DNA of 64,000 bases. Origin: an uncultured Pseudomonadales bacterium (GTDB taxonomy: Bacteria > Pseudomonadota > Gammaproteobacteria > Pseudomonadales > Azotimanducaceae). This document shows, one piece after another, positions 1-64,000 of the stretch. Below the pieces are notes generated by a model. The model had not been told where the DNA came from and did not search any database. It saw only the letters and a list, made by a program, of their open reading frames with translations. The stretch is taken from NCBI GenBank assembly GCA_958296025.1, contig OY282430.1:3648477-3712476 (forward strand), written 5' to 3'. Position 1 is the first letter of the stretch. Each line of letters begins with the position of its first letter. The position numbers were made by a program, and so were the translations under genes.

Positions 1-2
1 TC

Positions 3-1256
3 GCATCCACCGCCACCGTGCGCCGCGCCCAGGAGCAGATTCAAGCCCTGTTCGGCCGGCCGCAAACCCAGATCTTCCCGCCGCCGGGGCCGGACCGGCG
101 GGATTCTTTCTTTGCCCGCACCCTTCCGGCGGAAGAGACTCCGGGACGCCGCTATCTCGGCATCGCCGCCCCAGGGCGCAGCCCCAAACTGGTCATGCGC
201 AAGGTTTGGCTGGCGCTGATGGGTGCCGCGGAGCGGGCCTTTCGGGAAGTTGGCGGGCACAAAAACCACGACAACCCCGCCGACCCTTACATGACCGTGC
301 TCGGCTACTTCAACAGCCTGCGCGAACTCGGCGGCGCCCGGAGGGTTCTGGAAGAGGAGGTGCAAAACACCCTCAAGGAGTACGGCGAGCGCAAGCGCAT
401 CGGCGAAGAACGGGGCCTGTTCCGGGACCGCCGAACCTTCTCCGAGGTGTTGGAGCTGACCTCCCGCGTCTCCACCGACCGGGTGGCCGAGGCGCGGCAA
501 AGGCTGGAGTGCGCCTTCCACGAAAAGCGGCGGGTCGATTGCGCCATCGCCACCAACATGATCTCCGTGGGCTTGGACATCCCCCGATTGGGCCTGATGG
601 TGGTTCAGGGCCAGCCGAAAGCCCATGCGGAATACATCCAAGCCACCAGCCGGGTGGGGCGGGACGATCAGCGGCCCGGGCTGGTGGTCACCCTGCTGAA
701 TGCGCACAAGCCCCGTGACCGTTCCCATTACGAACGGTTCCGCCACTACCACGAAACCTTCTATCGCTCCGTGGAGGTTTCCAGCGTCACGCCCTTCTCC
801 GCCCGCGCTCTGGACCGGGGCTTCGCCGGCGTTCTGGTGGGGCTGGCCCGCCACACCGAAGGCAAGCTGACGCCGCCGGAAGGTGCGGAAAGGGTTGCCG
901 AGGTCCGCCCACAGTTGGAGCGCCAACTTGTGCAGGCGCTCCAAGAACGGATCAACAAACAGCCGTTTGCCACTGAAGCGGAGCGCGAAGAAGCGTTGGC
1001 CAGCATCCATGAACGAGTGGTCGATCTGCTGGACGCCTGGGGCCGGATCATCGCGGACTATCATGGCAACAGCGTCGCCGTGCAGTACCAAAGGCATGAA
1101 CTGAAGCAGTCCCGGCGGCCCCTGCTGCGGGAGATGCTGGACAGGGATTTCGAGTCCGAAGACCACCGCAAGTTTCGCGCCAACCGCTCCCTGCGGGATG
1201 TTGAGCCGGAGGTCAATTTGCATCTGCTGGACTCTCAAGGGCGGACCGCACCATGA
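3..1256 (+). CDS. drmA: DISARM DrmA-like helicase, 3' part (5' end outside window)
   Basis: This is the C-terminal part of a superfamily 2 helicase. The frame is open to the window edge (codons from position 3 read A-S-T-A-T-V before the first in-frame GTG at 18), so the ATPase lobe lies upstream. The helicase C-lobe is clear: VGLDIP (motif V) at about residues 184-189 and QATSRVGR (motif VI) at 208-215, counted from the GTG. A helical tail of about 200 residues follows. The identification rests on the next gene: a helicase overlapping a DUF1998 protein by ATGA is the DrmA-DrmB core of DISARM phage defence. A related Lhr-like helicase of another system cannot be excluded because the N-terminus is not visible. 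Confidence 0.8.
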   Translation, partial: ASTATVRRAQEQIQALFGRPQTQIFPPPGPDRRDSFFARTLPAEETPGRRYLGIAAPGRSPKLVMRKVWLALMGAAERAFREVGGHKNHDNPADPYMTVLGYFNSLRELGGARRVLEEEVQNTLKEYGERKRIGEERGLFRDRRTFSEVLELTSRVSTDRVAEARQRLECAFHEKRRVDCAIATNMISVGLDIPRLGLMVVQGQPKAHAEYIQATSRVGRDDQRPGLVVTLLNAHKPRDRSHYERFRHYHETFYRSVEVSSVTPFSARALDRGFAGVLVGLARHTEGKLTPPEGAERVAEVRPQLERQLVQALQERINKQPFATEAEREEALASIHERVVDLLDAWGRIIADYHGNSVAVQYQRHELKQSRRPLLREMLDRDFESEDHRKFRANRSLRDVEPEVNLHLLDSQGRTAP

Positions 1257-3115
1257 GCCGCCAAGTCGGGCAACTTCGACAAAGCCAAGTCATCACCACC
1301 TACGGTCCAGGCGCCCTGATCGACCTGCCAAGGCAAGCCGCCATCATCGGCGGCTTGGACACCTGGCCGAACGGGCTGGAGGAAGTGGTGGAGCCGCGCC
1401 TCACCCGCAAGCTGCAAGCCATGACCGGCCTGCCCCACTTGAGGCTTTACGCACCGCCCCCAGCACCAAGGGAACCTTGGGGGCCGGCCAGAGGCATCGG
1501 CGCTTGGCGCTTTCCGGAATGGTTCGTCGTGCAGGAAGAGGGCGAGCTCAGCGAGCGTCAACGCTCCCGGCGGCTGGTGCATCGCAAAGCGCTGGACGAC
1601 AAAGGGCGATTCGAGGGCCAAACCGTGGTGCCCACCCGCTTCGTGCGGGCCTGCAAGCGCGGCCATGTGGACGACTTGGACTGGCGCGGGTTCGTGCATG
1701 GCCCCGACCTGCGCTGCCACCGCCAGCTTTGGCTGGACGAGAGCGGCACCACCGGCGACCTCTCCGACCTGCGCGTTCGTTGCGAGTGCGGAAAAACGCG
1801 GTCGCTCTACGAGGCGGCAGACTTGGGATCAAACCCGTTGGGGCCTTGCCAAGGAGCGCGGCCCTGGCTGGGCCGCGACGCCAATGAAGACTGCGGCCAG
1901 CCCAGCCGCCTGTTGATCCGCTCCGCCTCCAACGCCTACTTCGCCCAAGTGGTCAGCGTCTTGTCCCTGCCGGAACCGGGAACGGCAGTGGTGGGCGCCG
2001 TCCGGGAACTTTGGGACGACCTGCAAATAGTGGCGAACGCCGGCGAACTCGCCTTCATCAAGAGAAAGCCCAAGGTGGCGCAAGCACTGGATTCGTTCAG
2101 CGACGAGGAAGTGCTGCAAAACATCCGCGCCATCCGGGACGGCGCGGCAGGGGAACGGACAGTGAAGCAGGTGGAGTTGGACGCCTTGCTAAACGTTCCC
2201 GAAGGGTTCGGCGACGGGGCACCGACGGATGGGGATTTCCACGCCCGCCGCCTGCCGGACGCCGCTTGGCGCCGCTCCGGGCAAAGTGCCGGCATCGCAT
2301 CCGTCATTCAGTTGCATCGTCTGCGGGAGGTGCAGGCGCTGATCGGCTTCACCCGCTTGGATGCCGTGACGCCGGACATCCACGGCGAGTATGAAGCCGA
2401 AGTGGAGCGGGCGGAAATCGCCTTGGAGCCGCAGTGGTTTCCGGCGGTGGAGAACCGCGGTGAGGGCCTGTTCATCCACCTGCAAACGGCGGCGGTGCGG
2501 GAATGGCTACAGCGCCCCTCCGTCCATCAACGGCTAAGGCAGCTTGCCGACGGATACGAGGTTTGGCGGCAGGACCGCAAGACCCAACGCCCCTTCCCCG
2601 GCGGCCCCTATGTGCTGCTGCACACCCTCTCGCACCTGCTGATCCAGTCCTTGGCGATGCGCTGCGGCTACCCGGCCAGTTCCATTCGGGAGCGCATCTA
2701 CGCCGAGGCGGGGCCGAAGGGGGAGGAGGAAAGCTTCGGCATTCTGCTCTACACCGGCACACCGGACGCCGAGGGCACCCTGGGCGGCTTGGTTCAGCAG
2801 GCCCACCACATTGAAGATCATTTGGCCGACGCGCTAGACACGGGCGCCCTATGCTCCAACGATCCGGTCTGCGCCCAGCACAAGCCCGGTGAGAGCATGG
2901 AAGGACGCTGGCTGCACGGCGCCGCCTGCCACGGCTGCACCCTCATCGCCGAAACCTCTTGCGAGATGCGCAACGACTATCTGGACCGGGCCTTGGCGGT
3001 GCCGGTGCTGGGGTTGGGGGATGCCGCTTTCTTCTCCGTGGCGCAGATGGCCTTGGCCGGATTCGGCCACGGGTTGGCCCCCATCGGGGTGGCGCGAACG
3101 CTAGACGATTCCTGA
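1253..3115 (+). CDS. drmB: DISARM DrmB-like DUF1998 protein
   Basis: This 620-residue protein has the features of DrmB. Its N-terminus reads QVGQLRQSQVITTYGPGALIDL, close to the DrmB opening 'R-x-SQ-hhTT-(F/Y)GPGAhhDL'. Metal-ligand clusters are seen at C134/C155/C177/C179 and again near the C-terminus (CSNDPVC...CHGC...SC), where the DUF1998 zinc-binding region lies. It overlaps drmA by four bases (ATGA), which implies coupled translation. In DISARM, DrmA and DrmB form a DNA-binding complex that acts against phage DNA together with a methylase. Here drmC (phospholipase D) does not follow: the next gene is hemH on the opposite strand. Any methylase or other subunit must lie upstream of the window. 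Confidence 0.85.
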   Translation: MSRQVGQLRQSQVITTYGPGALIDLPRQAAIIGGLDTWPNGLEEVVEPRLTRKLQAMTGLPHLRLYAPPPAPREPWGPARGIGAWRFPEWFVVQEEGELSERQRSRRLVHRKALDDKGRFEGQTVVPTRFVRACKRGHVDDLDWRGFVHGPDLRCHRQLWLDESGTTGDLSDLRVRCECGKTRSLYEAADLGSNPLGPCQGARPWLGRDANEDCGQPSRLLIRSASNAYFAQVVSVLSLPEPGTAVVGAVRELWDDLQIVANAGELAFIKRKPKVAQALDSFSDEEVLQNIRAIRDGAAGERTVKQVELDALLNVPEGFGDGAPTDGDFHARRLPDAAWRRSGQSAGIASVIQLHRLREVQALIGFTRLDAVTPDIHGEYEAEVERAEIALEPQWFPAVENRGEGLFIHLQTAAVREWLQRPSVHQRLRQLADGYEVWRQDRKTQRPFPGGPYVLLHTLSHLLIQSLAMRCGYPASSIRERIYAEAGPKGEEESFGILLYTGTPDAEGTLGGLVQQAHHIEDHLADALDTGALCSNDPVCAQHKPGESMEGRWLHGAACHGCTLIAETSCEMRNDYLDRALAVPVLGLGDAAFFSVAQMALAGFGHGLAPIGVARTLDDS

Positions 3116-3168
3116 ATTCCGCGCTTGGCGCGCAAGACGCACGGATGGTTCAGTGCAGGGAGAGCCGT

Positions 3169-4320
3169 TCAACCAGCTTCAACCCAGCCGGCGAGGGCCT
3201 GCACCCATTCCGGCGTGGCGTTCAGGCAGGGAATCAGCGTCAGCGACTCGCCCCCGGCCTGCAGGAAGGTCTCGCGCCCCTGAATGCCGATCTCCTCCAA
3301 GGTCTCCAGATTGTCCGCCACGAACGACGGGCAGTACACCGCCAGACGCCGCACACCTTGGGAGGGCAGTTCCGCGAGCACCTGATCGGTATAAGGCCGC
3401 AGCCACGGCAGCCGCCCCAACCGGGACTGAAAACTGACGCTCACGCGCCCGTCGCCTAGCAGGTGGTGTGCGCCTGTTTTCCCGCCAGTCTCGGCGGCGC
3501 CAGCGGCGGTTTCCGCTAGCTGGGGACTTCCGCCAGTTGGCCCGGCAAACTCGAAAGTCTGCTTGATCTTCTCGGCCGGGGTGGGAGCTTCGCCAACATT
3601 CCCGCCGTCCGCGCCGAGCCGCCGGGCAATCGCCCGAGCAGTCGCGTAGCATTGATGGCGGTAGCAGGTGGCGTGCGCCGGGGAAGCGCGTTCGCAACAG
3701 TCCTCACTGGCCAAGCAATGGGCGCCGGTGGGGTCCGCTCGGGTGATGTGCTGCTCCGGCAGGCCGTGGTAGCTGAGCAATAGATGATCCCAGTTCGGCG
3801 GCAGATGGCGTTCGATCAGCCGGGCTTGACACTCGATGTACTCCGGACGCTGATAAAACGGCGGCAGCACCTTCAGCCGCATATCGGTTGGCAGCCGCTT
3901 GCGCACGGCTTCGATGGCGGTGGTGCGGGTGGAATCCGCATGTTGGGGGAACAGGGGAACCAACAGAAGTTCCGTGCAGCCCTCGCTTTGCAACTTGTCG
4001 AGCGCCGACGCGATGCTCGGCGCACCGTAGCGCATAGCGACCTGACAGGGCCGGCCGGCCCGTTCGCCGACCGCTTGGCCCAACCGCTCTGTGTGGTGCA
4101 GCAAAGGGGAACCCTCATCCGTCCAAATGGAAGCGTAGGCGGCGGCGCTGCGCTTGGGGCGGAACGGCAGGATGAAGCCGCTGACGATCAGGCGGCGCAG
4201 CGGCCAAGGCGCGGTCAGGACGTAAGGGTCCATCAGGAACTCATTGAGGTAACGGCGCACATCGCGCACGGTTGGGGAGCGAGGGGTGCCTAGATTGACC
4301 AACAACGCTGCTCTGCTCAC
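3169..4320 (-). CDS. hemH: Ferrochelatase with in-frame insertion
   Basis: Ferrochelatase inserts Fe2+ into protoporphyrin IX in the last step of haem synthesis. The 383-residue protein opens with ALLVNLGTP, has SYHGLP with the catalytic-type H185, the Cys group C202/C208/C209/C219/C224 of proteobacterial enzymes, FQSRLGRLPWL near 297 and FVADNLETLEEIGI near 333-346. Between the helix ending RRLGA (about 237) and VSVSFQSR (about 293) there is an extra stretch of roughly 50 residues rich in Gly, Ala and Thr. Related enzymes have only a few residues there. The insertion keeps the frame and both catalytic halves are intact, so the enzyme is probably functional. The gene is convergent with drmB. 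Confidence 0.93.
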   Translation of the reverse strand: MSRAALLVNLGTPRSPTVRDVRRYLNEFLMDPYVLTAPWPLRRLIVSGFILPFRPKRSAAAYASIWTDEGSPLLHHTERLGQAVGERAGRPCQVAMRYGAPSIASALDKLQSEGCTELLLVPLFPQHADSTRTTAIEAVRKRLPTDMRLKVLPPFYQRPEYIECQARLIERHLPPNWDHLLLSYHGLPEQHITRADPTGAHCLASEDCCERASPAHATCYRHQCYATARAIARRLGADGGNVGEAPTPAEKIKQTFEFAGPTGGSPQLAETAAGAAETGGKTGAHHLLGDGRVSVSFQSRLGRLPWLRPYTDQVLAELPSQGVRRLAVYCPSFVADNLETLEEIGIQGRETFLQAGGESLTLIPCLNATPEWVQALAGWVEAG

Positions 4321-4441
4321 CGGCTACCCCACAACTTCCGCTGGCCGCAGATGCCGTACGGGCCCGCACATACCAAGCGGCTGGCGCCCACCAAGCCAAT
4401 ATCCTTGCATTTGCCGCCCAGTTTCCCCTTCCCCCGCTGCG

Positions 4442-4747
4442 CGGGAACTCCTGCACAGGCGGGATGCTCCTCCCAATTCCCGACCCAAGGCGCCGTTAGC
4501 ACACCGTCGAACGATGGCATGGTGCGCCCGGCTCTTTGAGCGGTCATTCAGCCGCCGCGCTTGTGACGGATCCCATTATCATCATCGACTTCGCCAGTCA
4601 TTCCTTCGGGCGAGGGACGTTCCCCCCCTTTCCCGGCCCAAGGCTTTGTCAGTACGCCGGGGAATGATGGGATAGTATGCGCCTCTCTCTGAGTGGTCAT
4701 GCAACCGCCGCCCTTGTGACGGATCCTATTGTCATCATCGACTACGA
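4442..4747. repeat. 153-bp tandem duplication covering the hisH start
   Basis: Two degenerate units with a 153-bp offset lie between hemH and hisH. Landmarks repeat at the same spacing: CCCAAGG at 4484 and 4637, and the hisH start region (TTGTGACGGATCC) at 4561 and 4714, followed by near-identical ATCATCATCGAC-type sequence. Unit 2 runs into the real hisH. Unit 1 gives only a short dead copy of the first codons. Each unit also carries a palindromic REP-like segment (GTCATTCC near 4596 and GGAATGAT near 4662 in unit 2). This fills the 356 bases between hemH and the longer possible hisH start; no other gene is seen there. Confidence 0.7.
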
Positions 4748-5342
4748 CGCCGGCAATCTGCGCAGTGTGCAGCGGGCTTGCGCACAGGTCGGCGCGGTGG
4801 CTGTAATCAGCAATGATCCGCAACGGATCTTGGCGGCGGAGCGCATTATTTTCCCTGGTGTGGGCGCGGCCGGCAGCGCCATGCGCAGCCTGCGGCGCAC
4901 CGGGATGGACGCGGCGCTGCGCCAAGCGGTGGCGGACGGCAAGCCTTTGCTCGGCATCTGCCTGGGCCTGCAGATCTCGTTGGATCATTCGGAGGAGCAG
5001 GACACCCCAACCCTGGGACTGATTCCCGGCGAGACCCGGCGCTTTCGCCTGGACCAGCCGGAACTGAAGGTGCCGCACATGGGCTGGAACGCAGTGCGGC
5101 CGGTCAAGGCGCACCCGTTGCTGGAAGGCGTCGCGCCTGAGGATGAGTTCTACTTCGTCCACGCCTACTACCCGGTGCCGGCGCGGGACGCCAACCAATA
5201 CGCCCTGACCACCTACGAGGAGGACTTCGCCGCCGCCATCGGCCAAGGCAACTATTTCGGCGTGCAGTTCCATCCCGAGAAGAGCGGGCGCTTCGGGCTG
5301 CGGCTGCTGCGCCGCTTCATCGACTGGGACGGCCGATGTTGA
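4716..5342 (+). CDS. hisH: Imidazole glycerol phosphate synthase, glutaminase subunit
   Basis: HisH releases ammonia from glutamine and passes it to HisF in histidine synthesis. The class I amidotransferase elbow GICLGLQ holds the nucleophile Cys (about residue 82), and the His-Glu pair is seen in VQFHPEKSG near the C-terminus. Start: the ORF can begin at ATG 4677, but that adds 13 residues the family lacks. GTG 4716 gives [13 protein letters not shown], matching family N-termini, and it lies inside the duplicated segment. hisF follows after about 130 bases. No other his gene is in the window. Confidence 0.9.
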
Positions 5343-5475
5343 ACCGGCGTCCAAGCGTCCCCCACCAAGGGTGCCGGTTGATGTCGAACCAACGCACAAA
5401 CGGCTGCTACCGCAAAAAGGCGCGGCCAATGCATGGCAAGCGTCCACACCATTGTCTCAACAAAGGGCGCGGCCG

Positions 5476-6255
5476 ATGCTGAGCAAGCGCCTCATTGCCT
5501 GCCTGGATGTGCGCGACGGCAAGCTGGCCAAGAGCGTGCGCTTTGTTGACACCAAGGACATCGGCGACCCGGTGGAGAAGGCCCGCGCCTACTATGAGGA
5601 CGGGCTGGACGAGCTGGTGTTCTACGACATCACCGCCTCCAGCGACAAGCGTTCCATCATGCTGGATGTGGTGGAGGCGGTGGCCAAGGAGGTGTTCATC
5701 CCCCTGTCCGTGGGCGGCGGCGTCCGCTCCGTGGCCGACGCCACGGACCTGCGGCTGGCCGGGGCGGAGAAGATCAACGTCAACAGCGCGGCCGTACGGC
5801 GCCCGGCCTTGATAGCCGAATGCGCCGAGGCCCTCGGCAACCAAAACGTGGTGCTGTCCATGGACATTCGCCGGGTGGATGTCAGCCCCGCCTGCCCTTC
5901 GGGCTATGAGATGGTCATCAATGGCGGGCGCACCCCCATGGGCATCGACGCCCTGGCTTGGGCACGGGAAGGGGAGCGACTGGGCGCCGGGGAACTGGTG
6001 GTCAACGCCATCGACGCCGACGGCACCCGGGACGGATACGAACTCAAGCTGACAGCCCTGATCGCCGAGGCGGTGCGCATCCCGGTCATCGCCTCCGGCG
6101 GCGCCGGCAAGCCGGAGCACCTCAAGGAGGCGCTGACCGTCGGCAAGGCGGACGCCGCGCTGGTGGCGTCCATGGTCCACTATGGGGACTACTCGGTGAG
6201 CGAACTGAAGCGCTATCTGCACAGTCAGGGCGTTAAGATGCGCATGGCGTGGTGA
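5476..6255 (+). CDS. hisF: Imidazole glycerol phosphate synthase, cyclase subunit
   Basis: HisF is the (beta/alpha)8 cyclase that uses HisH-derived ammonia to make IGP and AICAR. From ATG 5476 the protein starts [11 protein letters not shown], with catalytic D11 in place, and D130 in VVLSMDI as the second general acid/base. Phosphate-binding loops SVGGGVRS (about 78-85) and [10 protein letters not shown] are present. An upstream in-frame extension to 5371 has no homology to the family and is part of the spacer. The spacer contains several degenerate copies of a (G/C)GGC(C/T)(G/A)ATG-like string, as if start regions had been copied, as also seen before hisH. The region 145-190 ([11 protein letters not shown]...NAIDADGT) is a variant of the usual TGGR...SxDRDGT. 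Confidence 0.92.
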
Positions 6256-6398
6256 CCAGCGGAACAAGGCCCCGTTGCCACTAAGCGAGGCGAATGCTGC
6301 CGTCAGGCTGTTTGTCGCCAACCTGATGGGTGCGCACTCCTAAGGTCTGGGGGAAAGGGAGCGCCCGCAACAAAATTCATGATCTCAGGTGTGCGCAA

Positions 6399-7364
6399 GT
6401 GAAGGCAATTTTGGTTGATGCAGGCAAGCTAAGGCTCGGTGAGGCCGATGAGCCGGAGGTGGGCGTCGGCGCGGTCAAGATCGCCGTCCACGCCAGCGCC
6501 GTCAACCGAGCGGACCTCGTGCAGGCGGCCGGCGCCTATCCGCCGCCGCCGGGGGCTAGCGACATCCTGGGCCTGGAGTGTTCCGGCGAAGTGCTGGAAG
6601 TGGGCGAGGGCGTCAGCCGGGTGGCGCCTGGAGACAAGGTCTGCGCCCTGCTGGCCGGGGGCGGCTATGCTGAAAGGACGGTCGCTCCCGCCGGGCAGGT
6701 ACTGAAAATCCCAAACGGGCTTTCCCTGCAGGAGGCGGCGGCGCTGCCGGAGGTGTTCGCCACGGCGTATCTCAACCTCTACATGGAGGCCGGCTTGGCC
6801 ATGGGCGAACGGGTGCTGCTGCACGCCGGCGCCAGCGGCGTGGGCACCGCCGCCGTGCAACTGTGCCGGGAGAGCGGCAACCCCGCGTTCGTCACCTTGG
6901 GCGAGGACGCCAAGCTGGAGCGCTGCCTCGCCCTTGGCGCCGTCCACGGCGTCAACCGCCACAAAGGGCGCTTCGCCGACCTCGTGTCCGAGTGGACCGA
7001 CGGGCAGGGATTTGACGTGATTCTCGACCCCGTAGGCGGCCCCTACCTTAGGGACAATCTGGCCAGCTTGGGCATGGACGGTCGCTTGTTGCTCATCGGA
7101 TTGATGGGCGGCGCTAAGGCGGAAATTTCCCTCGCAACCCTGCTGATGAAGCGTCTGCGGCTGATCGGCTCCACCCTGCGCAACCGCAGCATCCCCGCCA
7201 AGTCCGCGGTGATGGACGGGCTTAAAACCGATGTCTGGCCGAAGTTCGCCAGCGGCACCATCAAGCCGGTCATCGAAACCGTCTTCCCCATGGCGAAAGC
7301 GCAACAGGCCCACGAACTGGTGGCGAGCAACCAAACCTTCGGCAAGGTGATGCTTCAGTGGTGA
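6399..7364 (+). CDS. NAD(P)H-quinone oxidoreductase (PIG3/MDR type)
   Basis: This is a medium-chain dehydrogenase/reductase of the zinc-independent quinone oxidoreductase group (TIGR02824/PIG3-like). Visible elements are a GroES-like N-terminal domain (AVNRADLVQAAGAYPPPPG, then LGLECSGEV), the nucleotide-binding loop GASGVGTAAVQL, DPVGG, and the C-terminal FPMAKAQQAHE segment typical of PIG3 proteins. Start: GTG 6399 (M-K-A-I-L-V-D) has AGGTG about six bases upstream and matches family N-termini. The longer ORF from 6330 adds 23 residues without homology. It probably reduces quinones or enals with NADPH. It stands alone after hisF. Confidence 0.88.
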   Translation: MKAILVDAGKLRLGEADEPEVGVGAVKIAVHASAVNRADLVQAAGAYPPPPGASDILGLECSGEVLEVGEGVSRVAPGDKVCALLAGGGYAERTVAPAGQVLKIPNGLSLQEAAALPEVFATAYLNLYMEAGLAMGERVLLHAGASGVGTAAVQLCRESGNPAFVTLGEDAKLERCLALGAVHGVNRHKGRFADLVSEWTDGQGFDVILDPVGGPYLRDNLASLGMDGRLLLIGLMGGAKAEISLATLLMKRLRLIGSTLRNRSIPAKSAVMDGLKTDVWPKFASGTIKPVIETVFPMAKAQQAHELVASNQTFGKVMLQW

Positions 7365-7537
7365 CCCTTAGCACCGACCGCCATTGAGCGACCCATATTC
7401 GACCGTGCAGCCAATCAGGGACCGAGCCACCGCTCTGGTCGCGTAGATGCTTGAGTCAATGAATTATCATCCAAGTGGCGGCTTGACGGAGTTTTCATTG
7501 CAGCTAATCTCGGCCCTCGCTAACCGGAGCGAAACAT

Positions 7538-8992
7538 GTGACCAATGTGCGCACCTTGGCCCTGATTGACGACTTGCGGGACCTCCCTGCTGAAACAGCT
7601 TGGGTGGAGTTCAAGGAGAACAACGCAGACCCGCGCGTGATCGGGCGTCTCATTTCCGCCATATCGAACGCAGCGCGGGTTGCTGGACAGGACTGCGGCT
7701 ATGTCGTCTGGGGAATAAGGGACCGCAACCATGCCGTGGCCGGAACCCGATTTGAGCCCGCTGCCGCCAAGCATCGGCAGCAACCGCTGGAGTTCTGGCT
7801 GTCGCAGATGTTGCGGCCGGGCATTGCCTTCTCCTTCCAGCCCGTTGAGCATCCGCAAGGGCGGTTGGTGCTGTTGGAGATAGCCGCCGCAACCACCGCG
7901 CCCGTCGAGTTTGACAGGACGGCCTATGTCCGCGTCGGCAGCGCCACGCCGCGGTTGGCGGATCATCCTGAACGGCAGAAGGCCCTTTGGGACAGCCTGC
8001 GTCCTTACGCTTGGGAAACCGGCGTCGCGCAACAATTTGTCAACGCCAGCGAAGTCCTCGACCTTCTGGACTACCCCAGTTACTTCGGCTTGCTCGGCAA
8101 GCCACTGCCGGAGAGCGACGAGGGCATCCTAGCCGGGTTGGAAAGTGATCTGCTCATCTCCCGCGATGTGGGCGGCAACTGGAACATCCGCAACCTAGGC
8201 GCAATCCTGTTCGCCAAGAACATCGATAAGTTCGCCACCAGGCTTGCCCGCAAAGCCGTTCGTCTGGTGGTTTACGACGGAAACGGGCGCACGGCGACAG
8301 CGACGCACCGCAAGGACTTCCCGTTCGGCTACGCCAACGGCTTCGCAGCGTTCAACGCCCATGTGAACGCCTTGGTCCCGGCACCGGAGGACGGCAACAG
8401 CGTCATCCGCAAGGCACAGCCTTTGTTTCCGCCAGTGGCCATCCGCGAACTAACCGCCAACGCCTTGATCCATCAGGACATGACGGTCACAGGTGCGGGG
8501 CCAACCGTGGAGATGTTCAAAAACCGGCTGGAATTCACCAACCCCGGCGCTCCGCTAGTAAGACCAGAGCGGTTCATCGACTATCCCCCAAGGTCGCGCA
8601 ACGAGGCGTTGGCGTCCTTGATGCGGCGCATGGGACTGTGCGAGGAACAAGGCACGGGCATTGACAAGGTGGTCAGCGCCGTCGAGGAGGAGCATTTGCC
8701 GCCACCGGCATTCCAAGCGGAAGCGGACGCTACGCGGGTCACCCTATTCGGCCCGCGCCGCTTCGCAGAAATGACGGCGGAGGAACGAACGCGCGCCTGC
8801 TGCCAACACGCCGCCCTGCGCCATCTGGCCGGAGACCCAATGACCAATGCCAGCTTGCGCAAGCGGCTTGGGCTGGAGAACCGCAACGCAAATCAAATTT
8901 CCAAAGTAATCCGTCAAGCCCTTGACAACGGCCTGATCCGCGTCGCCGACCCCAGCCGCCCCAGATCAGGCTACCTGCCGTTCTGGGCCTAG
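7538..8992 (+). CDS. AlbA_2 / RecG-like ATP-binding protein
   Basis: This 484-residue protein has an AlbA_2 (Schlafen-like) N-terminal domain (WVEFKENNADPRVIGRLISAISNAA...GYVVWGI, residues about 20-65) and a C-terminal half typical of 'putative transcriptional regulator / ATP-binding' proteins: AIRELTANALIHQD (about 305), GAGPTVEMFKNRLEFTNPG and GLCEEQGTGIDKV (about 370), ending in a winged-helix segment. Such proteins are common in accessory regions and are suspected defence or regulatory factors. The exact role is unknown. The start is GTG 7538. It is followed by about 200 bases with only a short unrecognised coding-like remnant near 9064-9147 before the next gene's promoter. Confidence 0.8.
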   Translation: MTNVRTLALIDDLRDLPAETAWVEFKENNADPRVIGRLISAISNAARVAGQDCGYVVWGIRDRNHAVAGTRFEPAAAKHRQQPLEFWLSQMLRPGIAFSFQPVEHPQGRLVLLEIAAATTAPVEFDRTAYVRVGSATPRLADHPERQKALWDSLRPYAWETGVAQQFVNASEVLDLLDYPSYFGLLGKPLPESDEGILAGLESDLLISRDVGGNWNIRNLGAILFAKNIDKFATRLARKAVRLVVYDGNGRTATATHRKDFPFGYANGFAAFNAHVNALVPAPEDGNSVIRKAQPLFPPVAIRELTANALIHQDMTVTGAGPTVEMFKNRLEFTNPGAPLVRPERFIDYPPRSRNEALASLMRRMGLCEEQGTGIDKVVSAVEEEHLPPPAFQAEADATRVTLFGPRRFAEMTAEERTRACCQHAALRHLAGDPMTNASLRKRLGLENRNANQISKVIRQALDNGLIRVADPSRPRSGYLPFWA

Positions 8993-9197
8993 GTGGGCTG
9001 CACCTGCCTTTGCCATGCATGAATTAAGGGAGTGTTTAAACCAGATCAATCAGGCTCCAGATTGCAAATGACCATGGTTTCCGCCATTTCACCGATGTCG
9101 AGGCCTTTAAGCGCCATGTGAAGCACGAAGTGCTGGAATGGTCATAAACGCCGAACCCAGCGTCCACGCCAGCTACCATTCTCTCATCCTATAATTC

Positions 9198-9240
9198 TTG
9201 AAAATCCGTAGTTGACATACTTATTTTCAAGAAATATCCT
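9198..9240 (+). promoter_or_regulatory. Promoter with inverted-repeat operator, possible leaderless start
   Basis: A sigma70-like promoter, TTGACA (9212-9217), 17-base spacer, TATCCT (9235-9240), ends eight bases before ATG 9248, so transcription would begin close to the start codon. TTGAAAAT (from 9199) and ATTTTCAA (about 9223-9230) form an inverted repeat surrounding the -35 box, a plausible operator. Confidence 0.5.
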
Positions 9241-9247
9241 GCCGAAA

Positions 9248-10432
9248 ATGTTGATTGACCGCCCCCAAGCCATCCGTCGGGTTGCCGACTCGTTCCGCGT
9301 TCATCCGGCCGTGGCCATCGTCGGCCCCCGGCAATGCGGCAAGTCCACGCTGGCGCGGATGCTGGCCGCCAATGAGCAAGAGGTCGCCTTCTTCGACTTG
9401 GAAAGGGCGGTGGACCAGCGCCGTTTGCAGTCTCCGGAACAGGCTCTGTCCCCGCTCACGGGCTTGGTGGTCATCGACGAGGTACAACGCCAACCAGCGC
9501 TGTTCGAGACTTTGCGCGTGTTGCTGGACCGGCCCGATTCCCAAGCCCGCTTCCTGCTGCTCGGCAGCGCTTCGCCAACCCTAGCCCGGAACACATCGGA
9601 AACGCTGGCCGGGCGAGTGGGTTGGGTCGATCTGTCCGGCTTCGACATCGGCGAAGTCTGCCCCGAGGGGCTGCGCGGAGCGACGGATTGGCGCATTCTA
9701 TGGCGACGGGGAGGCTTTCCGCGCAGCTATCTGGCACCGGACGACTCCGCATCGGCACTCTGGCGGGACGACTTCCTGCGCACGTTCCTGGAGCGGGACG
9801 TTCCGCAACTCGGCATCTCCATCCCCGCTGATGCGTTGCGGCGGTTCTGGACCATGACGGCCCATTACCAAGGGCAGGTTTGGAACGCCGCGGAATTCGC
9901 CAGGGCCTTGGGCGCCAGCCAAGCCACCGCCCGCCGCTATCTGGACATTCTCAGCGGCGCCTACATGGTGCGGGTGCTGCCGCCACGGCATGAGAACCTG
10001 AAAAAACGCCAAGTGAAGGCACCCAAGATCTATGTACGCGACGCCGGCCTGCTGCACGCTTTGTTGGAACTGCCGTCCGCGGAGGCGCTGTTAGGGCATC
10101 CTAAGGTGGGCGCGTCATTCGAAGGGTTCGCCATCGAGCAGATTCTCTCGCACTCCGGCCTGCGCACTGCCAGCTTTTGGGCCACCCACGGCGGCGCCGA
10201 ACTGGACCTGATGGTGACGGTCAGGGGGCGGCGGTACGGGTTCGAGTTCAAGCACAGCGACGCCCCCGGCACCACCCGCTCCATGCGGGTGGCGGTGCAG
10301 GACTTGCAACTCGAACACCTGTGGATCGTTTACCCGGGTGACGAAGCCTATTCGCTGGACGAGCGGATATCGGCCCTGCCCATCGGCGCAATTCCCCGGT
10401 TTCTCGATGATTTAATGAAGGAGAGGCGCTGA
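9248..10432 (+). CDS. AAA_14/DUF4143 ATPase
   Basis: This is a P-loop ATPase of the AAA_14 + DUF4143 family. Walker A is GPRQCGKST, near residue 27 from ATG 9248. Walker B is LVVIDEVQR. The C-terminal DUF4143 domain has YVRDAGLLHALL and the nuclease-like end GGAELDLMV...YGFEFKHSD. TTG 9212 also opens the frame, but those codons overlap the predicted promoter, so ATG 9248 is preferred. Members are widespread as solitary genes, often in accessory DNA, and their biochemical role is not settled. A second, divergent member is at 18028-19209 in this window. Confidence 0.85.
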   Translation: MLIDRPQAIRRVADSFRVHPAVAIVGPRQCGKSTLARMLAANEQEVAFFDLERAVDQRRLQSPEQALSPLTGLVVIDEVQRQPALFETLRVLLDRPDSQARFLLLGSASPTLARNTSETLAGRVGWVDLSGFDIGEVCPEGLRGATDWRILWRRGGFPRSYLAPDDSASALWRDDFLRTFLERDVPQLGISIPADALRRFWTMTAHYQGQVWNAAEFARALGASQATARRYLDILSGAYMVRVLPPRHENLKKRQVKAPKIYVRDAGLLHALLELPSAEALLGHPKVGASFEGFAIEQILSHSGLRTASFWATHGGAELDLMVTVRGRRYGFEFKHSDAPGTTRSMRVAVQDLQLEHLWIVYPGDEAYSLDERISALPIGAIPRFLDDLMKERR

Positions 10433-10456
10433 TAATCTTTAGCGTTTGGCGGCTTC

Positions 10457-11404
10457 TCAACCCCCACCGTCGCTTCCATATAGGTCAAATCGAGAGGGCG
10501 CTGCGGGCTCTTGGACGTCGGCGGACGGTCGAGGGTCGGGCCGCCTAGCTCCCTTCGGCGCATCCTCCCGCACCCGCAGGAAGCTGGCAAAGCGCGGGAT
10601 GCCGTTGCCCGTGAAGCCGTAGTGCTTATAGGTGACCGTCGCTCCCAAGGGCGGCGGATGCCGGCGCTGTTCGTCGGTGAATCCGGTGCCTAGGCGGAAG
10701 CGGCGGCCATCCGGCATTTCCACCAGTAGGGCGCCGAGCATTCCGGCGTACTTACCCTTGCCGGGGAGATGGCCGATCACTTTGGCTTCCGCGTCTTGGT
10801 GGAGCTTCAGTTTCAGCAAGTCGTCGCTGCGCCCGGCGCGGTGCAGGGAACTGCCTTTGCGCAGCATCAGCCCCTCGCCTCCTTCGGCGGTCACGCGACG
10901 CAGCACCACCATCAACTCGCGGCGGTCCGCCACGCGGAACTGCTCCACCAGAGCGATGTAGGGCGAGCCGATGGTGGCGAACAGCTCCCTCATGCGCCCC
11001 AGGCGTCCGTCGAAATCCGCCGGGTGGGCCGGCAAATCGAAAGCCATAAAGCGTACCCGCCGCCAGCCTTCCTCGTCCGGGGCGTGGCGACGCACCAGCC
11101 CCGACAGCGTCTCGAAGGCACCGCGTTCCATCCAAAGCTCGCCATCCAAGGGAACGGGAGGAAACCCCTCGGTGAACCAGGGCGGGGCGGAGAAGCGGAT
11201 GCCTCGGCGGGAGTACAGCGCCGTGCCGTCCCACAGGGCGCGAACGCCGTCCAGCTTCTCGCTGATCCAATACCTAGCAGGATCCACCTCGTCGCGGTAC
11301 GGGTTGGCCAATGCCAGCGGAGGCGGCACCCGTTCGCTCGCCACGACAGCCCAAGACGGGAGGAGGAGTAGGAATAAGAAAATTTTGCCAAGAGAAGTGC
11401 CCAT
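10457..11404 (-). CDS. Exported ATP-dependent DNA ligase (LigE type)
   Basis: This is a minimal ATP-dependent DNA ligase with an N-terminal signal peptide (GKIFLFLLLLPSWAVVAS, residues 6-23), so it probably acts in the periplasm. The nucleotidyltransferase motif SEKLDGVRALWDG places the AMP-accepting Lys at K50. ELWMERG, EGLMLR and LLKLKLHQDAEAKV are further ligase motifs, and an OB domain follows to FLRVRED (about 280). About 30 extra residues rich in Pro/Arg/Asp end the protein. LigE enzymes occur in Gram-negative bacteria such as Neisseria and Haemophilus, where roles in competence or biofilm DNA have been proposed. The DprA-like gene 1.5 kb away may be coincidental. Confidence 0.87.
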   Translation of the reverse strand: MGTSLGKIFLFLLLLPSWAVVASERVPPPLALANPYRDEVDPARYWISEKLDGVRALWDGTALYSRRGIRFSAPPWFTEGFPPVPLDGELWMERGAFETLSGLVRRHAPDEEGWRRVRFMAFDLPAHPADFDGRLGRMRELFATIGSPYIALVEQFRVADRRELMVVLRRVTAEGGEGLMLRKGSSLHRAGRSDDLLKLKLHQDAEAKVIGHLPGKGKYAGMLGALLVEMPDGRRFRLGTGFTDEQRRHPPPLGATVTYKHYGFTGNGIPRFASFLRVREDAPKGARRPDPRPSADVQEPAAPSRFDLYGSDGGG

Positions 11405-11701
11405 GATGAACTCCGTATCGCTGCAAGGAAGCCATCATCCCCCGGGCTTTCGCCATTGGCTATGGGCAGAATTCCCCGTGTCTTGTGAGACATCGACCAT
11501 TGATCGCCGCCGGCTGCAATTCTGTTCCAGAGTGTGCGGATTCATTTACATTTAACGCTTCCCGTCGCCGGCGACATGACGGACGCCACCTTCGCACCGA
11601 CAGGCTCCCTTTGACCGCCCCTCCCCAAGTTGCTAACTTGCCGCCCCAGAGGGGTGTTCCACTAGCTCCTGAAATGCAGGAATGAATCGACAGAGGAAAA
11701 C

Positions 11702-12940
11702 ATGAGAGTTGAAAAACTCAAGCCCAGAGAGGTTCGCTATGGCGGCGCCATGTACGGTCAGGAGGAAATCGACCGCGTACACGCCGTGCTCGCCGACCCA
11801 ATGGGGTTGATTCCGGGACGGCATGTGGTGGAGTTCGAGCAGCGCGTTGCCGGCTACATGGGCAAGAAACACGGCGTGATGGTCAACTCCGGATCATCCG
11901 CGCTGATGGTGGCCATGCGCCTGCTGAACCTTCCGGAGGACTCGGAGATCATTACGCCCGCTCTGACTTTTTCGACCGACGTTGCGAGCATCTACCACGC
12001 CGGCCATCGACCGGTGTTTCTCGACGTTGGTCTGAGCGACTATCAGATGCTGGTGGATCAGGTGGAGGATGTCATCGGGTCGAGCACCCGCGCCATGCTC
12101 GTGCCGGACCTTGTTGGCGGTGTTGGCGACTGGGACCGCCTGCGCGAGATCGCGGACCGTCACAACCTCAAATTGATTCACGATTCTTGCGACACGCTCG
12201 GCGGCTCGTTGCGTGGTACGAAAACCGCTACCCGCTCGGATATCTCGGTGACGAGTTTTTCCATTTACCACATCATCACCGCCCTCGGTAACGGCGGCAT
12301 GGTTTTCTTCGATGATGACAGCTTGCTGGACGCGGCGCTGTCGCTGCGCGCCTGGGGCCGCTCGTCCGAGAAGTACATGTTCGGCACCAAGGTGGCGGAA
12401 AGCGACGGGCGTTTCCTCGAGACGATGGACGGTGTGGACTACGACTCACTGTTCATCTTCGAGGACATGGCCTACGGCTTCATCCCGAATGAGGCGGGAG
12501 CGGCGTTCGGCATCGGACAGATGAATCGCATTGAGGAGCTATGGCAGTTGCGCAACGCACGCTTCCAGCAATACTACGGGTTCTTCGACAACCATGCGGA
12601 CCAGTTCATCGTGCCGACGCTGCTGCCGGAAACGGAAACCACCTGGATTTGCTTCCCGGTGCAGATCCGCCCGGAAACGGGCTGGAACCGCAAGAAGCTG
12701 CAGATCCACCTTGAAGACAGCGGTGTGTTCTCCCGCGTGATCTTCTCCGGCAACATCACCCGTCACCCCATGCTCAAAGGACGCAACGATTTCCGCGTGC
12801 ATCCAGAGGGGCTCGCCAACTGTGATCAGATCATGGAAAACGGCATCATGCTGCCTTGCCACCCGACCATGACGGATGAGGATTGCGGGTACGTGCAGCA
12901 GGTGCTGCAGGAGTTCATCGACGCCGACGGCAACCCGTAG
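11702..12940 (+). CDS. DegT/DnrJ-family PLP enzyme, likely NDP-sugar 3-dehydratase type
   Basis: This is a fold-type I PLP enzyme of the DegT/DnrJ/EryC1/StrS family (412 residues). The cofactor loop GSSALMVAM (64-72) and D161 in HDSCDTLGG are in place. The Schiff-base Lys position is occupied by His190 in SFSIYHIITALGNGGM. His for Lys is the mark of the CDP-4-keto-6-deoxyglucose 3-dehydratase (E1/ColD) branch, which uses PLP or PMP without an internal aldimine. The protein therefore more likely catalyses C3 deoxygenation or a related step than transamination. Start ATG 11702 follows AGAGGAAA. No sugar nucleotide genes are nearby, and a DprA-like gene follows 23 bases downstream, perhaps in the same operon. 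Confidence 0.82.
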   Translation: MRVEKLKPREVRYGGAMYGQEEIDRVHAVLADPMGLIPGRHVVEFEQRVAGYMGKKHGVMVNSGSSALMVAMRLLNLPEDSEIITPALTFSTDVASIYHAGHRPVFLDVGLSDYQMLVDQVEDVIGSSTRAMLVPDLVGGVGDWDRLREIADRHNLKLIHDSCDTLGGSLRGTKTATRSDISVTSFSIYHIITALGNGGMVFFDDDSLLDAALSLRAWGRSSEKYMFGTKVAESDGRFLETMDGVDYDSLFIFEDMAYGFIPNEAGAAFGIGQMNRIEELWQLRNARFQQYYGFFDNHADQFIVPTLLPETETTWICFPVQIRPETGWNRKKLQIHLEDSGVFSRVIFSGNITRHPMLKGRNDFRVHPEGLANCDQIMENGIMLPCHPTMTDEDCGYVQQVLQEFIDADGNP

Positions 12941-12963
12941 AGCGTCGTTCAAGGAAGGTTGGC

Positions 12964-13941
12964 GTGAACGAGAACATCCAGCAAGAGTCCTACCCGCGGA
13001 TGCCCAAAATCCGCGGTTTCGAGCAGGCGAGTTTACCGCTAGGCGGCCACGAATGGACCGGGTTCAATGCCGTGTCGCCCTTCACCGAAATGGGGGCCTA
13101 CGAGGCTATTTGGGCCGAAGAGAAGGTGTCCTTCAAGATGCTCTCGGAGCGCTTTTCCGCGCATCCAGGCAGCACCCCATCAAGCTTCGTCTCCCCCGCC
13201 AAGACGGAAGAGTACGCTCATTCGGTCATGGCCAGCTTCGCTGAGGCCGGAATCAGCCGATTTGGCGTGAGGCTGAACGGCGCAGCTGAGTACCTGGAGA
13301 AACTAAGGGATGCCGCCCACCCAGTGGAGTTGCTGTACTTTGTCGGCCATTGGGACTTGGCTTGGTCGCCATCGGTGGCCGTTGTCGGTACCCGTCACCC
13401 CACCAACGAGGGGCTTGTCCGAGCCCGGAAGCTGGTTAAATCGCTGGTGGAGGACGACTTCACGGTGGTGTCCGGGTTGGCGGCGGGCGTCGATACGGCT
13501 GCGCACAGGGCCGCGATGGATTACGGCGGGCGCACCATAGCCTTGCTAGGAACGCCGCTGTCGAAAAGTTACCCTTTGGAGAACGCGGAGCTGCAACGGG
13601 CGATCGGGGAAGACTATCTCGTCGTCAGCCAAGTGCCAGTGAAGCGCTACGAGATGCAGACCTTTAAGGGCAACCGCTACTTCTTCCCGGAACGCAACAT
13701 AACCATGTCGGCGCTTACGGACGCCACCGTGATCGTCGAGGCCGGGGAGACATCGGGAACGCTCATCCAAGCACGGGCGGCGCTGGAGCAGGGCCGAAAG
13801 CTGTTCGTGCTGGAAAGTTGCTTCGGGCGCGGATTACGCTGGCCGGAGCGGTTGACGGCAAAGGGTGCCGTGCGGGTGAAGGACTATGGCGACATCGCAG
13901 AGCAGCTTCGTAGTGCGTCTAACGGCAATGCCGCCGACTAG
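12964..13941 (+). CDS. DprA/Smf-like Rossmann-fold protein
   Basis: This 325-residue DNA-processing-protein-A homologue has VVGTRHPT (140-147), SGLAAGVDTAAHRAA (170-184), RYFFPERN (238-245) and ATVIVEAGETSGTLIQA (254-270), the conserved DprA Rossmann signature. The N-terminal about 120 residues are not the usual SAM or HhH domains, and there is no C-terminal winged helix. GTG 12964 is chosen because AAGGAAGG lies just upstream; the longer ORF from 12883 overlaps the previous gene. Canonical DprA loads RecA on incoming DNA. Divergent stand-alone homologues like this one are often found in defence islands, and the function here is not established. Confidence 0.85.
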   Translation: MNENIQQESYPRMPKIRGFEQASLPLGGHEWTGFNAVSPFTEMGAYEAIWAEEKVSFKMLSERFSAHPGSTPSSFVSPAKTEEYAHSVMASFAEAGISRFGVRLNGAAEYLEKLRDAAHPVELLYFVGHWDLAWSPSVAVVGTRHPTNEGLVRARKLVKSLVEDDFTVVSGLAAGVDTAAHRAAMDYGGRTIALLGTPLSKSYPLENAELQRAIGEDYLVVSQVPVKRYEMQTFKGNRYFFPERNITMSALTDATVIVEAGETSGTLIQARAALEQGRKLFVLESCFGRGLRWPERLTAKGAVRVKDYGDIAEQLRSASNGNAAD

Positions 13942-13982
13942 CGGCGATACTTTGCATTCGAGAGGACGATCGAGTCGCGGAG

Positions 13983-15863
13983 TTAGTCGCATTGCACCAC
14001 ATCGCAAAACACCATCTCCCACCCATGAAACACCACCACTAGCCCCGTGAACGCCACGGATGAATACATCCGCCCCAACCGCTCGTCCGCCAAGTAGCGT
14101 CGCAACTGCCCCTCCGCTTCTTGAATCGCCGCCTGCACCCTGACTTCACTGGCGTCTTCGCTGCGCTTGAGGTACTTCAGCTCGATCAGATAGCCGTGGC
14201 GCAGTTCCGGGTGTTGCGCGATGAGGGGCTCCAGGCAGATGTCCGCAAAGCCCTTGTTGAGTTCCGGCTCCGTGCGGAGCAGGAAGTGCCGGGACACGCC
14301 CAGATAGGCGGCGAGGAAACCTTGGATGACCTTTTCCCCGTCCAAATAGTCACGGATGCCGGTTTGCTCGGCGACGGCGTTGCCCAGGAACTCGAAGACG
14401 GGCCGCCATTCGCCCTTGAAGGCCATGCGCCACAGCAAATCGGCGAGCGCAAGCATGTCCACCGAAAGCACCCCAACGTCGTCGTAGGCGTCCCGCAGGT
14501 GGCCGTGCATCAGTTGCCTCACCGTCTGGTTGGGAATGTGCAGCCGGGTCCTCCCAGCCACCGCCTCCCGGATGCTCAGCAGGCCGAAGTAGTGCAGCAG
14601 GGAGAGGAAGTTGTCGCGCCGGTCCAGACGTTCCAAAGGGAAGCTGGTCTGGATTTCGGCGTCCGCCTGGCCCTCACCCACGACTTGCCGCAGCAGATCG
14701 AAGTTGCCGTTCAGGCGCACCGCGTCGGCGGCCTCTTGCATGTGAGGGGCGTCCCCTCGCGCACCCTGGCTAAAGGCCCCCATTCGCCGACTGACGGTCA
14801 GGAGATGGCGTAGCTTGCCGTAGTCAATGCGCACGTTGTCGTCGATTAGTGAGTCCGGCATCGGTTTGTTCGGGATGGCCGCGTCCAAGAAGTAAAGCAC
14901 CATGTCCGTGTTGTAAACGGTCTCCTCCGCGCTCTTGGCGAAGCGGTAGCCATCGTACCATTCGCGCATGACGTCCAGCGTGGTTTCCAAGCCTAGATCT
15001 ATCGCGCCGGCTTCGCGGTAGGTCTGAAGCAGGCCACGCACCTCCGCCTCGGTGAAGCCAAGCACGGCGTTGAACTCCGGCCGCAGGCTGATGTTCTTGC
15101 CGATGTTGAAGCCGCTGGTGACGTCGTCCAAGGTGACGGGCGACACGCCGGTGATGAATAGCCGCTCCAAGCCACCTGCCTGCCCAGCCCCGGCTTTCAG
15201 CGCAGCGAAGAAATTGCGGTAAAAGCCGCCGCCGTGGGTGAAGGAGTGGTACGCCTCCACGCCTCTGTGCGCCAGCAGGGTATTAGCAAAGTTGTCATAC
15301 TCGTCAATCAGAAAGCAGAGCGGAATGCCCTGCTCGGCAGCGTACTCGAACAGTTCGCTGAACTTGCCGCCTATGGAGGTCGGTGCGAGGATTCGGCGCA
15401 CAGCCTCTTCGTGGAACAAATCCGCGTTGCGTCGCAGCGCCCCGCGCAACTTGATGTCACAGTATTCCTCAAAGCGTCCCTCCAAAGTCTCCAATGCGTC
15501 GTTGACTGCGGAAAAGTCAAAGCGCAAAACCACATAGCTATGGCGCTTTTCGGTGGGACTGCGCCCAATGTCGGTGCCCCCGAAGACCTGCTCGAACTCA
15601 TCGGCCCATCTACGGTCGTAGTAGTGCTCCAGCAGGGACACCCAGCAGGACTTGCCGAAGCGCCGGGGACGAATCAGAATGGTGAAGCGCTCATCCTCCA
15701 ACGGGCGGATGAAGCGCGTTTTGTCCACATAGAGACGACCCTCAAGCCGAATGGCCCGAAAATCGGCCCAGCCGTAGGGAATGAGGGGATAAGGAGCGGA
15801 CACGGTGGTTCCACGGCAGCCTGCCACGGGCTTGACTGTACCCACTAAGGACCGCCCGCTCAA
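13983..15863 (-). CDS. AAA-ATPase-like / PD-(D/E)XK nuclease fusion protein
   Basis: This has the AAA-ATPase_like (PF09820) + PDDEXK_9 (PF08011) architecture. The N-terminus reads IPYGWADFRAIRLEG..YVDKTRFI, then Walker A RPRRFGKS, then FLIDEYDN and GVSPVTLDDVTSGFNI. The C-terminal third carries a nuclease-type fold, with 'Y-L-I-E-L-K' (about residue 565) as the probable E-x-K. Start: GTG 15803 gives the usual family N-terminus; ATG 15863 adds 20 residues. These genes are frequent in host-associated and gut bacteria, often in many copies, and their cellular function is unknown. It is convergent with the DprA-like gene. Confidence 0.85.
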   Translation of the reverse strand: MSGRSLVGTVKPVAGCRGTTVSAPYPLIPYGWADFRAIRLEGRLYVDKTRFIRPLEDERFTILIRPRRFGKSCWVSLLEHYYDRRWADEFEQVFGGTDIGRSPTEKRHSYVVLRFDFSAVNDALETLEGRFEEYCDIKLRGALRRNADLFHEEAVRRILAPTSIGGKFSELFEYAAEQGIPLCFLIDEYDNFANTLLAHRGVEAYHSFTHGGGFYRNFFAALKAGAGQAGGLERLFITGVSPVTLDDVTSGFNIGKNISLRPEFNAVLGFTEAEVRGLLQTYREAGAIDLGLETTLDVMREWYDGYRFAKSAEETVYNTDMVLYFLDAAIPNKPMPDSLIDDNVRIDYGKLRHLLTVSRRMGAFSQGARGDAPHMQEAADAVRLNGNFDLLRQVVGEGQADAEIQTSFPLERLDRRDNFLSLLHYFGLLSIREAVAGRTRLHIPNQTVRQLMHGHLRDAYDDVGVLSVDMLALADLLWRMAFKGEWRPVFEFLGNAVAEQTGIRDYLDGEKVIQGFLAAYLGVSRHFLLRTEPELNKGFADICLEPLIAQHPELRHGYLIELKYLKRSEDASEVRVQAAIQEAEGQLRRYLADERLGRMYSSVAFTGLVVVFHGWEMVFCDVVQCD

Positions 15864-16132
15864 GGGCGGTGTATGAGACGCCTCTAATCCCCCAATAAGG
15901 ATCTGCTGGGCGAAGTTTGAGGGGGTTTGGCGGCGGGTCGAGCTGACGCCAAGGTCCGGCGAGGCGTTTGTTGGGCGTTGCGGCTGGTGCGGTACTTCTA
16001 GCGCCGCCGCCTCGCCACCAGCGCCGCTTAGCCGGCGGCATACGTTGGCAAGGAGGTTGCGCAGGCCGCGGGCGGGATAGGCGTTGGCAAAAAAACAGCG
16101 TTCCAGAACGTCGCGCCGGGGAGGGCGGATTC

Positions 16133-17599
16133 TTACCCAGACGCCCCCTTCAACGCCGCCTGAATCCCTTCCAGCTTGCTACGGTTAAGCCGGTAGCCGC
16201 GCAGCAAGGCCAAACCGGGCAGCGCCAGCAGCGCTGTCACCGGGCCGGTGATAACGGCGAGCAGCAGCAGGGTGTCCGCTGGAATGTCGGCGGCGGTGCG
16301 CACGGCGCTGCCGGTGGGCCAGTCGATCAGGGTCAGGACCAATCCGGCGAAGAAGGAGCCCAAGGCCGCTGAACATTTGACCGCGAAGGCTGATGCGCCG
16401 AAGAACACTCCCTCCTGGCGCCGCCCGGTCTGCAACTCGTTTTCGTCGGCGATGTCGGCCATGGCGGTGCCGATGCCGACGATCAATTGGGCGATGGTGG
16501 CGCCGGCGAAGATGGTGATGAGCGTCAGGAAGTTCGCCAACGCCCAGGAGCCGGGCGGCGGTGACCAGCCGGCCAGATACAGCAAAACCGGCAAGGCGTA
16601 AATGACCATCCAGCAGAAGCCGCCGACGATCATCGCGTCCCGCTTGTCCAGCCACGCGAAGAACGGGCGGGCGACGGCGTAGCCCAGCATGCTGCCAACC
16701 GGCCCGGCCACCAGAGCGATCAGAATCTGGAAGCGGTTCAGGCCCCAGAAGAAGGTGTACATGTGCAGCCCGGTGGCCGTTGCGACGCCGAAGGCGACGA
16801 TGATGACGATGAAGCCGAGCATCATCCAACGGAACGAAGGGTTCTGCATGGCCAGCCAGGCTTCCAGCAGCACGTCCGAGGGGCGCACCCGCCGCTCATG
16901 GGCTTGGGCTTGCGGCAGATGAGGTATGCGGCTGCGGGTGCCGAAGGCGGTGAGCAGAATGCTCGCCACCATGATCAAGCCAAGGGTCAGGGCGTAGGGC
17001 GGGTAGGCCGCCGGGTTGGTCTGCCCGTTGGGAAACTCCGGCGAGGAGGCGAAGAAAACGCCAAAGCCGAGGGCGTAAACCAGAATGTAGCCCACCGCAC
17101 CGAAAAAGTGGCGGATGGCCACCAGCGCAGTGCGCTGGTCATAATCCTCGGACAACTCCGCCCCCAAGGCCATGTGCGGCACATGGTAGAGGGTCATGGA
17201 CGCCCGGGTGAGGATGGTGGCCAGCAGCATCCAGGCGAACAGGCCGCCGTGCCCCACTTCATCGACCCGCACCCAGGGTGCGAACAGGAGGAAGAAGCTG
17301 ACGCCAAGGGGCGCCGCGGAGGCGTACATGAAGGGATGGCGGCGCCCACGCGGGCCGCGCCAGCGGTCCGATACGCTGCCGGCGATGGGGTCCGTCACCG
17401 CGTCAAAGATCAACGCCAAGGCGATGGCCAGGCCGGCCAAGTCCCCGGACAACCCCAACACTTGGTTGTAGTAGAACAGCAGGAAGGTGCTGAAGCTGCA
17501 CGTCTTGATGCCCTCGGCGATCTGCCCGACGCCGAAGTTGAGCTTGACCGCGGCGCTGAGCGGGGAAACGCCCACAGCCCTGTTCATAGCCGTTTTCAT
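16133..17599 (-). CDS. GPH-family (MFS_2) sugar:cation symporter-like transporter
   Basis: This 488-residue polytopic membrane protein is related to MelB/GPH symporters. It has twelve likely membrane segments, with FDAVTDPIAGSVSDRWRGPRGRRHPFMY (about 66-93), the classic MFS_2 loop D-x-x-x-D-P-x-x-G-x-x-S-D-R, and YHVPHMALGAELSEDYDQRT (about 138-157). The substrate cannot be read from the sequence. No sugar-catabolic genes flank it. Confidence 0.88.
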   Translation of the reverse strand: MKTAMNRAVGVSPLSAAVKLNFGVGQIAEGIKTCSFSTFLLFYYNQVLGLSGDLAGLAIALALIFDAVTDPIAGSVSDRWRGPRGRRHPFMYASAAPLGVSFFLLFAPWVRVDEVGHGGLFAWMLLATILTRASMTLYHVPHMALGAELSEDYDQRTALVAIRHFFGAVGYILVYALGFGVFFASSPEFPNGQTNPAAYPPYALTLGLIMVASILLTAFGTRSRIPHLPQAQAHERRVRPSDVLLEAWLAMQNPSFRWMMLGFIVIIVAFGVATATGLHMYTFFWGLNRFQILIALVAGPVGSMLGYAVARPFFAWLDKRDAMIVGGFCWMVIYALPVLLYLAGWSPPPGSWALANFLTLITIFAGATIAQLIVGIGTAMADIADENELQTGRRQEGVFFGASAFAVKCSAALGSFFAGLVLTLIDWPTGSAVRTAADIPADTLLLLAVITGPVTALLALPGLALLRGYRLNRSKLEGIQAALKGASG

Positions 17600-18027
17600 G
17601 GCTCCATAGGGTAAAAAAATATGCCAATTAAATCAAATTGTTATGAATTCAGCACCCTGAGTTTCGGGTGTTCCAAGCCCGCTCTGCGGTGCGCCGGAAA
17701 TCCATTTTTTCGGCGGAGAAATGAGGAAAATAGGCGAAAATGAAAATAGTATGGATTGTCCCAGCCTAACCCGTTGATGCGCTTGGCGTTTTTTTTCTCG
17801 CCCCAATTTGCGGCTTGGCGCCGCCGATTTTCGGCGCTTTTTTCTGTATTCTTCGGGGCCTCACTAGTCGGCGCTTCAAGCCAAAGACGGTGTTATTCTC
17901 CTCGGCAGGGCGAAAGCGCAGCTTGCATGGAGCGCCGGCTAGTTGAGGCCAACTGGCTACTAAGCTACCTCACGGATCACTGCTCCGTTACGGTCGCTAA
18001 CCGCCTTCCAACACCGCCAAGCCTAAA
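17600..18027. other. Gene-free 428-base stretch
   Basis: This lies between the start of the transporter and the 3' end of the DUF4143 gene. The first about 150 bases are AT-rich, as expected for the transporter's promoter region. A plus-strand ORF (17756-18115) is Cys/Arg/Ser-rich, matches nothing recognised and overlaps the ATPase gene, so it is not called. No terminator or repeat is evident. Confidence 0.5.
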
Positions 18028-19209
18028 CTACTCCGTCAACCAATTCGTCCCATGCAGTTCCGCCCAAGATACTAGCCGCCCATCAGCCCGGGTTTGGGCT
18101 TGGTCCCCTCCGTAAGCCACGATCAGGTCGCAAGCGGCGGGCAATGCTTGCAAATGCCGCCGCACCCTGCGGCCGCTATCGAATAGGTTGGCGCTTGCCG
18201 TCGCGCCAGACTTGGCCTCCACCAAGGTGAAACCAGGCGGACGTTCAAGCAGCAGGTCCGCCTCGGCGCCATCGCGACTGCGGTAGAACCAGCAACCGCG
18301 AGCCTCACCTTGGTTCATTCGGTGCTTGAGGATTTCCGACACTGTCCAAGTCTCAAAAATGGCGCCGCGCAGTGGATGCGAGCGCAATTGAGCCGGGGTG
18401 CGGATGCCCAACAGCCAGCAGACGAGTCCGGCGTCGTAGAAATGCAGTTTCGGCATTTTCACTAAACGGCGGCGCAGGTTGGCCTGAAACGGCGAGAGGC
18501 GAAAGGCAATGTAGCTGGTTTCCAAGACGCTGAGCCACTTTTTCGCGGTGGGTTGGGAGATGCCGCAGTCGTCCGCCAGCGACGAGTAGTTGAGCAATTG
18601 CGCGGTACGACCGGCGCACAACTCGATGAAGCGCTGAAAAGTCGTCAGATCACCCACGTTGGCGATGCTGCGCACATCACGCTCCACATAGGTGGTCACA
18701 TAGGGGCCAAGCCAATCGTCGGGGTTGAGGCCAAGGTCCAGAATGCGCGGATAGCCCCCAGTGAGCAGCGTTTCCTCCAAGGTGGCCGGATGCGTGGCGA
18801 AGCGCAGAACTTCGCTGCGCACCAAGGGCAGCAGATGATGCACTGCGGTGCGCCCGGCGAGGGACTGGCTGACGGATGCGAGCAACGCCAAGTTCTGCGA
18901 GCCCGTGAGAATCCAACGCCCCGGCGCTGGGTCCTCGTCAATGAAGCCTTGCAGATAGGAGAGCAGGTTCGGCACACGCTGCACTTCATCAATGATGACG
19001 CCATCCGCAAACTGGGCGAGGAAGGCGCGAGGATCCTCTTGCGCGAAGGTCCGCACATCCAACGCCTCAAGCGACAGGTAGCGATGCTGCGGAAACAGCG
19101 CCCGGCAAAGGGTGGACTTGCCGCTCTGCCGCGGCCCCGTCAGGGTGACAGCCGGAAAGACCCGGGCCGCCCGCCTGATTTTCGGGGCCAAGTCACGATC
19201 AACAATCAC
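18028..19209 (-). CDS. AAA_14/DUF4143 ATPase
   Basis: This 393-residue P-loop protein has Walker A GPRQSGKST (25-33), Walker B GVIIDEVQRVP (about 90-100), sensor-like ILTGSQN (about 119) and the DUF4143 C-terminal domain (KLHFYDAGLVCWLLG, then GAEADLLLERPPGFTLVEAKSG, a PD-(D/E)XK-like E-x-K). It is the second DUF4143 gene in the window, divergent from the one at 9248-10432 and not a recent duplicate. It is a solitary gene and its role is unknown. Confidence 0.86.
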   Translation of the reverse strand: MIVDRDLAPKIRRAARVFPAVTLTGPRQSGKSTLCRALFPQHRYLSLEALDVRTFAQEDPRAFLAQFADGVIIDEVQRVPNLLSYLQGFIDEDPAPGRWILTGSQNLALLASVSQSLAGRTAVHHLLPLVRSEVLRFATHPATLEETLLTGGYPRILDLGLNPDDWLGPYVTTYVERDVRSIANVGDLTTFQRFIELCAGRTAQLLNYSSLADDCGISQPTAKKWLSVLETSYIAFRLSPFQANLRRRLVKMPKLHFYDAGLVCWLLGIRTPAQLRSHPLRGAIFETWTVSEILKHRMNQGEARGCWFYRSRDGAEADLLLERPPGFTLVEAKSGATASANLFDSGRRVRRHLQALPAACDLIVAYGGDQAQTRADGRLVSWAELHGTNWLTE

Positions 19210-19338
19210 GCCGTGAAGCCTAGCAGGTTTTGGGCTAATTTAAATTTCCATTTTGAATTAGCCGATTGCCTTGAAGAGGGCGGCGCGGTGGACGCAGCCG
19301 CCAAATTCAGTCCGCGCCCGAGTAGCGTGGCCTTCACT

Positions 19339-20148
19339 TCAAAGGATTGGCGGCAGCCTTTCCGCCCACGGGAAGGCAGCGTCCGCCACGGCGATGAAGT
19401 CCGGGTTCAGCAAGTCGTGCTTGTTGTAGGCCAAGGGGGTGCCGTTCGGTTGGCGCACGGCGCCGCCGGCGGCGGCCAGCACGGCATCGGCGGCGGCGAT
19501 GTCCCACTCCGAGGTGGGGCCGAGGCGGGGATAGAGATCCGCCTTGCCTTCCGCCAACAGGCAAAGCTTAAGAGAACTACCCATTGACCTGCGTTCAACT
19601 TGGGCAAAGGCTTCATCTAGTGCTTCCAAATAGGATTGCAGGCGCTCGTTGCCGTGGCTGCGGCTGGCCACCAGGGTCAGGGTGTCCCGTCCGTTCATCG
19701 GCCGGCCGGCAAGCGGCGTCACTTCGCCGCCCTGATGCTTCTCCGCCCGCCGTTCAGCTGCGTTCCCAGCGAACATTTGCCCCAAAACGGGTGCGCCCAC
19801 CACGCCAAGACGCGCCCGGCCGGCTTCAATCAAGGCGATATTGACCGTGAATTCCCCGTTGCGGCTGATGAATTCCTTGGTGCCGTCAAGAGGGTCCACC
19901 AACCAATAACGCCGCCAACGCCGCCGCTCCTCATAGGGTGGCGGCGAGGATTCCTCCGACAGAATGGGCAAGCGGGGACTCAGCTGCTCCAACCCGGAGC
20001 GGATGATTTCGTGGGCGGCCAAGTCGGCTTGGGTCACAGGCGAAGCATCGGACTTGGGCCGCACGTCGAAATCCGAACGGTAAACCTCCATGATGGCCGC
20101 GCCGGCCGCCTCGGTGATTTCCATGAGAGCGGCAAAGGAATAGCTCAC
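19339..20148 (-). CDS. cysQ: 3'(2'),5'-bisphosphate nucleotidase
   Basis: CysQ hydrolyses 3'-phosphoadenosine 5'-phosphate (PAP) formed in sulfate assimilation. It is an inositol-monophosphatase-fold enzyme with metal ligands in SEESSPPPYEER, WLVDPLDGTKEFI (about 80-93; D-P-L-D-G-T core) and SEWDIAAADAVL near the C-terminus. Its length of 269 is normal. It is divergent from yrfG, with about 60 bases between starts, so both promoters must be packed in this gap. Confidence 0.92.
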   Translation of the reverse strand: MSYSFAALMEITEAAGAAIMEVYRSDFDVRPKSDASPVTQADLAAHEIIRSGLEQLSPRLPILSEESSPPPYEERRRWRRYWLVDPLDGTKEFISRNGEFTVNIALIEAGRARLGVVGAPVLGQMFAGNAAERRAEKHQGGEVTPLAGRPMNGRDTLTLVASRSHGNERLQSYLEALDEAFAQVERRSMGSSLKLCLLAEGKADLYPRLGPTSEWDIAAADAVLAAAGGAVRQPNGTPLAYNKHDLLNPDFIAVADAAFPWAERLPPIL

Positions 20149-20209
20149 TTGTAGCCCCTTGGGGAGTTCAGGCTGCTTATTATAGGCGGACCCATTGATA
20201 GGTGGACTG

Positions 20210-20914
20210 ATGAAACATCCCCGCCCGACGCCGGACTGGACCCAAATTCACACCGTCATGCTGGACATGGACGGCTGCCTGCTGGACCTCATCTACGACA
20301 ACCACCTGTGGAACGATTTGGTGCCAATCCGCTACGGCCAAGCACGGGGCATCAGCGCCGAAGAGGCCCGCCGCTTTCTGTACGGGCATCTGCTGGGCGG
20401 TCAACGCGATCTGAACTTCTACTGCATCGACTTCTGGCGCCGCCGCACCCAACTCGACATCATGGCCCTGCACCAAGAGATGGCCCATTTCATCATTTAC
20501 CGCCCTGGCGCCCAAGCCTTTCTACACTGGCTGGGGGCCAAGGAGGCGCGGGTGCTGCTGGTCACCAACGCGCACCGCGCCAGCCTCGCGGTCAAGGATC
20601 AGCACTCCGGCTTATGCGCCGAGGTTGACCGCACCATATCCAGCCACGACTTCGGCTGCGTGAAGGAATCCGCCCCCTTCTGGAGGCGCTTGGCCGAAGC
20701 TGAGCCTTTCGACCCGGCGCACACCCTGTTCATCGACGACAACCAAGATGTGCTGGAAGCCGCCGCCGCCTTCGGCATCGCCCATCTACGCACGGTGCGG
20801 CAGCCAGACTCCAGCCGGCCGCCGCAACGGGACCTGCGGTTTCCCGTCTTCGACCACTTCGCCGAACTCATGGATGGCGAGGCGCCCAAGGGAAGTGCAG
20901 GCCGGCGCACTTGA
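20210..20914 (+). CDS. yrfG: HAD-family GMP/IMP nucleotidase (YrfG-like)
   Basis: This is a haloacid-dehalogenase-like hydrolase. The nucleophile motif is MLDMDGCLLDL; the usual Thr after DMDG is Cys here. DNHLWNDLVPIRYG is characteristic of YrfG. LLVTNAH and FIDDNQDVLEAA are motifs II and IV. YrfG of E. coli hydrolyses GMP and IMP. Start ATG 20210 has AGGTGG six bases upstream; the TTG at 20195 lies before this ribosome-binding site. Confidence 0.85.
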   Translation: MKHPRPTPDWTQIHTVMLDMDGCLLDLIYDNHLWNDLVPIRYGQARGISAEEARRFLYGHLLGGQRDLNFYCIDFWRRRTQLDIMALHQEMAHFIIYRPGAQAFLHWLGAKEARVLLVTNAHRASLAVKDQHSGLCAEVDRTISSHDFGCVKESAPFWRRLAEAEPFDPAHTLFIDDNQDVLEAAAAFGIAHLRTVRQPDSSRPPQRDLRFPVFDHFAELMDGEAPKGSAGRRT

Positions 20915-20974
20915 CGGTTGATGCCGGGTTCACTCTGTCATACTGTTCGCCAACCTACCCAACAAGAGGCGGCC

Positions 20975-22540
20975 ATGGCTGTCGAGATCGACATAGACCC
21001 TAGATCGAACATCTACACCAACCTGTCCACAGCGGCGCTGGCCGAACTGGCCGTCATTCGCGGCGAAGGCCGCTTCGCCAACAACGGCGCCATCGTCGTG
21101 GAGACCGGCAAGCGCACCGGGCGCTCCCCAAAGGATCGCTTCATCGTCCAGGAACCCTCCACGGCCAACGCCATCGACTGGGGGGACATCAACCAACCCA
21201 TCGCCCCAGCGGGGTTCGACGCCTTATGGAACCGGGTGCAGGTTTATGTGGAGGACGGGGAGCGCTTCGTCTCCCATCTGCACGTCGGCTCGGACCCCGA
21301 ACACTACGTCGCCCTTGATGTCACCACCGAATACGCTTGGCACGCCCTGTTCGGCAAATCCCTGTTCATCTCGCCGGAGCACTTCAACCCGCACAACAAG
21401 GAAATCTGGCAGGTGGTCAACGCACCCGGCTTTGTCTGCGACCCGGCCCGGGACGGCACCAACAGCGACGCTACGGTGATGATCAACTTCGCCGCCCGCA
21501 AGGTGCTGCTGGCCGGCCTGCGCTACGCCGGGGAGATGAAGAAATCCATGTTCAGCGTACTGAACTTCCTTCTGCCGGAGAAGGACGTGCTGCCGATGCA
21601 CTGCTCCGCCAACATGGGGCGGGGCGGAGACGTCTGCCTGTTCTTCGGGCTGTCCGGCACCGGCAAGACCACCCTGTCGGCAGATCCGGATCGCTTCCTG
21701 ATCGGCGACGACGAACACGGTTGGGGCAAGGACACGGTGTTCAACTTCGAGGGCGGCTGCTACGCCAAGTGCATCAACCTAAGCCGGGAGAACGAGCCGG
21801 TCATCTACGACGCCATCAGCTTCGGGGCCATCGTCGAGAACGTCATCATGGACCCGGACAACCGGGACCTAGACTACGATGACGCCAGCCTCACCGAAAA
21901 CACCCGGGCCTGCTATCCCCGCGCCAACATCGAGCTCAAGGTGCCGGAAAACCGCGCCGGGGAGCCGGCCAACATCATCTTCCTCACCTGCGATGTCAGC
22001 GGCGTATTGCCGCCCGTGGCGATCTTGTCCAAGGAGGCGGCGGCCTATCATTTCCTTTCCGGCTACACCGCCGCGGTCGGTTCCACCGTAGTGGGCTCGA
22101 CGGAGGCCTACCAAGCCACCTTCTCCACCTGCTTCGGCGCCGCCTTCTTCCCGCGCCCGGCCGGCGTCTATGCGGACCTGCTGATGCGGCGCATGGATGA
22201 GTTCGGCGCCAAGGTCTATTTGGTCAACACCGGGTGGACCGGCGGCGGCTACGGGGTAGGCAAGCGCTTCGCCATACCGACCACCCGCGCCATCATCCGG
22301 GCGGTGCAGAGCGGTGCCTTGGCCGACGCACCAACGGAGCATCTGCAGCGCCTGAACCTACATATCCCGAAAGAGGCGCCGGGCATCGATTCGGCGCTGC
22401 TGAACCCGCGCAATGCCTGGGCGGACCAAGCCGCCTACGACGCGGCTGCTGCTGGCCTTATCGCCAAATTCAACGAGAACTTCAACAAGTTCCAAGTGGA
22501 TCAAGCCATTGTAGATGCTGGGCCGTCCTTGGACGGTTAA
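20975..22540 (+). CDS. pckA: Phosphoenolpyruvate carboxykinase (ATP)
   Basis: PckA converts oxaloacetate and ATP to PEP and CO2 in gluconeogenesis. [13 protein letters not shown], the kinase-1a P-loop [14 protein letters not shown], the metal site [23 protein letters not shown] and [14 protein letters not shown] identify the ATP-dependent family. From ATG 20975 (AGAGG upstream) the protein is 521 residues, as is usual. The extension to 20918 is not part of the family. Confidence 0.96.
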
Positions 22541-22787
22541 CAGGCCCTAGCGGAGACAGGCAATGACGAACTGTCGATGCGGGGGGACGACCGGAGGGAC
22601 GTCGAATCGGTCTGCTGGCAGTCTTTGGGCTTGCACTACTTTGCTGCGCAATTCCGGGACCTCATCGCGCTTGGGAATCGTTGCGCACTGGACGCCAATC
22701 CGGCCCAGACATCAGGGTCCGCATCGCTATGCCCGAAGTCCGCCGAACCAACTGGCTTTGCATGCCGGTCAGGCGGGAGCGGCGTAG

Positions 22788-24344
22788 TTGCAGGATCTCG
22801 CCCTTCCCGCCGCCGTGTGGCGCGGCTTGCAGGCCGACAGCGAAGCGCTGCAAGGCATTCGCCGGGGCGTTGAGAAGGAGAGCCTGCGGGCCAGCCTGGA
22901 GGGGCGGCTGTCCCAGCGCCCGCACCCGTCAAGCTTGGGCGCCGCCCTGACTCACCCGCAAATCACCACGGACTTCTCCGAGGCGCAGCTCGAGCTGATT
23001 ACCACGCCCCACGACACCCCGGAGGGCTGCATCCTTGAACTGGAGGACATCCACCGCTTCGTCCAATGGGGCTTGGGCGACGAGACGCTGTGGGCCGCCT
23101 CCATGCCCTGCCTGCTGCTGCCGAACACCGACATCCCCATCGGCCGCTACGGCGACTCCAATATCGGCATGGCGAAGACCATCTACCGCCGCGGCCTCGG
23201 CCACCGCTACGGCAGGCTCATGCAGGCCATCTCCGGCATCCACTACAACTTCTCCATGCCGGCGGCATTTTGGCCCCGCTACGCCGCCATGCTGGGCCGC
23301 CGAGCGGACCAAGACTTCATCAGCGAAAGCTACTTCGCGTTAATCCGCAACTTCCGCCGCCACAGCTGGCTGTTGATCTACCTGTTCGGCGCTTCCCCGG
23401 CCATCTGTCGGGCCTTGGCCGGAGAAGGCGGCCATGGCCTCAAGGCGTTCGATGCCAGCACCTTGCACCTGCCCTACGCCACCTCCTTGCGCATGGGCCG
23501 TTTGGGCTACCAAAGCGATGCGCAGGGCAGCCTGCACATCTCCTACAACAACCTGGATTCCTACGCCGCCACCATGCGCGAGGCGTTGACTCGGCCCTAT
23601 CCCCCCTACGAGGCCATCGGCGTGAAAGTGGATGGCGAATACCGGCAGCTGAACGCCGCCCTGCTGCAAATTGAAAACGAGTTCTACGGCGCCATCCGGC
23701 CCAAGCGCCGCATCCAACCGAGGGAGCGCCCGCTGACGGCGCTGCGGCGGCGAGGGGTGGAGTATGTGGAGGTTCGCTGCCTGGACCTCAACCCCTTCCT
23801 GCCGGTGGGCATAGACGCGGCGCAGATGCGCTTTCTGGATGTCTTCCTGCTCTACTGCCTGCTGGCCCCCAGCCCGCCGGACAGCCCGGAGGAGTCCGCC
23901 GCCATCCAAGCCGACCAGACGGCCATCGTGGAGCGGGGGCGCGAACCGAACCTTAAACTCTGCGGCGGGGAGCGGGACGCACTGGGAGGCACCCTCCTCA
24001 ACCAGTGCGCAGCGGTGGCGGAACTGCTGGACCAAGCCCATGCCACGGACCAACACGGCGATGTTCTCAGTGCAATGCAGGCCCGCCTAGCGGACCCGGA
24101 CCGCACCCCTTCCGCCGCCGTGCTGGCCGCCTTGGCCAAGCGCAAACTGTCCTTCTTCCGTTTCGCGCTGAACCAATCCGAACGGCACCGGCGCTGGTTG
24201 GCGGAGCGTCCGCTTACCTCTGAAGAGCTGGACCTGCATGAAGAGCGAGCCACCCAGTCCTTCGCGGAGCAGGCGCGGATAGAGGCGGAGGACCAAGGCA
24301 GCTTCGATGCATTCCTAGAGCACTACTTGGCCCCCCCCGAATGA
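22788..24344 (+). CDS. gshA: Glutamate-cysteine ligase
   Basis: GshA catalyses the first step of glutathione synthesis. It is of the gammaproteobacterial type (518 residues): RRGVEKESLRA near the N-terminus, TDFSEAQLELIT (about 61-72), DSNIGMAKTIYRRGL (about 123-137), SGIHYNFS and YVEVRCLDLNPF. The start appears to be TTG 22788, directly after an in-frame TAG, with a GGGAG ribosome-binding site upstream. It overlaps acpH by ATGA. The 247 bases between pckA and gshA hold no recognisable gene. Confidence 0.94.
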   Translation: MQDLALPAAVWRGLQADSEALQGIRRGVEKESLRASLEGRLSQRPHPSSLGAALTHPQITTDFSEAQLELITTPHDTPEGCILELEDIHRFVQWGLGDETLWAASMPCLLLPNTDIPIGRYGDSNIGMAKTIYRRGLGHRYGRLMQAISGIHYNFSMPAAFWPRYAAMLGRRADQDFISESYFALIRNFRRHSWLLIYLFGASPAICRALAGEGGHGLKAFDASTLHLPYATSLRMGRLGYQSDAQGSLHISYNNLDSYAATMREALTRPYPPYEAIGVKVDGEYRQLNAALLQIENEFYGAIRPKRRIQPRERPLTALRRRGVEYVEVRCLDLNPFLPVGIDAAQMRFLDVFLLYCLLAPSPPDSPEESAAIQADQTAIVERGREPNLKLCGGERDALGGTLLNQCAAVAELLDQAHATDQHGDVLSAMQARLADPDRTPSAAVLAALAKRKLSFFRFALNQSERHRRWLAERPLTSEELDLHEERATQSFAEQARIEAEDQGSFDAFLEHYLAPPE

Positions 24345-25249
24345 ATTTTCTCGCCCATTGCCTGATCGCCGCCAAGGCTGGCGCAAGCCGCGCCATCGTC
24401 CGCCCAACCGGGCAGACCGCCGGGCACCCGACCACCGGGCACGGCGCGAACCCGCCAACAAAGACACTTGCCAAACGGCCCAGTATATCCGCTCTGGGCA
24501 GTGACTTGATCCCGTCGATCAGCGCTTCCAGAAAGGCTGGCGGACCATTCCCCACTCGACCGACCCCAGGTCCATCCGCGGCAAGGCTTGCCAATGGGAC
24601 TGGGGAAATCGTCGGGCTGCATGGCGGCCTGATCGTCGGCGGCCTGCTCGGCGACTTCGTCAAGGGACAGGTGCCGCCAGCTTGGCCCAGCGCCCTGCAA
24701 TGGGGGGTGCGGCTGCATCGGCGCATCGACGCCTACAGCAACACTTTACCGAGCATCCGCCAAAGTTGCGCCCGCTTCCCGGCGGAATTGCGCCGCTTTG
24801 CGCCCATCTTCATCGACATCATCGCCGACCACTGCCTAGCCTTGGATTGGGCGGACCACCACCGAGACGAACTGAAGGCGTTCAGCGCCCAATGCTACGT
24901 CCTAGCCACCGCACAAGCGCATCGGCTCAATGGGGAGGGGCGGCGTTACCTGAGCTGGCTGATCGACCAGGACCTCATGTCCGGCTACCTGAATCGCAGC
25001 GTCATGGAGCGCGGGTTGCTGAGCATCACCCGTCGCTTGGCCCGTCAACATTTGAACGCCAGCCTGCTAAACTTCATGGCTGGCGCCTTGCCCAGCCTCC
25101 AGGCGGATTTCAGGGGTTACTTTCCCTTGCTGGTTAAGCACGGTCAACAGTGGGTGCGGGATGGCCTGCAAAACCACTTGGCTGAACCTGCGGCGGGCCA
25201 AGTCCGAGGCGGTGCGGCGGCCAGTGCAGGCGAACGCGGGAACGCCTAA
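24341..25249 (+). CDS. acpH: Acyl carrier protein phosphodiesterase with in-frame insertion
   Basis: AcpH (DUF479) removes 4'-phosphopantetheine from ACP. The family begins MNFLAH-hhhA and soon reaches G-N-h-h-(A/G)-D-F-V-K-G. Here MNFLAHCLIAAKAG (1-14) and GGLIVGGLLGDFVKG (about 94-108) are separated by about 80 residues of Pro/Gly/Ser/Arg-rich sequence absent from homologues. The insertion (DNA about 24383-24640) is in frame. The rest is normal: GVRLHRRIDAYSN, then FIDIIADHCLALDW. Translation is coupled to gshA through the ATGA overlap. Whether the insertion blocks activity is unknown; it may loop out. Confidence 0.85.
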   Translation: MNFLAHCLIAAKAGASRAIVRPTGQTAGHPTTGHGANPPTKTLAKRPSISALGSDLIPSISASRKAGGPFPTRPTPGPSAARLANGTGEIVGLHGGLIVGGLLGDFVKGQVPPAWPSALQWGVRLHRRIDAYSNTLPSIRQSCARFPAELRRFAPIFIDIIADHCLALDWADHHRDELKAFSAQCYVLATAQAHRLNGEGRRYLSWLIDQDLMSGYLNRSVMERGLLSITRRLARQHLNASLLNFMAGALPSLQADFRGYFPLLVKHGQQWVRDGLQNHLAEPAAGQVRGGAAASAGERGNA

Positions 25250-25353
25250 CGACGGGCCTTGCGCACGGCCGCGCCACGGGCATCGATGCCGTGAGCCTGC
25301 GGCAATGCCCTCACAGGAATCCTTGAACAGACGAAAAACCAGGAGAAGCGATT

Positions 25354-26340
25354 TTGCAAGCCGTGTTGTGCAAGGCGTTCGGGCCGCCGGAAAGCCTAGT
25401 GCTGGAGGATGTTCCTGAGCCAGTCGCCGGAGACGACGATGTGTTGGTCGCGGTGAAGGCTGCGGCGCTAAACTTCCCGGATGTGCTGATGATCGCCGGC
25501 AAGTACCAAAGCCAGCCGCCCTTCCCCTTTTCCCCTGGGGGCGAAATCGCTGGAACCGTCGTCTCCGTCGGCGCCAAGATCACCGAGTTCGCCCCCGGCA
25601 CCCCCGTCTTCGGCGTCACTTGGCACGGCGGCTTTGCCGAACGGACCATCGCTCCGGCGGCTAGGCTGATGCGCAAGCCAGCCGCCATGAGCTTCGTCGA
25701 GGCCGCCGGCATCACCACCACCTACGGCACCTCCTACTACGCCTTGAAGCAGCGGGCGAACCTGCGCCCCGGTGAGAACCTGCTGGTGCTCGGCGCCGCC
25801 GGCGGCGTCGGCATCGCCGCCGTGCAGATCGGCAAGGCGATGGGCGCCCGGGTCATCGCCGCCGCCAGCACTCGGGAAAAGCTGGCGGCGGCCGCCGACG
25901 CCGGGGCGGACGAACTGATCGACTACAGCGATGGTCAGTTGAAGGACAAGGTGAAGAAGCTGACCGGCGGCAAGGGCGCGGACGTCATCTACGACCCAGT
26001 GGGCGGCGCCCTGTTCGACCAGGTGCTGCGCTGCATCAACTGGTACGGGCGCATCCTGGTGATCGGCTTCACCGCCGGGGGCATTCCGAAGGCCCCCATC
26101 AACCTGATTCTGCTGAAGAGCTGCCAGGTGGTGGGCGTTTTCTACGGCGCTTGGAGTGCCCGCGCCCCGCATGAAAACGCCGCCAACATCCGCGAGTTGC
26201 TGGATCTGTTTGAGGCCGGCAAGCTCAAGCCCCTAGTCGGGCGAACCTATCCCTTGGAGCGCTACGCGGACGCCTTAAACGACCTAGCCGAACGGCGGGC
26301 CATCGGTAAGATCGTCGTCACCATAGGCGAAGGGGCCTAA
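25354..26340 (+). CDS. NADPH:quinone oxidoreductase (MDR family)
   Basis: This 328-residue medium-chain reductase has ALNFPDVLMIAGKYQSQPPFPFSPGGEIAG (GroES-like domain), GAAGGVGIAAVQIGKAMGA (nucleotide loop) and YDPVGG. It is of the QOR/'NADPH:quinone oxidoreductase' type without zinc ligands. The start is TTG 25354 with AGGAG about 10 bases upstream. It is only about 30% like the PIG3-type gene at 6399 by eye. dsbB follows after two bases, so the two may be cotranscribed; a quinone link between them is suggestive only. Confidence 0.87.
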   Translation: MQAVLCKAFGPPESLVLEDVPEPVAGDDDVLVAVKAAALNFPDVLMIAGKYQSQPPFPFSPGGEIAGTVVSVGAKITEFAPGTPVFGVTWHGGFAERTIAPAARLMRKPAAMSFVEAAGITTTYGTSYYALKQRANLRPGENLLVLGAAGGVGIAAVQIGKAMGARVIAAASTREKLAAAADAGADELIDYSDGQLKDKVKKLTGGKGADVIYDPVGGALFDQVLRCINWYGRILVIGFTAGGIPKAPINLILLKSCQVVGVFYGAWSARAPHENAANIRELLDLFEAGKLKPLVGRTYPLERYADALNDLAERRAIGKIVVTIGEGA

Positions 26341-26342
26341 TC

Positions 26343-26828
26343 ATGCAGCGCTTCACTTTGACCAGTGCCGACTGCGCCCTCGGCATCGTCCTGTTGGGCG
26401 GCGGCATCCTGTTCGGCGCTGAGCTGCTGGAGCACGGGGCCGGCATGGACCCCTGCCCGCTTTGCCTGATGCAGCGGCTGTGGTTCTATGTTGCGACGCT
26501 CGCCGCCTACGCCGGTTTGCTGCACAACCCGCGCTGGGGCATCTATCCGCTGCTCACCATCATCGCCGCGCTGGTCGGCGGCGGCTTCGCCCTGCGCCAG
26601 CTTTGGCTGCAAAGCCTGCCGGCCGGCCAAGCGCCCAGCTGCGCCGCACCGGTGTCGCAACTGCTGGAGAACGGCATGTACGGCGAAGCCTTATCCTCCA
26701 TGTTCTTCGGCACCGGCAACTGCGCCGAAGTGGATGCGGTGCTCGGCGTCAACCTAGCGGTTTGGGCGCTGCTGGGGCTAGCCACCATCATCGCTCTGGC
26801 TGTACTGCAATGGCGGGCGCGGTCGTAG
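26343..26828 (+). CDS. dsbB: Disulfide bond formation protein B
   Basis: DsbB reoxidises periplasmic DsbA and passes the electrons to quinones. The protein has four membrane segments, the first periplasmic pair CPLC (38-41) in DPCPLCLMQR and the second pair in the PSC...GNC loop (about 100-127). Its 161 residues are normal for the family. It starts two bases after the quinone oxidoreductase stop. Confidence 0.93.
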   Translation: MQRFTLTSADCALGIVLLGGGILFGAELLEHGAGMDPCPLCLMQRLWFYVATLAAYAGLLHNPRWGIYPLLTIIAALVGGGFALRQLWLQSLPAGQAPSCAAPVSQLLENGMYGEALSSMFFGTGNCAEVDAVLGVNLAVWALLGLATIIALAVLQWRARS

Positions 26829-26974
26829 CTCCGAAGCAAACCTAAGTTTGTTGATGACGGGCGTTGTCGAAATAAGCCGCATCGTCTAGGCTAAGCGTCT
26901 GCATGGCGGTAGGTCGTGCAAGCCACGGGACAGCGAGCAATGAGGATTCTCGTTCAAGCGGGATCGAGGAAAAA

Positions 26975-28108
26975 ATGTCAGATTCAATCACTCCCCAACA
27001 CCTGCGCCTGCCCAGCTTGTCCATAGCCGGTTTCCGCGGTGTCGAGCAACTGACCATTCCGAAGCTCGGTCGGGTGACGCTGCTCGCCGGCAGGAACGGT
27101 GCAGGCAAGACAACAGTGCTGGACGCCGTCCGGATTTATGCCGCACGGGGGCAGCCCGACGCCTTGCGGGAATTGCTGGTCCGTCGGGAGGAATTCGCGA
27201 CAGGCTACGACGAGGATGGCGACCTAATAGATGCTCCGTTAACTGATGCTTTGTTTCATGGCAGGGGCAACAGGACGCAAGCCGTTGTCATTGGGCCAGC
27301 CTCAGGCGACGCAAGTTTAGAAATTCGCCCATCTTCTCTGGAAGATCTACCCGAATATCAAAGATCGCTATTTGATGATTTGGTTCCAGCAGATGTGGAT
27401 GTCCAAGTTCTTAAAGTTGTATTCAAGAATACCCAAAAGATTTCGCCAATAGTATTTGGGCCAAACAGTCGCAGAGCCTCACTTTTTCGCCGTGTGACGA
27501 GACAGCTAGGACGTGAAGATCAGACAGCTTCTATGATTCGTTGCGAATCACTCGGACCAGGCTTGCTAGGCAACAGCGACCTTGCCCGATTCTGGGATGC
27601 AGTAGCACTCACGGACGACGAACCCTTCGCTTTGGCCGCATTGAAACTTGCTTTCGGAGATAAAGTGGAAGGCGTGACACTTATCGGGGAAGAGAGTGAG
27701 TTCCGTGCCGGAAGGCGCGTAGTCGTAAAGCTCTCTGACCAACTCCGCCCTGTGCCGCTCAAAAGCCTTGGCGATGGTGCGACGCGCATGTTCGGGGTGG
27801 CACTGGCGCTGGCCAACTGCCGAGATGGCATCCTGCTCTTGGACGAAGCCGAGAACGGCATCCATCACTCCCTGCAAGTGGACTTTTGGAACATGGTGTT
27901 GCGCGCCGCCAACACACACAACACTCAGGTTCTAGCAACAACTCACAGCAAGGACTGCATCAATGGCTTTGCTTGGGCCGCTTTGAAATGTCCAGACATA
28001 GGCGCCAATCTCATCCGACTGGAACGGGAAAATGGAGAAATTCACGCAGTCGAATATTCCAAGGAAGAGTTGGAAACGGCCGCCAAACAAGATATCGAAG
28101 TGAGGTAG
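26975..28108 (+). CDS. ABC/OLD-type AAA ATPase, first gene of ATPase-TOPRIM pair
   Basis: This 377-residue ATPase of the AAA_15/AAA_21 (OLD-like) class has SIAGFRGVEQLTI, Walker A LLAGRNGAGKTTVLDAV, the signature-like PLKSLGDGATRMFGVALAL and Walker B GILLLDEAENGIHH, then VLATTHSKDC. ATG 26975 is chosen for its AGGA site; the longer ORF from 26903 lacks one. It is followed after four bases by a TOPRIM-like protein. ATPase + TOPRIM pairing is the plan of OLD, Gabija and PARIS anti-phage systems, so a defence role is inferred. The middle (27.2-27.6 kb) is AT-richer than its surroundings, consistent with transfer. Confidence 0.83.
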   Translation: MSDSITPQHLRLPSLSIAGFRGVEQLTIPKLGRVTLLAGRNGAGKTTVLDAVRIYAARGQPDALRELLVRREEFATGYDEDGDLIDAPLTDALFHGRGNRTQAVVIGPASGDASLEIRPSSLEDLPEYQRSLFDDLVPADVDVQVLKVVFKNTQKISPIVFGPNSRRASLFRRVTRQLGREDQTASMIRCESLGPGLLGNSDLARFWDAVALTDDEPFALAALKLAFGDKVEGVTLIGEESEFRAGRRVVVKLSDQLRPVPLKSLGDGATRMFGVALALANCRDGILLLDEAENGIHHSLQVDFWNMVLRAANTHNTQVLATTHSKDCINGFAWAALKCPDIGANLIRLERENGEIHAVEYSKEELETAAKQDIEVR

Positions 28109-28112
28109 CCGC

Positions 28113-28733
28113 ATGGCGACTCAAGAGTCGGCATCAAAAGTGCTTCTTGTGGAGGGGGTCAATGACAAGCATGTTGTTCTTAACCTCCGCAAACGTTTGG
28201 CACCGACACTGACGTTTGAAAGCCTTGACAAAGACGGAATCGACAATCTCCTGAAAGCGATCCCATTGGAGATCAAAGCTCCCGGCAGGCAGGCAGTGGG
28301 CATCGTGGCAGATGCCGATAACGACATCCGTGCTAGATGGCAGGCCATCGCCGACAAGCTGAGCGCTGCCGGTGTGCAACCCCCGAATACATTTGATGCC
28401 GAGGGCACGATAGTTCAAGGCAAACCACAGGTCGGCGTGTGGCTGATGCCCGACAACTATCATCCTGGAGAGCTTGAGGATTTTGTTGCCAAACTTGTCC
28501 CGCAAGGACACCCAGTCTGGCCAAAGGCGGTTCAATACATAGATGGCATTCCACCAAACGAGGCTGAATTCAGCAAGAACAAAGCCGTGCGGGCCAAACT
28601 CTATGCGTGGTTGGCCACGCTGAAGGAACCACAACAGATGGGCACCGCCATTGGCACTGGCTCACTCGTTGCTAGCCCCGCTGCTGAGAGCTTCGCCAAC
28701 TGGCTAAGGAGACTGTTCAGCACCAACCCCTAG
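28113..28733 (+). CDS. DUF3226 TOPRIM-like protein, partner of upstream ATPase
   Basis: This 206-residue protein has a TOPRIM-like start, KVLLVEGVNDKHVV (9-22), with the conserved Glu, and VGIVADADNDIRARW (about 62-76), the D-x-D motif. WLMPDN...GELEDFV is the third typical DUF3226 segment. The C-terminus reads AIGTGSL...FANWLRRLF. TOPRIM proteins of OLD, Gabija or PARIS cleave nucleic acid or tRNA; by analogy this is the effector and the upstream ATPase its sensor. The four-base spacing suggests coupled translation. Confidence 0.8.
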   Translation: MATQESASKVLLVEGVNDKHVVLNLRKRLAPTLTFESLDKDGIDNLLKAIPLEIKAPGRQAVGIVADADNDIRARWQAIADKLSAAGVQPPNTFDAEGTIVQGKPQVGVWLMPDNYHPGELEDFVAKLVPQGHPVWPKAVQYIDGIPPNEAEFSKNKAVRAKLYAWLATLKEPQQMGTAIGTGSLVASPAAESFANWLRRLFSTNP

Positions 28734-28878
28734 ACCGGCACACTCCGAGACGGGGCGCTCAACTGAAACCCAAGCGGGGCTAACTTCGTGAGCCGCGGGA
28801 TTCGGGCTTCCGCCAGTACTATGCCGAGGCGACGTCCGATCCACCCGCAACCAAAACAGAGAGTCCCGTTTGTTGCTA

Positions 28879-28920
28879 AATGCGTTCGCCAAGGAACGCT
28901 CGCCGCCTTCCTGAAGCAAC
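28879..28920. repeat. Direct repeat, copy 1 (copy 2 at 30457-30497)
   Basis: About 40 bases starting ATGCGTTCGCC and ending TGAAGCAA recur at 30457-30497 with only a few changes. Both copies precede the 3' end of an outer-membrane-barrel gene copy. They mark a tandem duplication of about 1.6 kb into which the CHAT-like gene has come. Confidence 0.7.
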
Positions 28921-29370
28921 TAGAAGTACCGCACCAGCCGCAACGCAGCGCTGGTTTCGCGGCCGTTCAGGGTCGAGGGGATGGTGACGGCGCCGTCATC
29001 GAAAAGCCGGTCCCAGCTTTTGCGTTTGTAGTCCGTGTGGCGCACCTCCAATTGCGCTGCGAACCGCTCACCGAGTTGCCGTTCCAAGCCGACGCCCAAG
29101 GTCCAAGCGCTAAAGCGCCTATCAACTTTTTCGGTGAAGCTGGCCAGAGGGGTGGGAGGGCACTGTAAATCCGGCCCCGGGCAGCCGGTTTCGGTGATGG
29201 AGAACTCCGTCTTAACACCGCGCAGCCCGGTCAAGGCGTACAGGCCGAAATCCGAATTCCCCAACAGACCGCCGAACTTCAGAGTTAAGCCGTAGCTGTA
29301 GTTCCGCTTCAGCCACAGTCCTCCGGCCAAGTGTCCTTCCACTCGTGACCGATGCCCTCAGATTGCCTAG
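28920..29370 (-). pseudogene. Broken copy of outer-membrane beta-barrel gene
   Basis: The translated C-terminal 130 residues (LKRNYSYGLTLKFGGLLGN ... LRLVRYF) are nearly the same as those of the intact gene at 30617-31399. Near 29318-29320 one base is missing relative to the intact copy (CCACAG versus CCACCAG), which shifts the frame. DNA similarity continues to about 29370 and then stops. The signal peptide and the N-terminal half are gone. A short coding-like stretch of unknown origin (about 29371-29450) follows. Confidence 0.8.
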
Positions 29371-29654
29371 GCAGATGTCGATAGCCTAGCCAACGAAGCC
29401 GCCTTGCCAGAGCTGCAGCGCCTTTACGCCACGCTGGTTTGCTCACATCACGTTACAATATTTATCAACAAAAACAATTAGATAAGATGAGTAGCTCGCT
29501 TGCTAGAAAATCCTTCCATGGTGTTGACATACAGTTGCGGATATGCGTTACTTACTCGCTAGGCGATATCTTGTTCCGCGGTGAGACCAGTGGTTGGACT
29601 CGGCTGACAGAAGCGCCAAGCCTTGATGTCATTTCGAAACGGAGGACATTCGCC

Positions 29655-30284
29655 ATGTCAGAGCAAAAGCCGGGCATTTACTGTATTGAAGGAGTGCCAG
29701 ACCGAGCAGAGGGAGAGATATCGGCTCGGCCGATGCTGGAAATGTTGTCACACGCTCATGAGTTCAGGTTTATCCACCGCATAGCCGTGACGAGAGAGGA
29801 ATTCTTTCACCATTTCATGAAGTGGGCAAGAGGGGAGTATTCCGACTATCCGATTCTATATCTATGGTACCATGGTTACCCAGAGGGGATTTCTCTAAAT
29901 GCCGGGGATGATTACCACCGGACTTCCATTCGGTTCAAAGACATAACCGATGCGTACGACGCTACGGATTGTTGCTGGAAAGACCGCATAATTCACTTTG
30001 GTGCTTGTTCCACCTTGGCCTCCACCCCAGACAACCGGCAGTTCCTTAAGGATACTAACCTTGTTGCAATAAGTGGGTATACAGAGAAAGTAGGATGGGT
30101 CGATGGCATCGCTATGGAGCTACTATATTTGAGCTGCCTATACGGAATTTTTGCAGAGAATAGGAGCAGAAAGTACTTGAATGAAAAAATAATGAGGGAT
30201 TGTAGGGATAGACTGAAGAAGAAGAAAAGCATGGGACTCGTGGACGAGTTGGGCTTCGACATAGTGGTTCGCAGAAAAAAATGA
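29655..30284 (+). CDS. CHAT/caspase-like His-Cys protein (DUF6642-like)
   Basis: This is a 209-residue protein in strikingly AT-rich DNA. LYLWYHGYPEG and RIIHFGACSTL place a His and a Cys as in the CHAT/caspase (clan CD) dyad, 'HG' followed after about 50-70 residues by 'GACS'. The overall pattern (GIYCIEGVPD start, YPILYLWYHG, IHFGACSTL, ISGYTEKVGWVDG) fits the DUF6642 group as remembered, which is not checked. Start ATG 29655 has GGAGGA nine bases upstream; the longer ORF from 29439 lacks a site. It sits between the two halves of a duplicated barrel gene. Its role is unknown; a stand-alone protease-like effector is possible. Confidence 0.65.
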   Translation: MSEQKPGIYCIEGVPDRAEGEISARPMLEMLSHAHEFRFIHRIAVTREEFFHHFMKWARGEYSDYPILYLWYHGYPEGISLNAGDDYHRTSIRFKDITDAYDATDCCWKDRIIHFGACSTLASTPDNRQFLKDTNLVAISGYTEKVGWVDGIAMELLYLSCLYGIFAENRSRKYLNEKIMRDCRDRLKKKKSMGLVDELGFDIVVRRKK

Positions 30285-30306
30285 GCGGGAAATGGTTTGC
30301 TAGGGT

Positions 30307-30438
30307 GACTACACGCAAGCGCAGCGAAACTTAGCTGCGTGGTTGGACAAAGCAACGAAGACCCGCGAGCCTGTTCTGATCAAGGGGCAGGGCAGGGAAG
30401 TGGGTGCCTTGATTGCCGCCAATGAGGTGGCCGGATGA
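30307..30438 (+). pseudogene. Phd/YefM-type antitoxin remnant
   Basis: The frame reads AQRNLAAWLDKATKTREPVLIKG...VGALIAANE, matching the 'a-R-x-N-L-a-x-L-h-d-x-a ... E-P-V-x-I-x-r-x-g-x-x-V-A-L-I' pattern of Phd/YefM antitoxins. A TAG lies directly upstream in frame and no start codon is available, so only the middle and end remain. No toxin gene adjoins. Confidence 0.5.
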
Positions 30439-30616
30439 ATGCAAACGGTTCACCTTATGCGTTCGCCCAAGAACGCTCGCCGCCCTCTTGAAGCAAGCAA
30501 AAGAGCGGAGGCAAGCACCGGTCTGGTAATCAATCCAGGCAATTAGCGGCAACGCCTTGGGCTGCTGAAATCGTGACTGGCGATGAGCCTTGACCGGCAG
30601 CTATGGACTCCCACTG

Positions 30617-31399
30617 CTAAAAGTACCGGACTAGCCGCAGCGCCGCGCTGGTTTCGCGGCCGTTCAGGGTGGAGGGGATGATGACTGCGCCTTCATCGAA
30701 AAGCCGGTCCCAGCTTTTGCGCTTGTAGTCTGTGCGGCGCACCTCCAATTGCGCCGCGAACCGTTCCCCAAGCCGTCGCTCCAAGCCGGCACCCAGAGTC
30801 CAGGCGCTGAAGCTTCTATCGACTTTTTCGGTGAAACTGGCCAAGGGCGTGGGCGGGCACTGCAAATCCGGCCCCGGGCAGCCGGTTTCGGTGATGGAGA
30901 ACTCCGTCTTAACACCGCGCAGCCCGGTCAAGACGTACAGGCCGAAATCCGAATTCCCCAACAGGCCGCCGAACTTCAGGGTTAAGCCGTAGCTGTAGTT
31001 CCGCTTCAGCCACCAGTCCTCCGGCCAAGTGTCCGTCCAGGTGTATCCGGTGCCCTCAAGGTGCCCTTTGAGCTTTTTCGGGTGGAAGGCCACATCGATC
31101 TCCGCACTGAGGTGCAGGCCACCGCTCCCCGGCAAGGGCCAACGGTAGCCGCCAAAGGCCCCAAGAGTGAACAACGTCTGATCCGCGTCGCCCTCAGTGC
31201 TGGTGACTTCGTTCCGCGCCAAGCCCTCCGGGGTGTAAACGGTCTTGCCGTAGGTGAACTCCTGCGCATCCGCAGCCGCGCCAAGCCCTAGATAAAACCG
31301 CCCCTCTTCCGCTTGGGCCGTCAACACGCCGAGCGCGGACAACCCGCCGAGCAGCCAGCGCTGAGCAATCCGCAAGGCGTTTGAGTTATTCCAAACCAT
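30617..31399 (-). CDS. Outer-membrane beta-barrel protein
   Basis: From ATG 31399 the 260-residue protein has a signal peptide (RWLLGGLSALGVLTAQA, cleavage near residue 30), then alternating hydrophobic strands and a C-terminal aromatic, LRLVRYF, the outer-membrane assembly signature. The ORF extends 150 codons further upstream, but that part is Ser/Pro/Thr/Cys-rich and is the antisense of the metallo-hydrolase gene, so it is excluded. The function is not known. A cysteine pair in ETGCPGPDLQCPP may form a loop disulfide. A broken second copy lies at 28920-29370. Confidence 0.75.
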   Translation of the reverse strand: MVWNNSNALRIAQRWLLGGLSALGVLTAQAEEGRFYLGLGAAADAQEFTYGKTVYTPEGLARNEVTSTEGDADQTLFTLGAFGGYRWPLPGSGGLHLSAEIDVAFHPKKLKGHLEGTGYTWTDTWPEDWWLKRNYSYGLTLKFGGLLGNSDFGLYVLTGLRGVKTEFSITETGCPGPDLQCPPTPLASFTEKVDRSFSAWTLGAGLERRLGERFAAQLEVRRTDYKRKSWDRLFDEGAVIIPSTLNGRETSAALRLVRYF

Positions 31400-31529
31400 C
31401 GGTCTTTGCCTTCCTAGTAGCCGGAACGAGCGCCAGTATAACCGAGGCGTGGTGCGGATGCGGTCCGACCCAACACGGCAGCAGGGGGAGCACCGTCCAT
31501 TTTGCGTCAAGGAAAAAGCGGACAGCACG

Positions 31530-32564
31530 TCAATGAACCTTGATTTCCTTGCTGCCGGTGGGCAGGTCAAGCCGCATCGCGTCTTCGGTGAACACAACGC
31601 CGGATGGGGCGTTGCGGCGGAAGATTTGGCGGAACAGGGCGTTGCGGGGTGGGGGCACGAAGTGGTAGAGGGCCAGTTTGCCGACGTTGGCTTGCTCGGC
31701 GAGTTCGTAAACGTCCTTGACTGGAGCGTGGTAGGTTTGGATGTCTGCGAATATGGTGGCCTGGCGGTCAAGCCCCGCTGCATGGGCGCCAGCCTCCAAT
31801 GCCTGCACGATGGGCAGGGAGATGGCGTCATGCAGCAGCAGGTCCACACCCTCGGCGGCTTGCCGCAAGGAGTCGTCGGCCACGGTGTCGCCGCTGATCA
31901 CTAGGCTGCGGCCGCGGTAATCGAATCGGTAGCCGAACGCGGGGCTGACCGGTTCGTGGTTCACGGCGAAGGCGGTCACCACCAAGCCGTCCCGCTCCAG
32001 GACGACGCCGGGTTCAACGGCGCGGGGGCGCAGTTGGGAAAGGTGCGGCGGCAGCAGGGCCTCGCCGTGGTGGGCGATGCGGTAGGCGCTGTCCTGGGCG
32101 TAGGCTTGATTGAAGCCAGCCGCCACTTGGTCAACGCCAACGGGGCCGATGATCTGCAAAGGTTCTGGCCGCCCCGCCACCCAAGAAAGCAAGTTGAAGT
32201 CCCCGATGGCGGCGATGTGGTCGGAATGGAAGTGGGTGAGGAAAATGCCGCGCAGATTGGTCAAGGGCATCCGAGCCAAGTTGAAGGTTTGCGGCGAGCG
32301 GGCGCCGGCATCGACGATGTAAAGATGCTCCCCGGCGGTGACGGCCACGCAGGCTTGCGCCCGGCCCGGCGCCGGCAGCGGCGAGGAGGTGCCGCACATG
32401 AACACCCGCAGACCGTCAAAGGGTTCCTCTGGTGCCCTGGCAAAGGCCGCGCCGACCACACGCTCGAGCAGCGCATCCTGCACGGTGGTGGAAAGGAAAA
32501 ACATCATGGTGGTGACCATTAAGCTCATTCCCGCCCCATAGAGCGCCAGCCTAATGGTCTTCAT
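31530..32564 (-). CDS. Membrane-anchored metallo-beta-lactamase-fold hydrolase
   Basis: This MBL-fold enzyme of about 344 residues has an N-terminal hydrophobic anchor or signal (LALYGAGMSLMVTTMMFFL). The metal motif THFHSDHIAAIG, the later His in FAVNHEPV, ISGDTVADD and YHAPVKD...LYHFVPP give the ligands of an RNase Z/arylsulfatase-like MBL hydrolase. The N-terminal anchor makes a tRNA-processing role unlikely and suggests an exported hydrolase. ATG 32564 is used; the ORF can extend to 32579. Confidence 0.83.
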   Translation of the reverse strand: MKTIRLALYGAGMSLMVTTMMFFLSTTVQDALLERVVGAAFARAPEEPFDGLRVFMCGTSSPLPAPGRAQACVAVTAGEHLYIVDAGARSPQTFNLARMPLTNLRGIFLTHFHSDHIAAIGDFNLLSWVAGRPEPLQIIGPVGVDQVAAGFNQAYAQDSAYRIAHHGEALLPPHLSQLRPRAVEPGVVLERDGLVVTAFAVNHEPVSPAFGYRFDYRGRSLVISGDTVADDSLRQAAEGVDLLLHDAISLPIVQALEAGAHAAGLDRQATIFADIQTYHAPVKDVYELAEQANVGKLALYHFVPPPRNALFRQIFRRNAPSGVVFTEDAMRLDLPTGSKEIKVH

Positions 32565-32720
32565 GACAGCTTGGCCCACTCTTCCCGTAATTGACTGGTT
32601 ACGTTACTGACATCCGAACGTCGCCAAACATCATCCCTCGCCAAGAAGGTATATCTGTTAGCGTGTTCGGAAACAGGCGTTCGCCTCAAATCGCGCATCG
32701 GCAAAGCCGTTGTTTCCGGT

Positions 32721-34259
32721 TCAGGCGGCGTCTCGAACCGGCTCTGCGAGCGCGGAATCCATTTCCGCCGCGCCTTGCGCCGGCTCTGGATTGCTGAACG
32801 TCAGCGCCCCGTCCTCCAGTGGGCCGCGGCGGGCCATCTTGCGGTCCAAGGGGTAGTTCTGGGTGTTGCGCCAAGGGTCGCTGTCGCCTTGCTTGGGGAA
32901 CAGATGCATGGCGCGGGCCATGTAGCCCGGGGTGAAGCCCACAATCCAAGGCCGCAGTTCCATGCCTCGGTCCTCCTCGCGCAGGCGGGCGGTGCATTGC
33001 CGCCGGCCCTTGCGCTCCATGTGGTTGAGCAGGCGGCAGACGTACTCGCAGGTGACGTCCGCCCGCAGGGTCCACGAGGCGTTGACGTAGCCAAAGACGT
33101 TGGCCATGTTGGGCACGTCCGAGAACATCATGCCCTTGTAAGTGACGGTGTCCGGGAAGCTGACGGGCTTGCCGTCCACGCTGAATTCGACGCCGCCGAG
33201 CACGGCGAGGTTCAGGCCCGTGGCGGTCACCAAGATGTCCGCCGCCACTTCCCGCCCGGACTTGAGCTTGACGCCGTTCGCCCCGATGCCCTCAATGCCG
33301 TCGGTGACCACCGCCGCCTTGCCCTGCTTGATGGCATTGAAGAGGTCCGCATCCGGGATGAGGCACAAGCGCTGATCCCAAGGGTAGTAACTGGGGGTGA
33401 AGTGCTTGTCCACGTCGTAGTCTGGGCCCAAATGCTCGCGCACCAGCGCCAACAACTTCGCCTTGACCACTTCCGGCGTCACTCGCGTCCGCCGGTAAAC
33501 ATACTGCTGATACTGCACGTTCTTCCAGCGCGTGATCGCGTAGGCGACCCTATCCGGCAGCCAGCGCCGCAGCCAGTTGGCGATGGCGTCCTTCGCCGGG
33601 CGGGAGATCACATAGGTGGGGGAGCGCTGAATCATGGTGACCTTGGCGGCGGTTTCGGCCATGGCCGGCACCAAGGTCACGGCCGTGGCGCCGCTGCCGA
33701 TCACCGCGACGCGCTTGCCGGCGTAGTCCAGATCCTCGGGCCACTCCTGCGGATGGATCACCGGGCCTTGGAACTGTTCGATGCCGGGAAACTCCGGCAA
33801 ATACCCCTTCTCATAGCTGTAGTAGCCGCTGCACATGAACAGGAAGCGGCAGCTGAGGGCAACCCGGTCGCCGGTATCCCCCTGCTCCACGTCCAAGGTC
33901 CAAAGGGCTTGGTCCGTGGACCAAGAGGCGGAGAGAACCCGGTGCCGAAACTGAATCTTCGGCAGCACCCCATGCTCCTGGGCCGCTTCCTGAACGTAGG
34001 CGCGGATGGAGGGGCCATCCGCTATCGCCTTGGGGTTGAGCCAAGGCTTGAAGTTGTAGCCGAAGGTGTGCATGTCGCTGTCCGAGCGGATGCCTGGATA
34101 GCGGAACAGGTCCCAAGTGCCGCCGATGGCGTCCCGGTTTTCCAAAATGATGAAGCTCTTGCCGGGGCACTTGCGCCGCAGATGGCAGGCGGCGCCGATG
34201 CCTGAGACTCCGGCGCCAACAATGACCACATCGAAGTGCTGGGCCTTTGCTTGCTGCAT
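32721..34259 (-). CDS. Flavin-containing / Baeyer-Villiger-type monooxygenase
   Basis: This protein of about 512 residues starts at ATG 34259 (GGAGAG upstream). FAD site VVIVGAGVSGIGAACHL; ENRDAIGGTWDLFRYPGIRSDSDMHTFGY; NADPH site VAVIGSGATAVTLVPAMA; then VTATGLNLAVLGG. The set is typical of class B flavoprotein monooxygenases that oxidise ketones or heteroatoms. The substrate is unknown. The ORF can be opened further upstream to 34493 but would then overlap the divergent parA start. Confidence 0.88.
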   Translation of the reverse strand: MQQAKAQHFDVVIVGAGVSGIGAACHLRRKCPGKSFIILENRDAIGGTWDLFRYPGIRSDSDMHTFGYNFKPWLNPKAIADGPSIRAYVQEAAQEHGVLPKIQFRHRVLSASWSTDQALWTLDVEQGDTGDRVALSCRFLFMCSGYYSYEKGYLPEFPGIEQFQGPVIHPQEWPEDLDYAGKRVAVIGSGATAVTLVPAMAETAAKVTMIQRSPTYVISRPAKDAIANWLRRWLPDRVAYAITRWKNVQYQQYVYRRTRVTPEVVKAKLLALVREHLGPDYDVDKHFTPSYYPWDQRLCLIPDADLFNAIKQGKAAVVTDGIEGIGANGVKLKSGREVAADILVTATGLNLAVLGGVEFSVDGKPVSFPDTVTYKGMMFSDVPNMANVFGYVNASWTLRADVTCEYVCRLLNHMERKGRRQCTARLREEDRGMELRPWIVGFTPGYMARAMHLFPKQGDSDPWRNTQNYPLDRKMARRGPLEDGALTFSNPEPAQGAAEMDSALAEPVRDAA

Positions 34260-34392
34260 GATCTCTCCCAGCGACAAAGTCAGTAAAGACGGGATTCTGC
34301 CCCGTCCCGGCGGGGATTTCCACAATTCCGGCACCGGGTGTATATTCCGCTGTCGGGAAACAGGCTCCGCCGGCTTAAGGCGGGGGGACAAC

Positions 34393-35109
34393 ATGAACGG
34401 AGCGATGCGCCAAGAGCCGCACTTGGGCCGCTGCCGCCGCATTTTGGTGGTCAACGCCAAGGGCGGTTGCGGCAAGACCACGGTGGCCACCAATCTGTGT
34501 GCGGCCTACGCCGCCGCCGGCATTTCCGTAGCCTTGGTGGACAACGACGGCCAAGGCGCCGGCGCCCATTGGGTTGGGCAGCGTCCGGCGTCGGCGTCAC
34601 GGGTCGATCTGGCCCTGCAAGCCCACGGGCGTTCGTTGGAGCGCATCGTCATTGACGGCGGCCAAGGACAGAGCATCACCGACGGCCCACCAGTCTGGGC
34701 CGACCTGATTCTGACGCCCATACTGCCCTACCCCATCGACGTCCGCGCCGGCGGCAACTTCATCACCGAAATGATGACCCAGCCTAGGTTCCGCGCCTCG
34801 CCCCGGCCCATCGGCGTCATCGCCAACAGGGCGAAGCCGAACGGCCCCGCCCATGCCCGCCTGCTGCACCTGCTGCGCTGCCTGAACGTCCCCATCGCCG
34901 CCGTTCTGAAGGACAACCCTCTGTACGGCGAGGCCCTGGAGTCCGGCCTCGGCTTGGTCAATCTCGCCAAAAGCCCCGCTGCCCAAAAGGAGGCGGCGGC
35001 TTGGCGCATACTGGTTGAGTGGGTCGAAGAGCAACTGCCCGGCAACGCCCTGCATCCGCAGCCCCTAGCTGCCGGGCGCCCCACCCAAAGGCATGCCATC
35101 TCCGCTTGA
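34393..35109 (+). CDS. Orphan ParA/MinD-family ATPase
   Basis: The deviant Walker A is VVNAKGGCGKTTVATNLC (18-35). Switch-like segments are LVDNDGQGAGAHWV and VIDGGQGQ, where standard ParA has D-x-D-P-Q-G and D-x-P-P-G. The protein has 238 residues from ATG 34393, which has a G-rich site upstream. No parB or plasmid genes adjoin, so it is more likely a positioning ATPase for a cellular cargo, or a remnant, than a partition system. The ParB-like gene at 41728 is 6.6 kb away and is not an obvious partner. Confidence 0.78.
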   Translation: MNGAMRQEPHLGRCRRILVVNAKGGCGKTTVATNLCAAYAAAGISVALVDNDGQGAGAHWVGQRPASASRVDLALQAHGRSLERIVIDGGQGQSITDGPPVWADLILTPILPYPIDVRAGGNFITEMMTQPRFRASPRPIGVIANRAKPNGPAHARLLHLLRCLNVPIAAVLKDNPLYGEALESGLGLVNLAKSPAAQKEAAAWRILVEWVEEQLPGNALHPQPLAAGRPTQRHAISA

Positions 35110-35260
35110 GCGCCCCACAAAGCCGCGCCAAGCGGCCAAACCCGCAACGGGGACTAGTGTCTTGCACGGGAATGCCTTGGGGCTGATGGCTGGGCGTTTC
35201 GATTTTTTAGTCTGTTTTGGCGCAAACGGGCGTCCACCGGGTGCAAAGCTATGGGTGCGG

Positions 35261-36013
35261 CTACGCCATCCGCAACATCAGCACCTCTTCATCCAAACCT
35301 TGCCGTAGCGCCTCCAAGCGGGGGGAGTGCGCCGCCAACCGCGAGGCCGCCAAATGCGGCAGGCGATAGGGGAACAGGCTGGGGTGGCGTAGCAACCTAG
35401 TCAGCCCAGCGACGCCGCTTGGCAGCCCCTGCAGCAGCGCTTCCGCCAACCAAGCAACGACCTCGGCGTCTTCGATTTGCCGTTGCTCTCCCAGAGCGTA
35501 AACCCCTTTGGCGTCCGTGTCCGCCAGCGCACCCCAGTCGATAAACGAACGCAGGACACGCGCCGCGGCCCGCGATACGGTTTGTCGCTCCCCATAGCCT
35601 TCGCGGACGCGACGCTGAACTTGTGCAGCGGCAGCCGTGCTTTGCAGGCCCAGCAACCGGCCGGCGTGGGTGGCGACAGCGCCCCAAAACGGATAGGCGG
35701 CCAACGTCATGCCCCAATGGACGGCGTGCCGATGGTCCGCAGCCAACGTGGGCAGCATCGCCAAGCCGTCGTCGCGCAACGCTTCAAGGCCCGGCGGCAC
35801 CTTGCGCCAGATCTTCATCAGGATGGTGATGGTCTTCTGCCGATTGCCGCGCACGGCGCGGCTGTCGATGGACAGCTTTTCCGCCAGCATTTCGTTCAGG
35901 GCGTCTCGAATGGTGGCGCTGCCATTGCCGGCCAGAACCAAGTTGGCGGTCGCCTCCAGCCACTCCACGCGAAGGCGCTGGCTGATGCCTACTTGGCCGG
36001 CCCTTTCGTTCAT
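35261..36013 (-). CDS. brxA: BREX BrxA (DUF1819)
   Basis: This 250-residue protein starts MNERAGQVGISQRLRVEWLEATANLVLAG and contains NRQKTITILMKIWRKVP and AAYPFWGAVATHAGRLL, the helical pattern of BrxA (DUF1819). It overlaps pglZ by ATGA, and the pglZ-brxA order matches the end of BREX type 3 operons. BrxA proteins bind DNA and are part of the BREX set, which methylates host DNA and blocks phage replication. The longer ORF to 36163 only reads antisense of pglZ. Confidence 0.82.
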   Translation of the reverse strand: MNERAGQVGISQRLRVEWLEATANLVLAGNGSATIRDALNEMLAEKLSIDSRAVRGNRQKTITILMKIWRKVPPGLEALRDDGLAMLPTLAADHRHAVHWGMTLAAYPFWGAVATHAGRLLGLQSTAAAAQVQRRVREGYGERQTVSRAAARVLRSFIDWGALADTDAKGVYALGEQRQIEDAEVVAWLAEALLQGLPSGVAGLTRLLRHPSLFPYRLPHLAASRLAAHSPRLEALRQGLDEEVLMLRMA

Positions 36014-38001
36014 TTGCCCGGCACCACCTGCACGAAGGGCACGATGAGTTCCTCGATGCAGACGCCGCCGTGCGCCACGATGCGCTCGCCTTCCCGAACA
36101 AAGGCTGAGCGGCCCGGTGCGAGCAGCGGCAAGTAATTTGCCGGCAGGCCGTCGGGCGACCATTCCGTCGCGGCGGGAAAGCGCTCGGCAACGCCGCGGC
36201 GCAACCCCGCATCCGAGTACACACGCATCCGCTCACCGCGAATGTCCGCCACCGCGCCTTCGTCCGGGCGACCGCAGCCCGTGGCCTCAATGTTGCCGTG
36301 GTCGGAAGTCAGGTAAACGCGAAAGCCATGCTGGAGCAGCAGATCAAGAAGCGCCGCGCAATGTGCTTGCGCCGCCCACTGGCGCACTTGGTTGTGCATG
36401 CCGGCGGCGCCGAGCGTCATGCCGTGCATGATGCGGTCCACCTTGTCCACCACCAAGCCGATTGCGCGGATGTTGGGCTGCTCCGCCAACTCCGCCACCT
36501 CATCAAACGGGCCATCTCCCAAGCCCTTGGCGTAGGCGGCGCCCGGCACGTTCTGATCGGCCCAAAACCGCTGCCACAGCGCCTTCTCCTTATGGGTGCC
36601 GCGAATGCTCCCCGGAAAGAACAGCGGGGGATTGCCGGCGAAGATGGCCTGCCGGGAAACCGAAGTGACCGTGGGCACCCAAGCGAAGGCCGCGCCCTCC
36701 CGAAACCGCCAGCCAGGGCGTTGCCGGGCAAGCTCCTGCCGCATCACAACCCACTGATCCAGCGCCAACCCATCCATCACCACCAAGGCAACCCTTTCCA
36801 CGCCGGCACCGACCTGCCGCGCTAGAAAGCGGGGAATGTGGTGCAGCATCACCGGCGGATCCGGCGGCAGGTTGGCGAGGCCGGCGTAGCGGGCGACCAC
36901 CCAGCGGGCGAAGGCTGCGTCCATGCGGGTGCGCAAGGCATCGATTTCCCGCCGCTGATCCTCATTGGGCTTGCCGTTCGGATCGTGCTCCAGCACCGCA
37001 AGCTCCGCCCAAACTTTGGCGAAGCGGAACCAGTCGTCGTGCCGGACATCTGGTTCGGGCAGCGCGTCGGAGGCGACAGCCAGCAGCCGGCCCAGTCGAT
37101 CCGCTAGGCTTTCCCGTTGGTTCGAGCGAATCCCAATATTGAGCCATGTCTGGCTTAGCTCGTCTTTGCTTGGACGGGAGACAGGCCGCAGCAGCCCCTC
37201 CGCGAATAGGTTGTCCACATAGACGCGGATGTCGTCGTGATCGAAGGGCAGATGGGCAGGACCCGAGTATGCAAAGCGTCCATCCCCATCCGCGACGCTG
37301 AGCCTGCGGTCCACAGACCAATCAAGAAAGGTCGGCCAGCGCTCCTGCAGAAAGCCGAAGAACGCCTCCCGGTCCGGCACGATCCTGCTGAGGGGCCAAT
37401 GCTCGAAGCGGCCTTGGATGGCCTGAATGAACCGTTTGTCCAGCAGCGCCGGAACGCGCCGGCCGGGATAGTGGCGGCGCAGCAGAACGCCGAGCAAGTC
37501 CACTGGCGTTCGCACCAGACCGGAGACGATGCCGAAGACGTGCCGCAACACGAAGTCCTTGCTGGCAACCTTGCCCAAGACGCCTTTGAGGTTCAGGGCT
37601 TGGGCGTCGTAGAGGGCATCCAAATCCGCTGGTTCCAGTGCGGAAACGACGGCCTGGTTTAGTTTGGGGAACAAGTCGGCAAGGCCGAACGCCAGGTGGC
37701 GGGCGTTGGTTAGGATGTCGTAGGGCAGGGAATCCAGCGCAGCGGCGGGCGCCGGCACCAAGACCACCAAGCCGTTGCAGTCCGCCCGTGGCCCTTGGGC
37801 GCAGAGTTGCGATTCGTAGGCGTAGCGAAAGGCGATGGGATCCCCGAACCGGAGCAGGGAGAAGCCGCGCTCCCGCAGCCCGGCAAGGATGCGTTCGTCT
37901 TGGAGCAGGCCGTCCGGGTCCGCTGCGAGGGTGATTGGCGAGACGCCTAGAACGAACTCCCGAAGGATGCGCTCTTGCCAGCTAGTGGTGCTCATGGCCA
38001 T
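36010..38001 (-). CDS. pglZ: BREX-3 alkaline-phosphatase-fold protein PglZ
   Basis: PglZ belongs to the alkaline phosphatase superfamily and is the signature protein of BREX. With ATG 38001 as start the protein has about 663 residues. The metal-site elements are ALVVMDGLALDQW (D410), VPTVTSVSRQAIFAG (Thr at about 444-446), VDKVDRIMHG (about 517-526) and YLTSDHGN (D567, H568). ATG 37995 is an equally good start; the codons up to 38052 have no support. It lies about 6.8 kb from pglXI, separated by the inserted cassette, so it needs its own promoter. Confidence 0.88.
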   Translation of the reverse strand: MAMSTTSWQERILREFVLGVSPITLAADPDGLLQDERILAGLRERGFSLLRFGDPIAFRYAYESQLCAQGPRADCNGLVVLVPAPAAALDSLPYDILTNARHLAFGLADLFPKLNQAVVSALEPADLDALYDAQALNLKGVLGKVASKDFVLRHVFGIVSGLVRTPVDLLGVLLRRHYPGRRVPALLDKRFIQAIQGRFEHWPLSRIVPDREAFFGFLQERWPTFLDWSVDRRLSVADGDGRFAYSGPAHLPFDHDDIRVYVDNLFAEGLLRPVSRPSKDELSQTWLNIGIRSNQRESLADRLGRLLAVASDALPEPDVRHDDWFRFAKVWAELAVLEHDPNGKPNEDQRREIDALRTRMDAAFARWVVARYAGLANLPPDPPVMLHHIPRFLARQVGAGVERVALVVMDGLALDQWVVMRQELARQRPGWRFREGAAFAWVPTVTSVSRQAIFAGNPPLFFPGSIRGTHKEKALWQRFWADQNVPGAAYAKGLGDGPFDEVAELAEQPNIRAIGLVVDKVDRIMHGMTLGAAGMHNQVRQWAAQAHCAALLDLLLQHGFRVYLTSDHGNIEATGCGRPDEGAVADIRGERMRVYSDAGLRRGVAERFPAATEWSPDGLPANYLPLLAPGRSAFVREGERIVAHGGVCIEELIVPFVQVVPGK

Positions 38002-38069
38002 GCAATCACGGCTTGCGTTCTCACATGGGAATGTTGGACAACAGCCTGCCAACAGCGGCGACGTGGTGA

Positions 38070-38222
38070 TTAGATCGGTCCTTGGGCTTCACAGCTTCGC
38101 GTCGCACCCCGCGTCTCGCAGAATTCCGTTGGCCGTGTGCCGGCTGCGCATTTTTGGGGCGCAACGACCTTGTAGAAAACGCCGCTGTCCTCGTCCCAAA
38201 CCGCAGCTAAGTGGAAAGTCAT
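38070..38222 (-). CDS. Small HicB/DUF1902-like protein
   Basis: This 50-codon ORF starts ATG 38222 with a strong GGAGGA site seven bases upstream. Its N-terminus, MTFHLAAVWDEDSGVFYKVVAPQ, fits the first strand-turn-strand of HicB/DUF1902 antitoxin folds ('hxhxAxWDxEAGVW'). The second half, rich in Cys/Arg/Thr, does not continue the pattern, so this may be a truncated antitoxin. It lies just upstream of pglZ. Confidence 0.35.
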   Translation of the reverse strand: MTFHLAAVWDEDSGVFYKVVAPQKCAAGTRPTEFCETRGATRSCEAQGPI

Positions 38223-38384
38223 GCGCGATTCCTCCACAGGCGGGTGCGCCTAAGTCGCTCCCTTGGAATCAAGGAAGCCAGCTTATCAGCATTGGCGGCA
38301 GAGCGCATGGCGTCAAGCTGCCACCGGCACCGTGGGCCACTTCACCAATCCCACTCACGCCGGCGCGTGGTTACCCCGGCCGCA

Positions 38385-38420
38385 GCCGTCCATTCAAATA
38401 TCCGCCTCGCGCACCGGACA
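38385..38420 (-). pseudogene. vapB-vapC junction remnant
   Basis: On the minus strand the bases read PVREADI-stop overlapping TTG-AAT-GGA-CGG-CTG (M-N-G-R-L). The intact pair at 40212 has PVREVDI-stop overlapping M-N-G-Y-L. Only this junction is left, directly before the first Rpn-type gene, so a second VapBC pair was probably lost by recombination. Confidence 0.5.
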
Positions 38421-38492
38421 ACGAGAAGTCGGCCGCCTTGTACGCCAACTCGCACAGGCAGCTGGATGAAGTGATGCGGATCAAATTCGGTC

Positions 38493-39731
38493 TTGGCCTA
38501 CGAAAAGCCAAGAGATTCGCCGTATCCAAGGGCCTCGGACATGGCCAAGCTGGGCGGCATGGACCAGCAGCCACCCCAGGAAGGACCCGACGCGAAGGCG
38601 CTAAGGGAGGTCTCTCGCCCGAAGCACGACCCAGGCCAAAGACGCTTGTTCTCGCACAGGCGCATGGTTGCCGACCTGCTCCGCCTGCTGCCGGACGATC
38701 TGACCGAGGGTCTTGACCACGGCAGTTTGCGTCGCCTGCCGGCCGAGTACGTTGGCGACACCCTGCGCAGCCGCCGCAGCGACATGCCCTGGCGCATTGA
38801 CCTCCTGCCGCCCGGCCAGCCGCCATCCACCGGGCGGGGTGCAACGCCACCTAGAGCCGAGGAGGTTTCGGCAAAGAGGACTGCCCCACATGCCCCAGCC
38901 TTCTCACGCACCCCGGTGCCGGGACCTCCCGGAACCTGCCTGCTGCTGGCGGAGTTCCAGTCCACCGTGGACCCGCGCATGGCGGTAAGGATGCAGGAAT
39001 ACGCCACCATGCTGCTGGGGGACTTGGCCCGTGAGGGCAAGTTGCAGGGTCCGGGCGGCGGAGCGCCGCCCTTGCTGCCACTGGTGGTTTACAACGGCCG
39101 AAGGCCCTGGACGGCACCTTTGGATTTGGGCGGTGGGTCGGAGGGCTTGCCAAAGGCGTTGGCGGCTATGCAGCCGAAGTTTGAGTATGTGCTGCTGGAG
39201 GTGCGACGCTTCGCGCCGGACACCTTGGCGTTGGGGTTGCAGGGGAGCGCCGCCGGCGTAAACTTCGCCTTGGCGCAGTTCGCCTTGGAGAACGCTTCGG
39301 CTGAGGGCCTGCCGGCCGCCATGGCCGCCGCGGCCCGGCTGCTGAAGGCGGAGGGTGAGTTGAATTTGGCGGAGTCGTTCGCCATGTGGATTGAAGGTGT
39401 GCTGGAGCCTAGGTTGGGCGTGCGGCTGCCGTCCTTGATGGAACTGATGGAGGAGCCACCGATGCTGGCGGAGACATTGGATGAATGGGCCGAAGAAAAG
39501 TTTCGGCTGGGGAGAATTGAAGGCATGGCGCACGGCCGAGCCGAGGGCATGGAGCGAGAGAGGACTTTGCTGCTGCGCCAAGCACAGCGGCGGTTCGGTG
39601 CGGATGTCGCCAAGGCGCTGTCGGATTTGATTGCGGGCGTAGCGGACCCGGACCGTCTCGCCGAGGTGGGTGACTGGATTGTGGACTGCGCCACAGGCCA
39701 AGAATTGCTGGACCGAGCCAATCGTGTCTAA
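38493..39731 (+). CDS. Rpn-family recombination-promoting nuclease (Transposase_31 type)
   Basis: This protein of up to 412 residues has the PD-(D/E)XK pattern of Rpn/PF04754 proteins: a PKHD...FSHRRMVADLLR start (about 43-65), an active-site-like D in RSDMPWRIDLL (about 94-104), then CLLLAEFQSTVDPRMAVRMQEY (about 148-169), where E-F-Q replaces E-x-K. The C-terminal part (about 345-370) is a charged GRIEGMAHGRAEGMER repeat. E. coli Rpn proteins are DNA endonucleases that promote RecA-independent recombination. ATG 38541 or 38562 would be shorter starts. A 5'-truncated copy lies at 40710-41632. Confidence 0.75.
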   Translation: MAYEKPRDSPYPRASDMAKLGGMDQQPPQEGPDAKALREVSRPKHDPGQRRLFSHRRMVADLLRLLPDDLTEGLDHGSLRRLPAEYVGDTLRSRRSDMPWRIDLLPPGQPPSTGRGATPPRAEEVSAKRTAPHAPAFSRTPVPGPPGTCLLLAEFQSTVDPRMAVRMQEYATMLLGDLAREGKLQGPGGGAPPLLPLVVYNGRRPWTAPLDLGGGSEGLPKALAAMQPKFEYVLLEVRRFAPDTLALGLQGSAAGVNFALAQFALENASAEGLPAAMAAAARLLKAEGELNLAESFAMWIEGVLEPRLGVRLPSLMELMEEPPMLAETLDEWAEEKFRLGRIEGMAHGRAEGMERERTLLLRQAQRRFGADVAKALSDLIAGVADPDRLAEVGDWIVDCATGQELLDRANRV

Positions 39732-39795
39732 ACGTCCCTGCATTCCGCCAAAGCCAACGCCGCATATCCTCGCCGGAGTTCGGGTGAACTGAACC

Positions 39796-40215
39796 TCACC
39801 AAGGATTCACAACGGAGACGCCGGTTCTCCGAAAACCCCGCTCGTCGCGAGTGCATACGGCCAAGCCATGCACCCGCGCCGTTGCCGCAATGAATATGTC
39901 TGGATGACTGAAGACAATGCCCTGCTTCCGCCCCGACTCCACCATGCGCCGCCACTCGAGAATCACTTCCTCGTCAATGGCAAGAATCCTGCCGGCGAAC
40001 CAAAGCCGGAGTTTCTGGTCGAGCCAACGGTTCAATTCCTCCTGAAGCCCCGCGTCCTGCTGACGCTCGATGCCGTACCGGATCTCGGCAAGAGTAATCG
40101 TGCTCAGATAGAGACTATGCGGGGATTGCGCATCCGACCAAGCCTTCACTTTCGGATTGGGTTTGGTCTTGCGCAACTCGGACACGATATTGGTGTCCAC
40201 CAGATATCCGTTCAA
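39796..40215 (-). CDS. VapC/FitB-type PIN-domain toxin
   Basis: This is a 139-residue PIN-domain RNase. D8 lies in YLVDTNIVSEL, E44 in LAEIRYGIE, and the last acidic group is in HPDIFIAATARVHGLAVCTRDERGF. Translation starts at TTG 40215, which overlaps the antitoxin stop (TTGA). It lies between two copies of the Rpn-type gene. The target is probably tRNA or another RNA, as for other VapC proteins. Confidence 0.87.
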   Translation of the reverse strand: MNGYLVDTNIVSELRKTKPNPKVKAWSDAQSPHSLYLSTITLAEIRYGIERQQDAGLQEELNRWLDQKLRLWFAGRILAIDEEVILEWRRMVESGRKQGIVFSHPDIFIAATARVHGLAVCTRDERGFRRTGVSVVNPW

Positions 40216-40517
40216 ATATCCACCTCGCGCACCGGACCTTGGATGGACTCACGCCCGAACTCCAGCCGATTCAAGGGCGACCGAGACAAAAGATCGTGCA
40301 GGGTGGGTGCGCCGCTTGGCACCTGGAGCCGATCAAAGTCGTCTGTTGAGACCACAACGACCGCATTGCGGCCATTCACGGTGACCCGTTGCGGCTGTCC
40401 CGCCGCGGCGAGGCGCACGACCTTGCTTAGCTTGGCCTTCGCTTCCCCCAACTTCCAAACGGGCAGCGGCGCATGGGGAGGGGCCAGTGGAACAGGACTT
40501 GCCATGACAAAAACCAC
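40212..40517 (-). CDS. Phd/YefM-type antitoxin
   Basis: This protein of about 97-101 residues contains WKLGEAKAKLSKVVRLAAAGQPQRVTVNGRNAVVVVSTDDFDRL, the Phd/YefM DNA-binding fold, and a C-terminal tail (HDLLSRSPL ... VREVDI) that should neutralise the PIN toxin. The likely start is ATG 40505. It precedes and overlaps the toxin gene, the normal order for autoregulated vapBC. Confidence 0.87.
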   Translation of the reverse strand: MVFVMASPVPLAPPHAPLPVWKLGEAKAKLSKVVRLAAAGQPQRVTVNGRNAVVVVSTDDFDRLQVPSGAPTLHDLLSRSPLNRLEFGRESIQGPVREVDI

Positions 40518-40709
40518 ATTGTGACCAAATTGGTCAAGCCTATGCCCCGCTGCCGCTGGCTGTCAATGCCCCGTGTCGGCTAGATCTGACGCCGCGACTC
40601 GTCGCTGGACCCTGTCCCTGAGCGAAGCCAGATCGACAGCTAAAGTGTATAGACTGCACGGCCTAGTGCGTCCCGGGCATCCCGCGTCGGGGATTCAGCA
40701 ATGCGCTGC

Positions 40710-41632
40710 CTAGAGCCGAGGGGGTTTCGGCGAAGGGGACTGCCCCGCATGCCCCAGCCTCCTCACGCACCCCGGTGCCGGGACCTCCCGGAACCTGCCT
40801 GCTGCTGGCGGAGTTCCAGTCCACGGTGGACCCGCGCATGGCGGTAAGGATGCAGGAATACGCCGCCATGCTGCTGGGAGACTTGGCCCGTGAGGGCAAG
40901 GTGCAGGGTCCGGGCGGCGGACCGCCGCCCTTGCTGCCGCTGGTGGTTTACAACGGCCGAAGGCCCTGGACGGCGCCTTTGGATTTGGGCGGTGGGTCGG
41001 AGGGCCTGCCAAAGGCGTTGGCGGCCATGCAGCCAAAGTTCGAGTATGCGCTGCTGGAGGTGCGACGCTTCGCGCCGGACGCCTTGGCGTTGGGGTTGCA
41101 GGGGAGCGCCGCCGGCGTAAACTTCGCCTTGGCGCAGTTTGCCTTGGAGAACGCTTCGGCTGAGGGCCTGCCGGCCGCCATGGCCGCCGCGGCCCGGCTG
41201 CTGAAGGCGGAGGGTGAGTTGAATTTGGCGGAGTCGTTCGCCATGTGGATTGAAGGTGTGCTGGAGCCTAGGTTGGACGTGCGGCTGCCGTCCTTGATGG
41301 AACTGATGGAGGAGCCACCGATGCTGGCGGAGACATTGGATGAATGGGCCGAAGAGAAGTTTCGGCTGGGGCGAATTGAAGGCATGGCGCACGGCCGGGC
41401 CGAGGGCATGGAGCGCGGCCGGGCCGAAGGCACGGAGCGAGAGAGGGCTTTGCTGCTCCGCCTGGCACAGCGGCGGTTCGGTGCGGATGTCGCCAAAGCG
41501 CTGTCGGATTTGATTGGGGGCGCGGCGGACCCGGACCGTCTCGCCGAGGTGGGTGACTGGATTGTGGACTGCACCACGGACCAAGAACTGCTGGATCGGG
41601 CCGGCGGTGCTTCGTCGGCGACGAGGACCTGA
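40710..41632 (+). pseudogene. 5'-truncated second copy of the Rpn-type nuclease gene
   Basis: From about 40710 the DNA is nearly identical to 38848-39720. The first about 115 codons of the other copy, including the D-motif, are missing. An in-frame TAG precedes the homologous part and the first start is GTG 40775, giving at most 285 residues. It has an extra GRAEGTER unit of eight residues compared with copy 1 and a different C-terminal end. It is probably inactive as a nuclease because half of the active site is lost. Confidence 0.75.
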
Positions 41633-41727
41633 ACGAGACACGCGCTTGACTCCCATTTCGGCTCTATCTACCATCCAAAATTCCGGTTAGCCTTTTCGAT
41701 TGCTTACCACGCACAAAGGACAAGGAT

Positions 41728-42885
41728 ATGGCGATCAGTGAATCCGCCGCAAGCAGCCAACAAGTCGTCCACTGCGACTTGGAGCACCTCCTGCTCGACT
41801 CGCAAAACCCTCGGTTCGGCCTGCAAGAGGCCAGTTCAAGTCAAGCACAAATACTCGACCATATCGTGGACAAATTTGGGGTGAACGATGTCCTGAGCTC
41901 CCTCGCCGTCAATGGGTATTTTGAGGCTGAACCGGTGGTCGGCAGGAGAATGCCGAATTCTGCAAACATTGTTGTTGTGGAGGGGAATAGGCGTCTAGCA
42001 GCTTGCCTAATGCTCACCCAAGACCCAAGGGCTGCCAATCAGGCCACACATTCCGAGGATTTCCGTAAAATCTGGAAAACGCATGGTTATCCATCGGTAA
42101 ATCCATTACCTACCATCACCTTCAATCCCGATAAAGAAGAAAAAACAATTCTTTCCTACTTGGGCGTCCGCCATATCGCCTCAGCACAACCGTGGGACTC
42201 TTATGCAAAGGCTGCTTGGGTAGCACAAGTAGTAAAGAAGAACAACATTAGCATTGGCGAGGTCGCCCAGATGATCGGCGACCGCCACCGTACAGTAAAC
42301 AAGATGCTCGAAGGATATTATCTCATCAGGCAACTTACAGAAACTGGACGCTTCGACCAACAAAATAGCGTCCGCCGAGGTCGGGGCAGTGTTACAGATT
42401 ACCCGTTCTCTTGGGTATATACAATCCTCGGCTACACATCTGTCCGTAACTTCCTAGAGCTCGGTAGTGGCGAGGCAGATATTCCACCCTTAAAGGAAAA
42501 AAATTTGGACAACGCCGGGCTAGTAGTCCGCTGCATGTTCGGCGACAAGTCCAAGGGCCGCAACGCCGCCATTGACGACTCAAGGCAACTCGGCGCGTTG
42601 GCCGAAGCCCTTGCAGATAAGGAGAAGGTCAGGTTACTCAAACAAGGAGAAGTGCTTGCCAACATCAACTTAATGACACAGCCTCTAGACCAACGGCTTG
42701 CCGATGGTTTAGCAACCATAGGCAATGAACTGCGGGACTTAATCAGTCGTCTGTCCGAGCAGCCAATTTCTTCCAACAGTGCGGCGGAGCTCCTGCCCCG
42801 ATCTACCAAAAACCGCCGTCTCACTAACGATCTTGACAAACGATTGAAAGAAATTGCATTCGATGATGATGAAGATGACGATTAG
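41728..42885 (+). CDS. ParB-like (ParB/Srx domain) protein in defence cassette
   Basis: This 385-residue protein has an N-terminal ParB/sulfiredoxin-fold domain: CDLEHLLLDSQNPRFG (16-31), LAVNGYFEAEPVVG, and NIVVVEGNRRLAACLML (about 80-96), the E-G-x-R-R core. A helical middle contains SIGEVAQMIGDRHRTVNKMLEG, an HTH-like segment. The C-terminus ends in a run of Asp/Glu. ATG 41728 has AAGGA upstream. It is followed after nine bases by a nuclease-like gene and then a convergent C5 methyltransferase. ParB-fold proteins in phage and defence loci can act as nucleases or modification components; the role here is inferred only. Confidence 0.75.
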   Translation: MAISESAASSQQVVHCDLEHLLLDSQNPRFGLQEASSSQAQILDHIVDKFGVNDVLSSLAVNGYFEAEPVVGRRMPNSANIVVVEGNRRLAACLMLTQDPRAANQATHSEDFRKIWKTHGYPSVNPLPTITFNPDKEEKTILSYLGVRHIASAQPWDSYAKAAWVAQVVKKNNISIGEVAQMIGDRHRTVNKMLEGYYLIRQLTETGRFDQQNSVRRGRGSVTDYPFSWVYTILGYTSVRNFLELGSGEADIPPLKEKNLDNAGLVVRCMFGDKSKGRNAAIDDSRQLGALAEALADKEKVRLLKQGEVLANINLMTQPLDQRLADGLATIGNELRDLISRLSEQPISSNSAAELLPRSTKNRRLTNDLDKRLKEIAFDDDEDDD

Positions 42886-42894
42886 CTATACCTC

Positions 42895-43815
42895 ATGCCG
42901 CTAGCACAACGTCATGCCGAAGAGGCTGACCATGTTGAGCACGAAGCGCTCACATACGGAGCGTCCGTAGTAGATATCGGGCTCTACGGCGATAGGATAT
43001 CAGGCGTACTCGATGACTTTGAACTCGAGAATGCACACTCGCACGTTCGGGAGTCGTGGCACCAATCAGACATCGCAACGGACGATTCCGTTAGCAACAT
43101 AGGGATAGAAATTGAGCGCCGAATCCGTATTCTAAAGTCGGCCTATCCCTTCAAGCTAAGCGGCAGCACGTTGCGATACGTTCCCGGCAATATGAAAATC
43201 TATGAGTTCATGCTATCAGTTTGCTGTTCACCCAGTCTCACCAAAGGAGATTTTGCATGCCTTCCTCGTACATTCGAGCGCGTGGCCAAAGTGTTGGTTA
43301 CTATGTATTTTGGAGACTATGCACGGGGATGGCATACTGGATGGCCCAGAGATGATGGTACCTCATTTCAGAAGGCCGTAGAAGAGATACATCGTCACAC
43401 CGGAGAATGGCGATGGAATCCTCAGACAGAACTCGACCCCAACTCGGTCCGCGACGAAGGCTGTGATTTTGTCGTCTGGTTGGCTCCCAGCGATGATCGA
43501 AAGGTTGGCGGCCTGTTTGTACTGGGGCAGTGCGCCTGCGGCAATAACTGGCAATCCAAGTACGACGACCTAAGCATAAAGGACTTGCAGCGGTGGTTCC
43601 ATCCTCTATCTTTAGTGGACCCGGTTAGAAGCTTCGCTACGCCACGCTACATGCCCGACGAAATGCTTTCCAAGGCAAGCCCTCGGGCGGGGCTATTATT
43701 CGATCGAGCTCGGTTAACTTCAATAGCTTATAGAACGAAGGGAAAAGCATTCGACAAGGAAATGCTAAAACTTATGGATGATGCAACCCAGTTAGTTCGA
43801 ACTCGCCTACCATAA
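42895..43815 (+). CDS. Putative PD-(D/E)XK-type restriction nuclease
   Basis: This 306-residue protein belongs to no family I can name with certainty. Residues 187-223 read as a nuclease core: D187-E-G-C-D191-F-V-V-W, ten residues, then G-G-L-F-V-L-G-Q212-C-A-C-G-N-N-W, then K. This fits D-(x)n-(D/E/Q)-x-(K/C) restriction-like folds in which Gln replaces the acidic residue. The gene sits directly after the ParB-like gene and its end overlaps the convergent dcm gene by nine bases. Together with the methyltransferase this suggests the restriction half of a modification-dependent or modification-protected system. Confidence 0.5.
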   Translation: MPLAQRHAEEADHVEHEALTYGASVVDIGLYGDRISGVLDDFELENAHSHVRESWHQSDIATDDSVSNIGIEIERRIRILKSAYPFKLSGSTLRYVPGNMKIYEFMLSVCCSPSLTKGDFACLPRTFERVAKVLVTMYFGDYARGWHTGWPRDDGTSFQKAVEEIHRHTGEWRWNPQTELDPNSVRDEGCDFVVWLAPSDDRKVGGLFVLGQCACGNNWQSKYDDLSIKDLQRWFHPLSLVDPVRSFATPRYMPDEMLSKASPRAGLLFDRARLTSIAYRTKGKAFDKEMLKLMDDATQLVRTRLP

Positions 43816-44778
43816 GCCATTGAGCGACTCGCCGATATGCATGAATAGCGGTGGTGGTACGGCGTTTCCGATTGCCTTGTATTTTTCCCGTATTGCGCCA
43901 GTGTCCGGAAATTTCCAGTCGTGTCGAAATCCCTGCAAACGCGCCGCTTCCCGGTAGGAGAAGCGGCGTGGTTCTCCATCCGTAGCCCAATCCCACTTGT
44001 CCGGTCCAATTTTATGTAGTCGCGGACTTATGGGATGGAGCGGCATGTGCCTAGCATTGCTAACTATTGTTTTGCTCGGCTCCGCCCATTCGCACCGTCT
44101 ATTTCTTGACATGTAATACCAGTGAAATTTCTGCTCGAGGAATTCACCACTAGGCCATGTCGGCAATCCTTGCAGCGCGTCCTTAACAGTGGCGAATTTC
44201 GCACTTGATTCGCCGGTGTGTGTCGGTGCTGGGAAGGAGTATTGAAATTCTAAATCGCTCCTTATCCCGACTATGAATATCCGTCGTCTTTGCTGGGGAA
44301 CGCCGTAATTTGCTGCGTTCAGAATCCTGTAATCCACAGAATAGCCCGCCATCCGGAACCGGATGATCTGGTTATTGAGCAAGTGAATAAAGTCACTGCG
44401 CTGCATCCCCGAGACATTTTCAACCACAAACGCCCTCGGTTTTATCTGGCGAAGTGCTCTATCGAATTGCCGATATAGGTAGTTGACCTTGCGACCGGAA
44501 ATCCTCGCCCCTCCTTGGCTAAACCCCTGGCACGGATAACATCCCACGAGAAGGTCAGCTACGGGGAACGATTTGATTGTGGCAATGTCTTCGCATCTGT
44601 ATTCGGTATTGGGAAGATTTGCAAGGTAGAGATCTTTTGCATAGGGTGAAAGGTCGTTGGCGAACACGATTTCATAGTTGGCATCGATCAAGCCTGCGTC
44701 CGACCCCCCGCATCCAGTAAACAGCGACACAACCTTGGGTCTCTTCCTACCCCGAACAACATCGTGTTTTGACGCCAT
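43807..44778 (-). CDS. DNA (cytosine-5-)-methyltransferase
   Basis: This is a 323-residue C5 methyltransferase. Motif I is LFTGCGGSDAGL (19-30), motif IV is GCYPCQGFSQGG with catalytic C83, motif VI is VVENVSG (119-125), motif VIII is QQRRRIFIVGI, and motifs IX-X are REAARLQGF and KAIGNAVPPPLF. The target-recognition region between VIII and IX is short. It starts 37 bases after the pglXI stop on the same strand, so it is probably transcribed with the BREX genes, where the helicase brxHII would be expected. It faces the nuclease-like ORF tail to tail. Confidence 0.92.
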   Translation of the reverse strand: MASKHDVVRGRKRPKVVSLFTGCGGSDAGLIDANYEIVFANDLSPYAKDLYLANLPNTEYRCEDIATIKSFPVADLLVGCYPCQGFSQGGARISGRKVNYLYRQFDRALRQIKPRAFVVENVSGMQRSDFIHLLNNQIIRFRMAGYSVDYRILNAANYGVPQQRRRIFIVGIRSDLEFQYSFPAPTHTGESSAKFATVKDALQGLPTWPSGEFLEQKFHWYYMSRNRRCEWAEPSKTIVSNARHMPLHPISPRLHKIGPDKWDWATDGEPRRFSYREAARLQGFRHDWKFPDTGAIREKYKAIGNAVPPPLFMHIGESLNGLW

Positions 44779-44815
44779 CAGACCACCCCAAGATACTTAT
44801 TGACATAAGCCCCTA

Positions 44816-47611
44816 TCACCGGGACTGTCCGCCACGGACTACTGCTTGGTCGAACCACATGAGTAGCTTGGGGTCCTCTTGAAGGATACGCTCTGGGATC
44901 TTTTGCGCAACAGCGACTATTGTGGCGTAGTCACTGGCTTGCCAAGCGCGGCGGAAGCCGGCGCGGACTGCTTCTAGGCGGAACACCTTGAGGCGGCGCA
45001 GGTCGGATTTCTGGTACTCGGCGAACTCGCGGAGCAGGGTGCGTTCGCGGACCTTTTCTAGGTCGCTAGCTTTGTGGGGGTCGGGGACGTACCAGCGGCC
45101 TTTGGCTTTCACGCGGAGCGTGAGGGCGTCCTTTGCTAGCTTGCGGAGGTCCTTGAAGTTGGTTGAGAGGTAGGCATGGAGTTGGGGCGGGACTTCACCC
45201 CTGCCGTTGTAGTGGAGGAAGTTTTCCTTTAGCAGCGTGGACAACTCCAGCATCCTCTCGTGTTTGGCCCAACCCCCTAACTCCCTGATGTAGTGCGGGT
45301 GTATGCCCTGATAGGTCTGCGGCTTCCGGTCTAGTTGCTGGCGGAGCCATTGAATGGCGGTTTCCTCGTCCTTGACGAAAAGCTCTAGTTGGATGACCTC
45401 CTTCGCCGTCGCCCGTTTGCGGTCGTACTCCACCACCTGATCAGGGAGGAAGTACATGCGGTCGCGTTCAGCGAAGCGCTGGCGCAAGCCCTGGTAGAAC
45501 TCTGTCGCCGATAGGGGAACGGTGGCACCGCGAAGAACGTGGAAGGCGACCATACGATCGAACAGAAGGTAGTCTTGCCGCTCGGATACTACCTCCACCT
45601 TGTCCGCCTTGGAGACGAACACCGGTAGTTGGCGCAGGTGCGTGCGGACGAAATCCCACGCGCCATCTTCCGTTCCCGCCGCGAGCTTGAACCTGTCCTC
45701 TAGGCCGCCATTGGGCTTGTAGGCGGAGATCACAAGATCTTGCTTGACGGCCTGGGATGCCTTGATTTGGTTGAAGGTCCCATGCTTCTTGTCTAAAACC
45801 CGCACGTCGGCTACGACAAATCCGGCGGAAAGCAAGCTTTCTTGAATGGCGTTCCAGATGACATTTCTCGAGTTGTGGAATACGACCGTCATCCACCGGC
45901 CTGGTTTCAGAACGCGGCGGTATTCCTCGAAACACTGCCTCATCATCTCTTGGTAACTGGTCACGTCCTTTTGCTGAGTCCGGCTAACCACCGCTTCGGA
46001 TTCGGCCTTCGTGAAGACTCTGAGGAAAGACTCGTTCACGAAGTTGAGCTCGCTATAGGCTAGGTTGTCTCCGAATGGCGGATCGGTGAACACATAATCT
46101 ACGGAGTCCTGGGGAGTCGATGAGGTAGAGCAGTCGGTAGTAGTTGCGGCGGTCCAATGCTGTCCAGATGCGACCGGCTGGAGCGCCGATGCTAGGCGTT
46201 TCAACTTGCCGCTCAGAATGTATGATGGCGTCACTTCAGCGTGCTGAGAACCAATTTGGATGCGGCCCGCCATGTACTGGTTCACCTGCGAATAGTGCAA
46301 AGGCCCATACCTATTCTGCAGCGACATTCCGAGAATGGCCTGTTCAGCAAAAAACATGAGCGCATTTTTCTGGCGGCCGCTCGATGGCCGCGTAGCTCTT
46401 TGCCACAGAGCCGACAGTGCGTACCTTGCTCTAGGAAGGAACAAGTGATGAACATGCGTAAAGGACGACACGCCTCGTCGCCACTGGTCGCCCCAAACTA
46501 GCACGTCGTCCGGTTTGTGCATCATCCGGTCAAACGGGAGGTCTATAGGCCGAGGCAGATGGTCTATCGTATCGAGCCTAGCCAAGTCGTCCGACGTCGC
46601 CTCTTTAGAATACTTCTGTCCGTTGACGCTGTAGTTGATGAATACCGGCACTCGCTTCGTTGTTGGCACCATAGTGTCTATCGCGTCGTCGTGGTCGGAG
46701 AGGATGACACGGTTGAGGCGCTTCTTGTTCAGCGTCGCGGCGCAAGTCGGGCAAGGAAACGTGCTCCGTATTCGTCCCGTGTCTTGATTGAGCGCTTCTC
46801 GGGTGTAGATGATCTCTCCGATACACTCCGGGCAAGTAAACACCTCGCTCCACACCGTGTAGTTGATCCGCCCCTTCGTCTTCCCATCCGTATGCAGCGT
46901 CTCATACATCCAGCCGATCTCTTCCTCCACCTCGTCTAGGAGCTTCTGGGCCGCCTGGACGAAGGCATCCACGTCGAACGGGATGTTGTAGTTGGCGGCA
47001 ATGAACGTTGCCGCTGGCGAGAGGTCGCCGAGGATCGCCCGGCGCGCCCCCCACTTCGGCGGGTCGCGTCCCTCCTTCTCCCATTGCTGTTCCAATTCCA
47101 TGCGGTATTCAGGCGGCGCGGTGCCGCACCATTGCGCGGCTACGCCGGTCATTCCCGAACCGCAGAATCCGTCCAACACGATGTCGCCCGGCTCCGTGTA
47201 GTGGAGGATGGAGGGCACGATGGCCTTGTGGGGCACCTTGGTGTGGTAGCCGTGCGCCTTGTATAGGGGGTCGGTCTTGCCCACGCTCACATCCACCGCG
47301 AAAGGCTCCCGGCGGTACGGCTCGTCGGGGTCGTAGGGCTTGCCGTGGTGCTTTACGAACTCGGTGAGGAATGGGTTGGGGCAGGCGGTGTAGTAGGGCG
47401 GGTCGGAAAGGCGCAGAATGTCCTCGTTCTCGCCGATGGGGAAGTCGTGGCGCTGCCGCAGTTCCGGGAGCTTCTCCTTCAGCCGGGCGAGGAAGTGGGC
47501 GCGGCGGGCGTCGTCAGACTCGAACGTCATGCCCAAGCACTCCACTGGCCCGGCATCACTTGGCCCAACGGTGTTGGGCAGTAGGTTGCCCTTCGGGCCA
47601 GTCTTAGCCAT
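44816..47611 (-). CDS. pglXI: BREX-3 DNA methyltransferase PglXI (COG1743-like with Zn ribbon)
   Basis: This 931-residue methyltransferase has DPPYY (70-74), the SAM motif LDGFCGSGMTG (146-156), a zinc ribbon C260-x2-C263 / C287-x2-C290 inside the domain, and TDPPFGDN (509-516), the arrangement of COG1743-type proteins used as PglX in BREX type 3. The long C-terminal half is probably the DNA-recognition part. In BREX, PglX methylates a non-palindromic host motif so that self DNA is spared. It overlaps the upstream repeat/winged-helix ORF by eight bases. Length and motifs are intact. Confidence 0.88.
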   Translation of the reverse strand: MAKTGPKGNLLPNTVGPSDAGPVECLGMTFESDDARRAHFLARLKEKLPELRQRHDFPIGENEDILRLSDPPYYTACPNPFLTEFVKHHGKPYDPDEPYRREPFAVDVSVGKTDPLYKAHGYHTKVPHKAIVPSILHYTEPGDIVLDGFCGSGMTGVAAQWCGTAPPEYRMELEQQWEKEGRDPPKWGARRAILGDLSPAATFIAANYNIPFDVDAFVQAAQKLLDEVEEEIGWMYETLHTDGKTKGRINYTVWSEVFTCPECIGEIIYTREALNQDTGRIRSTFPCPTCAATLNKKRLNRVILSDHDDAIDTMVPTTKRVPVFINYSVNGQKYSKEATSDDLARLDTIDHLPRPIDLPFDRMMHKPDDVLVWGDQWRRGVSSFTHVHHLFLPRARYALSALWQRATRPSSGRQKNALMFFAEQAILGMSLQNRYGPLHYSQVNQYMAGRIQIGSQHAEVTPSYILSGKLKRLASALQPVASGQHWTAATTTDCSTSSTPQDSVDYVFTDPPFGDNLAYSELNFVNESFLRVFTKAESEAVVSRTQQKDVTSYQEMMRQCFEEYRRVLKPGRWMTVVFHNSRNVIWNAIQESLLSAGFVVADVRVLDKKHGTFNQIKASQAVKQDLVISAYKPNGGLEDRFKLAAGTEDGAWDFVRTHLRQLPVFVSKADKVEVVSERQDYLLFDRMVAFHVLRGATVPLSATEFYQGLRQRFAERDRMYFLPDQVVEYDRKRATAKEVIQLELFVKDEETAIQWLRQQLDRKPQTYQGIHPHYIRELGGWAKHERMLELSTLLKENFLHYNGRGEVPPQLHAYLSTNFKDLRKLAKDALTLRVKAKGRWYVPDPHKASDLEKVRERTLLREFAEYQKSDLRRLKVFRLEAVRAGFRRAWQASDYATIVAVAQKIPERILQEDPKLLMWFDQAVVRGGQSR

Positions 47612-48140
47612 GCGCCTTGCCCTCTTGCTCGGCCTGCAGGTGCAGCGCTCTTAGCTCAAGCCCTGCTTCGGTAAGAATGTAGCGCTGGCCAGGCACTCTC
47701 GGCTTATCAGGATTCGTCATAGTGATCAAACCATCATGGATCAACGGGTCCAGATGACTCTTCTTAAAGTGGCCACGGTTGGCGACAGCCAGTTTGTCCA
47801 TAATTTCGGCCAGCAGGCGTGGCACGTCGCAATAGGCCAAGACCTGCCGTTGGGTGGCCGAGAGCACGGTAAGTAGCTTGGCCGGGTGAACATGGCCCCG
47901 ATGTTCAGTGGGCGTCGGGCTTGGCCCATGCGGTACATGTGCAGTGGACATGTCCACTTGGTCAGTGACCGAGTCGCCATGCCTATCGCGCACTTGGTCA
48001 CTGACTAAGTCCACTGTTTCCGTCGCTGCTTGATCACTATTCCGCGGAGACGGAGCATGGTCAGTGCTCATGTTGGCCTGTTCATGTCCATGTTCAGTGA
48101 ACATGTCGGTCGGCCTATGCGCTACTTGTGCAGTGAACAT
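47604..48140 (-). CDS. Repeat-rich winged-helix protein between brxC and pglXI
   Basis: This 178-residue ORF has two parts. Residues 1-90 are low-complexity, built from units of the form (F/S/V)-(T/S)-(A/D/E)-(Q/H)-V, spaced mostly 11-12 residues apart (FTAQV, FTEHG, STDHA, NSDQA, VSDQV, VTDQV, STAHV, PTEHR). Residues 92-170 look like a winged helix: LSATQRQVLAYCDVPRLLAEIMDKLAV ... FKKSHLDPLIHDGLITMTNPDKPR ... YILTEAGLELRAL. The DNA of the repeats is palindromic (see the repeat entry). The gene lies between brxC and pglXI, overlaps pglXI by eight bases, and is not a standard BREX-3 component. A regulator is the simplest guess. Confidence 0.6.
   Translation of the reverse strand: MFTAQVAHRPTDMFTEHGHEQANMSTDHAPSPRNSDQAATETVDLVSDQVRDRHGDSVTDQVDMSTAHVPHGPSPTPTEHRGHVHPAKLLTVLSATQRQVLAYCDVPRLLAEIMDKLAVANRGHFKKSHLDPLIHDGLITMTNPDKPRVPGQRYILTEAGLELRALHLQAEQEGKAHG
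47901..48140. repeat. About eight degenerate 15-bp palindromes with codon-phased spacing
   Basis: Copies start near 47901, 47937, 47958, 47994, 48030 (weak), 48057, 48090 and 48126. The best is ATGTTCAGTGAACAT at 48090-48104, a perfect inverted repeat about a central G. The others keep CA(G/C)TG in the centre with matching arms, for example TTGGTCACTGACTAA at 47994. Spacings are 36, 21, 36, 36, 27, 33 and 36, all multiples of three. The array lies wholly inside the 5' half of the 47604-48140 gene. Confidence 0.8.
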
Positions 48141-48164
48141 GTCAATGCGTCCTGCGTCACGCCG

Positions 48165-51100
48165 TCACTCCACCACAATCCGCGCCTTGCCCGGTGCCTT
48201 GCCCTTCACCAACTCGTCCACATAGGCCCCGAAGCGCTGCTTTACTTCTTCCGGCGTCGCAGGGCAGCCGCCGGACAGCAGGGCGGCGCGGAGATTCTCG
48301 GTTGTCACGGAGACCTTCTCAAGGCCGGACAGCGCATCCTGCAGCGCTTGCACGAAACCATCGGTCACCTCGTTCGGCAGCTTGCCGGCGCGGATGAACT
48401 CCGCCGCCAGCTTCGCGGCTTCCGGTTCCAGCAACTTCAGGCTTTCCTTGGCCGTTGGGTCGTCCAGATTCGCCAGCAGCGTTCGCGTCCAAGCGTCCGT
48501 CAAGGCGTCCAGTTCGTCGTCCAAGGCGTTCAGGGCAGCCTCCGCCGAGGCGACCGGCTTCGCGCCAGACCTGAAGCCGCAATGCGGGCACACCGGTGCG
48601 GTTCGCACTTCCTGCTCCGTCAGCGCGAAGCAGCTCGTGAGATCGACCAGGCGGTGCAGGCAGTCGTCAAGATGCTGCCGGGGCATCAAGTCGATGGCTG
48701 CTAGGCGCTCTAGAATGCTCAAGCGCTGGTCGCCCAAGAGCCGTGCCTTGCGCCTGTTTCCATCCACGCCCAACCGCGCCTTGGCGTGCTGCGACAGGTA
48801 GTCCCGCACATACTCGGCCTTCAGTTCCTCAAGCCGGCGCATCGTCCGCTGGCGAAAGGCAGCACCGCCGCGCACCTTCGGGTCGGTGAGCTGGCCGAGA
48901 ATTTGGTTTCTGGCCGCTTTTACCTTGGTTGTCCAGTCCTGTTCCGCAGGCAGCCCCGCTTCGGCGGTGGAAAGATAGGACGCCGTGGCGCCGAGGTCGG
49001 CGCATAGGCCGGCCAACCCCTGCACTTCCGCCAGCGCCTTGAATCCGGTGCGCTGCGCCTTCACCTGCTCGGCTTGGTGGCGGAAGTTCTTGAGCTTGCC
49101 CGGCGAGTTGTAGGCTTGCAGGGATTCCAAGAAGGTTTTGGCGCCATCGATCCGGCCCCGCAGTTCTTGGGTTTCGTCCTCCGAAAGCAAGTTCCCGCCC
49201 CAAAAGATCAAGCCGTCACGCAAATGCTGCTGGGCGCGAACTAGCTGCTCCACCGCCTCGCCCACCGCCCTTTGCATCTGCTGCACCGGCTCGTCGTTGC
49301 CTTGGGTGATGAGCTGCGCCATGCCGGGTGCCAAGCCAAGCAACTCGAACAGGGCGTTCAAGGCCGGCAGGTTCCATTCCTTCGGGCGTTCGATGTGCTT
49401 GAAGCCGGTCAGTTCGCCAAGGGAGGCAGCCGCTAGCTGCGGCAGGCTTACCGCATCGAACTTGCGGCCAGGAATGGCCAGCACCAAGTGCCCGGAATAG
49501 ACCAGCGCCGCCAACACCACGGCCACCCACTCCGGCTCCAGGCGCAGACCGGATTCGTCCATGTACTCCACGCCAAGAAGGTCGTGAATCAATTCGGGGC
49601 GGTTCAGCACTTGGCCGTGGCCTTTCTTCTCCATCAAATCCAGGATGTGCCGTGCGTACTTGGAGTTTTCCGGCACCAAGCGGTCGCCATCGAGCAATTC
49701 CAGCGCATCGAGCACGGCAGCGGCTTGGCGGGTGCGATGCTGGCCGGCGATGGTGCGCAATGCGGCCTGAGCCGCTTGCGCACGGTTGTTGCCGGTGATG
49801 TGTACGGAGAACGCGGGATACTCCGGCGCTTGGTCCGCGAAGTGCGGGGCTAGGCAGATGCCGGCGATGGTGTTGACCAAGTCGCGCAAGTTGATGCGCT
49901 CCTCCGCAGGGGTGCCGGAAAGCTCCCGAATGGACGGGCTGCCCTTCGCCCATTCGAGCAGTGCCTTGGCGCGGCCCTGATAGGTCACTTGGAACGCATC
50001 CGCCATGTGCGTCCGTAGCCACGACACCAGCTTGCGCAAGGATTCCGCAGCCTTTTCCTCATAGGTGCGCTTGGCGTGGCCAGAGGATGTGGAGGCCAAG
50101 TCCAGGGCGGCGGCGTAAGCCTTGAGCGTGGCGCGGAAATCGCCGTCCATGCCGGCGAAGCGGAAGAACAACTCGTCCGCCTTCTTCTCATCCTTGAAGC
50201 GGGGCGGCTCGAAGGGTTGCAGGAAGTACAGGTAGAAGTCCCGGGGCGGCACGGCGGTGGAGCGTTCGTTGGGCGCCCCGAAGAACAGGTAGCCGTTGCG
50301 CGGCGCCTTGCGCTCCAACCAAGTTAGTTCGTGCTCCCAAATCTTGAAGCCGGACACATAGGTTTCATCCACGCACTCCATCTGCCGCTTGAGGGCTTCG
50401 TAGTAGTAGCGGTCCAGCTTGGATGCGTCCAGGCTCTCGGCGCGTTGCTCGATCAGGGCGTCGAAGTCGTCGGTTTTCCGCAAATCCAGGTAGAACTGGC
50501 CGTTATGCGGGTTCGAAGAGATGAACTGGCCGCTAACGGTGCGGTGGATTTCGCGCAGCACCGTCTCCACCTGGGTAAGCAGATCGTCCGCTGGATCGCC
50601 CCCTAGGTCCTCGACGCCAGCTTGGTATAGGCACAGGCCGTCCCGCAGTTCCTTGGCGCTAGCGCCAAGGGGCGAGTGGATGTCGCCTTGGGTCAGGCGA
50701 TGCACGGAAAGAGCGTGGATGATCCGCAGCGCCATCGGCTTGTAGGCTGGGCGGGTGAATGCCTGCCGCACCCGCGCCTCCAAGACCTCGCTGCAATCGA
50801 TTACCGCCCGGATGTCCGGCGCGGCGCGGAAAGCCGGATTGCCGGTCAGGTTTGCCCAATAGCTGTCGTAGGCGATCAGGCCCGGATGGTCGGTGGGCAG
50901 GTCGTCGTCGAGCAGTCGCCTCATGGTGTCGGATAGGGTGCGCAGGGCTTCGCGCTTTTCCGCCGCGGCCACCTGCTCGAAGGTGTCGATGTACTGCGGA
51001 TGCACCGGGAACAGGCGAACGTACTCGTCCAGGCCCTCGTTCATGCGCTCGTAGAACTTGCCGAAGGGGGTGAGATAGCCGCGTATCTTCGCCTGCTGCT

Positions 51101-51893
51101 CCGCGGTTTTGCGCAGCAGGCGCTCCGCCACCACGAACTTCACGTCGCTCTTGGCGATGACGATCTGCGCGAAGCGGTCCTGGACGCGGCGGACAGCGTC
51201 CGCGGCGAAGCGGAAGCGCGGGCTGTCGAATATGGCTTCCTGAACGCCGGCCATGAAGCGCAGCCGCAGGTCCTTGCAGGCCTCGCCAATCTCACGCAGG
51301 AAGTTCAAGTCTAGGATGAGTTCCGTATCCTTGCGGGTGCGCAGGTAGTCCAGCAGTTCGTCCACCACCAGCAGCAGGCCTTGGTCCGGGAAGGCACCGT
51401 GGAACGCCGCCATCATTTCCTCTAAGCAGCGTTTGTTGGTCACCACTTGGTCGGCATTGGGAAACCTGTAGGCCACGCCCATGCGCACCAAGCCCGCTTC
51501 CAACTCGCCGACCAGAATGTCCCGCAAGGCCATGGTGGAAGCGCCAATTTCCGTGCGCACCACTTGGAACTGGCCGGCGATCTGCGCTGTGGCCTGCGCC
51601 GCTTGGGGGTGACCGAGGCTGTCCGCTAGGTCCGCGTTCTCCGCCAGCGCCGAAATCACGGACATGAGGTGCGACTTGCCGGTGCCGTAGTTGCCCACCA
51701 CCAGCAGCCCCTTGTTGTCCGCCGGCCGGTCGAACTGAAGGTGCGGGATGGCGAGGCTGGCGAGGCGCTCCGCCATCTCGTCGGAGACGACATAGGTTTC
51801 CACCAGCCGACGGGCATCCTCGGCGCGGTCCGCATTGCGCAGTTGCACCACGGACTCGATGGGTTGGAAGTGAATCAGCTCGCGGTATTTCAT
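48165..51893 (-). CDS. brxC: BREX-3 large P-loop ATPase BrxC (DUF6079)
   Basis: This 1242-residue protein starts at ATG 51893 with [18 protein letters not shown]. Walker A is [15 protein letters not shown] (66-80), a Walker-B-like segment is [18 protein letters not shown] (about 157-174), and a C-terminal CPHC pair lies in [10 protein letters not shown] (about 1105). It matches the DUF6079/BrxC ATPase of BREX type 3. It overlaps brxF by ATGA. BrxC ATPases are thought to assemble with PglX and PglZ on DNA. The ORF can be extended to 52013, but that part is the antisense/overlap of brxF. Confidence 0.9.
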
Positions 51894-52384
51894 CGTGCTT
51901 CGCCGCCCGCTTGGAGAGGCACCACCAAGAGATCGCCGACGGAATATTGGCGGTGTTCGGGATGCCCCGGAGCAGCGTAGCGCAGTTTGCCATCTTCGAG
52001 TACGCCCGTCCACGCGGCCACCACGGTCTTGTTGCGCGACAGGCCCTGCAGCAAGCTCAGGGGCTCCTGCTTTAGGGTGGCGTCGAACAGCAATTCGATG
52101 TTGTCCAGCAGCACGAGGCCACCGCCTTCATCAAGGGTTTCCACCAATTGCTCTAGGAAGGGCCGCAGTTGTAAGGGCCGCTGACTTACGGTCAATTCGA
52201 GCATTCGACGCGACAGATCCAAGCCCAGGTTCGCAAGAGGAGCGCCGGTGCGTTCGCGCACGGCTTCAAGCGCGTTGGTTTTGCCGGTGCCGGCCGGCCC
52301 CACCACCACCACCAGCCGGTGGTAAAGGGACGCCGCCTGCTGGACAGCGGCGGCGACGGCATCGGCTGCTCGGTCAGACTGCAA
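51890..52384 (-). CDS. brxF: BREX-3 P-loop protein BrxF
   Basis: This is a 164-residue small ATPase with Walker [17 protein letters not shown] (27-42), Walker [16 protein letters not shown] (about 90-104) and [13 protein letters not shown], as in BrxF, the first gene of BREX type 3 operons. No ATG is available and the start seems to be TTG 52384. It overlaps brxC by ATGA. The operon promoter should lie in the short gap (52385-52419) or inside the small gene upstream. Confidence 0.85.
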
Positions 52385-52419
52385 GATTGGGCAAGGGATG
52401 ATTTGGCGGGAAAGGGCGG

Positions 52420-52812
52420 TTAGGCTTTAGGCCCGTCGAAGGACTTGACGAGCTCGTACCAGCCGGAGCCGTTGATGCGCAGGAGGATGCCGCCGGCGTT
52501 GGCGGTGACCAGCCGTTGGCCGGTTTCGATGTGGTTCTTGCGGCCGGGCCAGGCGTTTGGGTTGCGTTGCCACTCGTTGAGGGTGCGCTCCGCCTCCTCG
52601 TAGCTGGGTGCCTCCACCTCGTACAGGGACAGGTAGCCGGACAGGGTTTCCCCATCCAGATGCGGCCCGGCCAGCTTGAAGACGCTGCCGCGAATGAAGT
52701 TCGGGCACTTGGCGGTGTCCTCGATGTGCTGATCGACAAACCACTCGTCAAAGGCCGCCTGCTGGTCGGCGCTGGGCGGCTCGCAAAGGCCGATGAGAAC
52801 GAAACGCGGCAT
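52420..52812 (-). CDS. Small EthD/dimeric alpha-beta-barrel-like protein
   Basis: This 130-residue protein (ATG 52812) has PRFVLIGLCEPPS...FDEWFVDQHIEDTAKCPNFIRGSVFKL and YLSLYEVEAPSYEEAERTLNEW, the strand-helix pattern of ferredoxin-like dimeric barrel (EthD/ABM-like) proteins. Its exact function is unknown. It lies between hemB, divergent, and brxF, on the same strand as the BREX genes with 35 bases between. Confidence 0.6.
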   Translation of the reverse strand: MPRFVLIGLCEPPSADQQAAFDEWFVDQHIEDTAKCPNFIRGSVFKLAGPHLDGETLSGYLSLYEVEAPSYEEAERTLNEWQRNPNAWPGRKNHIETGQRLVTANAGGILLRINGSGWYELVKSFDGPKA

Positions 52813-52831
52813 AGCCTCCAACCTCCCCTAA

Positions 52832-53926
<1,095 letters not shown>

Positions 53927-54068
53927 ATCGTCGATTTGGGCGCAACTTCAAGCAAGCGAACTTCAACCTGCAGAACCGCATGGCCGTAGTCGGTCCCGAT
54001 AAGGAGGCTTGTCTCGAATGGAGTTTGGCGTTGATTGATTGTTCCCTGATTTGAAATAGAGGTATCAC

Positions 54069-54776
54069 ATGAACGACTTGATCAAAGACATGGCGACGGC
54101 CATACGCGCCGGGGTGCCGCTGCCGAAGATGCCCGTCGGCCTCGATCTCGAGCAGGCTTACGAAATTCAGAAGGCCGTGGTTGCAGCGGTCTCCGGGGGT
54201 GCGGTGGCCGGCCTGAAGGCGGGGATGACGGCGGCAGCCGGGCAACGGCAATTCGGCTTGGACCGGCCGCTGATCGGCAGCCTACACGCAGCCGGTCGGC
54301 TGGCGCCGGGCGTTTCCTTCGCCAGCGCTCCCGGAATTCTCTTGGAGTGCGAAATCGGCGTGGTGATCGACGGAGACGGCGTTCCCCAAAGCGCCGGCCC
54401 GGTCATCGAAGTGCCGAGAATGGCCTTCGCCGACGAGGAGGATCGCACCGGCGTCAACCTAGCCGCCTGCAGCATCGCCGCGGACCGCTTCATTGCCGGG
54501 GAGCAACAGCCGTTGCGGGACTCCTACGACGACATCCACATCCGGCTCACCCGCGACGGCCAGGAGGTGTCCGCCGCACCGGCCACCGACGCGCTGGGCG
54601 GGCCACACGACGCATTGGCCTGGATGCTGCAGGAAGCCAAGACGAGAGGCATCGGCATCGCCGCCGGCATGTTGCTCATCACCGGCGCTTGCGGCGGCCT
54701 CCACCCGGCCGTGCCGGGTGAATACCTAGCGGATTACGGCGCGTTGGGCTCAATCGCCTTCTCCGTCACCGACTGA
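54069..54776 (+). CDS. 2-keto-4-pentenoate hydratase/decarboxylase-like protein
   Basis: This 235-residue protein of the MhpD/fumarylacetoacetase-like fold has AYEIQKAVVAA, GLKAGMTAAAGQRQFGLDRPLIGSL (about 48-72), LECEIGVVI (metal ligand Glu pair) and DALAWMLQEAKTRGIGIAAGMLLITGACGGL. It probably hydrates or decarboxylates a 2-oxo acid; the substrate is unknown. Its last codons (SIAFSVTD-stop) recur in degenerate form at 58771-58803. Confidence 0.85.
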   Translation: MNDLIKDMATAIRAGVPLPKMPVGLDLEQAYEIQKAVVAAVSGGAVAGLKAGMTAAAGQRQFGLDRPLIGSLHAAGRLAPGVSFASAPGILLECEIGVVIDGDGVPQSAGPVIEVPRMAFADEEDRTGVNLAACSIAADRFIAGEQQPLRDSYDDIHIRLTRDGQEVSAAPATDALGGPHDALAWMLQEAKTRGIGIAAGMLLITGACGGLHPAVPGEYLADYGALGSIAFSVTD

Positions 54777-54782
54777 GCGTTC
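54750..54782. repeat. Direct repeat at hydratase 3' end, copy 1
   Basis: These 33 bases cover the last codons and the stop of the hydratase gene. They match 58771-58803 at 29 positions. The two copies bracket about 4 kb of accessory genes. Confidence 0.6.
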
Positions 54783-54786
54783 AATG

Positions 54787-54807
54787 CGGCAAGGGGCCGG
54801 TTTTTTT
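54787..54807 (+). terminator. Possible weak rho-independent terminator
   Basis: CGGC, a short AAGGG loop and GCCG are followed by G and seven T. The stem is only four base pairs, so confidence is limited. It is placed directly after the hydratase stop. Confidence 0.4.
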
Positions 54808-54882
54808 CCGTGCCAACGCAGCCGGAGGGAACCAAGCGCTGCTTCCTAGACCCTTCCCTGAAGGTGCCGCCAAGGCGGAGAA

Positions 54883-55287
54883 CTAACTGGTCGGGGACGC
54901 AGGCAATTCAACAACAGGCGTCCCCAACGCACGGGCTGCGGCCACCATCCTGCGATCATAGGAGGCCAACCTGACAGTTGGCCCTCTACTGCGCAAAAGC
55001 TCCAATGACGCCAAATGCAAGGCGTCAAGGGTGCGCACTGCGATTGGGAACGGCTCCGTGGCATGGGCGAGAACGGTTGGCTGCATCTCCAGCAAGGAGA
55101 TTCGGCCCATCAACTCACGGGCAGCCTCGCCATGGGTGCTGGCTAAGCAGCGGGCGTGCAGGCGGGTCCAGGTTTCGTATTCGATCAATCGGCTGGCGAC
55201 CAGCATTTCATTCCAGATCCATTCCGGCGGGCGGCGGTCTTCGGAAAGAAGTTCGGCGAGGACAACGGAGGTATCGACGTAAATCAC
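54883..55287 (-). CDS. VapC-type PIN-domain toxin
   Basis: This 134-residue PIN protein has YVDTSVVLAELLSED (D4), E38 in LIEYETWTRL, and RTLDALHLASLELL with SYDRRMVAAARALG, the acidic PIN active site. It overlaps its antitoxin by ATGA. It is a different subfamily from the pair at 39796. Confidence 0.88.
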   Translation of the reverse strand: MIYVDTSVVLAELLSEDRRPPEWIWNEMLVASRLIEYETWTRLHARCLASTHGEAARELMGRISLLEMQPTVLAHATEPFPIAVRTLDALHLASLELLRSRGPTVRLASYDRRMVAAARALGTPVVELPASPTS

Positions 55288-55577
55288 CGATCACCGCGGT
55301 CTTCGTCCAGCTCAGAGAGCAGTTCGCTCAACGGCGCCACTGACTGAACCGCTGGGGGTGGCCCGGCTTGGGGGAGGATTGGCGGCGTCAACCAACCACT
55401 ACGCACCGCTTCGGCAAGCACCGCATCCGCCAGCACGGGGCTTCTCCCTGCCCTTGGCGGGGCGATCTCCGCCACAACCCGATCGCGGTCCGTCACCAAA
55501 ATGGTTTCGCCCGAAGCAGCCAAGCGCACATACTCACTCAGACGGCTGTTGAGCGCCTTTATTCCGACTGATCTCAT
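55284..55577 (-). CDS. Phd/YefM-type antitoxin
   Basis: This protein of about 97 residues contains VGIKALNSRLSEYVRLAASGETILVTDRDRVVAEIAPP, the Phd/YefM N-terminal fold, and an acidic C-terminal tail (LSELLSELDEDRGDR). ATG 55577 is preferred; ATG 55586 adds three residues. It is the upstream partner of the PIN toxin. Confidence 0.88.
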   Translation of the reverse strand: MRSVGIKALNSRLSEYVRLAASGETILVTDRDRVVAEIAPPRAGRSPVLADAVLAEAVRSGWLTPPILPQAGPPPAVQSVAPLSELLSELDEDRGDR

Positions 55578-55826
55578 GCTCCGCAAAGTAGGTACTGGTG
55601 GCTACCTTGTCAAGTGATTGTTAGCAACAAATAGAAGTGTCCGGTTTTAGGGAAATTGCAGGCAAGGCGAAGCCATTGCCTTGCGCCTTGATGGGCACCA
55701 GGGTGCTTGCGGCCCTTCGCCCATTTTTCCTTCATGATCGCTGCCGTATCTTCCCATTATTCCGCGAGCAACCTCTTGCCTAGACAAGTAAGATTCCGCA
55801 CCTTTAGCGCCAAAGGAAGGGACACC

Positions 55827-63944: not shown

Positions 63945-64000
63945 AAGGTGACAACAAGCCGGTCGAGCAGGTCACCACGCCCGGCAAGTTCGGGCGGTTG
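63945..64000 (+). repeat. Coding-like repeat at window edge, related to 59874-59929
   Basis: 48 of 56 bases agree with 59874-59929. Most differences fall so that the reading GD(G/N)KPVEQ-x-x-x-PGK-x-G is kept. The sequence runs out of the window. Confidence 0.55.

Follow-up and report, generated by a model that had tools for sequence, protein, structure and literature searches.

A Schlafen RNase-HK-wHTH protein is a known accessory of BREX and BREX-related systems, as described in the main text of PMC12839542, which also reports BrxHII in 77% of BREX type 3 systems. That main text uses 'palindrom' once, of methylation sites, and 'tandem repeat' nowhere, and searches of the literature other than preprints and most subscription papers, for BREX type 3 with Schlafen and for repeat strings such as TPQVTPQV, found nothing. 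Three genes (L037, L042 and L056) that occupy the slot between brxC and pglXI share the domain order of this accessory, namely SLFN_AlbA_2, HATPase_c_4 (a minimal histidine-kinase-like ATPase) and Fic-like_C. The gene described here lies in the same slot and lacks the Schlafen and ATPase parts, neither SLFN_AlbA_2 nor HATPase_c_4 being found in it by Pfam search; what it has in common with the accessory is a C-terminal wHTH next to BREX core genes.

The gene resembles that of BrxR in being a BREX-linked winged-helix regulator gene with coding DNA of its own proposed to be cis-acting, but BrxR is a WYL protein with a site upstream of the transcription start, whereas the sites proposed here lie in coding sequence. 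It differs from the MarR/RosR family in giving no Pfam MarR match at E 1 and in having its sites as an array inside the gene. The sole solved sequence relative of the product at E 1 is 4rgl (E 6.9e-20), the C-terminal domain of a Fic family protein; unlike our protein, that domain is part of a Fic protein, for which we know of no DNA-level repeat. Palindromes in frame within coding sequence are found in the Rickettsia palindromic elements, copies of which are dispersed genome-wide, whereas the sites that we describe are confined to one locus.

A winged-helix gene between brxC and pglXI

The window, by which we mean the whole stretch of 64,000 nucleotides that was analysed, contains brxF, brxC (DUF6079), pglXI and pglZ in a single cluster by PADLOC, as befits BREX type 3. 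A tblastn search with a single BrxHII query (from L122, E 1e-3) found no BrxHII within the window. The relevant features are as follows.

36010 to 38052, minus strand: pglZ (Pfam / PADLOC)
44816 to 47611, minus strand: pglXI methyltransferase (PADLOC PDLC02541, E 0)
47604 to 48140, minus strand: ORF of 178 aa (the window ORF), with linker residues 1-90 (palindrome array) and a winged helix
47607 to 47870, minus strand: predicted MarR-like winged-helix domain
47670 to 47810, minus strand: Fic-like_C (PF21247) match, within the MarR-like winged-helix domain
48165 to 51893, minus strand: brxC (DUF6079; PADLOC PDLC02482, E 0), start codon set at the first Pfam-matched residue, the mechanical ORF reaching 52013
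51890 to 52384, minus strand: brxF (PADLOC PDLC02496, 1.8e-55)

The window ORF lies between brxC and pglXI, 24 nt separating the end of brxC from its start and 8 nt of its end overlapping the start of pglXI; its minus-strand orientation places the 5′ half at the high coordinates. No PADLOC model matched it, and the initial annotation had correctly placed it outside the canonical BREX-3 set, yet its parent gene recurs in this slot as an accessory and has been published in the main text of PMC12839542. The C-terminal winged helix proposed in that annotation is borne out by a PF21247 match at residues 111-157 (E=1e-11; 45 bits against a curated cut-off of 27; profile positions 18-64 of 64) and by an AlphaFold2 prediction of a MarR-type fold, in which mean pLDDT is 92-98 per block over residues 91-170. 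Over residues 1-90 the mean pLDDT is 46-59 in blocks of ten, indicating a disordered linker.

A protein scan of genome contigs with the window ORF as query gave no relative, and a PglXI alignment was therefore used for a second contig scan. The winged helix terminates a full-length Schlafen/ATPase protein in 20 of the 27 slot relatives examined; the window ORF consists of linker and winged helix only, a form that it shares with L043. L039 and L054, apparently one contig (22,367 each), were counted once, as was each of the overlapping pairs L005/L037 and L006/L038. A relative outside BREX (L007) has both SLFN_AlbA_2 and HATPase_c_4, and it carries the array. With the window ORF as query, tblastn returned 12 plasmid and 6 phage records, in alignments limited to the winged-helix half, and with the linker consensus it returned no match in phages and plasmids.

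Eight palindromes in one codon phase

The 5′ half of the window ORF contains eight co-phased palindromes, six good and two poor, whose spacings by rising coordinate (36/21/36/36/27/33/36) are precisely those claimed in the initial annotation. The unit is a 19-bp palindrome with the consensus ACWTGKYCASTGRMCAWGT, the next unit usually being 33-36 bp away, and the centre of all eight motifs falls on the second base of a Thr or Ser codon. Pairs were counted within ±7 of the centre, the six good motifs having 5-7 of 7.

48124 to 48142, minus strand: motif 1, centre 48133, ACATGTTCACTGCACAAGT, 5/7 pairs, includes the start codon
48088 to 48106, minus strand: motif 2, centre 48097, ACATGTTCACTGAACATGG, 7/7 pairs, best of the array
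48055 to 48073, minus strand: motif 3, centre 48064, ACATGAGCACTGACCATGC, 5/7 pairs
48028 to 48046, minus strand: motif 4, centre 48037, 3/7 pairs, poor
47992 to 48010, minus strand: motif 5, centre 48001, ACTTAGTCAGTGACCAAGT, 6/7 pairs
47956 to 47974, minus strand: motif 6, centre 47965, ACTCGGTCACTGACCAAGT, 6/7 pairs
47935 to 47953, minus strand: motif 7, centre 47944, ACATGTCCACTGCACATGT, 6/7 pairs
47899 to 47917, minus strand: motif 8, centre 47908, 4/7 pairs, weak

Across the seven sites whose entire 15 bp lie inside the window ORF, 37 of 49 positions pair, compared to 22.2 (sd 2.7) for 5,000 synonymous recodings based on brxC/pglXI codon usage, none of which reached 37. One codon phase is common to seven of the ten odd palindromes (at least 5/7 pairs) in the first ~260 nt of the ORF. 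We note that another palindrome-dense stretch, GC-rich and coding-like, occurs near 25750.

Relatives keep the array as DNA

Homologues carry peptide repeats of 11-12 residues, such as LSTAQAGHETA and LVTDQADVPGAR. An operator cluster, a protein repeat of about 12 residues and a sequence-tracking signal had been offered as alternatives, and the array has the character of more than one, being an 11-12-residue peptide repeat and at the same time a DNA-level element. Among 12 loci picked for carrying the array, and with relatedness ignored, codons at shared amino acids agree in 84% of cases in the motifs versus 40% in the winged helix, and the palindrome arms covary, the AIRSTHA unit of L076 being an exception. 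In a set of 13 loci, paired bases numbered 179 versus 111 (sd 5.5) under a synonymous-codon null; this set includes L007 and L120, neither of which is a slot gene, and excludes L044, L052, L085, L096, L117, frames of <100 aa and any locus lacking the peptide pattern. L038 taken alone gave p 0.15 in this test, and L120 matches the peptide pattern, yet has 3/7 pairs only. The pairing excess was absent from 504 pattern-matching peptides in other ORFs. Spacers diverge between arrays, whereas the motifs do not.

Asked of its relatives, then, the question raised by the initial annotation, whether the DNA or only the peptide is kept, is answered by codon identity and arm covariation in favor of the DNA as well, and the relatives do not show a peptide repeat with its codons randomised. 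Absence of the array from homologues, also foreseen there, is seen in part: of 23 slot relatives whose linker could be read, the window's among them, 12 have linkers without this palindrome (TEQV/TPQV-type or other). Taken together, these sequence comparisons indicate that the array is conserved as DNA letters besides protein in relatives from several bacterial phyla, which makes a docking site for a regulator probable.

Distribution of the motif beyond the window ORF

All sites with at most one mismatch in the host genome fall at the window ORF, and arrays hold 28 of the 30 sites listed from 13 genomes or records. Promoter operators gave no sign of their presence, with 2 matches outside arrays versus 7 in a reversed control (1.61 Mb). 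A stray strict match is found at L038:10629, and a pattern scan found single motif sites in at least 7 genomes without arrays; such counts are lower bounds, as the pattern used there does not detect the window's own array and a two-site pattern overlooks the arrays known from G010 and G026. Motifs are also intergenic in two loci, just upstream of pglXI, where they may have been left over from a linker that was lost. An intergenic pair is present in G097 (84% complete), which gave no PF21247 match, and a viral contig (L143) has two motifs inside an unrelated protein; the winged helix is therefore not always present. Exact 17-mers turned up in 11, 8 and 2 stretches in scans of viral sequence, the sole array among them being that of L143, and six of the 11 are single sites, all within one unrelated protein. 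Another viral scan, which required two sites spaced exactly 36 bp, returned 11 stretches, L143 being the sole real case and the rest simple or unrelated repeats. We considered the motif as a BREX methylation site and dropped this candidate, since L007, outside BREX, carries the motif.

A candidate operator cluster and its alternatives

We see about an even chance that the array, while coding for a disordered linker, is also a cluster of operators acting in cis, with the encoded protein as its likeliest ligand. Several copies of the palindrome in the gene would serve as docking sites for the protein's own MarR-like winged helix, probably in dimeric form, and docking would lead to autoregulation of the stretch of the BREX-3 operon leading into pglXI or, alternatively, would let the protein hold itself on its own locus. 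The window ORF would be a reduced form in which operators and reader are kept and the Schlafen AlbA_2 and ATPase-like domains are gone. Counting against this reading are the motifs of G097 and of the viral contig, which occur with no PF21247 match or in an unrelated protein, the lack of any sign of promoter operators, and the 12 slot relatives whose linkers are of another type. That the protein binds and dimerises, and which way the regulation runs, are steps that we infer; binding of the array by the ORF's own product is plausible, given its predicted MarR-like fold and the absence of other good sites in the genome, though resemblance to MarR in fold need not mean DNA binding. The initial annotation, whose overall interpretation is partly supported, had regarded the position ahead of the methyltransferase as a control point. 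The motifs directly upstream of pglXI in two loci speak for this, and the array of L007 against it; because L007 is outside BREX, the function of the array cannot lie in pglXI control alone.

Binding by another factor, be it a regulator of the host or a different BREX component, is unlikely: it would account for the motifs in G097 and in the viral gene, but elsewhere the motif tracks the family of the window ORF across phyla, even outside BREX (L007), and the common element among array loci is the gene family itself. The array might act in the mRNA, CACUG-loop hairpins in the polycistronic message controlling stability or translation of pglXI or the ORF, possibly with the AlbA_2 domain as binder where present. 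The sense RNA of the array does fold better than shuffles (z -3.1), as is expected of any row of palindromes, and the CACTG orientation is kept in 4 of the 5 intergenic copies of the two loci. We nevertheless find such a role improbable, as AlbA_2 is missing from the short forms, an Rfam search gave no match, and TTG/CAA is kept though CTG/CAG pairs equally, so that letters matter beyond pairing. Mismatched pairs show no wobble preference either (A-C 28, G-U 7, in 40 instances selected for at least 5/7 pairs and fixed near-centre bases, a choice that keeps these counts from being independent evidence for pairing).

The two units in the unrelated viral protein, with one spacer identical to the window's first at 11 of 17 positions, and the 19 strict matches in L056 are what a selfish or mobile palindromic repeat would leave as it spread in frame through disordered linkers, serving no function of the host gene. 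Such an origin is quite unlikely, however, in view of the lack of dispersal, with good sites in the host genome at the window ORF alone and listed sites concentrated within arrays, and of motifs that stay constant while spacers diverge. It is very improbable that the repeat matters at the level of the protein linker only, the palindromes being a by-product of recently copied codons: tandem repeats (TPQV, TEQV, TDQV) are usual in the linkers of this family, but codon constancy between phyla, covariation of the arms and the intergenic copies all argue against it.

The operator cluster could be one case of a wider arrangement, which we consider unlikely, in which PF21247 linkers are generally dual-coded, specifying both a disordered peptide and an array of CAAGT half-sites for their own winged helix that would seat the effector on its own gene. 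The half-sites would take the form of 12-bp direct repeats (TPQV, TEQV, TDQV) or, in the window's subfamily, of 19-bp palindromes. In full-length Schlafen proteins the arrangement could serve as a leash from which the RNase is freed once the locus is broken or occupied in a phage attack. The two copies on the viral contig would act as decoys. In loci without the array, CAA encodes 32 of the 38 Gln residues of the linkers, versus 155 of the 475 elsewhere in the same genes, a bias that fits but does not prove dual coding.

If the operator reading is correct, one stretch of DNA would serve as both protein linker and operator array and would have been retained as such across several phyla, while the winged-helix part of those genes was scrambled at its synonymous sites. 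This would account for the odd conserved repeats in these defence proteins, would mean that BREX type 3 has a cis-regulatory element beside its methyltransferase, and would offer a test of how a Schlafen-type effector stays quiet.

A palindrome array in a winged-helix gene of a BREX type 3 locus

The BREX type 3 genes of the window run in the order brxF, brxC, a 178-aa ORF, pglXI and, further along, pglZ. The ORF starts 24 nt past the brxC stop and its end overlaps pglXI by 8 nt; one BrxHII query found no BrxHII helicase in the window. The features considered here are:

47604-48140, minus strand: the ORF (178 aa, linker and winged helix only), between brxC and pglXI
43807-44778: C5-methyltransferase, DruM2-like, between pglXI and pglZ
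41728-42885: ORF matching PD-Lambda-5_A models, between pglXI and pglZ
39796-40517: small gene pair resembling, by eye, a PIN toxin and antitoxin, between pglXI and pglZ
38493-39731 and 40775-41632: two ORFs, mutually similar by eye, between pglXI and pglZ

The linker codons of the ORF contain eight palindromes (six good, two poor), each with its centre at the second position of a Thr or Ser codon and spaced, by increasing coordinate, 36/21/36/36/27/33/36 bp, in exact agreement with the figures of the initial annotation. Over seven sites, 37 of 49 positions pair, compared with 22.2 (sd 2.7) in synonymous recodings, none of which attained 37 in 5,000 draws. Beyond the linker the protein consists of a winged helix (PF21247), and AlphaFold2 gives low confidence for the array-encoded residues 1-90 and values above 90 for residues 91-170. 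A profile search identified the Fic protein 4rgl, and fold comparison groups the predicted fold with 4rgl and MarR/RosR regulators.

The palindrome is conserved beyond the peptide

We compared the region before the winged helix in 80 PglXI loci (the best 80 of 268), further loci, two plasmid loci and L007, an array-bearing relative outside BREX. Motifs chosen by peptide alone ([LMI]x[TS]x[QH]) were present in 13 loci, and the unique motifs held 179 paired positions against 111.1 (sd 5.5) under a synonymous null, a value attained in 0 of 2,000 draws; there was no excess in L120, and L038 on its own was weak. Elsewhere in these loci, other ORFs of at least 300 aa match the peptide pattern 504 times, and there the mean is 2.88 pairs (of 7), with 2.86 expected.

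Codon usage in the 12 array loci followed the same pattern. At shared residues, motif codons agreed in 1606 of 1915 comparisons and winged-helix codons in 988 of 2481, and winged-helix rates applied to the motif residue mix predict 39% agreement (these figures, like those for pairing and covariation, ignore kinship among loci). Motif Asp is GAC (17/17 and 16/16 at two positions), Thr is ACT (31/32), the following Ala is GCA (14/14) and Gln is CAA (31/31). Leu is TTG in 19 cases, TTA in 6, CTA in 1 and CTG in none, in contrast to third positions beyond the linker, which are 50-83% G+C in array genes. The arms covary at ±4, where T-A is replaced by G-C (Fisher 8e-8), and at ±7, where T-A is replaced by A-T (Fisher 0.005), and none of 20,000 arm shuffles attained the observed pairing. 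Between loci, motifs of the 36-bp units are 75% identical and spacers 38%, and therefore the whole unit has not simply been copied recently. The initial annotation had asked whether other loci keep the DNA palindrome or only the peptide; the DNA is kept as well as the peptide, and the element very probably works through DNA or RNA and not as peptide alone.

The array of the ORF recurs in some of its relatives, the winged-helix genes in the slot between brxC and pglXI. Among 23 with a readable linker, the window included, 11 have the palindrome and 12 (L044, L059, L073, L086, L091, L099, L101, L102, L113, L116, L122 and L123) lack it. Over 26 genes, CAA encodes 85 of 91 Gln residues in linker repeats versus 258 of 735 (35%) elsewhere in the same genes; with array loci excluded, the figures are 32 of 38 versus 155 of 475. 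These counts are inflated by tandem copying. At L056:8927-9625 the array has grown to 19 strict matches, with 17 of 18 gaps of 36 bp, an extreme linker growth.

The slot gene in relatives

Slot content varies: L039 has an AAA-type ATPase and a second gene, L040 a two-gene pair including another AlbA-type protein, and L041 no clear same-strand ORF. The slot frame in relatives is often 610-822 aa, and those scanned (L037, L042 and L056) encode SLFN_AlbA_2, HATPase_c_4, a repeat linker and the same winged helix as the ORF. Schlafen RNase-kinase-wHTH genes are described as linked to BREX or BREX-related core loci in at least 1,017 taxa (PMC12839542).

The winged helix occupies 27 slots, the window included, with 20 genes of full length, two short (window and L043) and five fragmentary or truncated at a contig boundary (L044, L052, L085, L096 and L117); many of the compared loci are metagenome assemblies. 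Four additional full-length genes lie downstream of pglXI (L060, L070, L100 and L120). In L007, from genome G089, the array-bearing Schlafen-type gene is followed by an opposite-strand gene, presumably JetD-like, and not by BREX genes. A 36-row PglXI tree joins the window and the full-length L042 as sisters (SH-aLRT 100) and places L043 outside this group. Provided that the slot gene and pglXI are inherited together, the reduction has thus probably occurred two or more times. The short forms could represent decay.

Copies outside the linker are few

In the window's own genome (GCA_958296025.1), every one of the five sites with no more than one mismatch lies at the ORF; three others have two mismatches. 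The same mismatch limit gives 30 listed sites in 13 genomes or records that contain arrays or relatives, and 28 of these are inside arrays. Of 299 genomes from the phylum, at least four match a two-site pattern (the window's genome, G089, G097 and G290); this is a lower bound, as the pattern misses the known G010 and G026 arrays. The G290 match is a simple 12-bp repeat, and the missing winged helix of G097 may be an assembly gap because this genome is 84% complete.

A strict motif scan of 1.63 Mb found matches in linker arrays and few elsewhere. In L054 (Magnetococcales), no AlbA-winged-helix gene occupies the slot, and two motifs spaced by 35 bp and in different frames, the second a perfect 19-bp palindrome, lie in the interval from the preceding gene to the start of pglXI; a 155-aa reverse-strand ORF overlapping them is taken as chance. 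L039, apparently the same contig, groups in the PglXI tree with L037 and L038, both with an in-gene array, so the gene may have been lost and these intergenic copies left behind. That they are nearly perfect speaks for use, though the loss may instead be recent. L054 also has a different perfect palindrome, CGTCTATACACGCCGTGTATAGACG, at 9899-9923, immediately upstream of the pair, and a frame of 46 codons that includes an LSTGQ motif and overlaps the preceding gene at its end. The 118-nt gap upstream of pglXI in L089 is taken up by three degenerate motifs, each with 5 of 7 pairs, at spacings of 21 and 36 bp; because a short open reading frame runs across them, they may be a coding remnant.

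On a viral contig (L143:3112-5826, minus strand), an unrelated protein of 904 aa, part of which is zeta-toxin-like, has two in-frame palindrome units 36 bp apart (DDLSTAQVAHTAPNLSTEQ) near its N-terminus; they may be a captured linker or serve as a decoy. Eight other viral contigs (L138-L142 and L144-L146) have a single exact 17-mer copy in one unrelated protein and no array, probably by chance.

A PWM scan of 1.61 Mb gave two matches outside arrays versus seven in the reversed control, so operators at promoters are not indicated. The match at L084:704 is degenerate (score 15.3), lies in a 93-nt brxC-pglXI gap from which the slot gene is absent, and may be chance.

Possible mode of action

The array might act through RNA hairpins. 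This is the less likely reading, as A-C mismatches exceed G-U among selected instances (28 against 7) and TTG/CAA is retained though CTG/CAG would pair equally well. We favor recognition of DNA in cis: because the 19-bp palindrome array adjoins a MarR-like winged helix and the genome has no other good sites, the ORF's protein may bind the array within its own gene. Judged from sequence, putative autoregulation at the ORF-pglXI stretch has about an even chance of being the outcome.
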